This document shows, piece after piece, positions 1-48,485 of a stretch of 48,485 bases of DNA (its first letter is position 1; each line of letters starts with the position of its first letter). The DNA comes from a virus, in IMG/VR virus record IMGVR_UViG_3300028045_002377, positions 1-48,485 of that record. One strand, written 5' to 3'. Under the pieces are notes generated by a model. The model was given only the letters and a program-made list of their open reading frames with translations, ran no database searches and was not told the DNA's origin. Position numbers and translations under genes: made by a program.

Positions 1-70
1 AATGCGAAAAAAAGCTGCATCGGCCGCGACAACTACCACTGCCGTGACAGAAGCTAAAGAAGAAGAATAA
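1..70 (+). CDS. 3' end of an unidentified gene (partial)
   Basis: An open frame enters from the left edge and stops at TAA 68-70. The visible tail is about 22 residues, rich in Ala, Thr, Lys and Glu and ending in three glutamates, which looks like a flexible C-terminal tail. An ATG at position 2 would be in frame, but a 22-residue gene is less likely than the end of a longer one. The next gene begins only two bases after the stop, so the two are probably co-transcribed. No function can be assigned. Confidence 0.5.
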   Translation, partial: MRKKAASAATTTTAVTEAKEEE

Positions 71-72
71 AC

Positions 73-345
73 GTGGATTTCAATAAAATAACTAGGAAAT
101 TCCTCATAGGAGAGTGGAAGGAGGGGGTTTCCATTCTCTCTCGTGCTCGTGCCATTAAAGAAGCTCTTGAGAGTCTAAGGCCAAGGACGATTAAGGAGCG
201 CCAAAGAATAGAATTGGCGCTAGAAAACTTAACACATCTTCGCAGAGGATATAGAAAGCTCGAAGAGCAGAACAATGTCTTATCGGAAGAAAATAGGCAA
301 CTTAACGAAAAGCTTCAAGTCTTAGAAGAAAACAGGGAAGAATAA
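73..345 (+). CDS. small coiled-coil protein, unknown function
   Basis: This 90-residue protein starts with GTG two bases after the preceding stop. A purine-rich GAAGAAGAA upstream could act as a weak ribosome site. The N-terminal half is basic (several Arg-Ala and Arg-Pro-Arg stretches), and roughly residues 45-90 are rich in Leu, Glu, Asn and Gln with heptad-like spacing, indicating a dimeric coiled coil. It ends one base before the ATG of the large nucleotidyltransferase fusion, so the two share an operon. I do not recognise the family. A structural or scaffolding role is possible but is not shown by the sequence. Confidence 0.7.
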   Translation: MDFNKITRKFLIGEWKEGVSILSRARAIKEALESLRPRTIKERQRIELALENLTHLRRGYRKLEEQNNVLSEENRQLNEKLQVLEENREE

Positions 346-346
346 T

Positions 347-2479
347 ATGGGCGGTCTTGCTGGTCACATGAGTCATCTTTATGACAACCCCAAGCTCACT
401 TTCTCGAAGTTGAAAGAGATATTTATTGCAGCGGCTGAAGGTGAGTTGGAGGGCACAGAGAAGACAGATGGGCAAAATCTTTACCTTTCGTTCTCTGTGC
501 CAAAACAAAAAATGGAGTTCACAGATGGTGATGGTCCTGGTCGCGCTGCGAGAAACAAGGGAAATATAAAGTCTGGAGGGCTCACTGTCAAGCAAGTGGT
601 TGATAAGTTCGCAGATCATCCAAATCAAGAATTGAAAAAATCTTTTTCACAGGCGCTCAGAGCTTTCGAAAAAGTAATCCAATCGTTTCCGCGAGAAAAG
701 CAAGTTGAAATATTTGGGTCAGATACAGATATATATTATAATGCGGAGATCATAAATCCAGATACTCCAAATGTTATCAATTATGACAAGAAGCTCGTCA
801 CCCTCCACAGAGGCGGCGGGGGCTTTTTCGATAAAGAGACTGGATCACCAAAAGAGGTCGAAGGAAGAGATCCTGAGACTGGGGAGCTTGTTACTAAGGA
901 AAGGGATATCTCTGCTAATGCGGAGATATTAGCGCTAGCGCTCGAAGGAATCGTCCAAGATTTGGAATCTCAAGGTGGTTTTGAGGTGGTGATGGACGCT
1001 ATTCAGAAGTTACAAGGTCTTGAGGACAAAGCCGCTCTTAATAAAGCGTTGGCAGATTTAGACGCCAAGATATCTTCAGAGGGTATTTCAGATAATCAAA
1101 TGATTATCGAATATATTATGGCAAGGATAGGGACCATCTTTGCAGAAAATGGAATAAAACTAAAACCAGAAACCTATGATCTCGTTCTAAAAAGACTCCT
1201 TCTTAAAAATAAAGTATACAGGGACGTATACTTGGGATCGGGAGCAAGCATGCCTCGCGATTTGGCTCCAAATAAAATTTTAAAAGATCTCCATCCCCGA
1301 GACAAGAATAAAGTAATTAATATCTTAAACAACTCACGGGACATTTTAAAACAAGCAATTCAGCCAATCGAAAACGTTGTTCACGATTTCTCGGTGGCAA
1401 TGCTAGCAGGCTTGGAAAGTTTGTTTATCCTGGACAATAAAAAGGGCATAGAAAAGATAAGACAAAAGGTTCGCACAGCCAAAGAAAAAATTGAAACAGA
1501 AGGCAGCAAGGAAAACTTAAATACACTCCTAAGACAAATGGAAAAACTAAAAAGTATCGAGAATATTTCAACTGCTGCCGAAGGTTTTGTATTCGATTAC
1601 GATGGCCACACATACAAATTCACTGGCAACTTTGCCCCTATCAATCAAATACTTGGCATTGGAAAATATGAAGGTCGCGGGACACTCCCTCCCTTAGATG
1701 AGTCCCTGATTAATGAAGTCCTCGATGTTCTTTTAGGAGAAGAAGATGACCCAGAAATCATATATATCCCAGGCGGATTTAAGCCTCCCCACAAGGGACA
1801 CTGGAATCTGGTGCAAGCTGCTGCAGCACTTTATCCAAATATCCCTATTCGCATAATTACTGGTAAAAAAGGCAGGGGCAACATTGACTTCTCAACTGCT
1901 AAGAAAATTTGGGACATTTACATAGAATCCGAGCCGGAGCGTATCGACGTCGAGGTGGTTAATTTTACTGAAGATGGCTCTCCAAATCCATGGAAATGGA
2001 TAGCAGATAAAGAACATGATGCTTCAAAACCTTTTGCAGTAGCTTATAGCAGTAAAGATCAGGCTTATAAAAGAATTGTTGATGCTATAGGCGCTATACC
2101 GATTGAAGTTGAAGCATGCGAAGATGAGGATAAGACCTGCGCACTAAGCGCTACCGACTTTCGAGATATGGGACTTAAAAATAGAAAGATATTTAAGAGT
2201 TTTATGCCGACACACATTAGTGATGAAGATGAGAACAAAATTTGGAATATCTTGGGTGGATCAGAGGAAGCTGGAGATCATATATCTAACTCTCTTGAGG
2301 AGATTCTTTTTTCTATTATCGAAGAAGTCCTAGAAGAAGATGAGCTAGAAGAGGCATCTGGCGCTGGCGCTGCAGGAGGCTTCTCTCTTCCTATAGGTCA
2401 AAAACCTTCTTATGCTAAGAGCGAGAGGCCCAAAGTTAAAGGGATTGAAGTTTATATCAGAGAAAGAAAAAGCAACTAA
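347..2479 (+). CDS. ligase-like adenylation domain fused to HxGH nucleotidyltransferase
   Basis: The protein has 710 residues. The N-terminal part carries a covalent nucleotidyltransferase (RNA/DNA ligase superfamily) signature: K39-T-D-G42 as motif I, a plausible motif III near residues 125-140 (YYNAEIINP), E412-G-F-V-F as motif IV and Y-K424-F as a motif V candidate. Motifs III and IV are separated by about 270 mostly helical residues, far more than in compact ligases. The second domain (about 468-610) begins GGFKPPHKGH, with H482-K-G-H485 matching the HxGH of NMN/cytidylyltransferases, and has an S-A-T-D-F-R stretch resembling their ISxTxxR motif. The acidic tail includes ELEEASGAGAAGG. 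The enzyme probably handles nucleotides or RNA ends, but its substrate is unknown. ATG 347 follows the previous stop by one base. The domain assignments are by motif only. Confidence 0.75.
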   Translation: MGGLAGHMSHLYDNPKLTFSKLKEIFIAAAEGELEGTEKTDGQNLYLSFSVPKQKMEFTDGDGPGRAARNKGNIKSGGLTVKQVVDKFADHPNQELKKSFSQALRAFEKVIQSFPREKQVEIFGSDTDIYYNAEIINPDTPNVINYDKKLVTLHRGGGGFFDKETGSPKEVEGRDPETGELVTKERDISANAEILALALEGIVQDLESQGGFEVVMDAIQKLQGLEDKAALNKALADLDAKISSEGISDNQMIIEYIMARIGTIFAENGIKLKPETYDLVLKRLLLKNKVYRDVYLGSGASMPRDLAPNKILKDLHPRDKNKVINILNNSRDILKQAIQPIENVVHDFSVAMLAGLESLFILDNKKGIEKIRQKVRTAKEKIETEGSKENLNTLLRQMEKLKSIENISTAAEGFVFDYDGHTYKFTGNFAPINQILGIGKYEGRGTLPPLDESLINEVLDVLLGEEDDPEIIYIPGGFKPPHKGHWNLVQAAAALYPNIPIRIITGKKGRGNIDFSTAKKIWDIYIESEPERIDVEVVNFTEDGSPNPWKWIADKEHDASKPFAVAYSSKDQAYKRIVDAIGAIPIEVEACEDEDKTCALSATDFRDMGLKNRKIFKSFMPTHISDEDENKIWNILGGSEEAGDHISNSLEEILFSIIEEVLEEDELEEASGAGAAGGFSLPIGQKPSYAKSERPKVKGIEVYIRERKSN

Positions 2480-2513
2480 CTAATTATAATATTAATTCTG
2501 GAGAAATGTATAT

Positions 2514-3332
2514 ATGTTTGATAGAAAGGACATCTTAGAAGAACAGATTCTGAGAGAGAATATTCGGAAAGCTATTCGAATTATTAAGAATAGACGATTA
2601 AATGAAGAGAAAATTACAAGAACTATTGTCAGATCTCTACTTGAAGAAGCAAAGCAGTTTAAGTACCCAATTACCGCTCTGAATCAACTGGCACATTTGG
2701 TGGGTGAACAAATTTGGAACAACGATTCGAAGAGTAACTTGACTTTCAAGGACATGTACACCGATATTGCCTCTAATAAAAGAGACAGAGATGAATATGT
2801 TAAATGGATTTTGCATTTTTCCAATATAGATTTTGATACTATTGATGCTGATGTCTCTCCAGGAGAGATAGAGGCTGAGCCAGAAGAGGTCACTAGTGAG
2901 GAAGAACCAGATATTCTAACAGTTAGTCTTGACGATTTAGAAAGAAATGGTGGTGATATCACCATGGAACCAGAATCACAGGAAGACGTTTTGGGGGAGG
3001 ATGCACCCGAAGTCGAACAAGAAGAGGAAGAATCTATAGGCATTAAAAAGATGGCAGAAGATGCATATGCAAAGATAGGGCCAGTATTGCGAAGATACTA
3101 CCCAAATCCAGATTCTCCTTTGGAAAGCTCTGTTGAGGTCGACGGTGTCGTATATCCTCCAGGAGAAAAAACAGAACGTTGGATATTCAGGGTATATTAC
3201 GAGAAAAATGTAAATTTAGCTGCAGATAAATACGAAGAGGAATATTTTGATCCAAGCCCAGATTCAATATCAGATTCAGGTTTTGATGAAGAACCTTCCT
3301 CAGAAGAAGCGGATTTTGATTTAGGACTGTAA
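2514..3332 (+). CDS. acidic protein of unknown function
   Basis: The protein has 272 residues. The N-terminal 45 residues are helical and basic (RENIRKAIRIIKNRR) and end in LLEEAKQF. Residues about 115-185 are very acidic and probably disordered. A short folded segment follows (about 180-245, with YPNPDSPLES and RWIFRVYYEKN), and then another acidic Ser/Asp/Glu tail. ATG 2514 is preceded by CTGGAG. A basic helix leading to LLEE-A resembles the N-terminal tags of T4-like internal or core proteins that the prohead protease cuts after (L/I)xE, but that is only a motif match. It is the last gene before a promoter and repeat region. The product is not recognised. Confidence 0.65.
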   Translation: MFDRKDILEEQILRENIRKAIRIIKNRRLNEEKITRTIVRSLLEEAKQFKYPITALNQLAHLVGEQIWNNDSKSNLTFKDMYTDIASNKRDRDEYVKWILHFSNIDFDTIDADVSPGEIEAEPEEVTSEEEPDILTVSLDDLERNGGDITMEPESQEDVLGEDAPEVEQEEEESIGIKKMAEDAYAKIGPVLRRYYPNPDSPLESSVEVDGVVYPPGEKTERWIFRVYYEKNVNLAADKYEEEYFDPSPDSISDSGFDEEPSSEEADFDLGL

Positions 3333-3369
3333 TATTTAAGACCGTGACAAAAAGTTACATTTATCCTTC

Positions 3370-3398
3370 TTGACAAAAGCAAAGTATTTGTGTACAAT
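3370..3398 (+). promoter_or_regulatory. sigma70-type promoter upstream of the repeat leader
   Basis: TTGACA at 3370-3375 and TACAAT at 3393-3398 are separated by 17 bp. This matches the -35 consensus fully and the -10 at five of six bases. Transcription would start near 3405, at the first units of the G-free repeat array, so the repeats would form the 5' leader of the HTH-like gene at 3549. Confidence 0.75.
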
Positions 3399-3402
3399 GT
3401 AG

Positions 3403-3526
3403 TTACTAATCATACTAATCACTCTAATTACTCTAATCATACTAATACTTCAATCATACTAATCACTCTAATTACTCTAATTACTCTAATCATACTAATA
3501 CTTCAATCATACTAATCACTCTAATT
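3403..3526 (+). repeat. hierarchical 9-bp tandem repeat, G-free on the + strand
   Basis: Fourteen units are read as mostly 9 bp with a CTAAT-like core: (T/A)TACTAATC, ACTCTAATT, ACTCTAATC, ATACTAATA and the 8-bp CTTCAATC. They form a higher-order repeat. Copy one is 3412-3455 (44 bp), copy two is 3456-3508 (53 bp, with one extra ACTCTAATT), and a partial third copy is 3509-3526. From 3403 to 3532 the + strand has no G at all. The array lies directly downstream of a consensus promoter and ends about 20 bp before the next start codon, so it is most likely a transcribed, unstructured leader. A DNA-binding iteron array is the alternative. Confidence 0.9.
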
Positions 3527-3543
3527 ATATAAGATACGGACTC

Positions 3544-3551
3544 ATGTAATG
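3544..3551 (+). promoter_or_regulatory. start-stop mini-ORF overlapping a start codon (ATGTAATG)
   Basis: ATG at 3544-3546 is followed at once by TAA 3547-3549, whose last base is the A of the ATG that begins the HTH-like gene. The only purine-rich site nearby is GATACGGA (3533-3540), spaced for either ATG. A ribosome that initiates at the first ATG would stop immediately and sit on the real start. The element is seen in the sequence, but whether it acts is inference. Confidence 0.35.
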
Positions 3552-3935
3552 TCGTGGAAGAGAAAGAAGAACTATAATGGTAAAAATAAAAATTATAGTA
3601 TCACAAGTAAGCTTCGAAAAGAGCGAAAATCTAATGAAGAATTTGAAATGATGCTCAGCAATATTACTTTGGAAGAGGTGATAGCCCTTCGATTAGAGTT
3701 GGCCACTAGCTCCATCTCAAATAGGCTGTACGGCTTTCCCTTGTGGCATTCTATAAACGACATAGTTAAGGATGCAGTAGTCAAATATGCATTTTCAGCA
3801 ACAAGAACACAGTTTGAAGCAATGCGTTTTTTGGGACTCAAAGAGAACTCCTATCATGAACTAAAGAAAAAATATGATATTGAAAATTATTTTTCCAATA
3901 AACAAAATTTAGTTCTTGACGAAGAAGGGAAATAA
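3549..3935 (+). CDS. putative Fis/HTH_8-like DNA-binding protein
   Basis: The protein has 128 residues. The first 35 are very basic (many Lys, Arg and Asn), followed by helical segments. Residues about 75-115 (KDAVVKYAFSATRTQF, AMRFLGLKENSYHELKKKY) resemble the C-terminal helix-turn-helix of Fis/NtrC proteins, with the FLGL and LKKKY positions matching the LLGI-x-RxTL-xxKL pattern. The gene sits behind a consensus promoter and a 130-nt G-free leader, so a regulatory gene with unusual control fits. The start lacks a strong ribosome site. The HTH match is weak, and an unrelated helical protein remains possible. Confidence 0.55.
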   Translation: MSWKRKKNYNGKNKNYSITSKLRKERKSNEEFEMMLSNITLEEVIALRLELATSSISNRLYGFPLWHSINDIVKDAVVKYAFSATRTQFEAMRFLGLKENSYHELKKKYDIENYFSNKQNLVLDEEGK

Positions 3936-3944
3936 TGGTATACT
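3916..3944 (+). promoter_or_regulatory. sigma70-type promoter at the end of the HTH-like gene
   Basis: TTGACG (3916-3921) and TATACT (3939-3944) are separated by 17 bp, with one mismatch to consensus in each hexamer. It overlaps the 3' end of the upstream coding sequence and would start a transcript near 3951, giving an untranslated leader of about 230 nt before the gene at 4180. Confidence 0.6.
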
Positions 3945-3950
3945 TATCAC

Positions 3951-4179
3951 ATTGAGACTATAATATTGCTTGTTATATGGGGGGAGTTCGATATAAAGGT
4001 TTACGGTTCAATGTCTCTAACGAACCAGAAGAATAAAGGGGAGATACACATATGATTTCGTTTTTACTCGCAAAAAACTTCGAATTACAGGGAGGCTAGG
4101 ACGCTGGATATCCAAGGCAACCAGCATTCCTCCTATATAGCAAGTAATATTAAAACACAACAAAAAGAGCGACAAGTAC
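3951..4179 (+). promoter_or_regulatory. long leader with stem-loops, possible cis-regulatory RNA
   Basis: This stretch contains no long gene. It does hold several pairings. GAGAC (3954-3958) can pair with GTCTC (4013-4017). GGTTC (4005-4009) can pair with GAACC (4022-4026), or alternatively GTTCG (about 3986-3990) with CGAAC (4021-4025). There is also a two-part hairpin: GGAGG (4091-4095) with CCTCC (4129-4133), enclosing GCTGG (4103-4107) with CCAGC (4121-4125). A 15-codon ORF ends inside the last hairpin. Mutually exclusive pairings plus a leader ORF suggest regulation. I do not recognise a known riboswitch class. Confidence 0.4.
4052..4099 (+). CDS. 15-residue leader ORF
   Basis: ATG 4052 is preceded by AAAGGGGAG (about 4035-4043) at a good distance and encodes MISFLLAKNFELQGG before TAG. 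Its last codons and stop lie in the 5' arm of the GGAGG/CCTCC hairpin, so translation would open that hairpin. It is the only ORF in the leader with a convincing ribosome site. It may be a regulatory leader peptide or a chance ORF. Confidence 0.3.
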   Translation: MISFLLAKNFELQGG

Positions 4180-4428
4180 ATGACACTAGAAGAAGTAATT
4201 GATTTAGCATATTCTGAATATTCTAGCCTTTTCGAATCGAAAGATTCTTTGGAAATCTTGAGGGGCAGTGACGATGGCGGCAAGACTCTGGATTTTAAGG
4301 TCACCGGCGAAGAGGATGCAACCAACCTACGAAATAAATTGCCAGAGATGTTTAATGGATATAGGACTGTTGTGATTTATAGCTACGAACCTGATTATGA
4401 ACTCAATGAGGACGACGAGAGGTTCTAA
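4180..4428 (+). CDS. small acidic protein, unknown function
   Basis: This 82-residue protein has a compact alpha/beta look: an N-terminal helix (LEEVIDLAYSEYSSLF), then strands around LDFKVTG and TVVIYSYEPDYEL. It ends in a very acidic tail (NEDDERF). The start ATG 4180 has only a weak upstream AAAAAGAG. It is the first gene after the long leader, and its stop overlaps the ribosome-site region of the metallophosphoesterase, so the two are probably translated together. No family is recognised. Confidence 0.6.
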   Translation: MTLEEVIDLAYSEYSSLFESKDSLEILRGSDDGGKTLDFKVTGEEDATNLRNKLPEMFNGYRTVVIYSYEPDYELNEDDERF

Positions 4429-4429
4429 T

Positions 4430-5092
4430 GTGAAAAGGTTGATAATCTCAGATACCCATATTGGCTCAAAGTTCTATAAGAAAAAGAATCTTTTAGAGTT
4501 CCTGAAAACCAGTGATTATGATCAGCTAATTTTGAATGGCGACATTATAGAATTTTTGAAGGTCCCGACTTTCACCTCAATCGCTTTGGAAATATTAAAA
4601 GCAGTAGATCACTCAAAAGAGATAATTTATGTTGTTGGCAACCATGACGTCGCTCTCGCCAACTTTATTGGCCAAGACCTATACGGAATAAAGTTTGTTG
4701 ATGAATACTGTTTTGAAGAATCTGGAAGAATATTTAAAATAGAGCACGGCGATAAATACGAAACAGGACTTGTTCATAGAAAACATTTCATGAGATTTAT
4801 TTCAATATTTCAGGATTTTCTGGAAAGGACTTTTAACGTCGACCTTTCTTCTTGGTTGACTAACTTGAAAATTAAAAAAAGAAAATTAAAAAAACTTTGG
4901 GATATAATGGATGAGAATGTTGATGTTGATGTCTTAGTATTGGGACACCTGCATATACCCGAAGTGGTGATCTGGATTGACGAGAATGAGAACATAAAAA
5001 CATATGTCAATAGTGGCGATTGGGTCCAGCATGCAACATATATTGAGATTAATGATGGCGTCGTTCGTTTGAGAAATTATTTAAAAAAATAG
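4430..5092 (+). CDS. calcineurin-like metallophosphoesterase (LpxH-like)
   Basis: The GTG at 4430, with GAGAGG just upstream, is preferred over the in-frame ATG at 4397 because it puts the first catalytic motif at the usual distance from the N-terminus; this gives 220 residues. The metal-binding motifs are present in order: S-D8-T-H10, N-G37-D38, G70-N-H-D73 and G172-H-L-H175. A late VNSGDWV, typical of UDP-2,3-diacylglucosamine hydrolase (LpxH) relatives, follows. The family hydrolyses phosphomonoesters or pyrophosphates with two metal ions. Here it could act on a lipid precursor, a nucleotide or a phosphosugar. The segment of about residues 138-158 is Lys-rich. The next gene is also lipid-related, but the substrate cannot be told. 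Confidence 0.85.
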   Translation: MKRLIISDTHIGSKFYKKKNLLEFLKTSDYDQLILNGDIIEFLKVPTFTSIALEILKAVDHSKEIIYVVGNHDVALANFIGQDLYGIKFVDEYCFEESGRIFKIEHGDKYETGLVHRKHFMRFISIFQDFLERTFNVDLSSWLTNLKIKKRKLKKLWDIMDENVDVDVLVLGHLHIPEVVIWIDENENIKTYVNSGDWVQHATYIEINDGVVRLRNYLKK

Positions 5093-5134
5093 AAATTAAA
5101 AATAATCAATAATAATTAATGTTGAGGGTGTATT

Positions 5135-5569
5135 GTGAATGTTATCTTATTAGGAGTGGTGGGGTTCTTCACTACATCTTTGATGTTTTATCTCAATCAC
5201 AGGTTTGTTGGCCATGGCCCGCTTGGAAAATGGCCTGTGTTAAGGTATATAAAGAAGATGCACCTAATTCATCACAGAAACGATTATAACGAGAAAAGAA
5301 ACGATTACTTGTTTTTGCCACTTTGGGCAAAACTTTCATTCCTTTCGGTATTCGGATTATTTTCTCTGATATCTCTCCCTTTCGCTATTGGATACATTTC
5401 ATATGTGTTTTACTATGAGTGGATGCATCATAAGATCCATAATCACGACAAGAGTTCGAAATGTTATACACACCACTACATCCATCATAGAAAATCTATA
5501 AAACATAATTTTTCAGGAACAATGCCCTTTATTGATAAGCTCTTCGGTACTTCATTAAAAAGTGCTTGA
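5135..5569 (+). CDS. fatty acid hydroxylase/sterol desaturase-like membrane protein
   Basis: This 144-residue protein has a hydrophobic N-terminus (about 2-18) and central hydrophobic spans (about 64-95). It carries the histidine clusters that hold the di-iron centre in the fatty acid hydroxylase superfamily: HRFVGH near residue 22, HLIHH near 43, HHKIHNH near 98 and HHYIHH near 113. Such enzymes hydroxylate or desaturate membrane lipids, carotenoids or sterols. It is small but close in size to carotenoid-hydroxylase-type members. The start is GTG 5135 within the 10-mer GTGTATTGTG, which is shared with the gene at 9445. It may alter host membrane lipids during infection. Its substrate is unknown. 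Confidence 0.8.
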   Translation: MNVILLGVVGFFTTSLMFYLNHRFVGHGPLGKWPVLRYIKKMHLIHHRNDYNEKRNDYLFLPLWAKLSFLSVFGLFSLISLPFAIGYISYVFYYEWMHHKIHNHDKSSKCYTHHYIHHRKSIKHNFSGTMPFIDKLFGTSLKSA

Positions 5570-5594
5570 CAAAATGGCGTAGAGATGATATATT
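5566..5594 (+). promoter_or_regulatory. sigma70-type promoter of the tRNA cluster
   Basis: TTGACA (5566-5571) and TATATT (5589-5594) have 17 bp between them. The -35 overlaps the stop codon of the hydroxylase-like gene. Transcription would begin about 30 bp before the first tRNA and probably continue into the lipoprotein and protease genes, since no terminator is visible after the tRNAs. Confidence 0.75.
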
Positions 5595-5625
5595 ATTAAT
5601 ATGAGAAAGACAGAGATCATTAAAT

Positions 5626-5702
5626 GGACCTATAGCTCAGTTGGTCAGAGCACCCGGCTCATAACCGGAATGTCCCAGGTTCAAGTCCTGGTGGGTCCAC
5701 CA
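5626..5702 (+). tRNA. tRNA with anticodon CAU (Ile2 or elongator Met)
   Basis: A full cloverleaf can be drawn. The acceptor GGACCTA pairs with TGGGTCC, the D stem is GCTC/GAGC, the anticodon loop is CTCATAA (CAT at 5660-5662), and the T stem is CCAGG/CCTGG around TTCAAGT. CCA is encoded at 5700-5702. The first pair of the anticodon stem is a C-A mismatch. The GGACC acceptor and CCCGG/CCGG anticodon arm look like bacterial tRNA-Ile2 (CAU, lysidine-modified to read AUA) as much as elongator Met. AUA codons are common in this phage, which favours Ile2, but sequence alone does not settle it. Confidence 0.93.
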
Positions 5703-5708
5703 CCCAAA

Positions 5709-5781
5709 TGGGATGTAGTACAATTGGCAGTACGTCAGACTGTTAATCTGAAGGTTGTTGGTTCGAGTCCAGCCGTCCCAG
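5709..5781 (+). tRNA. tRNA-Asn (GUU)
   Basis: The acceptor TGGGATG pairs with CGTCCCA. The D stem is GTAC/GTAC, the anticodon stem is TCAGA/TCTGA with loop CTGTTAA (GTT at 5742-5744), and the T stem is GTTGG/CCAGC around TTCGAGT. G5781 is the discriminator. No CCA is encoded, so the end must be added by the host enzyme, unlike the two neighbouring tRNAs. Confidence 0.93.
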
Positions 5782-5787
5782 TCTTAT

Positions 5788-5864
5788 GCGCCCTTAGCTC
5801 AACTGGATAGAGCAACAGCCTTCTAAGCTGTAGGTTTCAGGTTCAAGTCCTGAAGGGCGTGCCA
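5788..5864 (+). tRNA. tRNA-Arg (UCU)
   Basis: The acceptor GCGCCCT pairs with AGGGCGT. The D stem is GCTC/GAGC, the anticodon stem is ACAGC/GCTGT with loop CTTCTAA (TCT at 5822-5824), and the T stem is TCAGG/CCTGA around TTCAAGT. CCA is encoded at 5862-5864. It reads AGA and AGG, which by eye are the dominant arginine codons in the window, so it fits codon supply for phage genes. Confidence 0.93.
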
Positions 5865-5883
5865 TTTAACAATAGGAGAGAAA

Positions 5884-6147
5884 ATGAGAAAAATAGTCAG
5901 TTTAACCTTTGTATTTCTTTCAGCATGTTCGACACATGCTGATATTGAAATGGTAGAATCAACAAATTTTAAACAAGATAACATAGCTTACTCAAAGATG
6001 ATCAACTATTGGGTAGATGGTTATTATGATGGTAGCGGAAAAAACAAAGAATGGGTTTCGGGATACTGGGAGCGAAGATTCGCCAATCCAGTTATCGATT
6101 CTGAATATGTGTGGGAATCTGGAAAATGGAAGGAAGTAAAGAAATGA
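5884..6147 (+). CDS. small lipoprotein with WxxGYW-like repeats
   Basis: This 87-residue protein has a strong ribosome site (AGGAGAG) just before ATG 5884. It has a short basic start, a hydrophobic stretch and a lipobox L12-S-A-C15, so it should be cut and lipidated at Cys15. The residue after Cys is Ser rather than Asp, which in Gram-negative bacteria allows sorting to the outer membrane. The mature part holds three imperfect aromatic repeats (YWVDGYY, WVSGYW, VWESGKW). Phage lipoproteins of this size sometimes block reinfection by masking receptors. That role is inference only. Its stop overlaps the ATG of the ClpP-like gene. Confidence 0.75.
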   Translation: MRKIVSLTFVFLSACSTHADIEMVESTNFKQDNIAYSKMINYWVDGYYDGSGKNKEWVSGYWERRFANPVIDSEYVWESGKWKEVKK

Positions 6148-6755
6148 AAAGTGATATCTATTGGGCCGCCCAAAAGTCAACTGAGATTTGCGGATCAGAA
6201 CTAGCATCTTCGGATGACAATAATATTGTAGAGAGAAAGAATAATAAAATATATTTTTATACCGAAGTCAGGAGAGAAAAGAATCTAAAATTGAATTTGG
6301 CCATTGAAGATGTTTCGAATGAGATACTTAATCGATCAAATGTTCTGGGACTAGATCCGGGAACTATTGAATTATATATTAACTCTTATGGCGGCTCTGT
6401 ACACGCCGGATTTTCTAGCGTAGACTATATTTTGAACTCAAAGGTCCCTGTGACGACTATCATCGATGGATGTGCGGCTTCTGCTGCGACAATTATGAGC
6501 GTCTGTGGGGCACATCGAAAGATGAATAAGCATGCTTACATGTTGATCCATCAACTTTCATCTGGAATGTGGGGGAAATACCAAGAGATGCAAGATAAAA
6601 TGGAAAACTGTGATAGATTTATGGAAATGATTATCGATATCTACAAAGAACACACAAAGATTCCAAAGAAAGAACTCGACAATATCCTGAAACATGATTT
6701 GTGGTGGGACGCCGCAACGTGTTTGAAGTATGGACTCGTTGATGAGATTATTTAA
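6144..6755 (+). CDS. ClpP-like serine protease
   Basis: With ATG 6144 (an ATGA overlap with the lipoprotein stop, AGGAAG upstream) the protein has 203 residues, normal for ClpP. The fold motifs are clear: YINSYGGSVHAGF, then GCAAS113AA with the nucleophile serine, LIH136QLSSG with the histidine, and HD185LWWDA near the C-terminal YGLVDEII. The triad is therefore S113, H136 and D185. ClpP works with a Clp ATPase in host cells. In phages, relatives act as prohead proteases or stand alone. No scaffold or capsid gene is adjacent here, so a role in altering host proteolysis is as likely as head maturation. Confidence 0.9.
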   Translation: MKSDIYWAAQKSTEICGSELASSDDNNIVERKNNKIYFYTEVRREKNLKLNLAIEDVSNEILNRSNVLGLDPGTIELYINSYGGSVHAGFSSVDYILNSKVPVTTIIDGCAASAATIMSVCGAHRKMNKHAYMLIHQLSSGMWGKYQEMQDKMENCDRFMEMIIDIYKEHTKIPKKELDNILKHDLWWDAATCLKYGLVDEII

Positions 6756-6927
6756 TTTTCTCAAGTCTTTCGCCAAGTCCTATCTGTTGTTCGGACTGGG
6801 AGTGTTATTTGGATCATCCGTAGCGTCAATCACCACATATATCGTCATGTCGGCATGTTACGGGATCCCAGACACAGTAAAAATATTAGAAATACAAGAA
6901 TGTTTACAGGAGAAAATTAATGAGTAA
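6742..6927 (+). CDS. small membrane protein
   Basis: The protein has 61 residues from ATG 6742. ATG 6730 is in frame and would add four. The start lies inside the end of the ClpP-like gene. After a short amphipathic basic segment, residues about 15-38 form a single hydrophobic span (LLFGLGVLFGSSVASITTYIV), followed by a short tail with a cysteine pair separated by about 16 residues. It overlaps the next gene by eight bases, so it belongs to the same operon. No family is recognised. The membrane location is well supported, but the function is unknown. Confidence 0.65.
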   Translation: MRLFNFLKSFAKSYLLFGLGVLFGSSVASITTYIVMSACYGIPDTVKILEIQECLQEKINE

Positions 6928-7348
6928 GAGCAAAAAAACAATTATGGTGAGTGGTGGTTTCGATCCTATTCATGTCGGCCATGTTCGCATGATTCGTGAT
7001 GCAGCAAATCACGGTGATGTTATAGTTGTAGCCAATTCTGATGACTGGTTATATCGAAAGAAGGGGTATAATTTTATGGCATTCAAGGAGAGAAAAGAGA
7101 TTTTAATGGCTATAAAGGGAGTTGTTGAAGTGGTATCTGTTCATGATGAAGACGGAACTGTGTGTACCGCCTTGATAGAACATGAGCCGACTTATTTCGC
7201 AAATGGCGGAGACAGAAAGGAGGACAACACACCGGAAAAAATTGTTTGTGAGCAACTCGGAATCGAGATGTTATGGAATATCGGAGGAGAAAAGATACAA
7301 TCTTCTTCTGAATTAGTGGAGAAATCAAATGAGAAGAAGGATTCTTAA
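6920..7348 (+). CDS. cytidylyltransferase-like nucleotidyltransferase
   Basis: This 142-residue, single-domain Rossmann-type nucleotidyltransferase opens with VSGGFDPIH18VGH21, the HxGH motif. It has FANGGDR near residue 94 and ends with a KIQSSSELV stretch that takes the place of the family's ISSTxxR motif. The length and motifs match glycerol-3-phosphate cytidylyltransferase and the adenylyltransferase domain of HldE/RfaE. These enzymes activate a phosphorylated sugar or polyol with CTP or ATP. It may feed an activated donor to the glycan genes 4 kb downstream, but they are not adjacent. It is the second HxGH protein in the window. Confidence 0.85.
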   Translation: MSKSKKTIMVSGGFDPIHVGHVRMIRDAANHGDVIVVANSDDWLYRKKGYNFMAFKERKEILMAIKGVVEVVSVHDEDGTVCTALIEHEPTYFANGGDRKEDNTPEKIVCEQLGIEMLWNIGGEKIQSSSELVEKSNEKKDS

Positions 7349-7472
7349 AAAGATAGTAGGAAGAACTCTAAAGACAACTTGGTGGGCCTCTATCGCCACC
7401 GCAATTATGCTACATTTTATCTATTACGGAGTTCTTCCGACAGAAAGTAGATCAAATAGTTCTAGTTTGTAA
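7329..7472 (+). CDS. 47-residue membrane protein
   Basis: ATG 7329 lies 20 bases before the end of the cytidylyltransferase-like gene, in another frame, with GGAGAAATCAA upstream. The product starts very basic (MRRRILKKIVGR), followed by a hydrophobic span (about residues 18-36, WWASIATAIMLHFIYYGVL) and a short Ser-rich tail. This positive-inside pattern suggests an inner membrane protein with the N-terminus in the cytoplasm. The overlap and composition support it as a real gene despite its size. Function is unknown. Confidence 0.55.
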   Translation: MRRRILKKIVGRTLKTTWWASIATAIMLHFIYYGVLPTESRSNSSSL

Positions 7473-7483
7473 TAGTTATTAGT

Positions 7484-7768
7484 ATGAACTGGTTCCTGTA
7501 CGAAGTAACAAAAGATTTCCTAGATGAAGATGGAGAACTAACCAGAGCCGGCGAATCCGGCGTTGGGGAGTGTTCTATGCAGCCTGGAATAATGGAGGCC
7601 CCATATGGCACCATGTACGTTGTTTCCGGAAAGGATATCAAATCGTATTTCAAAGAACACAATATAAAACATTTAAGCGCTCGAAATGTAAAGAAAGCCA
7701 TCATAAATTATTATTTTAAAAAAGATAGGCCACCACAAAGTAATGAAAGTGATTTCATCTTTGATTGA
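7484..7768 (+). CDS. hypothetical protein
   Basis: This 94-residue soluble protein starts at ATG 7484, 11 bases after the previous small gene. It is mixed alpha/beta, with an acidic N-terminal third (FLDEDGELTRAGESG), a central strand pair (GTMYVVSGKDI) and a basic helix (ARNVKKAIINYYFKKD). No motif or family is recognised. Its stop overlaps the region that carries the ribosome site of the next membrane protein, so both are likely co-transcribed. Confidence 0.55.
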   Translation: MNWFLYEVTKDFLDEDGELTRAGESGVGECSMQPGIMEAPYGTMYVVSGKDIKSYFKEHNIKHLSARNVKKAIINYYFKKDRPPQSNESDFIFD

Positions 7769-7797
7769 AGTCCACAATAATGTGGCAAGGAGGACAG

Positions 7798-7971
7798 ATG
7801 ATAGAATCAATTAACCAAACGTTACATCGCGTGTATGAAGTATATTTAGAAGCCATGAGAGACCCACTGACATATGCATATTCATCAGCAGCTTGGATGA
7901 TTAACTTCGGCGCCGCAGTCTGGTTAATCCTTTTTACTGCCAACTTCGTACTACGCATGCTTGGCTTGTGA
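7798..7971 (+). CDS. small single-span membrane protein
   Basis: ATG 7798 is chosen because AAGGAGG lies just upstream (7787-7793). ATG 7780 is in frame but sits before that site. The 57-residue product has an N-terminal helix (SINQTLHRVYEVYLEAMR) and a hydrophobic stretch (about residues 33-54, MINFGAAVWLILFTANFVLRML). It is the last gene before a clear terminator, so it closes the operon that begins at the tRNA promoter or earlier. Function is unknown. Confidence 0.6.
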   Translation: MIESINQTLHRVYEVYLEAMRDPLTYAYSSAAWMINFGAAVWLILFTANFVLRMLGL

Positions 7972-7991
7972 ATAAAACAAAATAATCTACA

Positions 7992-8025
7992 GAAAACCAC
8001 ATCATTTGATGTGGTTTTCTTGTTT
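7992..8025 (+). terminator. rho-independent terminator
   Basis: GAAAACCACATCA (7992-8004) is exactly complementary to TGATGTGGTTTTC (8007-8019). This gives about 12 paired bases around a four-base loop, followed by TTGTTT. It separates the small membrane protein from the PhoH gene and is the clearest terminator in the window. Confidence 0.85.
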
Positions 8026-8047
8026 ATGAACCTATTTATAGGTGTCT

Positions 8048-9376
8048 ATGACAGAAAAGATCTATATCATCGATACTAGTGTTTGTTTAACAGATTTTCG
8101 CTGCATTTACCACTATGGTGATAATACTATCGTCATTCCAATGAAAGTGCTAGAAGAGATAGACAAGCACAAGAAAAGGCAAGACGCAGTAGGAACTAAT
8201 GCTAGAAATATCATAAGAGAATTTGATATTCTTCGTGAAAGGGGCTCTTTGCAGGTCGGAGTATCACTCGGCGAAGGCCTGGGTACTTTGAGAGTTTCTA
8301 GGATAGATGTTCAAGATATACCGCCGGATTTCAGTCAATCAGACCCCGACCATATAATTATGACCGCCGCTATAAGCGAACAAAAGAAGAGTCCGGATAA
8401 AAAAATAATAATTGTCTCGCGAGATATCAATATGCGAGTCATGACAGATTCATTAGGAATAATATCAGAAGATTATATCGAAAATCAGATAATAACAGTG
8501 CAATCTGATTTGTATACGGGTGTTGGGTCAGTGACCGTTTCAGATGGCGATATTGACAATATCTATTCGGATAATATATTCCCAGATTCTTTAAAAAATC
8601 TAGAAATATACAATAATCAATCGATTATGTTGATATCGGAAATAAATGAGAAAAAGGCAGTCTTATGTCGACATCGTAATAAGAGCTTTAAGAAAGTTCT
8701 CGACCTGAATAAGAAAGGAGTCTGGGGCATTAGGCCCAGAAATAAGGAGCAAGTTTTTGCTCTTGATATGTTGCTGGATCAGAAGATTCCATTGGTTACG
8801 TTGGTCGGAAGAGCAGGCAGTGGGAAGACTCTTATGGCCATTGCTGCCGGAATTTCACAAACAATAAGTGATCCATTCAGATCTGATTATGAGCCTAACT
8901 ATAAAAAATTAGTCATCTCCAGGCCTATTCAGCCCATGGGCAATGATATAGGATATCTACCTGGCACAATGGAAGAAAAGATGCACCCGTGGCTTATGCC
9001 AATACAGGATAACCTACAATATATTCTAGGAAATGATAAAGCAACTCTGGAAGAATATATGGATAAAGGAATTATAGAAGTGGAGGCTCTTACATATATT
9101 AGGGGAAGATCCATCTCAAACGCATATATCATAATTGACGAGGCGCAGAATCTTTCTTTGCATGAAATAAAAACGATTCTGACAAGAGTTGGGGAAAACA
9201 CAAAAATAGTCTTAACTGGTGATATCGATCAAATTGATAACATGTTCCTAGACGAAACATCAAATGGTTTGGTTCACATAGTAGAGAACTTCAAAACACA
9301 CGACATTGCTGGTCACATAACGTTATTGAAGGGCGAGCGTTCTGCCCTAGCTACAATAGCTTCAGAAATATTATAA
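8048..9376 (+). CDS. phoH: PIN-domain PhoH-family ATPase
   Basis: This 443-residue protein starts at ATG 8048 (a GTG two codons earlier is less likely). The N-terminal PIN domain begins YIID9TSV, has the conserved acidic E-I-D and S-D-P-D-H positions near residues 37 and 100, and ends with IVSRD. The C-terminal PhoH ATPase has Walker A G254-RAGSGKT261, a SRPI-P-G motif and Walker B III-D364-E-A-Q. This two-domain build matches PhoH2/YlaK-type proteins, thought to be RNA-cleaving, ATP-driven enzymes, whereas many phage PhoH proteins lack the PIN part. PhoH is common in marine phages but its role is unsettled. It lies between a terminator and a consensus promoter. Confidence 0.93.
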   Translation: MTEKIYIIDTSVCLTDFRCIYHYGDNTIVIPMKVLEEIDKHKKRQDAVGTNARNIIREFDILRERGSLQVGVSLGEGLGTLRVSRIDVQDIPPDFSQSDPDHIIMTAAISEQKKSPDKKIIIVSRDINMRVMTDSLGIISEDYIENQIITVQSDLYTGVGSVTVSDGDIDNIYSDNIFPDSLKNLEIYNNQSIMLISEINEKKAVLCRHRNKSFKKVLDLNKKGVWGIRPRNKEQVFALDMLLDQKIPLVTLVGRAGSGKTLMAIAAGISQTISDPFRSDYEPNYKKLVISRPIQPMGNDIGYLPGTMEEKMHPWLMPIQDNLQYILGNDKATLEEYMDKGIIEVEALTYIRGRSISNAYIIIDEAQNLSLHEIKTILTRVGENTKIVLTGDIDQIDNMFLDETSNGLVHIVENFKTHDIAGHITLLKGERSALATIASEIL

Positions 9377-9385
9377 TATTTTTTC

Positions 9386-9414
9386 TTGACAAGTGTAATA
9401 ATATAGGTTATAAT
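9386..9414 (+). promoter_or_regulatory. perfect consensus sigma70 promoter
   Basis: TTGACA (9386-9391) and TATAAT (9409-9414) are exactly 17 bp apart, an ideal match in both hexamers. It lies in the 68-bp gap after PhoH and would give a leader of roughly 25 nt before the GTG start at 9445. Confidence 0.88.
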
Positions 9415-9444
9415 ATAGTTATCATTAGATCGTAGGAGTGTATT

Positions 9445-9741
9445 GTGTTAACGAAAGAAGAAATTAAAAATGGAATACTGAATCAAATAGTTGTTTCTGA
9501 CGGTGAGTTAAAAGAGATGATTATTAGTTATGCTGGGAATAAAATACAGCCAGAAAATGATGAAGTCACTGTGGAAATGGTCATAGAGATTCTAGCAGGA
9601 GAGTTTCCAGAAATTGTTCTGGCCCTCGCTGAGGAGAATTATATCAGAGGGTATACGCAGGGTATCGAAGACACCGCGTTCGAGAAAGGGAATCGTAGGG
9701 GAGTTCCAACGTATCCTGGGACAGGTCATAGTGACAAATGA
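9445..9741 (+). CDS. hypothetical protein
   Basis: This 98-residue protein starts at GTG 9445, with TAGGAG upstream and the same GTGTATTGTG 10-mer found at the start of the gene at 5135. It is mostly helical and acidic (TVEMVIEILAGEFPEIVLALAEENYIRGYTQGIEDTAF), with a basic, Gly/Pro-rich tail that is probably disordered. It is the first gene behind a perfect promoter and so is probably early and strongly expressed. No family is recognised. Confidence 0.65.
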   Translation: MLTKEEIKNGILNQIVVSDGELKEMIISYAGNKIQPENDEVTVEMVIEILAGEFPEIVLALAEENYIRGYTQGIEDTAFEKGNRRGVPTYPGTGHSDK

Positions 9742-9754
9742 GGAAATGCTATAG

Positions 9755-10456
9755 ATGACGAATGAGATATATAACCTGGATTATTTAAAAAAATCAAATA
9801 CCCAGGCACAAAAAGAACAAAAAGAGTACGATATAGGTGGCTCAATTCAGATATTCATAAAGGATAGATTTGAAAATAATATTGATGTTGGCGATGTTTT
9901 ATCTAAAATAAGTACCTCAATACCACCGCATTTGTTGCGAGAGGTTGACGTAATCTACATTGGAATGTTTGATGAATTCGTCAAAATGGACACTAATGCG
10001 ATGTATAAAGATGGTGCCATATACGTCAGCAATGAGCAGGAAGATGAGCAAGACTTAATCGATGATATTTGCCATGAAATAGCTCACTCATTGGAACCTC
10101 CTTATGGTCATATCCTATATGCAGACGGCGACCTAGAAAGAGAATTTATACAAAAAAGAAAAAGACTCTATGAAATATTAAAAAACGAAGGAGAGAGTCC
10201 ACCACAGGATCTATTTGATAATCCTGAATATAGCCTAGAAGTGGATAAATATTTGTATGAAGTAATAGGATATGACAGACTCAATTTAATATCTGCATCA
10301 TATGGACTATTCACTTCTGCATATTGCGCAACAGCCCTCAGAGAATATTTTGCTAATGGATTCGAATATTTCTTTTTGGATGATAAAGGATATTTGGGCG
10401 AGATTTGCCCCATACTATATAAAAAAATAAAGGAAATTTACGAAGATGATACATAG
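9755..10456 (+). CDS. HExxH zincin-like putative metallopeptidase
   Basis: This 233-residue protein contains C-H107-E-I-A-H111-S, the HExxH zinc-binding motif, in a helix after a short beta segment (GAIYVSNEQ). Further on, LREYFANGFEYFFLDD supplies E197 or E204 as a possible third ligand. That spacing and the (E)YFA-x-x-F-E context resemble gluzincins such as the anthrax lethal factor-type fold. There is no signal peptide, so it should act in the host cytoplasm or be packaged. The target is unknown. Weak similarity cannot be separated from other zincins without a structure search. The start has GAGGAA upstream, and the next gene overlaps its end. Confidence 0.7.
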   Translation: MTNEIYNLDYLKKSNTQAQKEQKEYDIGGSIQIFIKDRFENNIDVGDVLSKISTSIPPHLLREVDVIYIGMFDEFVKMDTNAMYKDGAIYVSNEQEDEQDLIDDICHEIAHSLEPPYGHILYADGDLEREFIQKRKRLYEILKNEGESPPQDLFDNPEYSLEVDKYLYEVIGYDRLNLISASYGLFTSAYCATALREYFANGFEYFFLDDKGYLGEICPILYKKIKEIYEDDT

Positions 10457-10841
10457 GGAAAATGTAGAAATAGATGGAAATAAAGTTAAGGTTACGGTGA
10501 AGCTTAGGAAGTATTGTAACCGAGACAACAAAAGAGTTATAACTTGCAATACTGCAGATGTCGAGCGAGCGCTGGCAGAAATGGGTATTCAAATTGGCAA
10601 GTGCCTTGAGTCCTCCGAATTGTCAAACCTGTATCCTCGCCACTCTTATGGGGTTTGGATTTTTGAACAGAAAGTTAAACGCAAGTCGACAAGAAAAAAG
10701 AGTTATTCTAAATCGAGTAAAACAAATGTAGAAAATGTAGAAAATGTAGAAAATGTAGAAAAAAACCTTGACAAATCTGATAAACATGTTATAATAATAG
10801 AGAAAGATAAACTAGATAACCTTCTATCCGAAGAGGGATAA
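10446..10841 (+). CDS. small basic protein with NVE tandem repeats
   Basis: The protein has 131 residues. The N-terminal 75 form a compact mixed alpha/beta region (KVKVTVKLRKYC, ADVERALAEMGI), followed by a Lys/Ser-rich linker and four perfect Asn-Val-Glu triplets encoded by a 9-bp DNA repeat. It ends with a helical acidic tail (EKDKLDNLLSEEG). ATG 10446 lies within the end of the metallopeptidase gene. The stop is directly adjacent to the next ATG, and a promoter lies inside its 3' end. No function can be assigned. Confidence 0.6.
   Translation: MIHRENVEIDGNKVKVTVKLRKYCNRDNKRVITCNTADVERALAEMGIQIGKCLESSELSNLYPRHSYGVWIFEQKVKRKSTRKKSYSKSSKTNVENVENVENVEKNLDKSDKHVIIIEKDKLDNLLSEEG
10725..10760 (+). 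repeat. 9-bp tandem repeat, four copies
   Basis: Four exact head-to-tail copies of AATGTAGAA encode Asn-Val-Glu four times within the linker of the gene at 10446. The array ends eight bases before the -35 of the embedded promoter at 10768. Exact identity suggests recent slippage and likely copy-number variation. Confidence 0.9.
10768..10795 (+). promoter_or_regulatory. sigma70-type promoter inside a coding sequence
   Basis: TTGACA (10768-10773) and TATAAT (10790-10795) both match the consensus exactly, with a 16-bp spacer. The site lies in the last 75 bases of the NVE-repeat gene and would drive the nuclease and glycosyltransferase genes that begin at 10842. Confidence 0.7.
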
Positions 10842-11603
10842 ATGCCACATGTATCATTCTCAGAGCTTAAAAATTGGGCATTTTGTCCATTTTATCATAA
10901 AATAACTTATATCGACAAGATCAAATCTTTTCTCGGGAATGAGTATACTGCCTTCGGAACAGCCATTCACACAGTTTGCGAGAATAAGCTTTTAAAGAGG
11001 GGGTCTGATCCGTTTGAGGAATTTAAAGCAGAGTTCATCAATGAGATTTCAAAGCTACCAGAAGAAGTCGAGCTTGATGAAAAACTCATCGTTAATATGG
11101 GAAAGCAGGCAAAAAATATCATCCCAAACATAGACCCAGAATTCGAAAAATATTTTGGAAACTGCGAGATTATATCTACCGAAGAACAATTGATGGAACC
11201 GATAGGAGAAACCGGATACAATTTTAAAGGTTATATTGATGCTGTTGTTAAGACAGAAGATGGAAAATATCACATTATTGATTGGAAGTCCTGCTCGTGG
11301 GGTTGGGATGCAAGAAGGCGCTCCGACCCAATGGTGACATATCAGCTTACTTTATATAAAATTTTCTTCGCTCAGAAACATGATATAGAGCTTAAAGATA
11401 TCGAAACGCACTTTGCTTTGCTGAAAAGAACAGTCAAGAAAGATCAAGTGGAAATATTCAGAGTCACCAGCGGAAACAAGAAAATGGAAAACGCCAAGGC
11501 CTTGTTAGATAAGGCGCTCTACAATATAGATAATAAAAACTTTATAAAAGACAAGAGATCGTGTGCAAAGTGCGAGTTTCGCAAAACAGAACACTGTCCT
11601 TAG
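10842..11603 (+). CDS. RecB/Cas4-like PD-(D/E)XK nuclease with Fe-S cysteines
   Basis: This 253-residue protein carries F-G39-T-A-I-H43, then G-Y-I-D133-A, I-I-D147-W-K149 and Q168-L-T-L-Y172, which are the motifs of RecB/Cas4-family exonucleases. Four cysteines, C15 near the start and C241-x2-C244-x7-C252 at the end, fit the 4Fe-4S cluster seen in Cas4 and AddB. Such enzymes trim single-stranded DNA ends in recombination or replication. T4-like phages often carry them, with no CRISPR link. It is the first gene of the cassette and has a promoter just upstream. The length is typical. Confidence 0.88.
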   Translation: MPHVSFSELKNWAFCPFYHKITYIDKIKSFLGNEYTAFGTAIHTVCENKLLKRGSDPFEEFKAEFINEISKLPEEVELDEKLIVNMGKQAKNIIPNIDPEFEKYFGNCEIISTEEQLMEPIGETGYNFKGYIDAVVKTEDGKYHIIDWKSCSWGWDARRRSDPMVTYQLTLYKIFFAQKHDIELKDIETHFALLKRTVKKDQVEIFRVTSGNKKMENAKALLDKALYNIDNKNFIKDKRSCAKCEFRKTEHCP

Positions 11604-11611
11604 AGGTATAG

Positions 11612-12871
11612 ATGTCAGAAAAGAAAAAAATATTAGTTATAAGTGATCACCCGCTCGCCCCTTCTGGGGTTGGCACCCAAACTAAGTACATCATAGAAGC
11701 TCTCCTAAACACCGGAAGGTACAGATTCCTTTGTTTAGGGGGAGCCGTAAAGCATACCGACTACACCGTGTCCAGGGTTGATCCATGGGGCCCAGATTGG
11801 GTCATCGCTCCGGTCAATGGATATGGGAACCCCGAGACAGTAAGGTCCTTAATTCATCAAGAGAAGCCAGATCTGTTATGGTTTATGACTGATCCAAGAT
11901 TCTATGGTTGGCTGTGGGATATGGAAAACGAAATACGCTGCAATGTTCCTATGGTATATTATCATGTATGGGATAATTATCCGTACCCAACATATAATAA
12001 GAAGTTTTATGACTCTACAGATGTTATAGCATCTATATCGAAGGTGACTAATGACATCGTCAACAACGTTGCTCCCGATGTGGAGAATCATTATATACCG
12101 CATGCTGTCGACGTTCAATCTTTTCACCCCTTTCCAGATGACGCCATCGAGGCAATAAAAAAACAGCACTTCGGAGAAAATGATTCAAAGGTGACGTTTT
12201 TCTGGAACAATAGGAACGCTAGGAGAAAGATGAGTGGCTCTCTACTCTTTTGGTTCAATGAATTCGCTGAAGAGGTAGGCCCAGATAAAGTAAGATTAAT
12301 AATGCATACCAATCCGAAAGATCAGCATGGTCAGGACCTAGAAGCGATAATCAAATCTCTAGATGCTGATGACGGTCGAATCATGTTATCGACAAATAAG
12401 GTCTCTCAAAAGGACCTTGGCGCATTTTATAATATTGCAGATTGTACAATTAACATTTCAGACGCAGAGGGTTTCGGGCTATCCACCTTGGAATCGCTAT
12501 CCTGTGGTACGCCGATTATTGTTAATATGACAGGTGGGCTCCAGGAACAAGTGACGAATGGAGAAGAGTGGTTTGGAATTGGTATCGAGCCATCCTCGAA
12601 GGCTATAATCGGATCGCAGACTGTTCCATTTATCTATGAGGATAGAGTCTCGAAAGAAGATTTTATCTCTTCACTAAAAAAGATGTTTCAGATGACGAAA
12701 GAAGAGAGGAAGCACCTGGGTTTGAAGGGAAGAAATCATGTGATTGAGAACTATAATTTTTCTGATTTCAAGAAGCGCTGGATAGACCTGATCGACTCAG
12801 TTGTGGAAAGTAGGGGCTCTTGGGGCACGAGAAAAGGATATCAATCTTGGGAAATGAAGGAGATAAAATGA
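11612..12871 (+). CDS. GT4-type glycosyltransferase
   Basis: This 419-residue protein has a two-Rossmann (GT-B) layout. The N-terminal ISDHPLAPSGVGTQT is the usual glycine-rich acceptor-side loop. The C-terminal half contains ISDAEGFGLSTLESLSCGTP, the E-x7-E nucleotide-sugar motif of family GT4 retaining transferases. ATG 11612 follows the nuclease stop by eight bases, and its own stop overlaps the next ATG. It probably transfers a hexose from a nucleotide sugar in a glycan assembled in the cytoplasm. Donor and acceptor are unknown. Confidence 0.88.
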   Translation: MSEKKKILVISDHPLAPSGVGTQTKYIIEALLNTGRYRFLCLGGAVKHTDYTVSRVDPWGPDWVIAPVNGYGNPETVRSLIHQEKPDLLWFMTDPRFYGWLWDMENEIRCNVPMVYYHVWDNYPYPTYNKKFYDSTDVIASISKVTNDIVNNVAPDVENHYIPHAVDVQSFHPFPDDAIEAIKKQHFGENDSKVTFFWNNRNARRKMSGSLLFWFNEFAEEVGPDKVRLIMHTNPKDQHGQDLEAIIKSLDADDGRIMLSTNKVSQKDLGAFYNIADCTINISDAEGFGLSTLESLSCGTPIIVNMTGGLQEQVTNGEEWFGIGIEPSSKAIIGSQTVPFIYEDRVSKEDFISSLKKMFQMTKEERKHLGLKGRNHVIENYNFSDFKKRWIDLIDSVVESRGSWGTRKGYQSWEMKEIK

Positions 12872-14136
12872 AGCAAAAAATAATATTACGAGGCCCAATC
12901 TTGTCTCAGTCTGGATATGGAGAGCAAGCAAGATTTGCTTTAAGGTCATTGAGATCTCGCGAAGATATTTTTGATATCTATCTTATTCCGATTGCTTGGG
13001 GAAAGACTGGCTGGGTTAGTCTCGATAACGAAGAACGCCGCTGGATAGACAGTATCATAACTAAAACAAACGTATTTTTGAAGAATCAGGGAACTTTTGA
13101 TATATCTCTACAGGTGACTATACCTAACGAGTGGGAAAAGATGGCTCCAATTAACATTGGATATACTGCTGGCATTGAAACGACAAAAGTAGCTGCAGTG
13201 TGGCTTCAGAAAGCCAACGAAATGGATAAGATCATTGTCGTATCAAATCACGCAAAAGACGTGTTCGAAAAGACGGTTTACCAGGGCACTAACAAGAACA
13301 CTGGTGAGTCAATGACATTACATTGTAGAACACCAGTCAGCGTCGTGAGCTATCCGGTGCGCCACTTTGATAAAGAAAAATTAAGCCTCAAGTTAGATTA
13401 TGACTTCAACTACCTCGCAATCTCTCAGTGGGGCGCAAGAAAGAACTTAGATAACTTGATCAAATGGTTTGTGGAAGAGAACTTCGATCAAGAAGTCGGT
13501 CTTGTGCTGAAAATTTCAACCAAAAATAACTCCTTGATGGATAGGAGAGTGACGGAGAGGCGACTAAGGACTGTACTAAAAGATCATAAAGACAGGAAAT
13601 GCAAAGTTTATCTTCTCCATGGCGATTTATCCGAAGGCCAGATGACTTCTCTATATCAGAATTCAAAGATTAAGAGTTTGATATCCACCACTCACGGCGA
13701 AGGATACGGCCTCCCACTATTCGAAGCGGCATATAATGGAATTCCAGTTGTTGTTCCTGGCTGGTCTGGTCATACTGATTTTCTATACATACCAGATCAG
13801 AAAAGAGAAGGAAAGAAAAAGCCCATGTTTGCGTCTGTAAACTACGAGTTGAAAGAGGTTCAAAAGCATGCAGTCTGGAAAGGGGTGATAGAACCTGATT
13901 CTAAGTGGTGCTATCCGGAGGAAGCTAGTTTTAAGCGCCGCTTGCGTGAGGTCAGAACAGAATATTCTCGATTTAAGAGAAACGCGACAAAGTTAAAGAA
14001 GCACATTATTGAGAATTTCACGGAAGAAAGGATGTATGATGACTTTGTCACTGCGATTCCTGGCATCGACTCATCCCCGTTTGACGCAAAATCTTGGTTT
14101 GACGAACTGAATCTGGACATCAAAGAGGTAAAATGA
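12868..14136 (+). CDS. GT4-type glycosyltransferase
   Basis: The protein has 422 residues from ATG 12868, chosen because GAAGGAG lies just upstream and the ATGA overlap with the previous stop is typical of this cassette. It starts with LRGPILSQSGYGEQA, another glycine-rich loop, and the C-terminal domain contains HGEGYGLPLFEAAYNGIP with the E-x7-E pattern of GT4. It differs clearly from the neighbouring transferase, so it is not a recent duplication. A long charged stretch (about 360-395) may be a membrane-surface helix. It likely adds a second sugar in the same glycan. Confidence 0.85.
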   Translation: MKQKIILRGPILSQSGYGEQARFALRSLRSREDIFDIYLIPIAWGKTGWVSLDNEERRWIDSIITKTNVFLKNQGTFDISLQVTIPNEWEKMAPINIGYTAGIETTKVAAVWLQKANEMDKIIVVSNHAKDVFEKTVYQGTNKNTGESMTLHCRTPVSVVSYPVRHFDKEKLSLKLDYDFNYLAISQWGARKNLDNLIKWFVEENFDQEVGLVLKISTKNNSLMDRRVTERRLRTVLKDHKDRKCKVYLLHGDLSEGQMTSLYQNSKIKSLISTTHGEGYGLPLFEAAYNGIPVVVPGWSGHTDFLYIPDQKREGKKKPMFASVNYELKEVQKHAVWKGVIEPDSKWCYPEEASFKRRLREVRTEYSRFKRNATKLKKHIIENFTEERMYDDFVTAIPGIDSSPFDAKSWFDELNLDIKEVK

Positions 14137-14972
14137 GTTTCGTATTTGTAGCAGACTTTTTTGCAGATGAAATATTGGGGGGAGGCGAGCTAAATAACGA
14201 AGAATTAGTTTCCCTTATTTCCGTAAAATCCTCTATCACCAAAATAAAGAGCGCTGCAATCACTTTGGACTTCTTGCGAGAAAACGGAGAAAAATATTTC
14301 ATCATATCCAATTTTGTTGGCCTAAAAGAGGAATGTAAGGCACGACTATCAGAAATGAAATATGTGATTTACGAACACGATCATAAGTATGTGAGGTCAA
14401 GAAATCCTGCAATGTATGAAGATTATTTGGCTCCGAAATCGGAAATCATAAATTACGAATTTTATAAGAATGCCTCCGCTGTATTCTGCCAATCAGCTTT
14501 TCATGCTGAAATAGCCAGGAAAAATCTAGATTTAGATAATATAGTAAATCTAGGTGGAAATCTGTGGTCCGAAGAGTCACTGAATAAAATGTTGGAATAT
14601 TCGAAAAAAACAAAAGAAAATAAATGCTCAATCATGGCATCGAATATAGAGCATAAGAATACCCGTGAAGCAGTTCAATATTGCGAATACAAACAAATTC
14701 CCTATGAGCTTATTAATAGTTCCTCATATTATGATTTCTTGGATAAATTAAGCAACAATCTTAAATTAATATTTCTACCAAAAACCCCAGAAACACTATC
14801 AAGAATAGTGGTAGAAGCAAGAATGATGAATATGGGAGTAGCAACAAACTCTAGAGTCGGCGCATCAAGCGAGCCCTGGTTCGAAAAGAAGGGTGAAGAA
14901 CTGATCAATATTATGAGATTGAAGCGACAAGAAATCTTAGAAAAAGTATTGGCGGCATTTGAAAATGAGTAA
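14133..14972 (+). CDS. probable GT-B glycosyltransferase-like protein
   Basis: This 279-residue protein overlaps the previous stop by ATGA. The N-terminus (FVFVADFFADEILGGGELNN) contains a glycine-rich loop like that of GT-B enzymes. A YEHDHKYVRSRNP segment follows, and the C-terminal half has PETLSRIVVEARMMNMGV, which resembles the donor-site ExxE helix. It is shorter than usual (typical GT-B proteins have 350-400 residues), so it may be a reduced transferase. The assignment rests on these two weak motifs and the neighbourhood. Confidence 0.65.
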   Translation: MSFVFVADFFADEILGGGELNNEELVSLISVKSSITKIKSAAITLDFLRENGEKYFIISNFVGLKEECKARLSEMKYVIYEHDHKYVRSRNPAMYEDYLAPKSEIINYEFYKNASAVFCQSAFHAEIARKNLDLDNIVNLGGNLWSEESLNKMLEYSKKTKENKCSIMASNIEHKNTREAVQYCEYKQIPYELINSSSYYDFLDKLSNNLKLIFLPKTPETLSRIVVEARMMNMGVATNSRVGASSEPWFEKKGEELINIMRLKRQEILEKVLAAFENE

Positions 14973-16500
14973 CCATTTTAAAATTATTATTCCATTATAT
15001 AACGTGGAAGAGTGGATAAAGATTTGTCTGAGATCTGTAAAGGCTCAGACCTATCAGGATTACCAGTGTATCATAGTTGATGATATTTCTACAGATGGTA
15101 GTGCCGACGTTATAAAGAAAGAAATTGCGTCAGACGACCGCTTTCTGCTCGTTGAAAATAAAGAAAAGAAGTATGCCCTAAGAAATATTTACGAAGCCAT
15201 AGAGCTATCAAATCCGGCCAAAGAAGACATAATTGTCACCTTAGATGGTGATGATTGGCTGGCTAGCCGAGACGTGCTGTCAACATTGAATGAAGTTTAT
15301 TCTAAGAACGATTGTTGGATTACTTATGGCAGCTATGCAGAATATCCTTCCGGAAGAAGAGGCAAATTTTCAAAACAAATCCCACAGCATATCATAAGTG
15401 AATCTTCTTATCGGAGAAATCCGTGGAGCGCCTCACATTTGAGGACTTTCAAATACAAGCTTTGGAGTAAAATAGAAAGAGAAGATCTTTTAGATTCTGA
15501 TGGAAATTTTTATGAAATGGCTTGGGATCTGTCTTTTATGTTTCCTATGTTAGAGATGGCCGGCCCCAGAAGTCTCTATGTGCAAGATATTCTTTACAGT
15601 TATAATCTATCGAACCCGCTAAACGACCACAAAAAAGATCACTCCAAGCAACTTAGACTCGAATCAGAAATAAGAGGAAAAAATAAATATGATAAAATTG
15701 AGATAATATATTGTTATTTAAAGGGCGGTTTAGGAAATATGATGTTTCAAATAGCGGCAGCAATAAACTTGGCTATAGAGAATAACATGACACCTTCTTT
15801 TCCGAATTTATATAAACATTTGGAATATTTAGATGATGATAAAATTTATAATAATAGCCTTAATCATGCTGGTGAATATCTGAAAATTTTTGAGAGTTTG
15901 GACGTCACTCAACCCCTCGGGAAAGAGGCGATCATTAGTTATCCATTTTATTATGAAAAACCCAAGCTACAAAAAGATAGCAGGATTATCGAAGGATTTT
16001 TTCAGAGCGAAAAATATTTCTCCAAACATTCCGAAGAAATAAAAAAAATGCTAAAAATTCCACCTTCCGTTTATCAAGAAATAAGAAAAAAATACTCTAA
16101 TTTACTAGACCATAATACAACATCAATACATGTAAGAAGGGGGGATTATTTAGATTTTCCTGATCATCATACTGTATTGGGTACGGACTATTATGAGAAA
16201 GCTATACAAATTCTCCCAAAATCTGATTTTTATTTGGTATTTAGCGATGATATTCCGTGGTGTAAGGAAAATTTTAAGGGAGAAAAATTTGTTTTTATTG
16301 AAAATGAAAGGGACTATGTTGAGTTATATTTAATGTCCCTTTGTAGCAATAATATTATTGCAAATTCTTCATTTTCTTGGTGGGGAGCCTGGCTTAATCC
16401 CAATAACGATAAGAAGGTGGTGGCCCCAAATAAGTGGTTTGGTTCAAAAATAGGAGAAAAAATCGAGGATATAATACCAAATACATGGATAAAGATATGA
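14965..16500 (+). CDS. GT2 glycosyltransferase fused to GT11 fucosyltransferase
   Basis: The protein has 511 residues from ATG 14965 (an upstream in-frame TTG is less likely). Domain one (about 1-235) is a GT-A family 2 enzyme: IIIPLYNVEEW at the start, VDDISTDGS, and the metal-binding D94-G-D96-D97. Domain two (about 245-511) is a GT11 alpha-1,2-fucosyltransferase: G254-GLGNMMFQ, H389-VRRGD394 and NSSFSWWGAWLN. The join falls exactly where a free GT11 protein would begin, so two genes have fused cleanly. The second half is more A/T-rich than the first. It probably adds one sugar and then caps it with fucose from GDP-fucose. Confidence 0.9.
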   Translation: MSNHFKIIIPLYNVEEWIKICLRSVKAQTYQDYQCIIVDDISTDGSADVIKKEIASDDRFLLVENKEKKYALRNIYEAIELSNPAKEDIIVTLDGDDWLASRDVLSTLNEVYSKNDCWITYGSYAEYPSGRRGKFSKQIPQHIISESSYRRNPWSASHLRTFKYKLWSKIEREDLLDSDGNFYEMAWDLSFMFPMLEMAGPRSLYVQDILYSYNLSNPLNDHKKDHSKQLRLESEIRGKNKYDKIEIIYCYLKGGLGNMMFQIAAAINLAIENNMTPSFPNLYKHLEYLDDDKIYNNSLNHAGEYLKIFESLDVTQPLGKEAIISYPFYYEKPKLQKDSRIIEGFFQSEKYFSKHSEEIKKMLKIPPSVYQEIRKKYSNLLDHNTTSIHVRRGDYLDFPDHHTVLGTDYYEKAIQILPKSDFYLVFSDDIPWCKENFKGEKFVFIENERDYVELYLMSLCSNNIIANSSFSWWGAWLNPNNDKKVVAPNKWFGSKIGEKIEDIIPNTWIKI

Positions 16501-17342
16501 AAAAACAAAAAATAAATCTTATCGGAGGAGGATTTAGACATTCCCTGAGCACTGATCCTTTCTCTTCCCCAAATATGATAGAGTGGGTTTTGGATAAGTC
16601 AGCCGATATTTCCATACATGTTGATGGCGGACTATACTATGAGGTTGATAATAGAAAAGAAAATTACGGATGGCTAGCAGAAAGTTCAGCAATTATACCA
16701 GGAATAATCAGGAATGTTTTTAATAATTTGAGTGTATATAAATCACGATTTAAATACATTTTTACACAAGATAGAAGACTCGTGGAGCTAGATCCGTCTT
16801 TCATAAAATTTTCGTCTCCACATATGGTGCCATGGATTCAAAATTGGAGTATCTATAATAAGACAAAATTGATATCTTTCATAGGGTCAAATAAGACAAT
16901 GTGTCCAGGTCACAAGCTTAGGCAAAAAAAGATTAAAGAATTATATAAAAAAGTGGATCATTTTGGCAGGGGATTCGGAAATAGGGAACTTCCTTGGGAG
17001 ATAGAGGTGAACTCCAGGAAGGAGTCTGGTAAAATTTTGGGATTAAAAGATTATATGTTCTCTATTGCCATGGAGAATGATAATTACGATGAGGTTATAT
17101 CACAAAAGGTTACTGATTGTATAGCTACTGGCACCATCCCTATTTATTGGGGATCGAGAAACATAACAAATTATTTTGACAAGAGGGGGATTGTTTTTTT
17201 AGAAGACTTATGTAACATTGAGCACTTAACAGAAGAGCTATATTTCTCAAAAATGGAATTTGTGGAAAAAAATCTAAGATTATTGGACAACCTATTATTA
17301 TCTGAAGATTGTATTTATTTAAAATATTTGCAGGGAAAATAA
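16497..17342 (+). CDS. GT10-type alpha-1,3/4-fucosyltransferase
   Basis: ATG 16497 overlaps the previous stop (ATGA), giving 281 residues. An in-frame ATG at 16485 is an alternative. Residues about 187-220 (FSIAMENDNYDEV, then QKVTDCIATGTIPIYWG) match the conserved C-terminal donor site of GT10 fucosyltransferases, including the E-N near 193 and the final P-x-Y-x-G. The N-terminal part (SFIGSNKTMCPGHKLRQK) fits the acceptor domain. It is slightly short for the family. It is the second GDP-fucose-using enzyme in the cassette. The region is strikingly A/T-rich. Confidence 0.85.
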   Translation: MKKQKINLIGGGFRHSLSTDPFSSPNMIEWVLDKSADISIHVDGGLYYEVDNRKENYGWLAESSAIIPGIIRNVFNNLSVYKSRFKYIFTQDRRLVELDPSFIKFSSPHMVPWIQNWSIYNKTKLISFIGSNKTMCPGHKLRQKKIKELYKKVDHFGRGFGNRELPWEIEVNSRKESGKILGLKDYMFSIAMENDNYDEVISQKVTDCIATGTIPIYWGSRNITNYFDKRGIVFLEDLCNIEHLTEELYFSKMEFVEKNLRLLDNLLLSEDCIYLKYLQGK

Positions 17343-17786
17343 ATGAAAAAAATATATTCTAGAATAGTGCCAGATATGCTTCTGCATGTGGTTATGAAAT
17401 TAGAAGAAGAAATATCCACCCAAAAAGAATGTAGAATAGACATTATCCCAGAAGATAACTTTATACAATGCTCTCTCTTAAAGATGGAGAACAAGAAGAC
17501 ATTTCCACCCCACAAACACATAAAAAAAGATAGACATTATCCTGAACAAATAGCACAAGAAAGTTGGGTCGTTATTAGAGGTAGGGTGAGGTGTAAATTT
17601 TATGATTTAGATGACTCTATCATCGCCGAGCCAATTTTGAAAGCTGGAGATGCTAGTTTTACTTTGTATGGTGGCCATACTTATGAAATTCTAGAAGACA
17701 ATACGGTAGTTTATGAATATAAAACAGGCCCATATGAGGGGCAAAAATTAGATAAAGAATTTCTCACACCAAGAGGCAATGATTAG
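17343..17786 (+). CDS. cupin-fold protein (WbuC-like)
   Basis: This 147-residue protein starts one base after the previous stop. It has a beta-rich middle with FPPHKHIKKDR (metal-binding histidines), an E-S-W-V-V-I-R-G-R-V segment and a second motif GDASFTLYGGHTYEI, which together make the two cupin motifs. Small cupins like this (WbuC type) are common in O-antigen and capsule clusters and may bind or isomerise a nucleotide sugar. Neighbouring fucosyltransferases and methyltransferases support a sugar-modification role, but the reaction cannot be read from sequence. Confidence 0.7.
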   Translation: MKKIYSRIVPDMLLHVVMKLEEEISTQKECRIDIIPEDNFIQCSLLKMENKKTFPPHKHIKKDRHYPEQIAQESWVVIRGRVRCKFYDLDDSIIAEPILKAGDASFTLYGGHTYEILEDNTVVYEYKTGPYEGQKLDKEFLTPRGND

Positions 17787-17789
17787 TTC

Positions 17790-18401
17790 ATGCTGAATAA
17801 AGAAAGTATTAAAAAATGGTTTGCCGATAATGGAGATGCTACTCATAATTTAAATCATAATTTAAATAAAGATTCGATTGTATTGGATATTGGTGGATAT
17901 ACTGGTGTGTGGGCATCTCAAATTTTGGAAAAGTATGATTGTCAAATCTATATTTTAGAACCGGTGCCTGATTTTTATGAAAAACTAAAACAAAGATTCA
18001 TGAAATGTCCAGGGGTTTTGTCCAAGATGGTGGGAGTTTCTCCAGATGTAGATAAGGAACTCACCATTAACCTAGACGGTGATGCGACACTTTGCTTAGA
18101 TGATTCACCTTTTGGCACCACTACAATTCATTTGTCTCCGATTGAAAAAATATTAGAAGATTTCAATATAGAGGAGGTGGATCTAGTGCAAATCAATATA
18201 GAGGGCGCCGAATACGCAGTCTTAAAAGAGTGGCTTAGGAGTGGCACAATAAATAGATTTAAAAAGCTACAGATTCAATTTCATCAAGTGGCAGGAATCG
18301 ATTATCTTTCTGAGAGAAGCTATATTCAGAATAAGTTGGCAGAAATTGGATACATTAAAGTTTTTGATTATCCTTTTGTTTGGGAGTCTTGGGAGAAATG
18401 A
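17790..18401 (+). CDS. FkbM-family methyltransferase
   Basis: This 203-residue protein has a SAM-binding start VLDIGGYTGVWA (about 31-42), an acidic residue after the second strand (ILEP), and the FkbM hallmark INIEGAEYAVL near residue 135. FkbM enzymes O-methylate sugars or polyketides, and in phage and surface-polysaccharide clusters they usually methylate a sugar hydroxyl. It starts three bases after the cupin stop and overlaps the next gene by ATGA. Methyl capping of the glycan is the likely job. Confidence 0.85.
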   Translation: MLNKESIKKWFADNGDATHNLNHNLNKDSIVLDIGGYTGVWASQILEKYDCQIYILEPVPDFYEKLKQRFMKCPGVLSKMVGVSPDVDKELTINLDGDATLCLDDSPFGTTTIHLSPIEKILEDFNIEEVDLVQINIEGAEYAVLKEWLRSGTINRFKKLQIQFHQVAGIDYLSERSYIQNKLAEIGYIKVFDYPFVWESWEK

Positions 18402-18943
18402 AAGAAGTTAAAATAAATATGGGATGTGGGTGGAGAAACTTTGGTAAAGATTGGATTCATATAGACGGATCAGACTATGATCATTTAGATTATAGAGATA
18501 TATGCAAATTAGAATTTGATAATGATGTTGTTGATTTAATTTACGCCTCTCATGTTATTGAGTACTTTGATAGAGAAGAGGTAAATAATCTGCTATCGGA
18601 ATGGAGAAGGGTTTTGAGACCTGGGGGTAAATTAAGAATTGCAGTTCCAAATTTTCAAGAAATAGCCTCTATATATTTAAAGGGGGAGTATAATTTGGAG
18701 AATTTTTTAGGGCCCCTTTATGGAAAGATGAAAATGGAGAATGATTTCATATATCACAAGACTTGTTATGATTTTGAAAATTTGAAAAAAATATTGACAA
18801 ATGCAGGATTTCGTGATATCATAATGTATGATTGGAGAAAGACCGATCACTCTAATTTTGATGACCACTCGCAGGCTTATATTCCCCACATGGATAAGGA
18901 AAACGGAACTTTAATAAGTTTGAATGTAGAGTGTAAAAAATGA
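18398..18943 (+). CDS. class I SAM-dependent methyltransferase
   Basis: The protein has 181 residues from ATG 18398, inside the ATGA overlap. Motifs are INMGCGWRNFGKDWIHIDGS (a glycine-rich SAM loop, then an acidic residue), IYASHVIEYF and WRRVLRPGGKLRIAVPNF (post-motif I and motif II). This type is common in surface-glycan clusters and probably methylates a sugar or lipid-linked intermediate. It differs from the neighbouring FkbM enzyme, so the two likely methylate different positions or substrates. Confidence 0.82.
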   Translation: MKEVKINMGCGWRNFGKDWIHIDGSDYDHLDYRDICKLEFDNDVVDLIYASHVIEYFDREEVNNLLSEWRRVLRPGGKLRIAVPNFQEIASIYLKGEYNLENFLGPLYGKMKMENDFIYHKTCYDFENLKKILTNAGFRDIIMYDWRKTDHSNFDDHSQAYIPHMDKENGTLISLNVECKK

Positions 18944-19686
18944 ATGTTCGCGTCAATTTGCAAAATGTCCAGCCCGGCATAATGGGCAAAATGGTGCTAG
19001 CTATCCAGACAGTCGCCGCCGCTCATCACCGCGGCGAGATCGATATAGATAAAATTACTAACTTGAATTTTTGCTGTGAAAGTCAGACTGATAAAGATTA
19101 TTTTAATTATGTACTTGATCAAAGAGATGTTACAACATTTGATAAAATATATAAATGGCAGGTTTATCCGCAGCTTGCTGACATATCATCCCATAATGAT
19201 TTCCCTCTTTATAAAAAAATAGCTGAAAAAATAAACATTAAAAAGCAAATTTTTGAAAATATTCCCAAAGAAATTGATGAAGACACTGTGGGAGTTCACA
19301 TAAGATTGACTGATATGAACTCTCTTCATTCTAGGGATTATGGATGCAAAACTCTTGATGATTATTTGGAAAAGTTAGATGAAGTTATAGCAAAAAATAA
19401 TATAAAAAAAGTTTTTATAGCCAGCGATAACTTAGAATCTATATCAAAAATAAAGTCAAAATACGACATTATTGTAAATAACATAACAACCAGAAATAAG
19501 TTAGAAGTTGACTCTGGTTATAATAATTTTTTAAGAAAAAATCACAATGATTTTGATCTTTGGCACTCAACTTTTGTAGATTCTATGTCTTTATCGCGAT
19601 GCGGATTTATAATAAAGGGTGTTAGTAGTTTTAGTAATATTTCCATCATTTTTTCCTCTACTATAAAACGAGTATATACTGTATGA
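18940..19686 (+). CDS. GT23/NodZ-like fucosyltransferase
   Basis: This 248-residue protein has V-G-V-H120-I-R122-L-T-D125, the H-x-R-x-x-D of alpha-1,6 and O-fucosyltransferases, then VFIASDN and a C-terminal DSMSLSRCGFIIKGVSSFSN, the donor-binding end of NodZ/GT23-type enzymes. The fold binds GDP-fucose without a metal. It is short for the family and its N-terminal region is less clear, so another GT-B inverting transferase is possible. If right, it is the third GDP-fucose enzyme in 5 kb. Its ATG lies in the previous stop, and its own stop overlaps the next start. Confidence 0.72.
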   Translation: MNVRVNLQNVQPGIMGKMVLAIQTVAAAHHRGEIDIDKITNLNFCCESQTDKDYFNYVLDQRDVTTFDKIYKWQVYPQLADISSHNDFPLYKKIAEKINIKKQIFENIPKEIDEDTVGVHIRLTDMNSLHSRDYGCKTLDDYLEKLDEVIAKNNIKKVFIASDNLESISKIKSKYDIIVNNITTRNKLEVDSGYNNFLRKNHNDFDLWHSTFVDSMSLSRCGFIIKGVSSFSNISIIFSSTIKRVYTV

Positions 19687-20834
19687 TAACTGGTAATGAT
19701 GTTTTTATTGATAAAAACGTCAACATTAAAAGAAAAGAGATGGTTATTTTGGGAGATCATATAGCCATAGATTACGGCTTTCATTGTACTACTGGGTTAT
19801 CTTTGGGTAACTATATTCACATCGGCCCTCACGTATCTTGCATTGGGGGCCCCAATGGAAGGTTTATCGCCAAGGGCTTTAATAATATTATGGCTGGAGC
19901 TAGAATTATTTGTGGTTCTGATAGATTCGATGATAGTGGCCTTTTTGGCGCACTTATACCAAAAGAGCTTCAAGGTAGGCAGGTTATTGAGCCCATCATT
20001 ATGGAAGAGTTCTCAAATGTTGGGACAAATGCAATAATAATGCCGGGCACTAGATTAAGAAAGGGAGTTTTAGTAACTGCGGGAAGCTTGTTGATGGGAG
20101 ACACAGAAGAGTGGGGCGTATATAAGGGAAATCCGGCAAAACTTATAAAAAAAATTGATGGCTCTAAAATCTTAGAAAACGCTGCCAAAATGGGATATGG
20201 GGACTTTCACTTAGACGGTTGTTTTTGTGATCCATCGAAAAAATTTACTTTCATACATATATTTAAAAATGCTTCAATATCAATTAGAGATTCTCTTGAC
20301 ATGAGAAAGAATTACTATAGCTGGGATACCGCAAAGCACTTTAAAGATAGCGAAACAATTTGCGTGATCAGGAACCCTATAGAGAGATTTATATCTGCCT
20401 ATCAGTATTTATTAAGGCTGGATGACGGAGATTTCCCCAATAGACACCCCACAGAAATAACACAAGCATCAGATTTTTACAGAGAAAGAAATAATCCAAT
20501 AGAAAGTTTTCTTTTATTTATAAATTTTATAGAAAATGAAGGATTTTACGATGCCGTCACAGTCCCTCAGACCACCTTTCTTCGTGAAAGAGCTTTACTA
20601 ATTGACGATATTGATAATGTCTTTATTCAAGAAAACCTAACAAATGAGTATGATATTTTTAAAAATAAGTACGACATAAAAGCCCGTTTGCCAAAAAATA
20701 ACGCAGGAAACGGAGAAACAACCAAGCTCTTGATCGATCTTATTAATTCTGATGAGAACTTAAAAGAAAGAATTAGTAAATTGTATAAAAGCGATATGGA
20801 ACTGTATCGGAAACTAACACAGGATAAAAAATGA
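19683..20834 (+). CDS. left-handed beta-helix acyltransferase fused to a sulfotransferase
   Basis: The protein has 383 residues. Residues about 1-165 show hexapeptide repeats (VFIDKNVNIK, VGTNAIIMPGTRLRKGVLVTAG, GNPAKLI), the left-handed beta-helix of sugar O-acetyltransferases. Residues about 185-383 match the carbohydrate sulfotransferase family: FIHIFK195NASIS (PAPS 5'-phosphosulfate site) and CVIR230NPIERF (3'-phosphate site). Together they would acetylate and sulfate a glycan. Sulfotransferases need PAPS, which the host must supply. The fusion is unusual. It overlaps both neighbours and is followed by an SGNH hydrolase. Confidence 0.83.
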   Translation: MITGNDVFIDKNVNIKRKEMVILGDHIAIDYGFHCTTGLSLGNYIHIGPHVSCIGGPNGRFIAKGFNNIMAGARIICGSDRFDDSGLFGALIPKELQGRQVIEPIIMEEFSNVGTNAIIMPGTRLRKGVLVTAGSLLMGDTEEWGVYKGNPAKLIKKIDGSKILENAAKMGYGDFHLDGCFCDPSKKFTFIHIFKNASISIRDSLDMRKNYYSWDTAKHFKDSETICVIRNPIERFISAYQYLLRLDDGDFPNRHPTEITQASDFYRERNNPIESFLLFINFIENEGFYDAVTVPQTTFLRERALLIDDIDNVFIQENLTNEYDIFKNKYDIKARLPKNNAGNGETTKLLIDLINSDENLKERISKLYKSDMELYRKLTQDKK

Positions 20835-21460
20835 TATTACATACCTTTGGAGATAGCCATGCCTCACATATTCATGGAGGGTGGAATAACGAAAAAATGA
20901 ATTTGCCAGTGCAAATTATTTCAAATCATCTTGGTCCCAAGCTAATGCACAGCTTTGGGAGAGATAAAAATTATTTATTTTCCCACAACACTGTTTCAGA
21001 AGGTGATATTGTAGTATTTTGCTTTGGTGAGATTGATTGTCGCTGTCACGTAGGGAAATATTCTCCGAACTGGAAACCAGTCATTGATACATTGGTGGAA
21101 AATTATTTTGAAGCCATAAGGATAAATGCCGAGCAGTACAAAGATTTGACCATCACGGTCTACAATGTGGTTCCCCAAATAGAAAGAGAGAGTCCAAAAA
21201 ATGCTTGGATGATCCCTTACCAGGCAAATGCTCCACATGTAGGGGCTGATTCTGAAAGAGCGGAATACACCAGATATATGAATAAAAGATTGGCATCTAA
21301 ATGCGAAGAGAGTGGATATATTTTTATTGATGTATACGATAAATATTGTGACGAAAACGGCTTCCTTCGGGAAGAGTTGAGCGATAAAAATTGTCACATT
21401 TCTGATCCAAAATATGTATCAGAATTTATTATTTCTAATTTGTGGGGAGCGGAGGGATAA
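20831..21460 (+). CDS. SGNH/GDSL-type hydrolase
   Basis: This 209-residue protein begins TFG-D8-S9-H10, the block I nucleophile serine. It has C-F-G66-E-I-D69 in place of block III, and D185-K-N-C-H189 near the end, which supplies the Asp and His, one residue wider than the classic DxxH. Such enzymes remove or add acyl groups on carbohydrates. Next to an acetyltransferase-sulfotransferase fusion it may tune O-acetylation of the glycan. No signal peptide is seen, so it acts in the cytoplasm. The start overlaps the previous stop by ATGA. Confidence 0.78.
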   Translation: MILHTFGDSHASHIHGGWNNEKMNLPVQIISNHLGPKLMHSFGRDKNYLFSHNTVSEGDIVVFCFGEIDCRCHVGKYSPNWKPVIDTLVENYFEAIRINAEQYKDLTITVYNVVPQIERESPKNAWMIPYQANAPHVGADSERAEYTRYMNKRLASKCEESGYIFIDVYDKYCDENGFLREELSDKNCHISDPKYVSEFIISNLWGAEG

Positions 21461-21462
21461 AA

Positions 21463-22062
21463 ATGAGCTTTAAAATGATAACAGAATTTGAAAATAGGCT
21501 AGCTGATTTTTTTGGCTCTCCGCACGCTGTTGCAGTTGATTGTTGTACGCATGGCGTAGAACTGTGTTTAAGACACACAAACGCTCAAAAAATTGTAGTG
21601 CCAAAACGAACCTATCTTTCTATTCCCTTTCTGGCGGAAAAGCTTAATATAGAGCGAGAGTGGAAAGATGAAGATTGGAAAGATTATTATTATTTGACGC
21701 ATAATGTTATAGATGCCGCGGTGTTGTGGAAAAGAGACAGCTATATCCCAGGAACTTTTATGAATATTAGCTTTCAGTTCAAAAAACACTTGACATTGGG
21801 TCGCGGAGGTGTTATACTATGTGATAGTAGTGAGGATGCACAAGAATTGAAAAAACTAACGTATGATGGGCGAACCCCCGATACTCCATGGAGAAATCAA
21901 AATATATCGTCAATAGGATATCACTACTACATGACACCAGAAACAGCAGCTATGGGATTACAAAAATTGCCCACCGCCATTGCTACACCCCCCAAGCAAT
22001 GGCTTGTAGGGGATTGGCCAGATTTAACAGAAATGGACGTTTTTAAAAACCAGAAGGTATAA
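21463..22062 (+). CDS. half-length DegT/DnrJ/EryC1 aminotransferase
   Basis: ATG 21463 has GGAGGG upstream, giving 199 residues, about half the usual 370-400. Recognisable pieces are EFENRLADFFGSPHAVAVDCCTHGVEL (a PLP phosphate-binding region), KRTYLSIPFL, and S103-F-Q-F-K-K108-HLTLGRGG, in which K108 aligns with the PLP lysine. The small C-terminal domain that normally completes the active site is missing. It could be a degenerate gene, or a compact enzyme acting as a dimer on a 4-keto sugar such as that made by Gmd, giving perosamine. The frame is intact. A candidate promoter lies inside it. Confidence 0.72.
   Translation: MSFKMITEFENRLADFFGSPHAVAVDCCTHGVELCLRHTNAQKIVVPKRTYLSIPFLAEKLNIEREWKDEDWKDYYYLTHNVIDAAVLWKRDSYIPGTFMNISFQFKKHLTLGRGGVILCDSSEDAQELKKLTYDGRTPDTPWRNQNISSIGYHYYMTPETAAMGLQKLPTAIATPPKQWLVGDWPDLTEMDVFKNQKV
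21790..21818 (+). promoter_or_regulatory. candidate internal promoter upstream of gmd
   Basis: TTGACA (21790-21795) and TATACT (21813-21818) are 17 bp apart. The match is nearly perfect but lies in a coding region, where chance matches occur. It would start a transcript about 285 nt before the gmd start, allowing separate expression of the sugar-nucleotide enzymes. Confidence 0.4.
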
Positions 22063-22108
22063 ATTCTTACTTTCAAACAAAATAGATAACAACTTAGGAG
22101 AATGAGTA

Positions 22109-23077
22109 ATGACAAAAAAAGCTTTGATAACAGGAATCGGAGGACAGGATGGGAGCTATTTATCCGAACATCTAATTGAACAAGGATACGAAGTGTATGG
22201 AATAGTTCGAAGACATTCCGTTGCAGAAAATCAAAATTCCCGAATTATACACATCAACAAAAATGTAAAAACATTTTATGGAGACTTGCTGGATTATCCG
22301 TCTCTTTTTAGGATCATTTCCGAAGTTAAACCAGATGAGATCTATAATTTGGGGGCCATGAGTCACGTAAGAATTAGTTTTGATGTTCCCTCTTTTACTA
22401 TCCAGACTAACGCTCTTGGTGTATTGAACATGTTGGAGATTTACAAAACTATTGTCCCAGAAGCCAAATTTTATCAGGCAAGCTCATCAGAGATGTTTGG
22501 TAATTCAGTAGATGAAGATGGCTTTCAGAGACTTACTACTCCAATGAATCCAGTAAGTCCTTATGGGTGCTCTAAGGTTCTGGGCTATAATTTAGTACGG
22601 CATTATCGACACGCATATGGCCTCCATGCCTGCAATGGCATCCTCTTTAACCATGAATCCCCCAGGCGTGGAACTAATTTCGTAACAAACAAGGTGGTTA
22701 AAACCGCAGTAGAAATTAGCAAAGGAATAAAAGATAAGCTCGAACTTGGAAATATGGACTCCTATAGGGATTGGGGCCATTCTAAAGATTATACCAGAGC
22801 TATGATGAAGATTATTAATCACGATGTTCCAGAAGATTTTATTGTTGCCACTGGGGAAACTCACTCCGTCAGGGATCTTTGTGATGTTGTTTTTACCAAG
22901 TTGGAGATGAATTATCAAGATTATGTAGTTCAAAATCCAATATATATGCGACCAGAGGAACTTAAATACTTAAAAGGTGATTCTGAAAGGACAAGAGAGA
23001 CTCTGGGGTGGGAGCCCGAATATACATTCGAAACCATGCTGGAGGAGATGATAGAAAGATGGCAACGAGAACTTTAA
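22109..23077 (+). CDS. gmd: GDP-mannose 4,6-dehydratase
   Basis: This 322-residue extended SDR enzyme starts at ATG 22109 with AGGAG at the right distance. It has the NADP-binding TGIGGQDGSYL at residues 8-18, S125-S-S-E128-MFG, the catalytic Y152-GCSK156, and NHESPRRGTNFVTNK, a signature specific to Gmd. It converts GDP-mannose to GDP-4-keto-6-deoxymannose, the precursor of GDP-fucose, GDP-rhamnose and GDP-perosamine. This links it to the upstream fucosyltransferases and the DegT aminotransferase. A GDP-fucose synthase (Fcl/WcaG) is not obvious in the window, so that step may come from the host or from the next gene. Confidence 0.94.
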   Translation: MTKKALITGIGGQDGSYLSEHLIEQGYEVYGIVRRHSVAENQNSRIIHINKNVKTFYGDLLDYPSLFRIISEVKPDEIYNLGAMSHVRISFDVPSFTIQTNALGVLNMLEIYKTIVPEAKFYQASSSEMFGNSVDEDGFQRLTTPMNPVSPYGCSKVLGYNLVRHYRHAYGLHACNGILFNHESPRRGTNFVTNKVVKTAVEISKGIKDKLELGNMDSYRDWGHSKDYTRAMMKIINHDVPEDFIVATGETHSVRDLCDVVFTKLEMNYQDYVVQNPIYMRPEELKYLKGDSERTRETLGWEPEYTFETMLEEMIERWQREL

Positions 23078-23113
23078 GGAGTTCAGCAACAGTGTCCACG
23101 CTCCAGAGAAACA

Positions 23114-23941
23114 ATGAGTAAGATTTTAGTTACGGGACATCGAGGATATATTGGTTCTCACGTCTATGCAGAATTATCTGATATGGGACATGATGTTTTT
23201 GGAATAGATTTGAAAGAAGGGAACGATTTATCACACTGCCTTCCAAGTGAAGAATTTGATTATGTTTTCCATCTCGCTGCTCTCCCAAGAGTTGAATATT
23301 CAGTCGAGAATCCATATTATACTGCAAAACAAAACGTTTTGGCTACTTCGAAGATACTAGAATGGTCTAAAAATCATGGCGTGAAAGCAGTTATTTTTTC
23401 ATCATCATCGGCAGTTTATGGAGAAGGTGACGGCCCAAAATCTCCGTATGGATTACACAAATTAATGTCAGAAATGGAGTGTGATTTATATTCTGAACTA
23501 TATGGGCTGAAGTGCGTGTGTCTTCGCTATTTCAATGCTTATTCAGAAGATCAGGAATATGGAGGATCTTATTCTACTGTTGTCGCTGCTTGGATGCAAA
23601 TGATAAGGGATGGAAAATCACTTAGAATTGATGGTGACGGAGAGCAAAGCCGCGATTTCATACATGTATCAGATATAGTTAGTGCCAATATATGGTGTAT
23701 GGAAAACATAGAAAAAATAGATAAGCTATGGTATGATGTCGGATACGGCGAGACGTGTAGCCTAAACGATATAAAAAAGATAGTAGATGAGTTCAACGAC
23801 GTAGAATGGACAAAAGCACCAGAAAGAAGCGGAGACGTGAAGCACACAAAGATCGGAGACCAAAGACTCCAAGCTACGGGCTGGAGTCCGCAGATCTCAA
23901 TTGACGATGGATTGAGTATGTGTTTTAAAAATTTAAAATAA
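23114..23941 (+). CDS. NAD-dependent epimerase/dehydratase (extended SDR)
   Basis: This 275-residue protein has a Rossmann start (TGHRGYIGSH, about 8-17), SSSSAVYG with the catalytic serine, and Y112-GLHK116. It also contains RYFNAYSED and DGDGEQSRDFIHVSDIV, typical of UDP-glucose 4-epimerase and CDP/dTDP-sugar epimerase relatives. It is shorter than most (about 310-340). It does not show the signatures of GDP-fucose synthase but could reduce or epimerise the Gmd product. The start lacks a clear ribosome site. It is the last gene of the glycan block, followed by a strong promoter. Confidence 0.85.
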   Translation: MSKILVTGHRGYIGSHVYAELSDMGHDVFGIDLKEGNDLSHCLPSEEFDYVFHLAALPRVEYSVENPYYTAKQNVLATSKILEWSKNHGVKAVIFSSSSAVYGEGDGPKSPYGLHKLMSEMECDLYSELYGLKCVCLRYFNAYSEDQEYGGSYSTVVAAWMQMIRDGKSLRIDGDGEQSRDFIHVSDIVSANIWCMENIEKIDKLWYDVGYGETCSLNDIKKIVDEFNDVEWTKAPERSGDVKHTKIGDQRLQATGWSPQISIDDGLSMCFKNLK

Positions 23942-23954
23942 TCCACTTTTTTCC

Positions 23955-23983
23955 TTGACAATCATGAAATATGATGTTATAAT
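23955..23983 (+). promoter_or_regulatory. perfect consensus promoter of the structural operon
   Basis: TTGACA (23955-23960) and TATAAT (23978-23983), with a 17-bp spacer, match the consensus fully. It is the only apparent promoter before an uninterrupted run of overlapping or closely packed genes that continues to the window end more than 24 kb away. Confidence 0.85.
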
Positions 23984-24013
23984 ATATGTAACATTTATAG
24001 GAGGAGTGTGATT

Positions 24014-24199
24014 ATGAAATTGTCTAATCAAGCGCTAGGCGCAATTATGATGGCTTTGCAGAAGTCCCTAATGGAGCAGTCGGATATAGTTCCGGTACTT
24101 CAAGGGTTCGTACTGAAAGAAGAATCAGATGGGCTGGTTGTTGAGAACCCGCCGCTATTAGAGTTCGAAAATCAAGAAGAAGTCGATGCCGAGGTATGA
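24014..24199 (+). CDS. small conserved-looking phage protein
   Basis: The protein has 61 residues from ATG 24014, with AGGAGG nine bases upstream. A GTG at 24008 is in frame but too close to that site. The N-terminal half is helical and rich in Met, Leu and Gln (ALGAIMMALQKSLMEQSDIVPVLQGF), and the C-terminal half is acidic (LLEFENQEEVDAEV). It overlaps the FmdB-like gene. Its position before fmdB-like and sigma genes suggests a virion-morphogenesis or late-regulation role, but no function can be read from the sequence. Confidence 0.65.
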   Translation: MKLSNQALGAIMMALQKSLMEQSDIVPVLQGFVLKEESDGLVVENPPLLEFENQEEVDAEV

Positions 24200-24452
24200 T
24201 TATTATTGTGAAGAGTGTGATGAATACTTTGAGATCATTCACTCTATGACTGAGAGCCTGGAGAATTGCCAAGAGTGCAATTCTCTGGCTTTTAATCGTA
24301 TTCCATCAATGCCCGCCTATATTCAAAAGAAAAGAGCGGCAAAAATTGATAAGAAAACCGGATCTCTAGTCGAAGAATACATAAAGATGAATAGGGAATC
24401 TGTTAAAGAAGAGAAGAATAAGCTGAAAAGACAGGAATATAAGAATGAATAG
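24186..24452 (+). CDS. FmdB-family zinc-ribbon protein
   Basis: The protein has 88 residues. The N-terminus MPRYDYYC8EEC11DEYFE, C28QEC31 and an RIPSMP stretch give a four-cysteine zinc ribbon of the FmdB type, which often sits beside tail or sigma-factor genes in T4-like phages. The rest is a long charged helix (about 47-88). It overlaps the previous gene by 14 bases and the next by eight. The role in phages is unknown; DNA or protein binding is likely from the fold. Confidence 0.85.
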   Translation: MPRYDYYCEECDEYFEIIHSMTESLENCQECNSLAFNRIPSMPAYIQKKRAAKIDKKTGSLVEEYIKMNRESVKEEKNKLKRQEYKNE

Positions 24453-24783
24453 CATACTAATCATAGCAGCTTTGATCATTTGTCTTATCGCCTCCATACT
24501 CATGAATACTTTTTTGATGTGGTATATTTGGCGCGCTCTGCAACAGACAAACTATTATGAGCTAGAATTGAGAGAAGTGACCGGAGTAATACAGAATTTC
24601 ACAAACCACCTGGAAACGGTGTACGAAATGGAAATGTTCTATGGTGACGAAACTCTAAGATACCTACTACAACACGCCAGGGACTTGACCGAGGCCTTTA
24701 GTCAGTATGAAGAATATTCTGAAGAAGAACCGGAAGAACCAGAAGAACCAGAGGGAAAACTCAATGAAGACACCGCAGAATAG
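24445..24783 (+). CDS. single-span membrane protein with acidic tail
   Basis: This 112-residue protein has an N-terminal hydrophobic segment (about 4-28, ILIIAALIICLIASILMNTF), an amphipathic helical region with MEMFYGDETLRYLLQHARDL, and an EEPEEPEEPE tail. The membrane anchor plus helical domain pattern recurs in marine T4-like phages at this locus, as far as I recall, but no function is established. It overlaps the sigma gene by 20 bases, and its acidic tail is encoded over that gene's ribosome site. Confidence 0.65.
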   Translation: MNSILIIAALIICLIASILMNTFLMWYIWRALQQTNYYELELREVTGVIQNFTNHLETVYEMEMFYGDETLRYLLQHARDLTEAFSQYEEYSEEEPEEPEEPEGKLNEDTAE

Positions 24784-25492
24784 CCCGAAGAAGAAGAGAA
24801 AGAGAAGAATTAGGAGAAGTAAAAATCCTAGAAATTATTTCACCAAAGTGCATGAGGATGCAATAATTGAGTTTAATAATACTGATGATTTTAAGAGGCG
24901 CGAGGACCTCTATACAAATCTGATAGGCCCCGCCCTAAACGAAATGGTTGATAAAATCGTCTTAACCTACAGATTTACGTCTCTTCCGAACATAGAGGCC
25001 TTGAAAGACGAGTGTAAAATATGGCTCGTTACGATACTTGAAAAGTTTAATCCATCAAAGGGCTCGAAGGCATTCTCATATTTTTCAGTCGTGACAAAAA
25101 ACTGGTTTATCCAGAAGGTTAAGAAAAATAAAAAGAAGTTCAAGAGAGAAATGGATTTTGAAGATCTGTCGAAAGAACTTCATCTGAAATATGTTTCTGT
25201 TGAAAACGAATATGATGAGAATAGAGAGAAAGATGAATTTTGGTCTCATTTATTGGGTGAAATAGATACCTGGGACGTTGCTAAATTAAAAGAAAATGAG
25301 AAAAAGGTTCTTGAAGCAGTTAAAATTTTGGTTAGTAACTGCGAAGACATAGAAATTTTTAATAAAAAAGCTATTTATCTTTATATGAGAGAGATTACTG
25401 GCCTTAGTACCAAGCAGATTGTCAACAGTTTGACTAAAATGAGAAAAAGGTACGATATTTTTAAGGTAAAGTGGGACCGAGGAGATGTATAA
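24764..25492 (+). CDS. gp55: gp55-like late sigma factor
   Basis: ATG 24764, with AGAGGG upstream, gives 242 residues. An earlier in-frame ATG lies inside the acidic tail of the upstream gene and is less likely. After a very basic N-terminus (KKKRKRRIRRSK), residues about 60-120 follow the T4 gp55 pattern: a long helix, then LEKFNPSKGSKAFSYFSVV and NWFIQKVKKNKK, equivalent to sigma region 2. The C-terminal 80 residues (ENEKKVLEAVKIL, GLSTKQIVNSLTKM) add an HTH-like segment longer than in T4. In T4, gp55 directs polymerase to TATAAATA late promoters. No clear TATAAATA was found on the + strand here. Confidence 0.78.
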   Translation: MKTPQNSPKKKRKRRIRRSKNPRNYFTKVHEDAIIEFNNTDDFKRREDLYTNLIGPALNEMVDKIVLTYRFTSLPNIEALKDECKIWLVTILEKFNPSKGSKAFSYFSVVTKNWFIQKVKKNKKKFKREMDFEDLSKELHLKYVSVENEYDENREKDEFWSHLLGEIDTWDVAKLKENEKKVLEAVKILVSNCEDIEIFNKKAIYLYMREITGLSTKQIVNSLTKMRKRYDIFKVKWDRGDV

Positions 25493-25494
25493 TT

Positions 25495-25791
25495 TTGGAT
25501 AATAAACTTGAAAAATATATAACAGAAGCAATAAAAAATATACGAAACGATCGAGACATAACAAAGAGACTTCTTGACGACGTGATGATATATTTGAGCA
25601 AAGACGAGCAAAGACATAGGGAGGTTGGCATCACTGCGGCCAAATATGTCGAGACACTCCAAAGATCAAATGAGCAACTGGTTAAGATTTCTACACTATT
25701 GCAAAAGAAAGAGACAAAAGATGCTGGATTATCCGATATAGATAAAAAAGATATCTTTGACCTAATTCAGTCCGGAGGGATAGATGAATAA
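25495..25791 (+). CDS. small helical phage protein
   Basis: With TTG 25495 as start (AGGAG at 25480-25484), 98 residues are encoded; a GTG at 25471 is an in-frame alternative. The product is all helical, with LEKYITEAIKNIRNDRD, HREVGITAAKYVETLQRSNEQL and an acidic C-terminus ending SGGIDE. It overlaps the next gene by one base and follows the sigma factor by two. Context suggests transcription control or virion assembly. I do not recognise a family. Confidence 0.6.
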   Translation: MDNKLEKYITEAIKNIRNDRDITKRLLDDVMIYLSKDEQRHREVGITAAKYVETLQRSNEQLVKISTLLQKKETKDAGLSDIDKKDIFDLIQSGGIDE

Positions 25792-27167
25792 TGTCAAAAA
25801 CTGTAAGCAACAATACGTCTCTTGTCACTCCAGGCGCCCTGAATAGGAGAGGTAACCGAAAAACAAAACCGTTTCGATCTGAGAGCCACGGTAAAGGAAC
25901 GTGGCAAGTAAAAGAGTCGATAAACTCTTTTCTTGAATATCTGACCAGTGGTGAAGGCCCAGCCGAGTATGTCGGCCAAGTCGCATCCGAACCGGTCATC
26001 GTCCAAGCCTCTTCCCTGGTTGACAATTATTCAAGCAATTACGCCGATCCGAATGGTGCTCTGACTTATTTAAAGGTTTATGTAAGAATACCCATGGAAC
26101 ACATGGCTAGCCCTATGACGAACGCACTTCTAGAAGCCGGCTCTTCCCTGGTGTCTTCGATGTTTTTTTCAAACTTTAAGTTTGACGATGCAGTTATGTC
26201 TCTTTTTTATCCCCACTTTTTGATGCCTCTTGACAACAATATGTCGGAAGAATTGCCGAAAGTTGGAGATCAAGTAAGGGTATCCTTTAGTGATGAACTC
26301 AAAACAACGGGCCGACTTCTCGGTGTAGAAAGTAGATTCCCTGGCACCATAGCTTCATTTAATCCGGGAGACCCAAATTCTGCCCACAACTCTGCAACTA
26401 GTGCTTTTGGTGACCTATCTAACCCCATTAGCAGTGTTTTTAAATCCGATATCGGACCCTTGGCAAAGCTGGCAGATAATCCTGCAGACATCTCAAATAT
26501 GTGCGATGGCCCTGATATAACTTCATCTACAGGCGCTATGATAGAGACAGTTGTCATAGATAATCGCCTCGTGAATCGGGAAATAGCTCCTCATTTGGTC
26601 TCTCTTCTACGCGCTGCCAAAGCAGAGGGCGTTGCAATAAATTTGAACAGCGGATTTAGGATACCGTGGGAGAAGGACGCGTTAACCAAAGAGGCCTTTA
26701 ATGCTATTACGCAGACATCAGATTGTGTAAACTGGGATGGAAACCCATTACCACCCAGAACCAGAAGCGATAAAACACAAGAAGGCCTTCGAATCGACAA
26801 CTGCAGTAAACCTCCACTACAGCCAGGAGTCTACTGTAATCCAAAAACAGCCCTCCCTGGAAATTCAGCCCACCAGAGAGGCACTGCCGCAGATGTTAGC
26901 ACTGGAATGGGTATCATCAAATATTCTGCACCACAAAGAATAACAAAGCAATATCGATGGCTTTCCTTGAACGCTTGGAAATATGGATTCATAAGAACTG
27001 TCAGATCCGAAAGATGGCATTGGGAATTCCGCCCTGGCGCCGGACAATTTTCTACCGTGCCCAGAGATAATCCTCTTTGGGATTCACAGTTTAATGGGCG
27101 CGCCGTTTATGACGAAGAAGAAGAGTCTACTCAAAAAGAACTAAACGCAGAAGCTCTTTCTTCGTAA
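25791..27167 (+). CDS. baseplate hub protein with M15 (VanY-like) peptidase domain
   Basis: This 458-residue protein has an N-terminal region including LPKVGDQVRVSFSDELKTTGRLLGVE, which resembles the OB-fold of gp5-type hub proteins. Residues about 275-430 carry the D-Ala-D-Ala carboxypeptidase/endopeptidase motifs: S-A-H361-QRGTAAD368 and E407-R-W-H410-W-E. Zinc ligands are then H361, D368 and H410, with E407 as catalytic base. Such a domain cuts peptidoglycan cross-bridges during DNA injection, doing the job lysozyme does in T4 gp5. An acidic tail (YDEEEESTQKEL) follows. The next gene may encode the spike. Confidence 0.83.
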   Translation: MSKTVSNNTSLVTPGALNRRGNRKTKPFRSESHGKGTWQVKESINSFLEYLTSGEGPAEYVGQVASEPVIVQASSLVDNYSSNYADPNGALTYLKVYVRIPMEHMASPMTNALLEAGSSLVSSMFFSNFKFDDAVMSLFYPHFLMPLDNNMSEELPKVGDQVRVSFSDELKTTGRLLGVESRFPGTIASFNPGDPNSAHNSATSAFGDLSNPISSVFKSDIGPLAKLADNPADISNMCDGPDITSSTGAMIETVVIDNRLVNREIAPHLVSLLRAAKAEGVAINLNSGFRIPWEKDALTKEAFNAITQTSDCVNWDGNPLPPRTRSDKTQEGLRIDNCSKPPLQPGVYCNPKTALPGNSAHQRGTAADVSTGMGIIKYSAPQRITKQYRWLSLNAWKYGFIRTVRSERWHWEFRPGAGQFSTVPRDNPLWDSQFNGRAVYDEEEESTQKELNAEALSS

Positions 27168-27177
27168 GGAATAATAA

Positions 27178-28116
27178 ATGAAAAAAGTAAGACAAATTGA
27201 TAATATCTCTGAAATACAACAAGAGAAAATAGACTTGAACAACCCCAAGATTGGCATGAATAATAGCCATATACCGGATGCACACCCGAAATTAGACCGA
27301 GCACAAAATTCTACGGTAATCAGAAATGATCATAATGCGGTGACAATATATGGTAAAGATCGGCCCTCAAGTGTGGGATCTGGCTACGGCGGCGCCGGCG
27401 GCACAGGTTGTGCCTCAATCGACACCATTGTCGGCTTGCAGTCAATGGCGCCTGGAGGCCCCCAGAACGATATACTGGCAAATCCAAGCATGATGATGGA
27501 CTCCGCGAGGATGTTGATCTCTCAACTGTCAGATGTGGACTACAATCTTGGAATCGTTGCTGGAAAAATAGGCGACTCCAAAGAGCAATCCGCGGCTGTT
27601 TTAAAAGCCGACGCAACTAGAATAGTAGCGCGCTCGGGAGGAATAAAATTAGTTACTGGAACTGACCCGCAGAATTCCATCGGAGCGACCATGGTTTCGA
27701 CACCTGGCATAGAACTTAACGCCGGGAATGACGATAAGAGTAGAAAGATTGTAGGGATAGAAAAAGAAGTAGAAAGCCTCCAGCCAATCCCGAAGGGGGA
27801 TAATCTGGTATTATTCCTTGATAATCTTTCTGAAAGAATTGATAAATTGTCGTCCATATTAGATGATTTTATGAAATCTCAAAAGACTTACAATAAGCTA
27901 GTATCCGCACACGTCCACGTCACTACGATACCTGGCGCACCAACAACTCCATCTATTGAACTTATAGTGGGAACACCATTGATAGGGATAGTAAATACAG
28001 CTTTGGTTAAAATTCCAAATATGTTGAATCGCTTCAATCTGAGTTCAACAAAGGTTAACTACTTAAAAAATATCGGCCCAGTTAATATTAATAGCAGATA
28101 TAATAGGACAACATAA
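27178..28116 (+). CDS. virion baseplate/spike-associated protein
   Basis: This 312-residue protein contains AVTIYGKDRPSSVGSGYGG and a Gly-rich loop, then a helical part (MLISQLSDVDYNLGIVAGKIGDS) and IVARSGGIKLVTG, a beta-rich segment common in phage hub and spike proteins. A central helix (FLDNLSERIDKLSSILDDF) suggests trimer contacts. It sits between the M15 hub and a giant baseplate protein and overlaps the latter by one base. A role in the tail tip is likely, but the family was not identified with certainty. Confidence 0.6.
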   Translation: MKKVRQIDNISEIQQEKIDLNNPKIGMNNSHIPDAHPKLDRAQNSTVIRNDHNAVTIYGKDRPSSVGSGYGGAGGTGCASIDTIVGLQSMAPGGPQNDILANPSMMMDSARMLISQLSDVDYNLGIVAGKIGDSKEQSAAVLKADATRIVARSGGIKLVTGTDPQNSIGATMVSTPGIELNAGNDDKSRKIVGIEKEVESLQPIPKGDNLVLFLDNLSERIDKLSSILDDFMKSQKTYNKLVSAHVHVTTIPGAPTTPSIELIVGTPLIGIVNTALVKIPNMLNRFNLSSTKVNYLKNIGPVNINSRYNRTT

Positions 28117-31100
28117 TGGCTCTTTTTGATAAAAATGAATCTCTTGGCGCAAAAATTGCAGGAGACAAATCAGACAACAAATTAATAGATATTGATGATC
28201 TCGATAGTGAAAATGAATCTATCAAAGATCAAATAAGCGCCGCTGCAGACAAAAAAGATTTTATGCAGAGGATCGAGAGGGGAGAAGCCGTACCGAAAGG
28301 AAAGGTAAAATCAAAAAAACCCACCGCCCAAAAGAAAAAACCCAATGCAGCGGTCCCAGATTGGACCAAGATGGGTGACAAGGAAATCTTTTTTGATGAA
28401 AGGAATAATGAGTATTCTGTTGTAATTTTTGCTAACGATGAGTCGAATGACGAAATTCTGTCAACTGCGATGGTCCAACTGGGCGATATGGATGGACTAT
28501 CTTCAAAGATGGAAGAGTCTGACATAGAACAGTATGTGTCGGATAAAGATATTCAAGTAAAGGACACATATGTTCCGACAAAAAGTAATCAAAGTAGGAA
28601 GATTTTATGTTCGATTCCACTTAAAAAATATCAAAGAATAAAGAAACAAATAGACAAAAAGACCACCACATCGCAGCAGCCTGCAGAGGATAATGGGTAC
28701 TTTGTCGAGATATCTAGACAAGATTATGATAAATATTTTAATGGATTAGGAAATATACTAACAAAGGTTGGTAAAGATTATGAATTCGCTCATAGGACCG
28801 GGAAATACAATGTTCCCAATTTGAGATTTCTGAACGAGATAAAGAAGCTAAAGATATTTAAAAAGCAGTTGAGTGACTTCCTTGATAATAATGATATATC
28901 GATGAAAGATAAATCGCTAGATAAAATAGGATTATTATATAAATCAGATCCGAAAGAGACATACCACAATCTTAATTCTGTGTGGTTCAAAGACAAAACC
29001 CAATCTTGGGAAAAGGCCGAAAAAGGCTTCAAATCTTTCTCCACGAAAAGTCCGGCCAACGATAAGACAACGCTAGCTTTTGTAAAGAGCCTTCCAGATA
29101 TCTATAGAAAATACTCTTCAGACAGCCCACCACCGTTTAACCAGTTTATAGAAGATTATGTATATCCGCCAAGGTCACCAAAAGATACGTCTTCCCCGTC
29201 TCTTGGGTCGGATAATAACTCCTCATATAATCAAGTAGTGCCTGGAAACGAAGTAAAGGGGTATTTGACGAGCTTTGGCGAGTCATTCAATGAAAGTATC
29301 CCATCTGAGTTTGACACTGGTTATACGTGGGATCAGAAGAAAAAACTTGATAACATCTTGAAAGACCCATCAGTTCTCCGCAGGAGAACTCAGGATTCTT
29401 TAAATCGAGTTGTTAAATCAGTCGATCCGATTATCGATACGATCCAAGATGCAGTAGAGATGGCTGAAAACTTGGATGATCTGTATTCTGATGTTTTAAA
29501 TCCTCTTGGTATATCTGGGATATCGGCACTGCTCTCTGAAGGGATATTAAAGAAGATAAAATCTTTACCGCTAGACAAAGTGATGAAGCAGACAGTATCA
29601 TCTATTTTGGCAGTTATACCGGACGAGCAGCTATATGAAATATATTCAAATACTATCGGTGGAGATCTTTTGGGTGGCATAGAGAGGGAGATCGAAGGGA
29701 TATTTGTGGACATAGCATGGCCAGAAATTAATCCAAACATTCCTATACCCAATATAGACGACTTACAGATTTCAAGCATAGTTAGGCCTGGCCTATTTAA
29801 TCCGCTCCAACTGCCAAAAGATATCTGCCTGGGAATCCCAGGAATACAAAAGAATCAAAATTTTGAAAGGATAAAAAAGACTTTCCTGCACATGGTCGAT
29901 AAGGATTTAATACGCCCAGAAAAATTTGTAGATTTGCTGGAGAAGACTGGTGCTGTAACCGACAAAGATGTAGTTAAAAAGATATTTAGATTTAATATAG
30001 ACTTGAACCCAGATATTTCATTTTCTCGCTCGTCAAGAGGTTCTTCTGGTCCAAGTTCGCCACGATCAGGTCGTGCCGCTTCTCGAAATTCTTCTAGATC
30101 ATCAGGCGGAAGAGGCGCAGGCGGAAGAGGCGCAGGCGGAAGAGGCGCAGGCGGAAGAGGCGCAGCGGGAAGAGGCGCAGGCGGAAGAGGCGCAGGCGGA
30201 AGAAATGCAGAAAGAGATAGAAAAAACTCCTCATCGTCCAGTTCTAGTCGCAGGAAGATGAATTCGTTAGATGTAAAATCTCATTATAGTAAAAATAGAA
30301 CCAGGAATAAATCAAAATTAAATGATATTACTCTTCCTTACATCCCGCAAATACCAATTCCTAGCTTTGGGGATTTTGGAAAAATTGCCATAAATTTAGC
30401 AGAGAAAAAGCTTGAAAAGATCAGCATGAAAATCATAAAGATTCTGCTAAAGAAGGTATTATCAGCTATCTTTTCGGATTCAGATAAGGTTAAGCCAGAC
30501 AAAATCGCCGGCGCGCCGCGCGACAAAGTGAAAAACATTCTTAAGAAAAATCTAACACGACCTGGTTCATCAAATAAAGAAGTAAACAAGTCAATTAATA
30601 AGTTGCTTAATTCCTTCTCCATATGGGACCCGGCAAGAAAAAAGCCGACCGATAAAGATGTCGGAGACTTCATAGATTCTATCTCAATATCACTCAGTAA
30701 TCAACAAATTATAGACCTATTCAGTGGTGCTTCGGATAACGAGACTTTAAGCCAGGTTCGCCAAGCAATTGATAATCTTCCAAATAAGAATATTTCTGAC
30801 TCGCTCCCATCCGATAGCGATATAGATAATATGTTCTCAAGCCTCGGGAATCTCATAGACAGGAATGCCCTACAGGCCCAGGAAGACATCGAGACAGTCC
30901 TCGGCGCCCCAAGAATAACTGTTGATTTATGTAGTTTACCACCGCAGATAGAAATGGCTAACCGTCTTTCCAGCGCAGCACTGGCTAACAAAGGCTTGAC
31001 TCCTGAAGAAATCGCCGATCAGTTAAAGAAAGCCGAAGACCTGGCCCTGGATGATCTAGGCGACCTGATAAAAGCCTTGGCCAGCCCAGAGGATTTAATC

Positions 31101-33563
31101 GCGAATTTGGGAGATATCCCCATAAAGCAAACCCCCGAAGGCCCAGTCGTTTCTCCGATGTCTACTGATCCGAGAAATCAAGAGGACGGACTATATCCGA
31201 CAGAAGACGAATCTACAGCAAGGGTGATATCTGACACTTACGAGACCCTATACAAGTCGATGAATACTATAGCTATCTCTGACATGACGATTGGAAATCC
31301 AAACAACATTACTAGTCGAGGGTTCTTAGACATGGTGCTCGCGTCGGAGAAAGGACGTCCTTTCTCAAAGATATCGGATGATATTTTGGGCGCAGGCAGC
31401 GGCCTAAGTTTTGGCAGAGGCCCTAATATTCCAAAAGATATTTCAGATTTGAAAGATACTCTGGTTTCTGGGACATTTGACGTGTTCCGAGCCAGCCCCT
31501 ACAAAGTAGAATCTCGATATACAAAAGACAATTATGAACTAGCTCTGCAATATGAAATCGGTGAAAACCTATTCTTCAATGGGAGCGAATACCGAGATGA
31601 GAAGGAGCTTGTTGTCAGGTACGAAAAAGATGATAACGTTGATGATTTTATTGACAGCTTCTCCTCTAAAAGTAAATCACCGTCAGATATTTTCGGCGAT
31701 TGGGTACTTGAGATCTGGAGCGATCATATCGGCGAGTCCCTCGATTCAGAAGTGAGAGCAAATGTCTTGACCGCACTAAAGAGTTACGCGGAAGACACTT
31801 TATATAAGAGCGTCATTCAGTCGATGATCAGGAAGATAACAAAAGAAATAAGAGACAACGACCGCGCATGGTCTCCGGCATCTGGGAAGATAGAAGATTC
31901 AGTTGGAACGCCGAAAATGGTGTTTCTGGATGAGGATACATACGGTGAGGAGTCTTTTTATATCGATTATGAACCTGGTACAGGGTTTTCAAATTGGGTG
32001 GAGATATATATGGAGACGGCACAGTCAGAGCTTCTTGGCGACAAACCCCCTTTGATCGACTTTGCAGATCTGGCACCAAAGACTCAGGAATATTATGACA
32101 ATATGCCCGATGACCCAAGAATTTCTCTCCCAAATCTTCCAAAAATAAAAGAATCTCCCTTTTGCAGGATAAATACTCGCCTTAACAATGCTGGACTCGC
32201 AGGATTGATGAGGTCAATAATTAGAGTTCATCTCTACGAGGCTCTGTTGAAGGGTACTGCAGCATTCCAAATATATGCAATGGACAACGATAATTACCGG
32301 GATGTGTACGTGTCTTATATCGTGGATAAAGTTTTAGAGGGCGTCCTAAACGAGAGCAGGAAGACTATGAAGTTTATACCTGGAACCTTGGGAAAGAAGG
32401 GATATTATTATATTTTCCTAGAACAAGTAGTCCAGAGTTATTCAAATTTGACAAACCTGGGCCTTGAAGACCTGGATATTACTACCGAAAAGTCCCTGGA
32501 GTCAATAAAGGAAAGTTTAAAGTTCTGGGATCCCTCTGGAAATAAAGATAAAAAGTTCAAAGAGTTCCTGGACAATAGTCTTCCAAATATCAAAGATATT
32601 ATATCAAAAATTGTCAAAGAGGAAATGGGAACAGTTCTTTCAAAGACTAAAAATATCTATAAACCAAGTGTGGAAAATATCGTCTCGGATATGCTGGAAA
32701 AAGAAGAGTGGATGTTTGGGTCAATAGAATCTGGACTTCCAATCTATGTTCCTTCGGATCTCGAAGATGACTATCTTGGTGATTTAGATTTTGTTTTTGA
32801 AACGGACGAAAAGAAGAATGAGAAAAAGAGCAAATATTTTTATCCATTTGTTTTAGAAAAATATATAAAACTAACCGATAAAGAGACTGGGCTGTCAACG
32901 ATAGCGAGCCCATCAAACATAAATCCTTTGGAGATTGATAAGTTTGATACAGCCATGGGCACGAGAATGTCGATGGTAATGCCAATAGATTTTTCTGAAA
33001 TATTCAATTGGTCGGATATTGCCCCACTAAACGAAGCCTTAGCCCTCAAATTTAACAAGGTAAAATCTTTTATAGTGTCGGGAAAAAAGCAAACGTATTA
33101 TGTTTTCCCACTCGTATTTGAAGAACGGCCGGCCGTATTCGATGATTTTTCGAATCAAGATTTATATAAAGAAATGGCAAGGAGTATGCTAGACAATGAT
33201 CAATTTAAGACTTTGTTTGAAAAATGCTTCCCAATTGCCGATATCTTGACTTACTTGACTATTTATGTAATAGAGAACTTTGTCGAATCTTTGACAGATA
33301 GAGATAATCTACTTCCATCAGCTTTTACTCTTTGGAACGGGGAGATTTTGGAGATGAGCAAAAAATATCTTAAGTCAACCACTCAACAATTTTATTATGG
33401 AAGGTCTTCTGAGTTTATCGATCAAATATCGTCAGAAATAAAGCCGAGCAAGAAGATTGGCTCTGGTATATCAGAGGGAATTATGAAAGCTTCAGTCAAT
33501 ACTTTGAAGTTAACAAGAAAGCAAAAGAGAAACTTGAGACAAAAGCCGGATGATGTAGAATAA
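28116..33563 (+). CDS. 1815-residue tail/baseplate structural protein
   Basis: This very large protein has a Lys-rich disordered start (KGKVKSKKPTAQKKKPN, about 60-80), long helical regions, and a low-complexity linker at about residues 640-725. The linker is rich in Ser and Arg and contains seven GGRGA-type repeats. After it come more helical and mixed segments, including YVPSDLEDDYLGDLDFVFETDE (about 1545-1566) and a C-terminal basic tail (KLTRKQKRNLRQK). No enzyme motif is visible. Its place between the hub and gp25 points to a baseplate or tail-tube-associated structural role. It resembles nothing I can name, and the size is exceptional. Confidence 0.7.
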   Translation: MALFDKNESLGAKIAGDKSDNKLIDIDDLDSENESIKDQISAAADKKDFMQRIERGEAVPKGKVKSKKPTAQKKKPNAAVPDWTKMGDKEIFFDERNNEYSVVIFANDESNDEILSTAMVQLGDMDGLSSKMEESDIEQYVSDKDIQVKDTYVPTKSNQSRKILCSIPLKKYQRIKKQIDKKTTTSQQPAEDNGYFVEISRQDYDKYFNGLGNILTKVGKDYEFAHRTGKYNVPNLRFLNEIKKLKIFKKQLSDFLDNNDISMKDKSLDKIGLLYKSDPKETYHNLNSVWFKDKTQSWEKAEKGFKSFSTKSPANDKTTLAFVKSLPDIYRKYSSDSPPPFNQFIEDYVYPPRSPKDTSSPSLGSDNNSSYNQVVPGNEVKGYLTSFGESFNESIPSEFDTGYTWDQKKKLDNILKDPSVLRRRTQDSLNRVVKSVDPIIDTIQDAVEMAENLDDLYSDVLNPLGISGISALLSEGILKKIKSLPLDKVMKQTVSSILAVIPDEQLYEIYSNTIGGDLLGGIEREIEGIFVDIAWPEINPNIPIPNIDDLQISSIVRPGLFNPLQLPKDICLGIPGIQKNQNFERIKKTFLHMVDKDLIRPEKFVDLLEKTGAVTDKDVVKKIFRFNIDLNPDISFSRSSRGSSGPSSPRSGRAASRNSSRSSGGRGAGGRGAGGRGAGGRGAAGRGAGGRGAGGRNAERDRKNSSSSSSSRRKMNSLDVKSHYSKNRTRNKSKLNDITLPYIPQIPIPSFGDFGKIAINLAEKKLEKISMKIIKILLKKVLSAIFSDSDKVKPDKIAGAPRDKVKNILKKNLTRPGSSNKEVNKSINKLLNSFSIWDPARKKPTDKDVGDFIDSISISLSNQQIIDLFSGASDNETLSQVRQAIDNLPNKNISDSLPSDSDIDNMFSSLGNLIDRNALQAQEDIETVLGAPRITVDLCSLPPQIEMANRLSSAALANKGLTPEEIADQLKKAEDLALDDLGDLIKALASPEDLIANLGDIPIKQTPEGPVVSPMSTDPRNQEDGLYPTEDESTARVISDTYETLYKSMNTIAISDMTIGNPNNITSRGFLDMVLASEKGRPFSKISDDILGAGSGLSFGRGPNIPKDISDLKDTLVSGTFDVFRASPYKVESRYTKDNYELALQYEIGENLFFNGSEYRDEKELVVRYEKDDNVDDFIDSFSSKSKSPSDIFGDWVLEIWSDHIGESLDSEVRANVLTALKSYAEDTLYKSVIQSMIRKITKEIRDNDRAWSPASGKIEDSVGTPKMVFLDEDTYGEESFYIDYEPGTGFSNWVEIYMETAQSELLGDKPPLIDFADLAPKTQEYYDNMPDDPRISLPNLPKIKESPFCRINTRLNNAGLAGLMRSIIRVHLYEALLKGTAAFQIYAMDNDNYRDVYVSYIVDKVLEGVLNESRKTMKFIPGTLGKKGYYYIFLEQVVQSYSNLTNLGLEDLDITTEKSLESIKESLKFWDPSGNKDKKFKEFLDNSLPNIKDIISKIVKEEMGTVLSKTKNIYKPSVENIVSDMLEKEEWMFGSIESGLPIYVPSDLEDDYLGDLDFVFETDEKKNEKKSKYFYPFVLEKYIKLTDKETGLSTIASPSNINPLEIDKFDTAMGTRMSMVMPIDFSEIFNWSDIAPLNEALALKFNKVKSFIVSGKKQTYYVFPLVFEERPAVFDDFSNQDLYKEMARSMLDNDQFKTLFEKCFPIADILTYLTIYVIENFVESLTDRDNLLPSAFTLWNGEILEMSKKYLKSTTQQFYYGRSSEFIDQISSEIKPSKKIGSGISEGIMKASVNTLKLTRKQKRNLRQKPDDVE
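30105..30209 (+). repeat. 15-bp tandem repeat, seven units (GGRGA)
   Basis: Seven units of GGCGGAAGAGGCGCA and close variants, in frame, encode GGRGA four times, then AGRGA, GGRGA and GGRNA (residues about 664-698 of the 1815-residue protein). The array is G/C-rich in an A/T-rich genome. Flanking residues are Ser/Arg-rich (SRNSSRSS, SSSSSSSRRK). The near-identity points to recent slippage. Confidence 0.92.
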
Positions 33564-33579
33564 GAGGAGGGCGAAGAAT

Positions 33580-33975
33580 ATGGCAGGAATATCACCAAAA
33601 CTACCACTCAGCGTTGATAAAAAAGATGGGGTTTATAGACTCACTAAAGAGACAACTGAGGCTATGACACAGAATTTAAAAATGCTATTACTTACGAATC
33701 CTGGCGAAAGAATGATGGACCCGTTTTTCGGAGTGGGGATTAGGAAGTTTTTGTTCGAACAAGGGACTTCTGTAGTGTATGGAAAATTGAGTTCAAAGAT
33801 ATATGAACAGGCAGCAAGATATCTCCCACAAATAAATATAAAAAATATACTTTTTAATGAATCGCCCCTTATGGGATCAAATGAGCTAGCCGATAATAAC
33901 ATTTTATCAGTATCTGTCGAATTTTCTATTAAGCCTGCAGCAAAAGTTCGAACATTAGTTATTCCAATAACGTAG
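33580..33975 (+). CDS. gp25: gp25-like baseplate wedge protein
   Basis: This 131-residue protein, with GGAGGGCGA upstream of ATG 33580, has TQNLKMLLLTNPGERMMDP and FGVGIRKFLFEQ, which match the GPW/gp25 family core. In T4, gp25 links the baseplate wedge to the sheath and starts sheath polymerisation; homologues occur in type VI secretion. The length fits gp25 (about 130). It lies directly before the gp6-like gene, the same pairing as in many T4-like phages. Confidence 0.92.
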   Translation: MAGISPKLPLSVDKKDGVYRLTKETTEAMTQNLKMLLLTNPGERMMDPFFGVGIRKFLFEQGTSVVYGKLSSKIYEQAARYLPQINIKNILFNESPLMGSNELADNNILSVSVEFSIKPAAKVRTLVIPIT

Positions 33976-34006
33976 AAGAAACTAATTAATATAGGAAAAA
34001 AAATAA

Positions 34007-35803
34007 ATGGCAAAAAAGAAAACACCAATAAATTATACTAGCAGAGATTTCGAGTCTATAAGAAGAGACTTGATTAACCATGCTAAAAGGAGTTACCCAT
34101 CTGTATATAGAGACTTTAATGAGGCAAGTTTTGGTTCACTGATGATCGATACAGTGGCTTATATTGGTGACATTATGTCCTTTTATTTAGACTACCAAGC
34201 TAACGAATCTTTTATGGATTCTGCTGTAGAATTTAAAAATGTTACTCGCCATGCTAGGCAATATGGATATAAAGATAATAGTAGCCCTTCATCTACTGGC
34301 ATCGCAGAGTTCTATCTGACGGTACCAGCAAACTCAACTGGCCTAGGCCCCGACTTGAGATACGCTCCTATCCTAAAAAGGGATAGTGAGTTCTCTTCTA
34401 ATGGCGGCGCCCCATATCTTTTGGTGGAGGACGTTAACTTTGAAAACCCGAATAATGAAATTATCGTAGCCAAGGTGAATACTTCAACTGGAATACCGGT
34501 ATCTTACGCAATAAGGGCAAAAGGCCGCGTCATTTCCGGAAGGATAGTAGAGGAAAACTTCCAAATAGGTGACTATAAGAAGTTCAGAAGATCTTTCCTG
34601 TCTATTCCCAAAGTTGCGGAAGTTCTATCTGTCTTTGATTCGGACGGGAATGAATATTACGAAGTAGAACACCTATCTCAGGATGTTATCTACAAGGACG
34701 TCACAAATAGAAAATCAGATAATGATATAGTACCATCTCTTATCCGCCCGTTTTCGGTTCCTAGACGATTTACTCTAGAGAGAGAGGGGAATAACAGCTA
34801 TCTGCAATTTGGATATGGCTCTCAGGACGAGGCTTCTTCTGAAGCCGATATCGCAGAGCCATCAAGCGTGGTGCTACAAATGAATGGTCGAGGTTATATA
34901 TCAGACTTTAATTTCGACCCATCTAGGCTGTTGCAGACGGATAAATTTGGTGTTGCTCCGGTGAATACCTCCTTGAACGTTAGATACCGAGTTAATAAAG
35001 CGAACAATGTAAACTCTCCGGTGGGAACTTTGGTTAATGTTGGGAAAACGAACTATTCTTACAGAAATGTCAGGCAACTGAACTCTGCGCTTGTCCAGCA
35101 AGTTGATGCGTCTCTGGAGGTGTATAATCCCACCCCCATCGTAGGCGACGTTTCTAATCCAACATCAGAAGAATTAAAGGTCAGAACTTTGAACGTCTTT
35201 GCAACGCAGAACAGGGCCGTAACAAAGACTGATTATGAAGCCATGGTCTATGCGATGCCAGCCAAGTTTGGTGCCATAAAAAGGTGTAAGATAACGAGGG
35301 ATCCGGATTCTTTCAAGAGAAACTTGAACTTATATGTGCTATCGGAGGATTCAAATGGAAGTCTAACTTTAGCAAACTCCACATTGAAGGATAATCTTAA
35401 AGTGTGGTTGAATAATATTAAAATGATAAATGACACTATTGATATTATAGACGGCAAAATAATAAATCTTGCTATTGGATTCAAAGTGATAGCAGATCCA
35501 GACAAGAATAAGTATGACGTCTTGACAGCCTGTGTCAACGCTCTGAAGAAGAAATTTAATCAACCACTTTTATTGGGCGAATCTTTTTATATCACGGATG
35601 TTTATAACACTCTGAATGATGTCGTTGGGGTGGTTGACACTCAAAGCGTTAAGATTTCGATAAAGAACGGCGCTCTATACTCGGATACTCGATTCAATCT
35701 AAACGATCAAAAATCTGCAGACGGAAGATATATAAAAGCCCCAGATAACGTTTCTTTCGAGATTAAGTTTGCCGATAAAGATATTAAAGGAACAGTCAAA
35801 TAA
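34007..35803 (+). CDS. gp6: gp6-like baseplate wedge protein (baseplate J family)
   Basis: This 598-residue protein begins with YTSRDFESIRRDLINHAKR and contains DFNEASFGSLMIDTVAYIGDIMSFYLD, the T4 gp6 / baseplate J N-terminal pattern. VRTLNVFATQNRAVTKTDYEAMVYAMPAKFG is the matching C-terminal motif. Gp6 forms the dimeric ring connecting the baseplate wedges and is the closest counterpart of P2 gpJ. The length is near T4 gp6 (660). The start is ATG 34007 with TAGGAAA upstream, and the stop overlaps the next ATG by one base. Confidence 0.92.
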   Translation: MAKKKTPINYTSRDFESIRRDLINHAKRSYPSVYRDFNEASFGSLMIDTVAYIGDIMSFYLDYQANESFMDSAVEFKNVTRHARQYGYKDNSSPSSTGIAEFYLTVPANSTGLGPDLRYAPILKRDSEFSSNGGAPYLLVEDVNFENPNNEIIVAKVNTSTGIPVSYAIRAKGRVISGRIVEENFQIGDYKKFRRSFLSIPKVAEVLSVFDSDGNEYYEVEHLSQDVIYKDVTNRKSDNDIVPSLIRPFSVPRRFTLEREGNNSYLQFGYGSQDEASSEADIAEPSSVVLQMNGRGYISDFNFDPSRLLQTDKFGVAPVNTSLNVRYRVNKANNVNSPVGTLVNVGKTNYSYRNVRQLNSALVQQVDASLEVYNPTPIVGDVSNPTSEELKVRTLNVFATQNRAVTKTDYEAMVYAMPAKFGAIKRCKITRDPDSFKRNLNLYVLSEDSNGSLTLANSTLKDNLKVWLNNIKMINDTIDIIDGKIINLAIGFKVIADPDKNKYDVLTACVNALKKKFNQPLLLGESFYITDVYNTLNDVVGVVDTQSVKISIKNGALYSDTRFNLNDQKSADGRYIKAPDNVSFEIKFADKDIKGTVK

Positions 35804-37293
35804 TGGGTATCAAAAGATATGTAGCAAACTCGGATAATACAATCACGAATGCTTATAAAACAAATTTGAGAACTCGCGGAACCGACGCCAATATGGGCGC
35901 ATCGGACGTCCTGGAAGTTTTCTCCATTTATGGTCAGGCCTCATCAGATTCTACAGAATTAACCAGGATCTTGATAAACTTTCCAATAAATAAGATTTCG
36001 ACAGACAGAGCGACCGGCGTAATTCCAGAGGCCGGAGAAATAAACTTCTATCTGAAAATGCATAACGCCAGACATTCTCAAACAGTCCCGCGCGACCTCA
36101 TCTTGAACGTTCAGGCAGTCTCTAGATCTTGGCAGGAAGGTACCGGCCTGGATATGGACGAGTACAAAGATACTGTCGAAGCCGGCGACATCGGATCAAC
36201 TTGGATGAGTGCCTCAAGTGCAGAGGCTTGGACCAGAGATGGCGGCGATTACCACGCGATCCCTGCATATCAGCAAACCATGGATAAAGGCACTGAAGAT
36301 TTAGAAATCAACATCACCACAATAGTTGAAGAATGGCTAGATGGAACAAAAGATAAGTACGGACTCGGAGTCCATATTACTTCTAGCCAGGAAGCTTATT
36401 ATTCTGGATCTGCAGGCGAGGACTCGACCGCCGGCGAGCTAAACAATTTAGGAGGATCTAGAACGAGCTATTATACGAAAAAATTCTTTGGCAGGGGGTC
36501 AGAGTTCTTTTTTAAGAGACCCACAATTGAGGCTAGATGGGATAGTTCTATCAAAGATGACAGGGGAAACTTTTATGCAAGCAGTTCTCTGTTACCTTCT
36601 GGCGAAAACACTAGATCTCTATTCTTATATAATGAATTTAACGGAAGACTTTTCGATCTTCCTGGGGTATCAACCGGCACGGCCAGTGTCAGACTATATA
36701 CAACCCCTGGGGGCACCGAACAGATTGGGAGTGATATCCTGGCCCCGAAAATTTCAAAGGGCATCTACGAAGCATCATTTGCTGTAGACACTACGGCTAG
36801 CGTACTATATGACCGTTGGTTCAATCCGACCTTTACCGAGTGTTATCACACGGGCGCCATAAACATAAAGCAGCACGCAGCTTCAACCTATAATCCATAT
36901 CCGTCCTATGTTACAAATCTCACAAACTTAAGGCCAATATATTATAATCACGAAACCCCAAGGTTTAGGTTTTATGTGAGAGAAAAAGATTGGTGCCCAA
37001 CTATTTATACAATAGCAAACAAAGCTAACGATACCCTAACTATTCAGAGTGCTTCTTATCAAATTCACAGAAATATAGACGACCTCATAATCATCCCTTT
37101 CGGAACTGGAAGTGAAAAAAGTACAGAAATGTCATTTGATGTGAGTGGAAATTATTTTGATGTGAGCATGGACCTCCTAGAGCCAGGATATTCATATTCG
37201 ATAAAAGTCGCTTATTATAGCGAACCGGTTCTAAGTTATGTTGAGCAGCCTTATGAATGGAAATTTAGAGTAGAAAATCTGGAAACACAATGA
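35803..37293 (+). CDS. DNRLRE-like virion structural protein
   Basis: This 496-residue protein has a beta-rich N-terminal region of about 200 residues. It begins KRYVANSDNTITNAYKTNLR and includes the pattern VLEVFSIYGQ, TRILINFPINKI and INITTIVEEWLDG, as in DNRLRE carbohydrate-associated domains. Further beta segments follow (residues about 230-496). It lies between gp6 and the giant LamG protein and shares ATGA with the latter. It may form part of a baseplate wedge or a fibre attachment. The DNRLRE match is by eye only. Confidence 0.65.
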   Translation: MGIKRYVANSDNTITNAYKTNLRTRGTDANMGASDVLEVFSIYGQASSDSTELTRILINFPINKISTDRATGVIPEAGEINFYLKMHNARHSQTVPRDLILNVQAVSRSWQEGTGLDMDEYKDTVEAGDIGSTWMSASSAEAWTRDGGDYHAIPAYQQTMDKGTEDLEINITTIVEEWLDGTKDKYGLGVHITSSQEAYYSGSAGEDSTAGELNNLGGSRTSYYTKKFFGRGSEFFFKRPTIEARWDSSIKDDRGNFYASSSLLPSGENTRSLFLYNEFNGRLFDLPGVSTGTASVRLYTTPGGTEQIGSDILAPKISKGIYEASFAVDTTASVLYDRWFNPTFTECYHTGAINIKQHAASTYNPYPSYVTNLTNLRPIYYNHETPRFRFYVREKDWCPTIYTIANKANDTLTIQSASYQIHRNIDDLIIIPFGTGSEKSTEMSFDVSGNYFDVSMDLLEPGYSYSIKVAYYSEPVLSYVEQPYEWKFRVENLETQ

Positions 37294-40200
37294 CAATAAG
37301 AGATCTTTTTGATAACGCTAATTCTTATAAAATCTTATCTAATGAAAATCTTGAAAATCTTGGAGAAAAAGTTGAATCTTCGGGAAATATGCAACAAAGA
37401 TTGGAAGAAAAAGACAGATTCATACCAGTAGTAAACTTCAGATACCCTGAAAATTTTGCTAGATACGGAAAGGCCGAAAGATACTATAAAGACTCCCTCA
37501 GTAGGGTCTATAACGACTATCCTTACGATGGGTCCCTGAAGGAGAAGGCCCAATTTAGAAATGAATCTTCTTATTTGGATCTCTATCTTCTGGATAATAA
37601 ATATCCAAGATCAACTGGTTACTCTACTTTTTCTCCGAACGGGTGGGGAACAGTAGACACGACTTTTCTGATCCCCCCTTCAGTGGTTGTTGCTAAGCCA
37701 AATACCCCAGAATACGTTCAAGTCGTTGGAGGCCCAAATGAGGCCCCTTCCGAATATATAAGTGGCTCTCTACAGGAGCGGTTTGAATATGCGAATATTT
37801 ATAATCCTTCAGCAAACCGAACATCAAACTTAAAATGTGATTTTGATGATGGTGTGACGATAGAATTTTGGATGCTTAAGCCAAGCGGTTCAATGATGAC
37901 TGGAAGCACGGATCTGGAAGTTCCGGTCATGTTATCTAACGGTGTAACTGGATCCGTTACTATCGGATTGTTTACTTCCGGCGCCGCAGACCCACTGGCA
38001 CAAAGAATTCTCTTCGGCGCCAATGATGACACTACTATTGTGGCCTATGGCGGAGGTGGGAGTGCGATACCTCTTAACAGTGATCAGATGTTTGACGGCC
38101 GCTGGCATCATTACGCCTTTTCTGTCCAAAATTCAGCCAGCTTTGTAAAGCAGAAGGTATATTTCGACGGCGCCTTCGTCGGTGAAAATATAACCGCAGC
38201 CACCTTGTCGGAAGTAACAGGCGCGCTCAAACTTAATGTCGGCGCCGCCCGCGAAGGCACCTTAACTGCCGGCATCAGATTTCCTTCTGATGGTTTCGCG
38301 AAACTCTCTGGCTCAATTGACGAATTCCGCTACTGGAAGACAGCCAGGACCTCGGAACAAATCGGAAAATATTGGTTTACACAATATGGCGGCGGCACAA
38401 ATATCGATGACTCAAATACAGATCTGGGTGTTTATCTAAAATTTAATGAAGGGGTCACCGGTGATAACTCGATAGATTCCACCGCTTTGGATTATTCAGG
38501 TAGAATCTCTAACGGGGATTGGGTAGGTTATACTCCCGAAGCTCGTTCGACAGGGTCCGCCATCGACGAGCACCTTGGGGAGATAAGTGAGTTTAAAGAT
38601 CCGATAATATATTCGACACACCCCAAGGTTGTAAGACTCGAAACGGCTTTAATAGCGTCGGGATCTGCATACGATTTGAATAATAATACCTCAATATACA
38701 ACTCGGTCCCATCATGGATTATAGAAGAAGATGAAATAGGTTCAGAAAATGTATTAAAGCTTACTCAAATAATGGCTAGCTATTTTGATAGCCTGCATTT
38801 ACAGATGGAGGCGCTGCCACACTTAAGAGAAAAAACCTATAATGATCCCAACGTAATAAAGCCAAAAACTTTCAGCAGCAGATTATTGGAATCTCAGGGC
38901 TTCGTCGCACCAGAGATATTCGCGTCAGCCGATGTCTTAGCTCAAATAATGAATCGCGACGATGATAGAAAATATGATTTAGATTTAACAGATATTAAGA
39001 ATACGATATATCAGAATGTTTATAACAATTTAATCAATATTTATAAATCCAAGGGAACTGAAAAGGGTTTTAGGAATATTGTTCGCTGCTACGGCGTAGA
39101 CGATGAACTAATAAGATTAAATGTTTATGGGAATAACGTCAGCTATGATCTAAAAGATAATTATAGGACGACTACTATAAAAAAGAGGTATGCAGATTTC
39201 AACCATCCTGATCGATTCGCAGCTACGGTATATCAGCAGACAGTAAGTTCAAATCCCAATACCACTTCTTTTATCACCGCGTCTTCCGAGAGTGAATATG
39301 TTCCATTTACGATAGAAGCCGAAGTGATCTTTCCGAAAAAACTCGGAAAAGACAATCCGCTTTATTTTGATACTCCATTTTTGTCATCTTCTCTTTTCGG
39401 CTTCCATGGGGTACTCGACGCCTCTGATCTCTCATGGCCTCCTTTGGTCGACGATAGAAACATACAAATATATGCCATTCGAGAAGAATTGGAATCTAAA
39501 AATGTATATTTCCAGCTAAGAAATAGAGATGCATCGATCAATGTTACGACTGATATTTTCGAGGACGTGTATGATAATCAGAAATGGAACTTCGCTTTAA
39601 GATATAAGTTTCCAGTCACTGGAGTAGACTTAGTTAGTGGGTCTAGCGCTTCTTCTCCCATTATAGAATTTTACGGTGTCAACTCTGAAGTCGGTGTAGT
39701 AAACTACGAATTCCTCCTGACTGCGTCGGTTACTAGCTCATTCGGGACAAGTCCCAGGAGATTGTATCTCGGAGGGCGCCGCCAAGATTTCACTGGCTCA
39801 ACAATTGACCCTGCCGACACTAAGATATCATCATTGAGGTACTGGACTAGCTATTTGGATGACGACGTCATTAAAACTCACGCTAGAGATCCTTCAAATT
39901 ACGGAACCAAATCCCCATACGAGAGTACATATCTATATATCACGTCTTTAGACGGTATCAGAGTACCACAAGCAGAAACTCTCGCCCTAAACTGGGATTT
40001 CTCAACGGTAACTTCCTCTGACGCTGGAATTTCTGGAATACCTACCATCTCAGACGCTGGGTATACTGTACAAGATTTCTCTTCTGGCTCTTTGAGTCTT
40101 TCTGATCGCTATGGCTGGCTCGGAAGCATAGTAAAGATGCAACATACTGGTCGAGGAGACTTTTTCCTCCCAGATGACAAAAAAGTAATAGATGTAAAAT

Positions 40201-43200
40201 ATGTGTATAGCGGAAAACAGGTGGCACCAGAAGTTATCCAGTCTTCAGATGCCATTAACGTGCTTGGAGAGTCTGATATATATTTTAGTCGAGATACGCG
40301 GCCTGTAAACTTCTTTTATGCATTCGAAAAAAGCATGTATCAGACAATTTCTGATGAAATGCTGAATATTTTCTCAACTATTGTCGATTTTAACAACTTA
40401 ATCGGCGATCCGGTCAATAGATACCGGCAAAAATATAAATCCATGGAAAAATTACGCCAACTCTTCTTTGAAAGAGTGCAAAATACTCCAGATTTAGACA
40501 AATATATTGAATTTTATAAATGGATAGACTCTTCCCTTAATATAATGCTCCAACAGCTAGTTCCAATGTCCGCCGATGTTTCGAAAGAGATTAGAACAAT
40601 GGTGGAAAGTCACATTCTTGAGAGAAATAAATATTGGACAAAATTTCCAACTCTAGAAATGCCCCAAGTCGACCCCGAATCCGGCGCCCGCGGCATAAAT
40701 GAGTTGCTGTATAACTGGAAGAAGGGGCACCACCCAATAAATAATCAGCAAGATACAAATTGTCCGTGGTGGAAACAAAGGGCCTCAAGGGCTGGCGATG
40801 CAATTACTTCTCCGGTCATATCTTCTGGGAACCCGCAGGTTGATGCGGGGAGGCAAGATATATTAGATGTATCAATAAGCGCACTGAATCGATCTTACTC
40901 GACCCCATACAGACTGGGAACCGAAAAATCAAAGGTTTTGAAGGGCGGCGCAAACCCATCAGTGCAGAAAAAACAGAATTTTGCAAGAACAACATTTAAA
41001 TTTGGAACAACCGATGGTCTACAGATTTTCGAAGATTCAAATTTAAAATATGAAGTAGACTGTGTAGATAATAGGGTATATCAGCCATATAATGATATCT
41101 TTGCCAAGAAAATCCCCTTCACGGACGATTATACTGTAAACAGCTTCAGATTTCTAGGCCCCGCTTCTTTCTTCAAAGTCCCTGATACAGATGTCACGAC
41201 GACGGGTGATTTTCATCAAGACTCGTATGGTCCAGACATAGAGGTTCCAGCGCAGGGCCCGTTCACAGAGGCTCACGTTGGAGGCTTGCAATATCGACAT
41301 GCTCCCATAAACAGCGGCTCCGACAATGTAAATAATCGTCCAGAAGGTAGAAAGTTCGATCTAGGAACTTTTCGAATTGTTCATCCAGATGTCGATAAGC
41401 CTCGCGCAATGTATTATCGTGACGAGACAGCCAAAAGGCCCCTGAATATTAGAAACATCAAGGGCCCATATGGTAATTATACGAAAGATCACCAAGTCGT
41501 TCAAACTGCAGGAAGGTATATCAATAACCACGCCTGGGTCGAAGCGGGAGGTTGGGATTTAAATCCTGTTGGTACCCCGTCAATCTATGTTGCTGGCTTA
41601 ATGGATACTCCAAAAATACAAAGAGGCAGACATGAGTCTACTATAGTATCGAGATTCTCCGCGCCAGGAGGCCCCGAAACCATGGGAGATTCAAACGGTG
41701 GCCCAGGTTTGGATAGATATTCAGCAGAACTTTCATTTAATAACGATTTAAATGCCAGAAACTACACAGTTAGAAGTCTAGAAAACGAGCTTTTGACATC
41801 TCATATCAATCAATTCGGATATTTCTCGAATACTGGAGACATTAACGACGGACCTTCATCCTCCGTCAATCCACTGGACTATTCCGGTACCGGATCGCTA
41901 TATCAGGTTAATAGAAACACGAAAAGAAGACTAGAACTAAGCGGCACTGCTATAGTGACTGGATCACTTTATGATAATTACTGGGTAAATCACCCAATCC
42001 CGCAAAGTGACTTGCAATATGCGTGGATTAATGCTTCATACGAATCAGTAGACCCTTCGGGTCTTGGGTATTGGGATGAAAATCAATTTGAATTCACAAC
42101 AAGAGAAAAGGTTGTTTTTTCTGACGCATTCACATCAAGCCTGGACTTAGTAAATTGGACGTCGCAATCTGTCACAATGAGACAGAGTGACGATTCAGAT
42201 AACTGGATCGCACGAATGGGGACAAATCTGGGAACAGGTTCGGCGGACCCAAGGCTTTTGACAACGGCCAATGATTACAATCTCCCTTTCAGGGTCGATT
42301 ACTCTTATGCAAGAGGAGGTTTTCAGAATCCAGCAAGCCGGATGTATTTGGAGTTTGATGGAAGCGCCGCCCTGAGTGGAAATGCCCTTTCGGTAAGCTC
42401 TTCCGAAGGGACAGAGACTGTCTCGTTCTGGTTAAATGTGGAAGAAGATTATCCCACTGTATCAAACAGATTTATTTGGCTCAGGGGTGCAAACGGAACC
42501 AGCATTAGACTAGTCACCGGATTGACAGCCGCGTCAATGAAATATCAAGCGCTCTATTCTACACAGAATAAAGATTATCGGATTGATTATGGTCTTCCTC
42601 TTGCCGGATGGAATCATTTTTGTATAGTAGATGATATAGGCGACCCGAGCTATGTGACCAAAATGTACATTAACGGGGTTGAGTCAGCTAGAGAAGTAGA
42701 CAGCGGTAGCGGTACTCCCACGGCGATGACCACCCCAAAATTAGTTATAGGTGGAGAGTTCTTTCTACCATCAACAGCCAACCTGACCGGCTCCATGGAC
42801 TCAATAAGTTGGTTTAACAAGCTGTTAACAGAATCAGAAGTCCAGGAATTATACAATAACGGAACACCAGGCAATGTCGCAAATGTCTCTTTCTGGCCAA
42901 CAGAAATAACAGCATCAAATCAAGTTCATTATTGGCAATTGGGTGATGCAAATCCGGATATAATTAACCTTGGGACACCACCGGCATCGTCAAGCGTTTT
43001 TGATTGGGCAACCATTCCTGGCGCCTATGACGAAGATTTATATGCTTATGGCACAGGAGACATACAATTCCTTGAGTATTCTCCTGGTTACAACATGGCG
43101 GCACCACAACTGACTAATGATGAGGTCATGTCTCTTGAAATAAGCACTGATTCAGGTGTCACTTGGGTGACAGCTAGCGTGCTTCCGGATACCGGAGAGA

Positions 43201-46200
43201 CAGCCGGAAATTTCATCCAAAAAAGCCGCACTTTTGTACAAAACACCCCTGGCCAGACAGCTAGGATAAGATTTAGCCAAGAGAACTTTGCAAATCCCAA
43301 GCGAGATCACTGGGCAGTCAACGAAGTAACAATATCAGAAATAACATATGTAGACCCAGTAATATTTTCTCCTTACAGTGATTTTGTTTCTAGAGAAAGG
43401 CCCGCTGTCTCAAATATCGGCTTCGGCGCCGATCTAAAGACTATCGCGAGTACCCCATCTTTTGAAATATATGTTCCTACTGTATATAATGGTTTAAACT
43501 ACAATGTCTACGAGCCAATCGATGCTGACGCCTCTTCTATCGGTTACCCTCTTTCTACAGATGTGGGAGAATATCTCAATACAAGCCTCATCCCAAGTTT
43601 CACCAACCCGAGCGACCGCATTGGAAAGTCCAGCATGCTAAATGCTATTCTCCTAAAAAGAAACGGACCATACCAATATCCAAACTGGAAACAAATCAGA
43701 ACAGGTGAACACCCTCTCGCGAGATACTATAGAAATAACAATATCATTACTGTCACAAGAACTCCTGGCGCGAGTACAAGATTGAATGGTCGAGCATATA
43801 TCGAAAGATATGGTGAGACTTTCTCATTCAAAGAGTCTGCTGTTAGTTCGAAATACACTCCGATTGAATTCACGCTAGGAATGAGAGTGGAGACAATTCC
43901 AGAGAATGGAGACCCCTATTACATTGTGCGCCCAGTGACGATCCAGGCAAGCTATGGAAATAATCTAAATTATTTTGATAACCCAAAATTAAACAGACTG
44001 GCAAAGTTTGATGAAGAGGTGGATGGATTAGAAGAACAGCCATACGATATTATAAAGGATATGTATCTAAACGGAGCTTTGAATAAGCTGGAAAGTCCAG
44101 TATACAGTTTAGTTAGTTTGAAATATGCAGAAAAAGTATACCCAGCATCAGTAAATCTATACTCCAAGAAAATTCGTGAGCGAACTGACTTTTCCAATAC
44201 TTTCTGGCGCGAATCGAGAGTTGACAGAAACACACTTGGTTCTGAAAAGTTTGGAGGAACAAACTCTCAAGGATTTGTTCGCGCCCAAAGCGCCTGGGCC
44301 CTAGATGGCCGTACTGATTTTACAAGAAACGCTAATGTTGCGAAGAACTATGATAACCCCCTCTCGACAAACGGGGAGTTGCAAAACGAATATACGATGG
44401 TGTGGAGAGAGGATCACGATGCTGCAGCATTCTACGTCGCCGATCTCTTTCCGACAGTCATGTACGGCAGGAAGCAGGATCCAAATACCTTGTATTCGGT
44501 GGTGTCTCCAAATGGAATGGAGTTCATAAACACGAATTCAACAAGCTCCACTTATGTTGCGCAGGTAGAATTTGGATCAGACCAATCAAACTATCCAGGA
44601 ACAGCTTCTCTGGGGTTCATTAACTCTGCTGTTGGTGATGCAAGATGGCAATCTGGAGAACTGGCTGGGAAAGTCATCGATGGAAATTTTGTATCTGCAT
44701 CCACTACGCCATATTACGATGATTATGACAGATTCAATGAAGAACTGAGATTAAAGAATAAAGATTACTCCATAATCCCAGAGTTTAGAATCAGCGAACA
44801 TATGGATTTCTATTTCGATGAACAAAGTGGCGATTTCCTGGCAAACAACAAGAACATGCTTTCTATCTTTGGGTCACCATCAGCAAGTTCCGGCCAGGAG
44901 GATTTTTACAAAACTTACTCTCACGGCGATTTCATGAAGTTTTTTGAAGTCATCGATTCTGACCATAAAGAGATAAGTGATTTAGAAAAAACATTGACAC
45001 TAAGATGTAACGCTTTGAAGAAGTTTGTACCTTACGATGGCTTCTATCCGGCAGAGAGATGCCTGGAGATGGCCAACAAATTTTCTAGTTCATATTCACA
45101 GTATGTGACTGCAAGTGGTGACTTTGAATACAAAGACACTCAAATTAGAATGCGACCTCTCCTGGCGCCCTTCATGGCCCCCGGTATACTATTTAATACT
45201 ATCAAGTCAGGTATTGCTGTAGATTATCCGATATATACCGGGTCTTTCATGGGCCTTCGATATGTGCTCCAAAACACAGACTCAGAGTCCGCCATCGTGC
45301 CACTCAATCTCTTTAGTGAAGACTTTGATTCTGGCAGCGGAGGCTCATATGTCCGCGGAATAGACACTGCAAAGTGGGACTTCGACACTACCGTAGATGG
45401 CCCAGACGTTCGCGAAGACGCCGCGCAGACAAATTGGATCTTTAGATTTAAAGGAACACATTCGCCAGACAAGAGGTATTTGATAACTCAAGATGAGTTT
45501 GAGACTCCGTTTAGGGTAACTTTCAAATATTGCAGAGGAGAATTCGAAGATAACCTCGATCCAGGTTATGATTTAGATGAGCCCGAAGCAGGCGATGATT
45601 TTATGTTTGGTTATAGTCTCGACGGTGGTATGACATGGCTAACTCAATCTGTCTTCACTTCTGGATCTACTCAATCTGGAGATGATCTGGTTGCGGGCGG
45701 CGGCTCTGGGTTTCTAGAGCATACAGCATCTTTCCCGATCGGCTCCGGCTCTGTCAAGCTAATGTGGAGGCAAATAGATTGGGCTGGAGGCGGCGCCGAC
45801 AACTGGGGCCTCGACGATGTATCGATTGATACTTACTATCATACGACCCCCTACTATGGAATTGGGCCAAAAGACACCGATAAGGCCGAATGGGATTATA
45901 GGGTTCCATTTGAAGCCATATTATCTCCGGAAATAACAAATGGACTACAATTTGTAGATATGGAAGTGAACCCGCAGATCGCCTTGTCGAGTTCCTCAAC
46001 CCCAGGAGGCTCTATCATCTCTCCAACCATGACGACAAAAATAACTGCTCCATCTACTGACAATTTATACAAACTCATGACTAGCAACTTTTTAGCTGAA
46101 ACAGTTGAGTTCTTTTTGAGAAACGGGCGCCTCTCATCTTTCAGATCGAATACAAGTGATAGTGGATTCGAATTTAAATCTGGATCCTATGGAATGAGGG

Positions 46201-47873
46201 TCAAGATTCAAAGAAGCATGAATAAAGAAAGAAGGCACCCGACATCCCAAGCACTACCAGTTGATTGGTATGCCGATGAGGGCTTGCATGAAACCATAAC
46301 GATGTACAGCAAACCGTCCTCTTTTGGCCCCCCGGTAATGGGATCGGAGATCATTTATGACTCTGGGAGCTATAATTCTTCGAGAGACCGCCAGCAAAAT
46401 TCAGATAGTTTGTTCGGAAGAAACCCTTCGTTTACTCCCCCCTATTACGATGGAGAGTCCTGGATTGACATAGTGTACTCATCAGACTCCGACAAAGTTC
46501 TGACTTTGGAAGAATTTTTTATGTCAGCCAGCACCAAATCTCAAAGAATCTCAGTTAATGAAAGTGTGTGGCCAAACAACCCATCACTCAGCTTCGCCTC
46601 CGACGTATTTCCCATGAACAAAGCTAATGCAGATACTTATGCCATGCAGTTGGATTCATCGATCAATCTATTTGGAAAGAAATTTGACAGAGCAGCAACT
46701 TCGGATATTGGCTCCTCTGCTAGGTGGGTTATTGAACCAAAAATGGAAACTCCGGTATTAAATTTTGGAGATAAAACAAAGCGCCCACTAACATTTGAGA
46801 ATATAACGTTGCCAACCGGCGGAGACCCCAGTGACAACGGAGATCGTTTGGACGGATATTTTGGAAAAACTGCAACACCGATCGGAATGTGGCATCAGTT
46901 TGGTTTAATCCCGGAAAAAGATGAAGGAATACATCTGAGTATTGAAGATATCCCGGTTGATTTTCTCAATAAGTCATCTTTAGGTTCTTTTTACGTCGGA
47001 GGTCCGAATATGGGATCATTGATTGATTTAGTCGGATTTAAGAAAGGAGACTCCAGAAAAATCGGTAGATTGGCTGAATCAAAAGTGATTCACGAAGCCG
47101 TCGTCGCTGTTCCCTATATTATTGAAGACGGACAGAGAAAATTCTTTAAAGTTTGCGGGAATCTAATCAAGAACGCCCGCTCAGTTCTGGGCGATGGCAC
47201 TGAGGCTGTATCAGAAGAGCGACCAGGAGACTCTATCATCGACATGGTATCGAAAATGAAAAAATATATATTACCTCCTCGTATGGATTTTGTAGCAAAC
47301 GACAACGTTGATCCTTTCGCGATATACATATTTGAATTTTCACACACTTTTGATCAGAATGACTTATCTTATATTTGGCAAAACACGATGCCTACAACCG
47401 GAACTTCCTTTGAGGAGGCTACAGCCGAACTTTCTCACAAGATAATCAGCAAAGAATTACTAGAAACATTCAAAGATAAAGTAAAGTGGTTAGTATTTAA
47501 AGCAAAGCAGAGAGGTAATAACAACTACTTCAGCCTTATAAGCGGAGAGTCAGAGCAGGGTAGTGAACAATACAAATATAGTTATAACTGGCCATATGAT
47601 TACTTTTCTATGGTAGAATTCGTAAAAATAGAATCAGAAATAGAATATTCAACCGAACAGGCTATCGACATTAATGATTCTTTCGCAGAAATCAACGAAG
47701 CGCTCCAAAAAGGAGTTAGATCTACCAAGGAACTGGTACCATCACAAGAAAAAGATAGAGCATATACCTCTGAGTTGACGATGGAAGAGGCAAAGGCCGA
47801 AAAGAGAGAGAAAAGAAAAGAAAATAGAGAGAAAAGAAAGATACGCGGCGCCTTTAAGGCTAAGGACAAATAG
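37290..47873 (+). CDS. 3527-residue giant virion protein with LamG-like domains
   Basis: This is a single open frame of 10.6 kb. LamG/concanavalin-like domains can be seen at about residues 180-365 (TIEFWMLKPSG, WHHYAFSVQN, SIDEFRYWK), 670-865 (FTIEAEVIFPKK, LYLGGRRQDF) and 1685-1865 (ETVSFWLNVEE, WNHFCIVDDI, SMDSISWFNKLL). Two reelin-like modules occur near 1607-2017 and 2674-2850; the first is split by the third LamG. The C-terminus is helical and basic (KREKRKENREKRK). LamG domains bind sugars or proteins, so this could be a receptor-binding baseplate or tail protein, possibly in the position of gp7. The overlap ATGA 37290 links it to the previous gene. Confidence 0.75.
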   Translation: MTIRDLFDNANSYKILSNENLENLGEKVESSGNMQQRLEEKDRFIPVVNFRYPENFARYGKAERYYKDSLSRVYNDYPYDGSLKEKAQFRNESSYLDLYLLDNKYPRSTGYSTFSPNGWGTVDTTFLIPPSVVVAKPNTPEYVQVVGGPNEAPSEYISGSLQERFEYANIYNPSANRTSNLKCDFDDGVTIEFWMLKPSGSMMTGSTDLEVPVMLSNGVTGSVTIGLFTSGAADPLAQRILFGANDDTTIVAYGGGGSAIPLNSDQMFDGRWHHYAFSVQNSASFVKQKVYFDGAFVGENITAATLSEVTGALKLNVGAAREGTLTAGIRFPSDGFAKLSGSIDEFRYWKTARTSEQIGKYWFTQYGGGTNIDDSNTDLGVYLKFNEGVTGDNSIDSTALDYSGRISNGDWVGYTPEARSTGSAIDEHLGEISEFKDPIIYSTHPKVVRLETALIASGSAYDLNNNTSIYNSVPSWIIEEDEIGSENVLKLTQIMASYFDSLHLQMEALPHLREKTYNDPNVIKPKTFSSRLLESQGFVAPEIFASADVLAQIMNRDDDRKYDLDLTDIKNTIYQNVYNNLINIYKSKGTEKGFRNIVRCYGVDDELIRLNVYGNNVSYDLKDNYRTTTIKKRYADFNHPDRFAATVYQQTVSSNPNTTSFITASSESEYVPFTIEAEVIFPKKLGKDNPLYFDTPFLSSSLFGFHGVLDASDLSWPPLVDDRNIQIYAIREELESKNVYFQLRNRDASINVTTDIFEDVYDNQKWNFALRYKFPVTGVDLVSGSSASSPIIEFYGVNSEVGVVNYEFLLTASVTSSFGTSPRRLYLGGRRQDFTGSTIDPADTKISSLRYWTSYLDDDVIKTHARDPSNYGTKSPYESTYLYITSLDGIRVPQAETLALNWDFSTVTSSDAGISGIPTISDAGYTVQDFSSGSLSLSDRYGWLGSIVKMQHTGRGDFFLPDDKKVIDVKYVYSGKQVAPEVIQSSDAINVLGESDIYFSRDTRPVNFFYAFEKSMYQTISDEMLNIFSTIVDFNNLIGDPVNRYRQKYKSMEKLRQLFFERVQNTPDLDKYIEFYKWIDSSLNIMLQQLVPMSADVSKEIRTMVESHILERNKYWTKFPTLEMPQVDPESGARGINELLYNWKKGHHPINNQQDTNCPWWKQRASRAGDAITSPVISSGNPQVDAGRQDILDVSISALNRSYSTPYRLGTEKSKVLKGGANPSVQKKQNFARTTFKFGTTDGLQIFEDSNLKYEVDCVDNRVYQPYNDIFAKKIPFTDDYTVNSFRFLGPASFFKVPDTDVTTTGDFHQDSYGPDIEVPAQGPFTEAHVGGLQYRHAPINSGSDNVNNRPEGRKFDLGTFRIVHPDVDKPRAMYYRDETAKRPLNIRNIKGPYGNYTKDHQVVQTAGRYINNHAWVEAGGWDLNPVGTPSIYVAGLMDTPKIQRGRHESTIVSRFSAPGGPETMGDSNGGPGLDRYSAELSFNNDLNARNYTVRSLENELLTSHINQFGYFSNTGDINDGPSSSVNPLDYSGTGSLYQVNRNTKRRLELSGTAIVTGSLYDNYWVNHPIPQSDLQYAWINASYESVDPSGLGYWDENQFEFTTREKVVFSDAFTSSLDLVNWTSQSVTMRQSDDSDNWIARMGTNLGTGSADPRLLTTANDYNLPFRVDYSYARGGFQNPASRMYLEFDGSAALSGNALSVSSSEGTETVSFWLNVEEDYPTVSNRFIWLRGANGTSIRLVTGLTAASMKYQALYSTQNKDYRIDYGLPLAGWNHFCIVDDIGDPSYVTKMYINGVESAREVDSGSGTPTAMTTPKLVIGGEFFLPSTANLTGSMDSISWFNKLLTESEVQELYNNGTPGNVANVSFWPTEITASNQVHYWQLGDANPDIINLGTPPASSSVFDWATIPGAYDEDLYAYGTGDIQFLEYSPGYNMAAPQLTNDEVMSLEISTDSGVTWVTASVLPDTGETAGNFIQKSRTFVQNTPGQTARIRFSQENFANPKRDHWAVNEVTISEITYVDPVIFSPYSDFVSRERPAVSNIGFGADLKTIASTPSFEIYVPTVYNGLNYNVYEPIDADASSIGYPLSTDVGEYLNTSLIPSFTNPSDRIGKSSMLNAILLKRNGPYQYPNWKQIRTGEHPLARYYRNNNIITVTRTPGASTRLNGRAYIERYGETFSFKESAVSSKYTPIEFTLGMRVETIPENGDPYYIVRPVTIQASYGNNLNYFDNPKLNRLAKFDEEVDGLEEQPYDIIKDMYLNGALNKLESPVYSLVSLKYAEKVYPASVNLYSKKIRERTDFSNTFWRESRVDRNTLGSEKFGGTNSQGFVRAQSAWALDGRTDFTRNANVAKNYDNPLSTNGELQNEYTMVWREDHDAAAFYVADLFPTVMYGRKQDPNTLYSVVSPNGMEFINTNSTSSTYVAQVEFGSDQSNYPGTASLGFINSAVGDARWQSGELAGKVIDGNFVSASTTPYYDDYDRFNEELRLKNKDYSIIPEFRISEHMDFYFDEQSGDFLANNKNMLSIFGSPSASSGQEDFYKTYSHGDFMKFFEVIDSDHKEISDLEKTLTLRCNALKKFVPYDGFYPAERCLEMANKFSSSYSQYVTASGDFEYKDTQIRMRPLLAPFMAPGILFNTIKSGIAVDYPIYTGSFMGLRYVLQNTDSESAIVPLNLFSEDFDSGSGGSYVRGIDTAKWDFDTTVDGPDVREDAAQTNWIFRFKGTHSPDKRYLITQDEFETPFRVTFKYCRGEFEDNLDPGYDLDEPEAGDDFMFGYSLDGGMTWLTQSVFTSGSTQSGDDLVAGGGSGFLEHTASFPIGSGSVKLMWRQIDWAGGGADNWGLDDVSIDTYYHTTPYYGIGPKDTDKAEWDYRVPFEAILSPEITNGLQFVDMEVNPQIALSSSSTPGGSIISPTMTTKITAPSTDNLYKLMTSNFLAETVEFFLRNGRLSSFRSNTSDSGFEFKSGSYGMRVKIQRSMNKERRHPTSQALPVDWYADEGLHETITMYSKPSSFGPPVMGSEIIYDSGSYNSSRDRQQNSDSLFGRNPSFTPPYYDGESWIDIVYSSDSDKVLTLEEFFMSASTKSQRISVNESVWPNNPSLSFASDVFPMNKANADTYAMQLDSSINLFGKKFDRAATSDIGSSARWVIEPKMETPVLNFGDKTKRPLTFENITLPTGGDPSDNGDRLDGYFGKTATPIGMWHQFGLIPEKDEGIHLSIEDIPVDFLNKSSLGSFYVGGPNMGSLIDLVGFKKGDSRKIGRLAESKVIHEAVVAVPYIIEDGQRKFFKVCGNLIKNARSVLGDGTEAVSEERPGDSIIDMVSKMKKYILPPRMDFVANDNVDPFAIYIFEFSHTFDQNDLSYIWQNTMPTTGTSFEEATAELSHKIISKELLETFKDKVKWLVFKAKQRGNNNYFSLISGESEQGSEQYKYSYNWPYDYFSMVEFVKIESEIEYSTEQAIDINDSFAEINEALQKGVRSTKELVPSQEKDRAYTSELTMEEAKAEKREKRKENREKRKIRGAFKAKDK

Positions 47874-47875
47874 GA

Positions 47876-48485
47876 ATGGAGTTTTTTGACGATAAAGAAG
47901 AGGTATTGGACATCCAATTGACCCAATTTGGGAAGCATTTACTATCCCTTGGTAAGTGGAAGCCTGTTTATTACGCCTTTTTCGACGATAATATCTTGTA
48001 TGATGGTCAATATGCTGACTTGACAGAGGAGCAGAGCGATATCGAGGGCAGAATACAAGATAGCACTCCACAGATGCACACTCAGCATGTTTTTTCCGGC
48101 CGTGAAACGGATTTTTTAAGAATTTTGGAAGCAAAAGAAGACAAAAATCTAAGAGAAGAAGATGTCGTGAGAATCCAATCGACACCAGAGAGAGATTATT
48201 CCCTCGTGTCTCCTCTCGGAGATTCAGAACTTGGAATCGAAAACGCTCCAAGGTGGTCTGTAAAATCTTTATCTGGGCAAATACAGAGTTCTTCGGAATT
48301 TCTAACGGGATCATTCCAAAACCTAAAGATTCCTCAAATAAATATGCAAATTTCATACCGCGCCCTCCCCAGATCCACTAGAGATTTCCCAGAAGGGGTT
48401 GAATCCTTTGGTCAGATCGAAGCAGAAGAGCTTAACTTGGGGGTTTTTTCTGACGGAACCTTCTTGGATATAATCAGTGACTCAC
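47876..48485 (+). CDS. virion protein, N-terminal part (cut by window end)
   Basis: ATG 47876 lies two bases after the giant protein's stop, and the frame is open to the window edge (203 residues seen). It starts MEFFDDKEEVLDIQLTQFGK and has GKWKPVYYAFFDDNILYDGQY. It looks like a soluble alpha/beta structural protein. Codon use fits the upstream genes, and the antisense ORF over the same bases looks like a shadow. It continues the baseplate/tail operon. I recall similar hypothetical proteins in other large marine phages but cannot name a function. Confidence 0.75.
   Translation, partial: MEFFDDKEEVLDIQLTQFGKHLLSLGKWKPVYYAFFDDNILYDGQYADLTEEQSDIEGRIQDSTPQMHTQHVFSGRETDFLRILEAKEDKNLREEDVVRIQSTPERDYSLVSPLGDSELGIENAPRWSVKSLSGQIQSSSEFLTGSFQNLKIPQINMQISYRALPRSTRDFPEGVESFGQIEAEELNLGVFSDGTFLDIISDS

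Follow-up and report, generated by a model that had tools for sequence, protein, structure and literature searches.

A G-free tandem array of nine-base units fills the predicted 5′ untranslated leader of a small Fis-like gene starting at position 3549 of the phage DNA analysed here (the window, meaning the whole stretch of 48,485 nucleotides), and an equivalent array occupies the same site in eight other IMG/VR phages. The position of the array, the absence of predicted structure and a degree of conservation beyond lack of structure favour an element that acts as RNA, which we consider probable. That the array leader constitutes a repressor operator coated by a single-strand-binding protein is put forward, by analogy with a known phage operator, as a tentative reading with rather less than even prospects.

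The nine-base array and its unit

On the + strand, positions 3403 to 3532 contain 51 A, 49 T, 30 C and, as the first-pass annotation had stated, not a single G, and a base count over the window sets this stretch of 130 nt against a runner-up of 40 nt among the G-free runs. At a G content of 21.4%, the chance of a G-free run of 130 nt is approximately 3e-14 per given start and approximately 1e-9 over the whole window. The stretch accommodates, at 3404 to 3527 (+ strand), an array of approximately 14 nine-base units of the consensus CTAAWCAYW with a local 53-bp higher-order duplication. Tandem Repeats Finder reports a period of 9 with 13.6 copies (3406 to 3525) and a period of 53 with 2.3 copies and 95% matches (3404 to 3527), and analysis of repeat families gives unit spacings of 9, 9 and 35 (= 44 and 53). 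The unit had initially been described by a CTAAT core, of which the nine-base repetition stands, but CTAAWCAYW is the better fit with base 5 being A or T over all arrays; equally, the 44/53-bp higher-order repeat is present in the window phage but represents a local duplication outside the conserved feature.

Tiling of eight arrays, from which the consensus was derived, delivers 80 units with T2 in 79, A3 in 76, C1 and A4 in 74 each, A7 in 73 and C6 in 65 of them, counts that are non-independent as repeats copy one another. The core bases C1, T2, A3, A4 and A7 are kept in 91-99% of the 80 units. A or T occupies positions 5 and 9, a pyrimidine (C or T) position 8, and departures from the consensus rarely lead to G. 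Altogether, G accounts for 8 of 927 nt over the eight arrays and for 3 of 207 nt between units, where G-poverty is moderate evidence only for selection against G because the inter-unit stretches may descend from units. The number and order of units vary between phages; unit sequence and G-poverty persist. Judged from these counts, the conserved core of the unit is more specific than mere lack of structure requires.

As positions 5 and 9 bar C as well as G, recognition of duplex DNA would fit the unit too. A phage or host protein might bind the 9-bp units as duplex, with the array serving as an operator, an organising site or a set of replication iterons and its location in the leader merely reflecting the space between promoter and gene. 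Strict tandem units in a single orientation speak for such an array, as does the A/T-only degeneracy at positions 5 and 9, which resembles minor-groove reading. There are also precedents, as ParR and omega of pSM19035 bind direct-repeat DNA arrays which, like the array described here, consist of tandem short direct repeats beside the promoter of a small regulator. In contrast to these systems, however, all repeats lie in the predicted transcript and none over the promoter; the array remains downstream of approximately +1 in 9/9 phages and never crosses the promoter. Furthermore, deviating bases avoid G, the inter-unit stretches (though possibly unit-derived) are G-poor, and the array is missing from relatives that carry the same gene. 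A repeat search recovered no inverted repeats inside the window array, and none are present that would suit a Fis-type dimer. As canonical Fis-type dimer binding needs inverted sites, the earlier suggestion that the array serves the product of the gene encoded next becomes unlikely in its canonical form. On balance, a function as duplex DNA appears unlikely.

Among RNA operators, those of the TRAP type likewise consist of short elements, approximately a dozen in number, that recur at regular intervals along an untranslated leader. TRAP elements are approximately 11 GAG/UAG triplets with a spacing of approximately 5 that need G, whereas the present array has a spacing of 9 and is without G, which sets it apart from a TRAP-type operator. 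An array of boxA elements (NusB/S10) was rejected: the unit keeps CUAA..CA, and the CUCUU that is part of the boxA consensus used for comparison is unconserved.

Position, folding and descent of the leader

A promoter can be read directly at 3370 to 3398 (+ strand), composed of TTGACA (3370 to 3375), a 17-nt spacer and TACAAT (3393 to 3398), with the start of transcription placed at approximately 3405; promoter and +1 are predictions from sequence. The first unit of the window array falls at +2 of this predicted start, in agreement with the proposal of the first-pass annotation that the array begins near the start of transcription and belongs to the leader, and the array stops 19 bases short of the ATG at 3549. 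In 8/8 phages having upstream DNA the array is preceded by a TTGACA box at 17-nt spacing, L015 being left out as its −35 box lies off the contig. In 9/9 phages the array fills the predicted 5′ untranslated region, with the first unit at −1 to +19, the end of the array 13-29 nt upstream of the start codon and a predicted leader length of 93-144 nt.

Because G is absent, the leader is unable to pair stably. The predicted minimum free energy (MFE) of the window leader amounts to −0.3 kcal/mol versus −29.6 kcal/mol for random phage segments, which bears out the initial view of an unstructured RNA made of A, C and U. Over the nine phages the leader values range from 0.0 to −2.2 kcal/mol versus means of −17 to −30 kcal/mol for random phage DNA of the same length, with 0 of 200 random segments per leader being as weakly folded.

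Lack of structure is equally a property of Rho-utilisation (rut) sites, for which RhoTermPredict considers a 78-nt unstructured and ribosome-free stretch with more C than G and with regularly spaced C (PMC6407284). The array leader resembles such sites in being long, predicted to be unstructured, untranslated and richer in C than in G with C at regular spacing, and 9/9 leaders contain a stretch of 78 nt in which C occurs 18-24 times and G 0-2 times. Rho would load on the leader and end transcription upstream of or within the Fis-like gene if neither ribosomes nor anti-termination intervene, whereby a strong promoter would be held back until conditions change. Among the places listed for the window and for a 193-kb relative (G001), the array is the only one on the sense strand where 78 nt hold 18 C or more and no more than 4 G; the other listed rut-like places are antisense. 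On the other hand, the C content of the leader is only 23-31%, YC dinucleotides are sparse in some arrays, with L015 and L102 having 6 per 78 nt, C recurs with a spacing of 9 instead of the expected 11-13 and the best conserved positions are U2 and A3, not C at position 6. A rut site is considered the next best of the RNA models after the single-strand-binding operator, but an improbable one. As the array is the sole sense-strand rut-like stretch among the places listed in G001, Rho control of a phage gene would be directly testable at this site.

The equivalents of the array were detected among relatives of the 3549 protein gathered from IMG/VR (seven phages) and by a scan with the unit pattern (one phage); these are L012 (= L002), L013, L014, L015, L016, L017, L029 and L102/L177. 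The first-pass annotation had pointed to related phages as the place where such arrays should recur, and there they are present at the same locus with a conserved downstream gene, so that the refuting condition it had set, absence from close relatives, did not hold. The 3549 proteins of these phages share 64-84% identity with that of the window and the array phages are therefore not near copies. A further scan for close relatives yielded zero array phages beyond the nine, the remaining loci of the gene family showed no array and a 25-base exact array pattern was without match in IMG/VR. In the protein tree a branch with SH-aLRT 86 separates the nine array phages from the other family members, and a single gain thus explains the distribution; on the gene tree, array presence amounts to one change, with 0 of 500 shuffles as low. 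The nine arrays are of one origin and their common features are thus not nine independent observations. Per contig, the array is confined to a single locus in the seven contigs scanned, which dismisses a genome-wide motif, and in G001 it represents the longest G-free run (131, with 44 for the next).

A neutral slippage-prone repeat (minisatellite) could be kept by descent alone, and the turnover in unit number and order between phages agrees with such an origin. Equally, similar 9-nt repeats exist in unrelated bacterial genomes, where the unit was searched for and its 43 matches, inconsistent in orientation to genes, were set aside as mostly chance or simple repeats. Nevertheless, site, unit and G-poverty are the same in nine phages despite the divergence of their proteins, and array loss inside the clade was not seen in any of the nine, which makes neutrality very unlikely.

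Similar layouts were noticed elsewhere. In an Omnitrophota MAG contig (JAHIYJ010000103.1; L140:460-568), TTGACA-17-TATACT is succeeded by a G-free leader with approximately four CTAAWCATA units and then by GGAG and a small AbrB-like ORF with its ATG, this being the single array match in that genome. A viral contig apparently unrelated to the array phages (IMGVR_UViG_3300025018_000850; L104:10270-10450) has a TTGACA box and a Shine-Dalgarno-ATG start with four CACACTAAA units in between. Within the gene family, L058 (5900-5995) combines a TTGACA promoter with a short leader that has two ACTAA elements (TACTAAGTTCTACTAACTC) and possibly the look of a young array.

The Fis-like gene and its surroundings

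The gene at 3549 to 3935 (+ strand) encodes a small protein of 128 amino acids, predicted by an AF2 model, Foldseek and profiles to be helical with a C-terminal helix-turn-helix (HTH) of Fis type. The AF2 model, built from 55 relatives, has a pLDDT of 84, and most of the 36 Foldseek matches in the PDB are Fis chains (E of at least 1, probability up to 0.75, TM-scores on the query of approximately 0.3-0.4), while hmmsearch gave E values of 0.47 for the NtrC DNA-binding domain and 0.75 for Fis. The product had zero Pfam or PHROG matches and no relative among INPHARED phages. The HTH-like product recognised from the first pass can therewith be described as a protein that resembles Fis, Fis-like rather than Fis, with a predicted HTH and a likeness that is weak but consistent. 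A basic N-terminal arm, for which the first nine proteins hinted at a connection with the array, is common without array among 80 relatives and was discarded as a correlate.

Between the array and the start codon, a spacer (3528 to 3548, + strand) harbours a weak Shine-Dalgarno sequence, with a pairing energy of −3.2 kcal/mol, and an ATG-TAA at 3544. Approximately 11% of 199 long ORFs of the window and G001 have a best site weaker than or equal to that of the 3549 gene (median −6.3 kcal/mol, with the best start taken, which favours the ORFs). In the array phages pairing is weak in 8/8 tested (+1.8 to −4.2 kcal/mol). It is weak as well in many array-less relatives (median −1.6), and the weak site is thus a trait of the gene family and not something that came with the array. 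Of the other TTGACA-17 promoters of G001 (TATAAT type), most reach a start with a Shine-Dalgarno sequence such as AGGAGG within approximately 25 nt.

A weak start site beside a predicted unstructured leader is the setting in which ribosomal protein S1 and the 30S subunit could dock on the leader and slide to the start, a standby or enhancer function in line with the literature on S1 and standby sites. Standby/S1 leaders and the omega leader of TMV are unstructured, almost G-free and repeated sequences upstream of a start codon as is the array, although the array is of phage origin, much longer and unrelated in unit sequence. G-free RNA also makes AUG, GUG and UUG impossible. The same property excludes a leader peptide from the array, and the sole listed + strand ORF of at least 40 amino acids across it begins upstream of the predicted +1. 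A standby site, however, would work without a fixed 9-nt unit, an equally weak Shine-Dalgarno sequence is found in many relatives that have no leader array, and the start region is not predicted to be more accessible behind the array leader than behind random leaders. Complementarity to rRNA is not unusual either, as pairing with E. coli 16S or 23S rRNA does not exceed that of shuffled leaders and was abandoned as an explanation. A ribosome standby function is accordingly judged quite unlikely.

Just after the Fis-like gene, a conserved non-coding segment (4001 to 4139, + strand) is present in 9/9 array phages, with counterparts at L012:6450-6584, L013:6425-6558, L014:6418-6531, L015:527-666, L016:6417-6527, L017:2995-3111, L029:5283-5436 and L177:2435-2589. 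The predicted RNA comprises a hairpin GGTTC..GAACC, whose loop CTCT pairs with a GAG-type stretch further downstream, together with a small pseudoknot of GGA/TCC with GCTGG/CCAGC; these four helices, of which two cross the others, were proposed by eye from the alignment. Standard pairs occupy 100% of 153 cells versus 33-49% in slid controls, which lean toward the proposed structure because it was fitted to the same alignment, and 7 of 17 pairs display compensatory two-sided changes, with no shuffle as high. A covariance model of the segment also matches the array-less L052, L056 and L080 in the corresponding position behind the gene (E 2e-7 to 5e-6). The segment found no match in Rfam and represents a candidate new RNA family.

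The window is called T4-related because it encodes PhoH, a gp55-like late sigma factor and exonuclease families together with three tRNAs; when the first 20 kb of its DNA were compared with INPHARED, only a tRNA gene matched among the records listed. Approximately 12 kb (11612 to 23941) are taken up by genes judged from their translations to be sugar-related, with glycosyltransferase-like, fucosyltransferase-like, GDP-mannose dehydratase-like and NAD epimerase-like proteins. A fatty acid hydroxylase family protein (PF04116; 49.9 bits versus a cut-off of 31), unusual for a phage, is encoded at 5135 to 5569. Two further repeats of the window are coding: a 15-bp tandem repeat (CAGGCGGAAGAGGCG) with 6.7 copies at 30103 to 30203 gives rise to a Gly-Arg-Gly-Ala stretch inside a protein of 1815 amino acids (28116 to 33563), and 4.3 copies of AAATGTAGA at 10724 to 10762 encode (ENV)n within an ORF that spans 10446 to 10841.

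A possible single-strand RNA operator

In the preferred reading, the strong sigma70-type promoter would yield an mRNA with the array as its whole 5′ leader, in which approximately 12-14 A/C/U units (CUAAWCAYW) stay single-stranded from approximately +1 to approximately 20 nt before the start codon. A single-strand-binding protein would coat the repeats cooperatively until its end masks the weak site at which ribosomes enter the Fis-like gene, and translation of the Fis-like regulator would thereby track the amount of free binder. The most natural candidate for the binder would be the phage's own single-strand-binding protein of the gp32 type.

This operator is ranked first among the RNA models because of the precedent of T4 gene 32 and of the gp32 homologues found in the two longest array contigs. 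T4 gp32 represses its own mRNA via an unstructured leader, for which UUAAA/UAAA repeats are essential (PMC535899). The gene 32 operators of T4 and RB69 and the array leader have in common a T4-type phage, an unstructured leader and short UAA-containing repeats beside the ribosome site, and in the array phages, too, the unstructured segment reaches the ribosome site (MFE approximately 0 in 9/9, with the array ending 13-29 nt before the start). In contrast to the T4 operator, however, the array precedes a Fis-like gene and not the gene of a single-strand-binding protein, has a strict 9-nt period in a much longer leader with a weak Shine-Dalgarno sequence, and starts at approximately +1 with no predicted structure, thus without the upstream pseudoknot that serves as nucleation element, an element that RB49 may also lack (PMC535899). 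The parallel is one of working and not of membership.

What counts against the single-strand-binding operator is the gp32 gene itself, which in G001 possesses a longer yet ordinary leader with a Shine-Dalgarno sequence and without array; gp32, if the binder, would consequently act on another gene. Furthermore, gp32 is largely sequence-independent in binding and is not known to recognise a specific sequence, so that binding of gp32 would leave the conserved unit unexplained. With respect to other candidate binders, a phage cold-shock protein (PF00313) was found in none of the eight records searched, and RegA (PF01818) gave no match in a search that was silent on its control too and is therefore not evidence of absence.

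A dedicated, sequence-specific binder of single-stranded RNA would turn the array into a new class of RNA operator, in which approximately a dozen near-identical units fill the 5′ untranslated region and regulation needs the leader to be unfolded, a proposition that we hold to be rather doubtful. Control by phage leaders is mostly understood via folded RNAs. A conserved leader that does not fold and carries counted repeats would provide a simple regulatory part open to engineering and would reveal in what way T4-related phages regulate a Fis-like gene.
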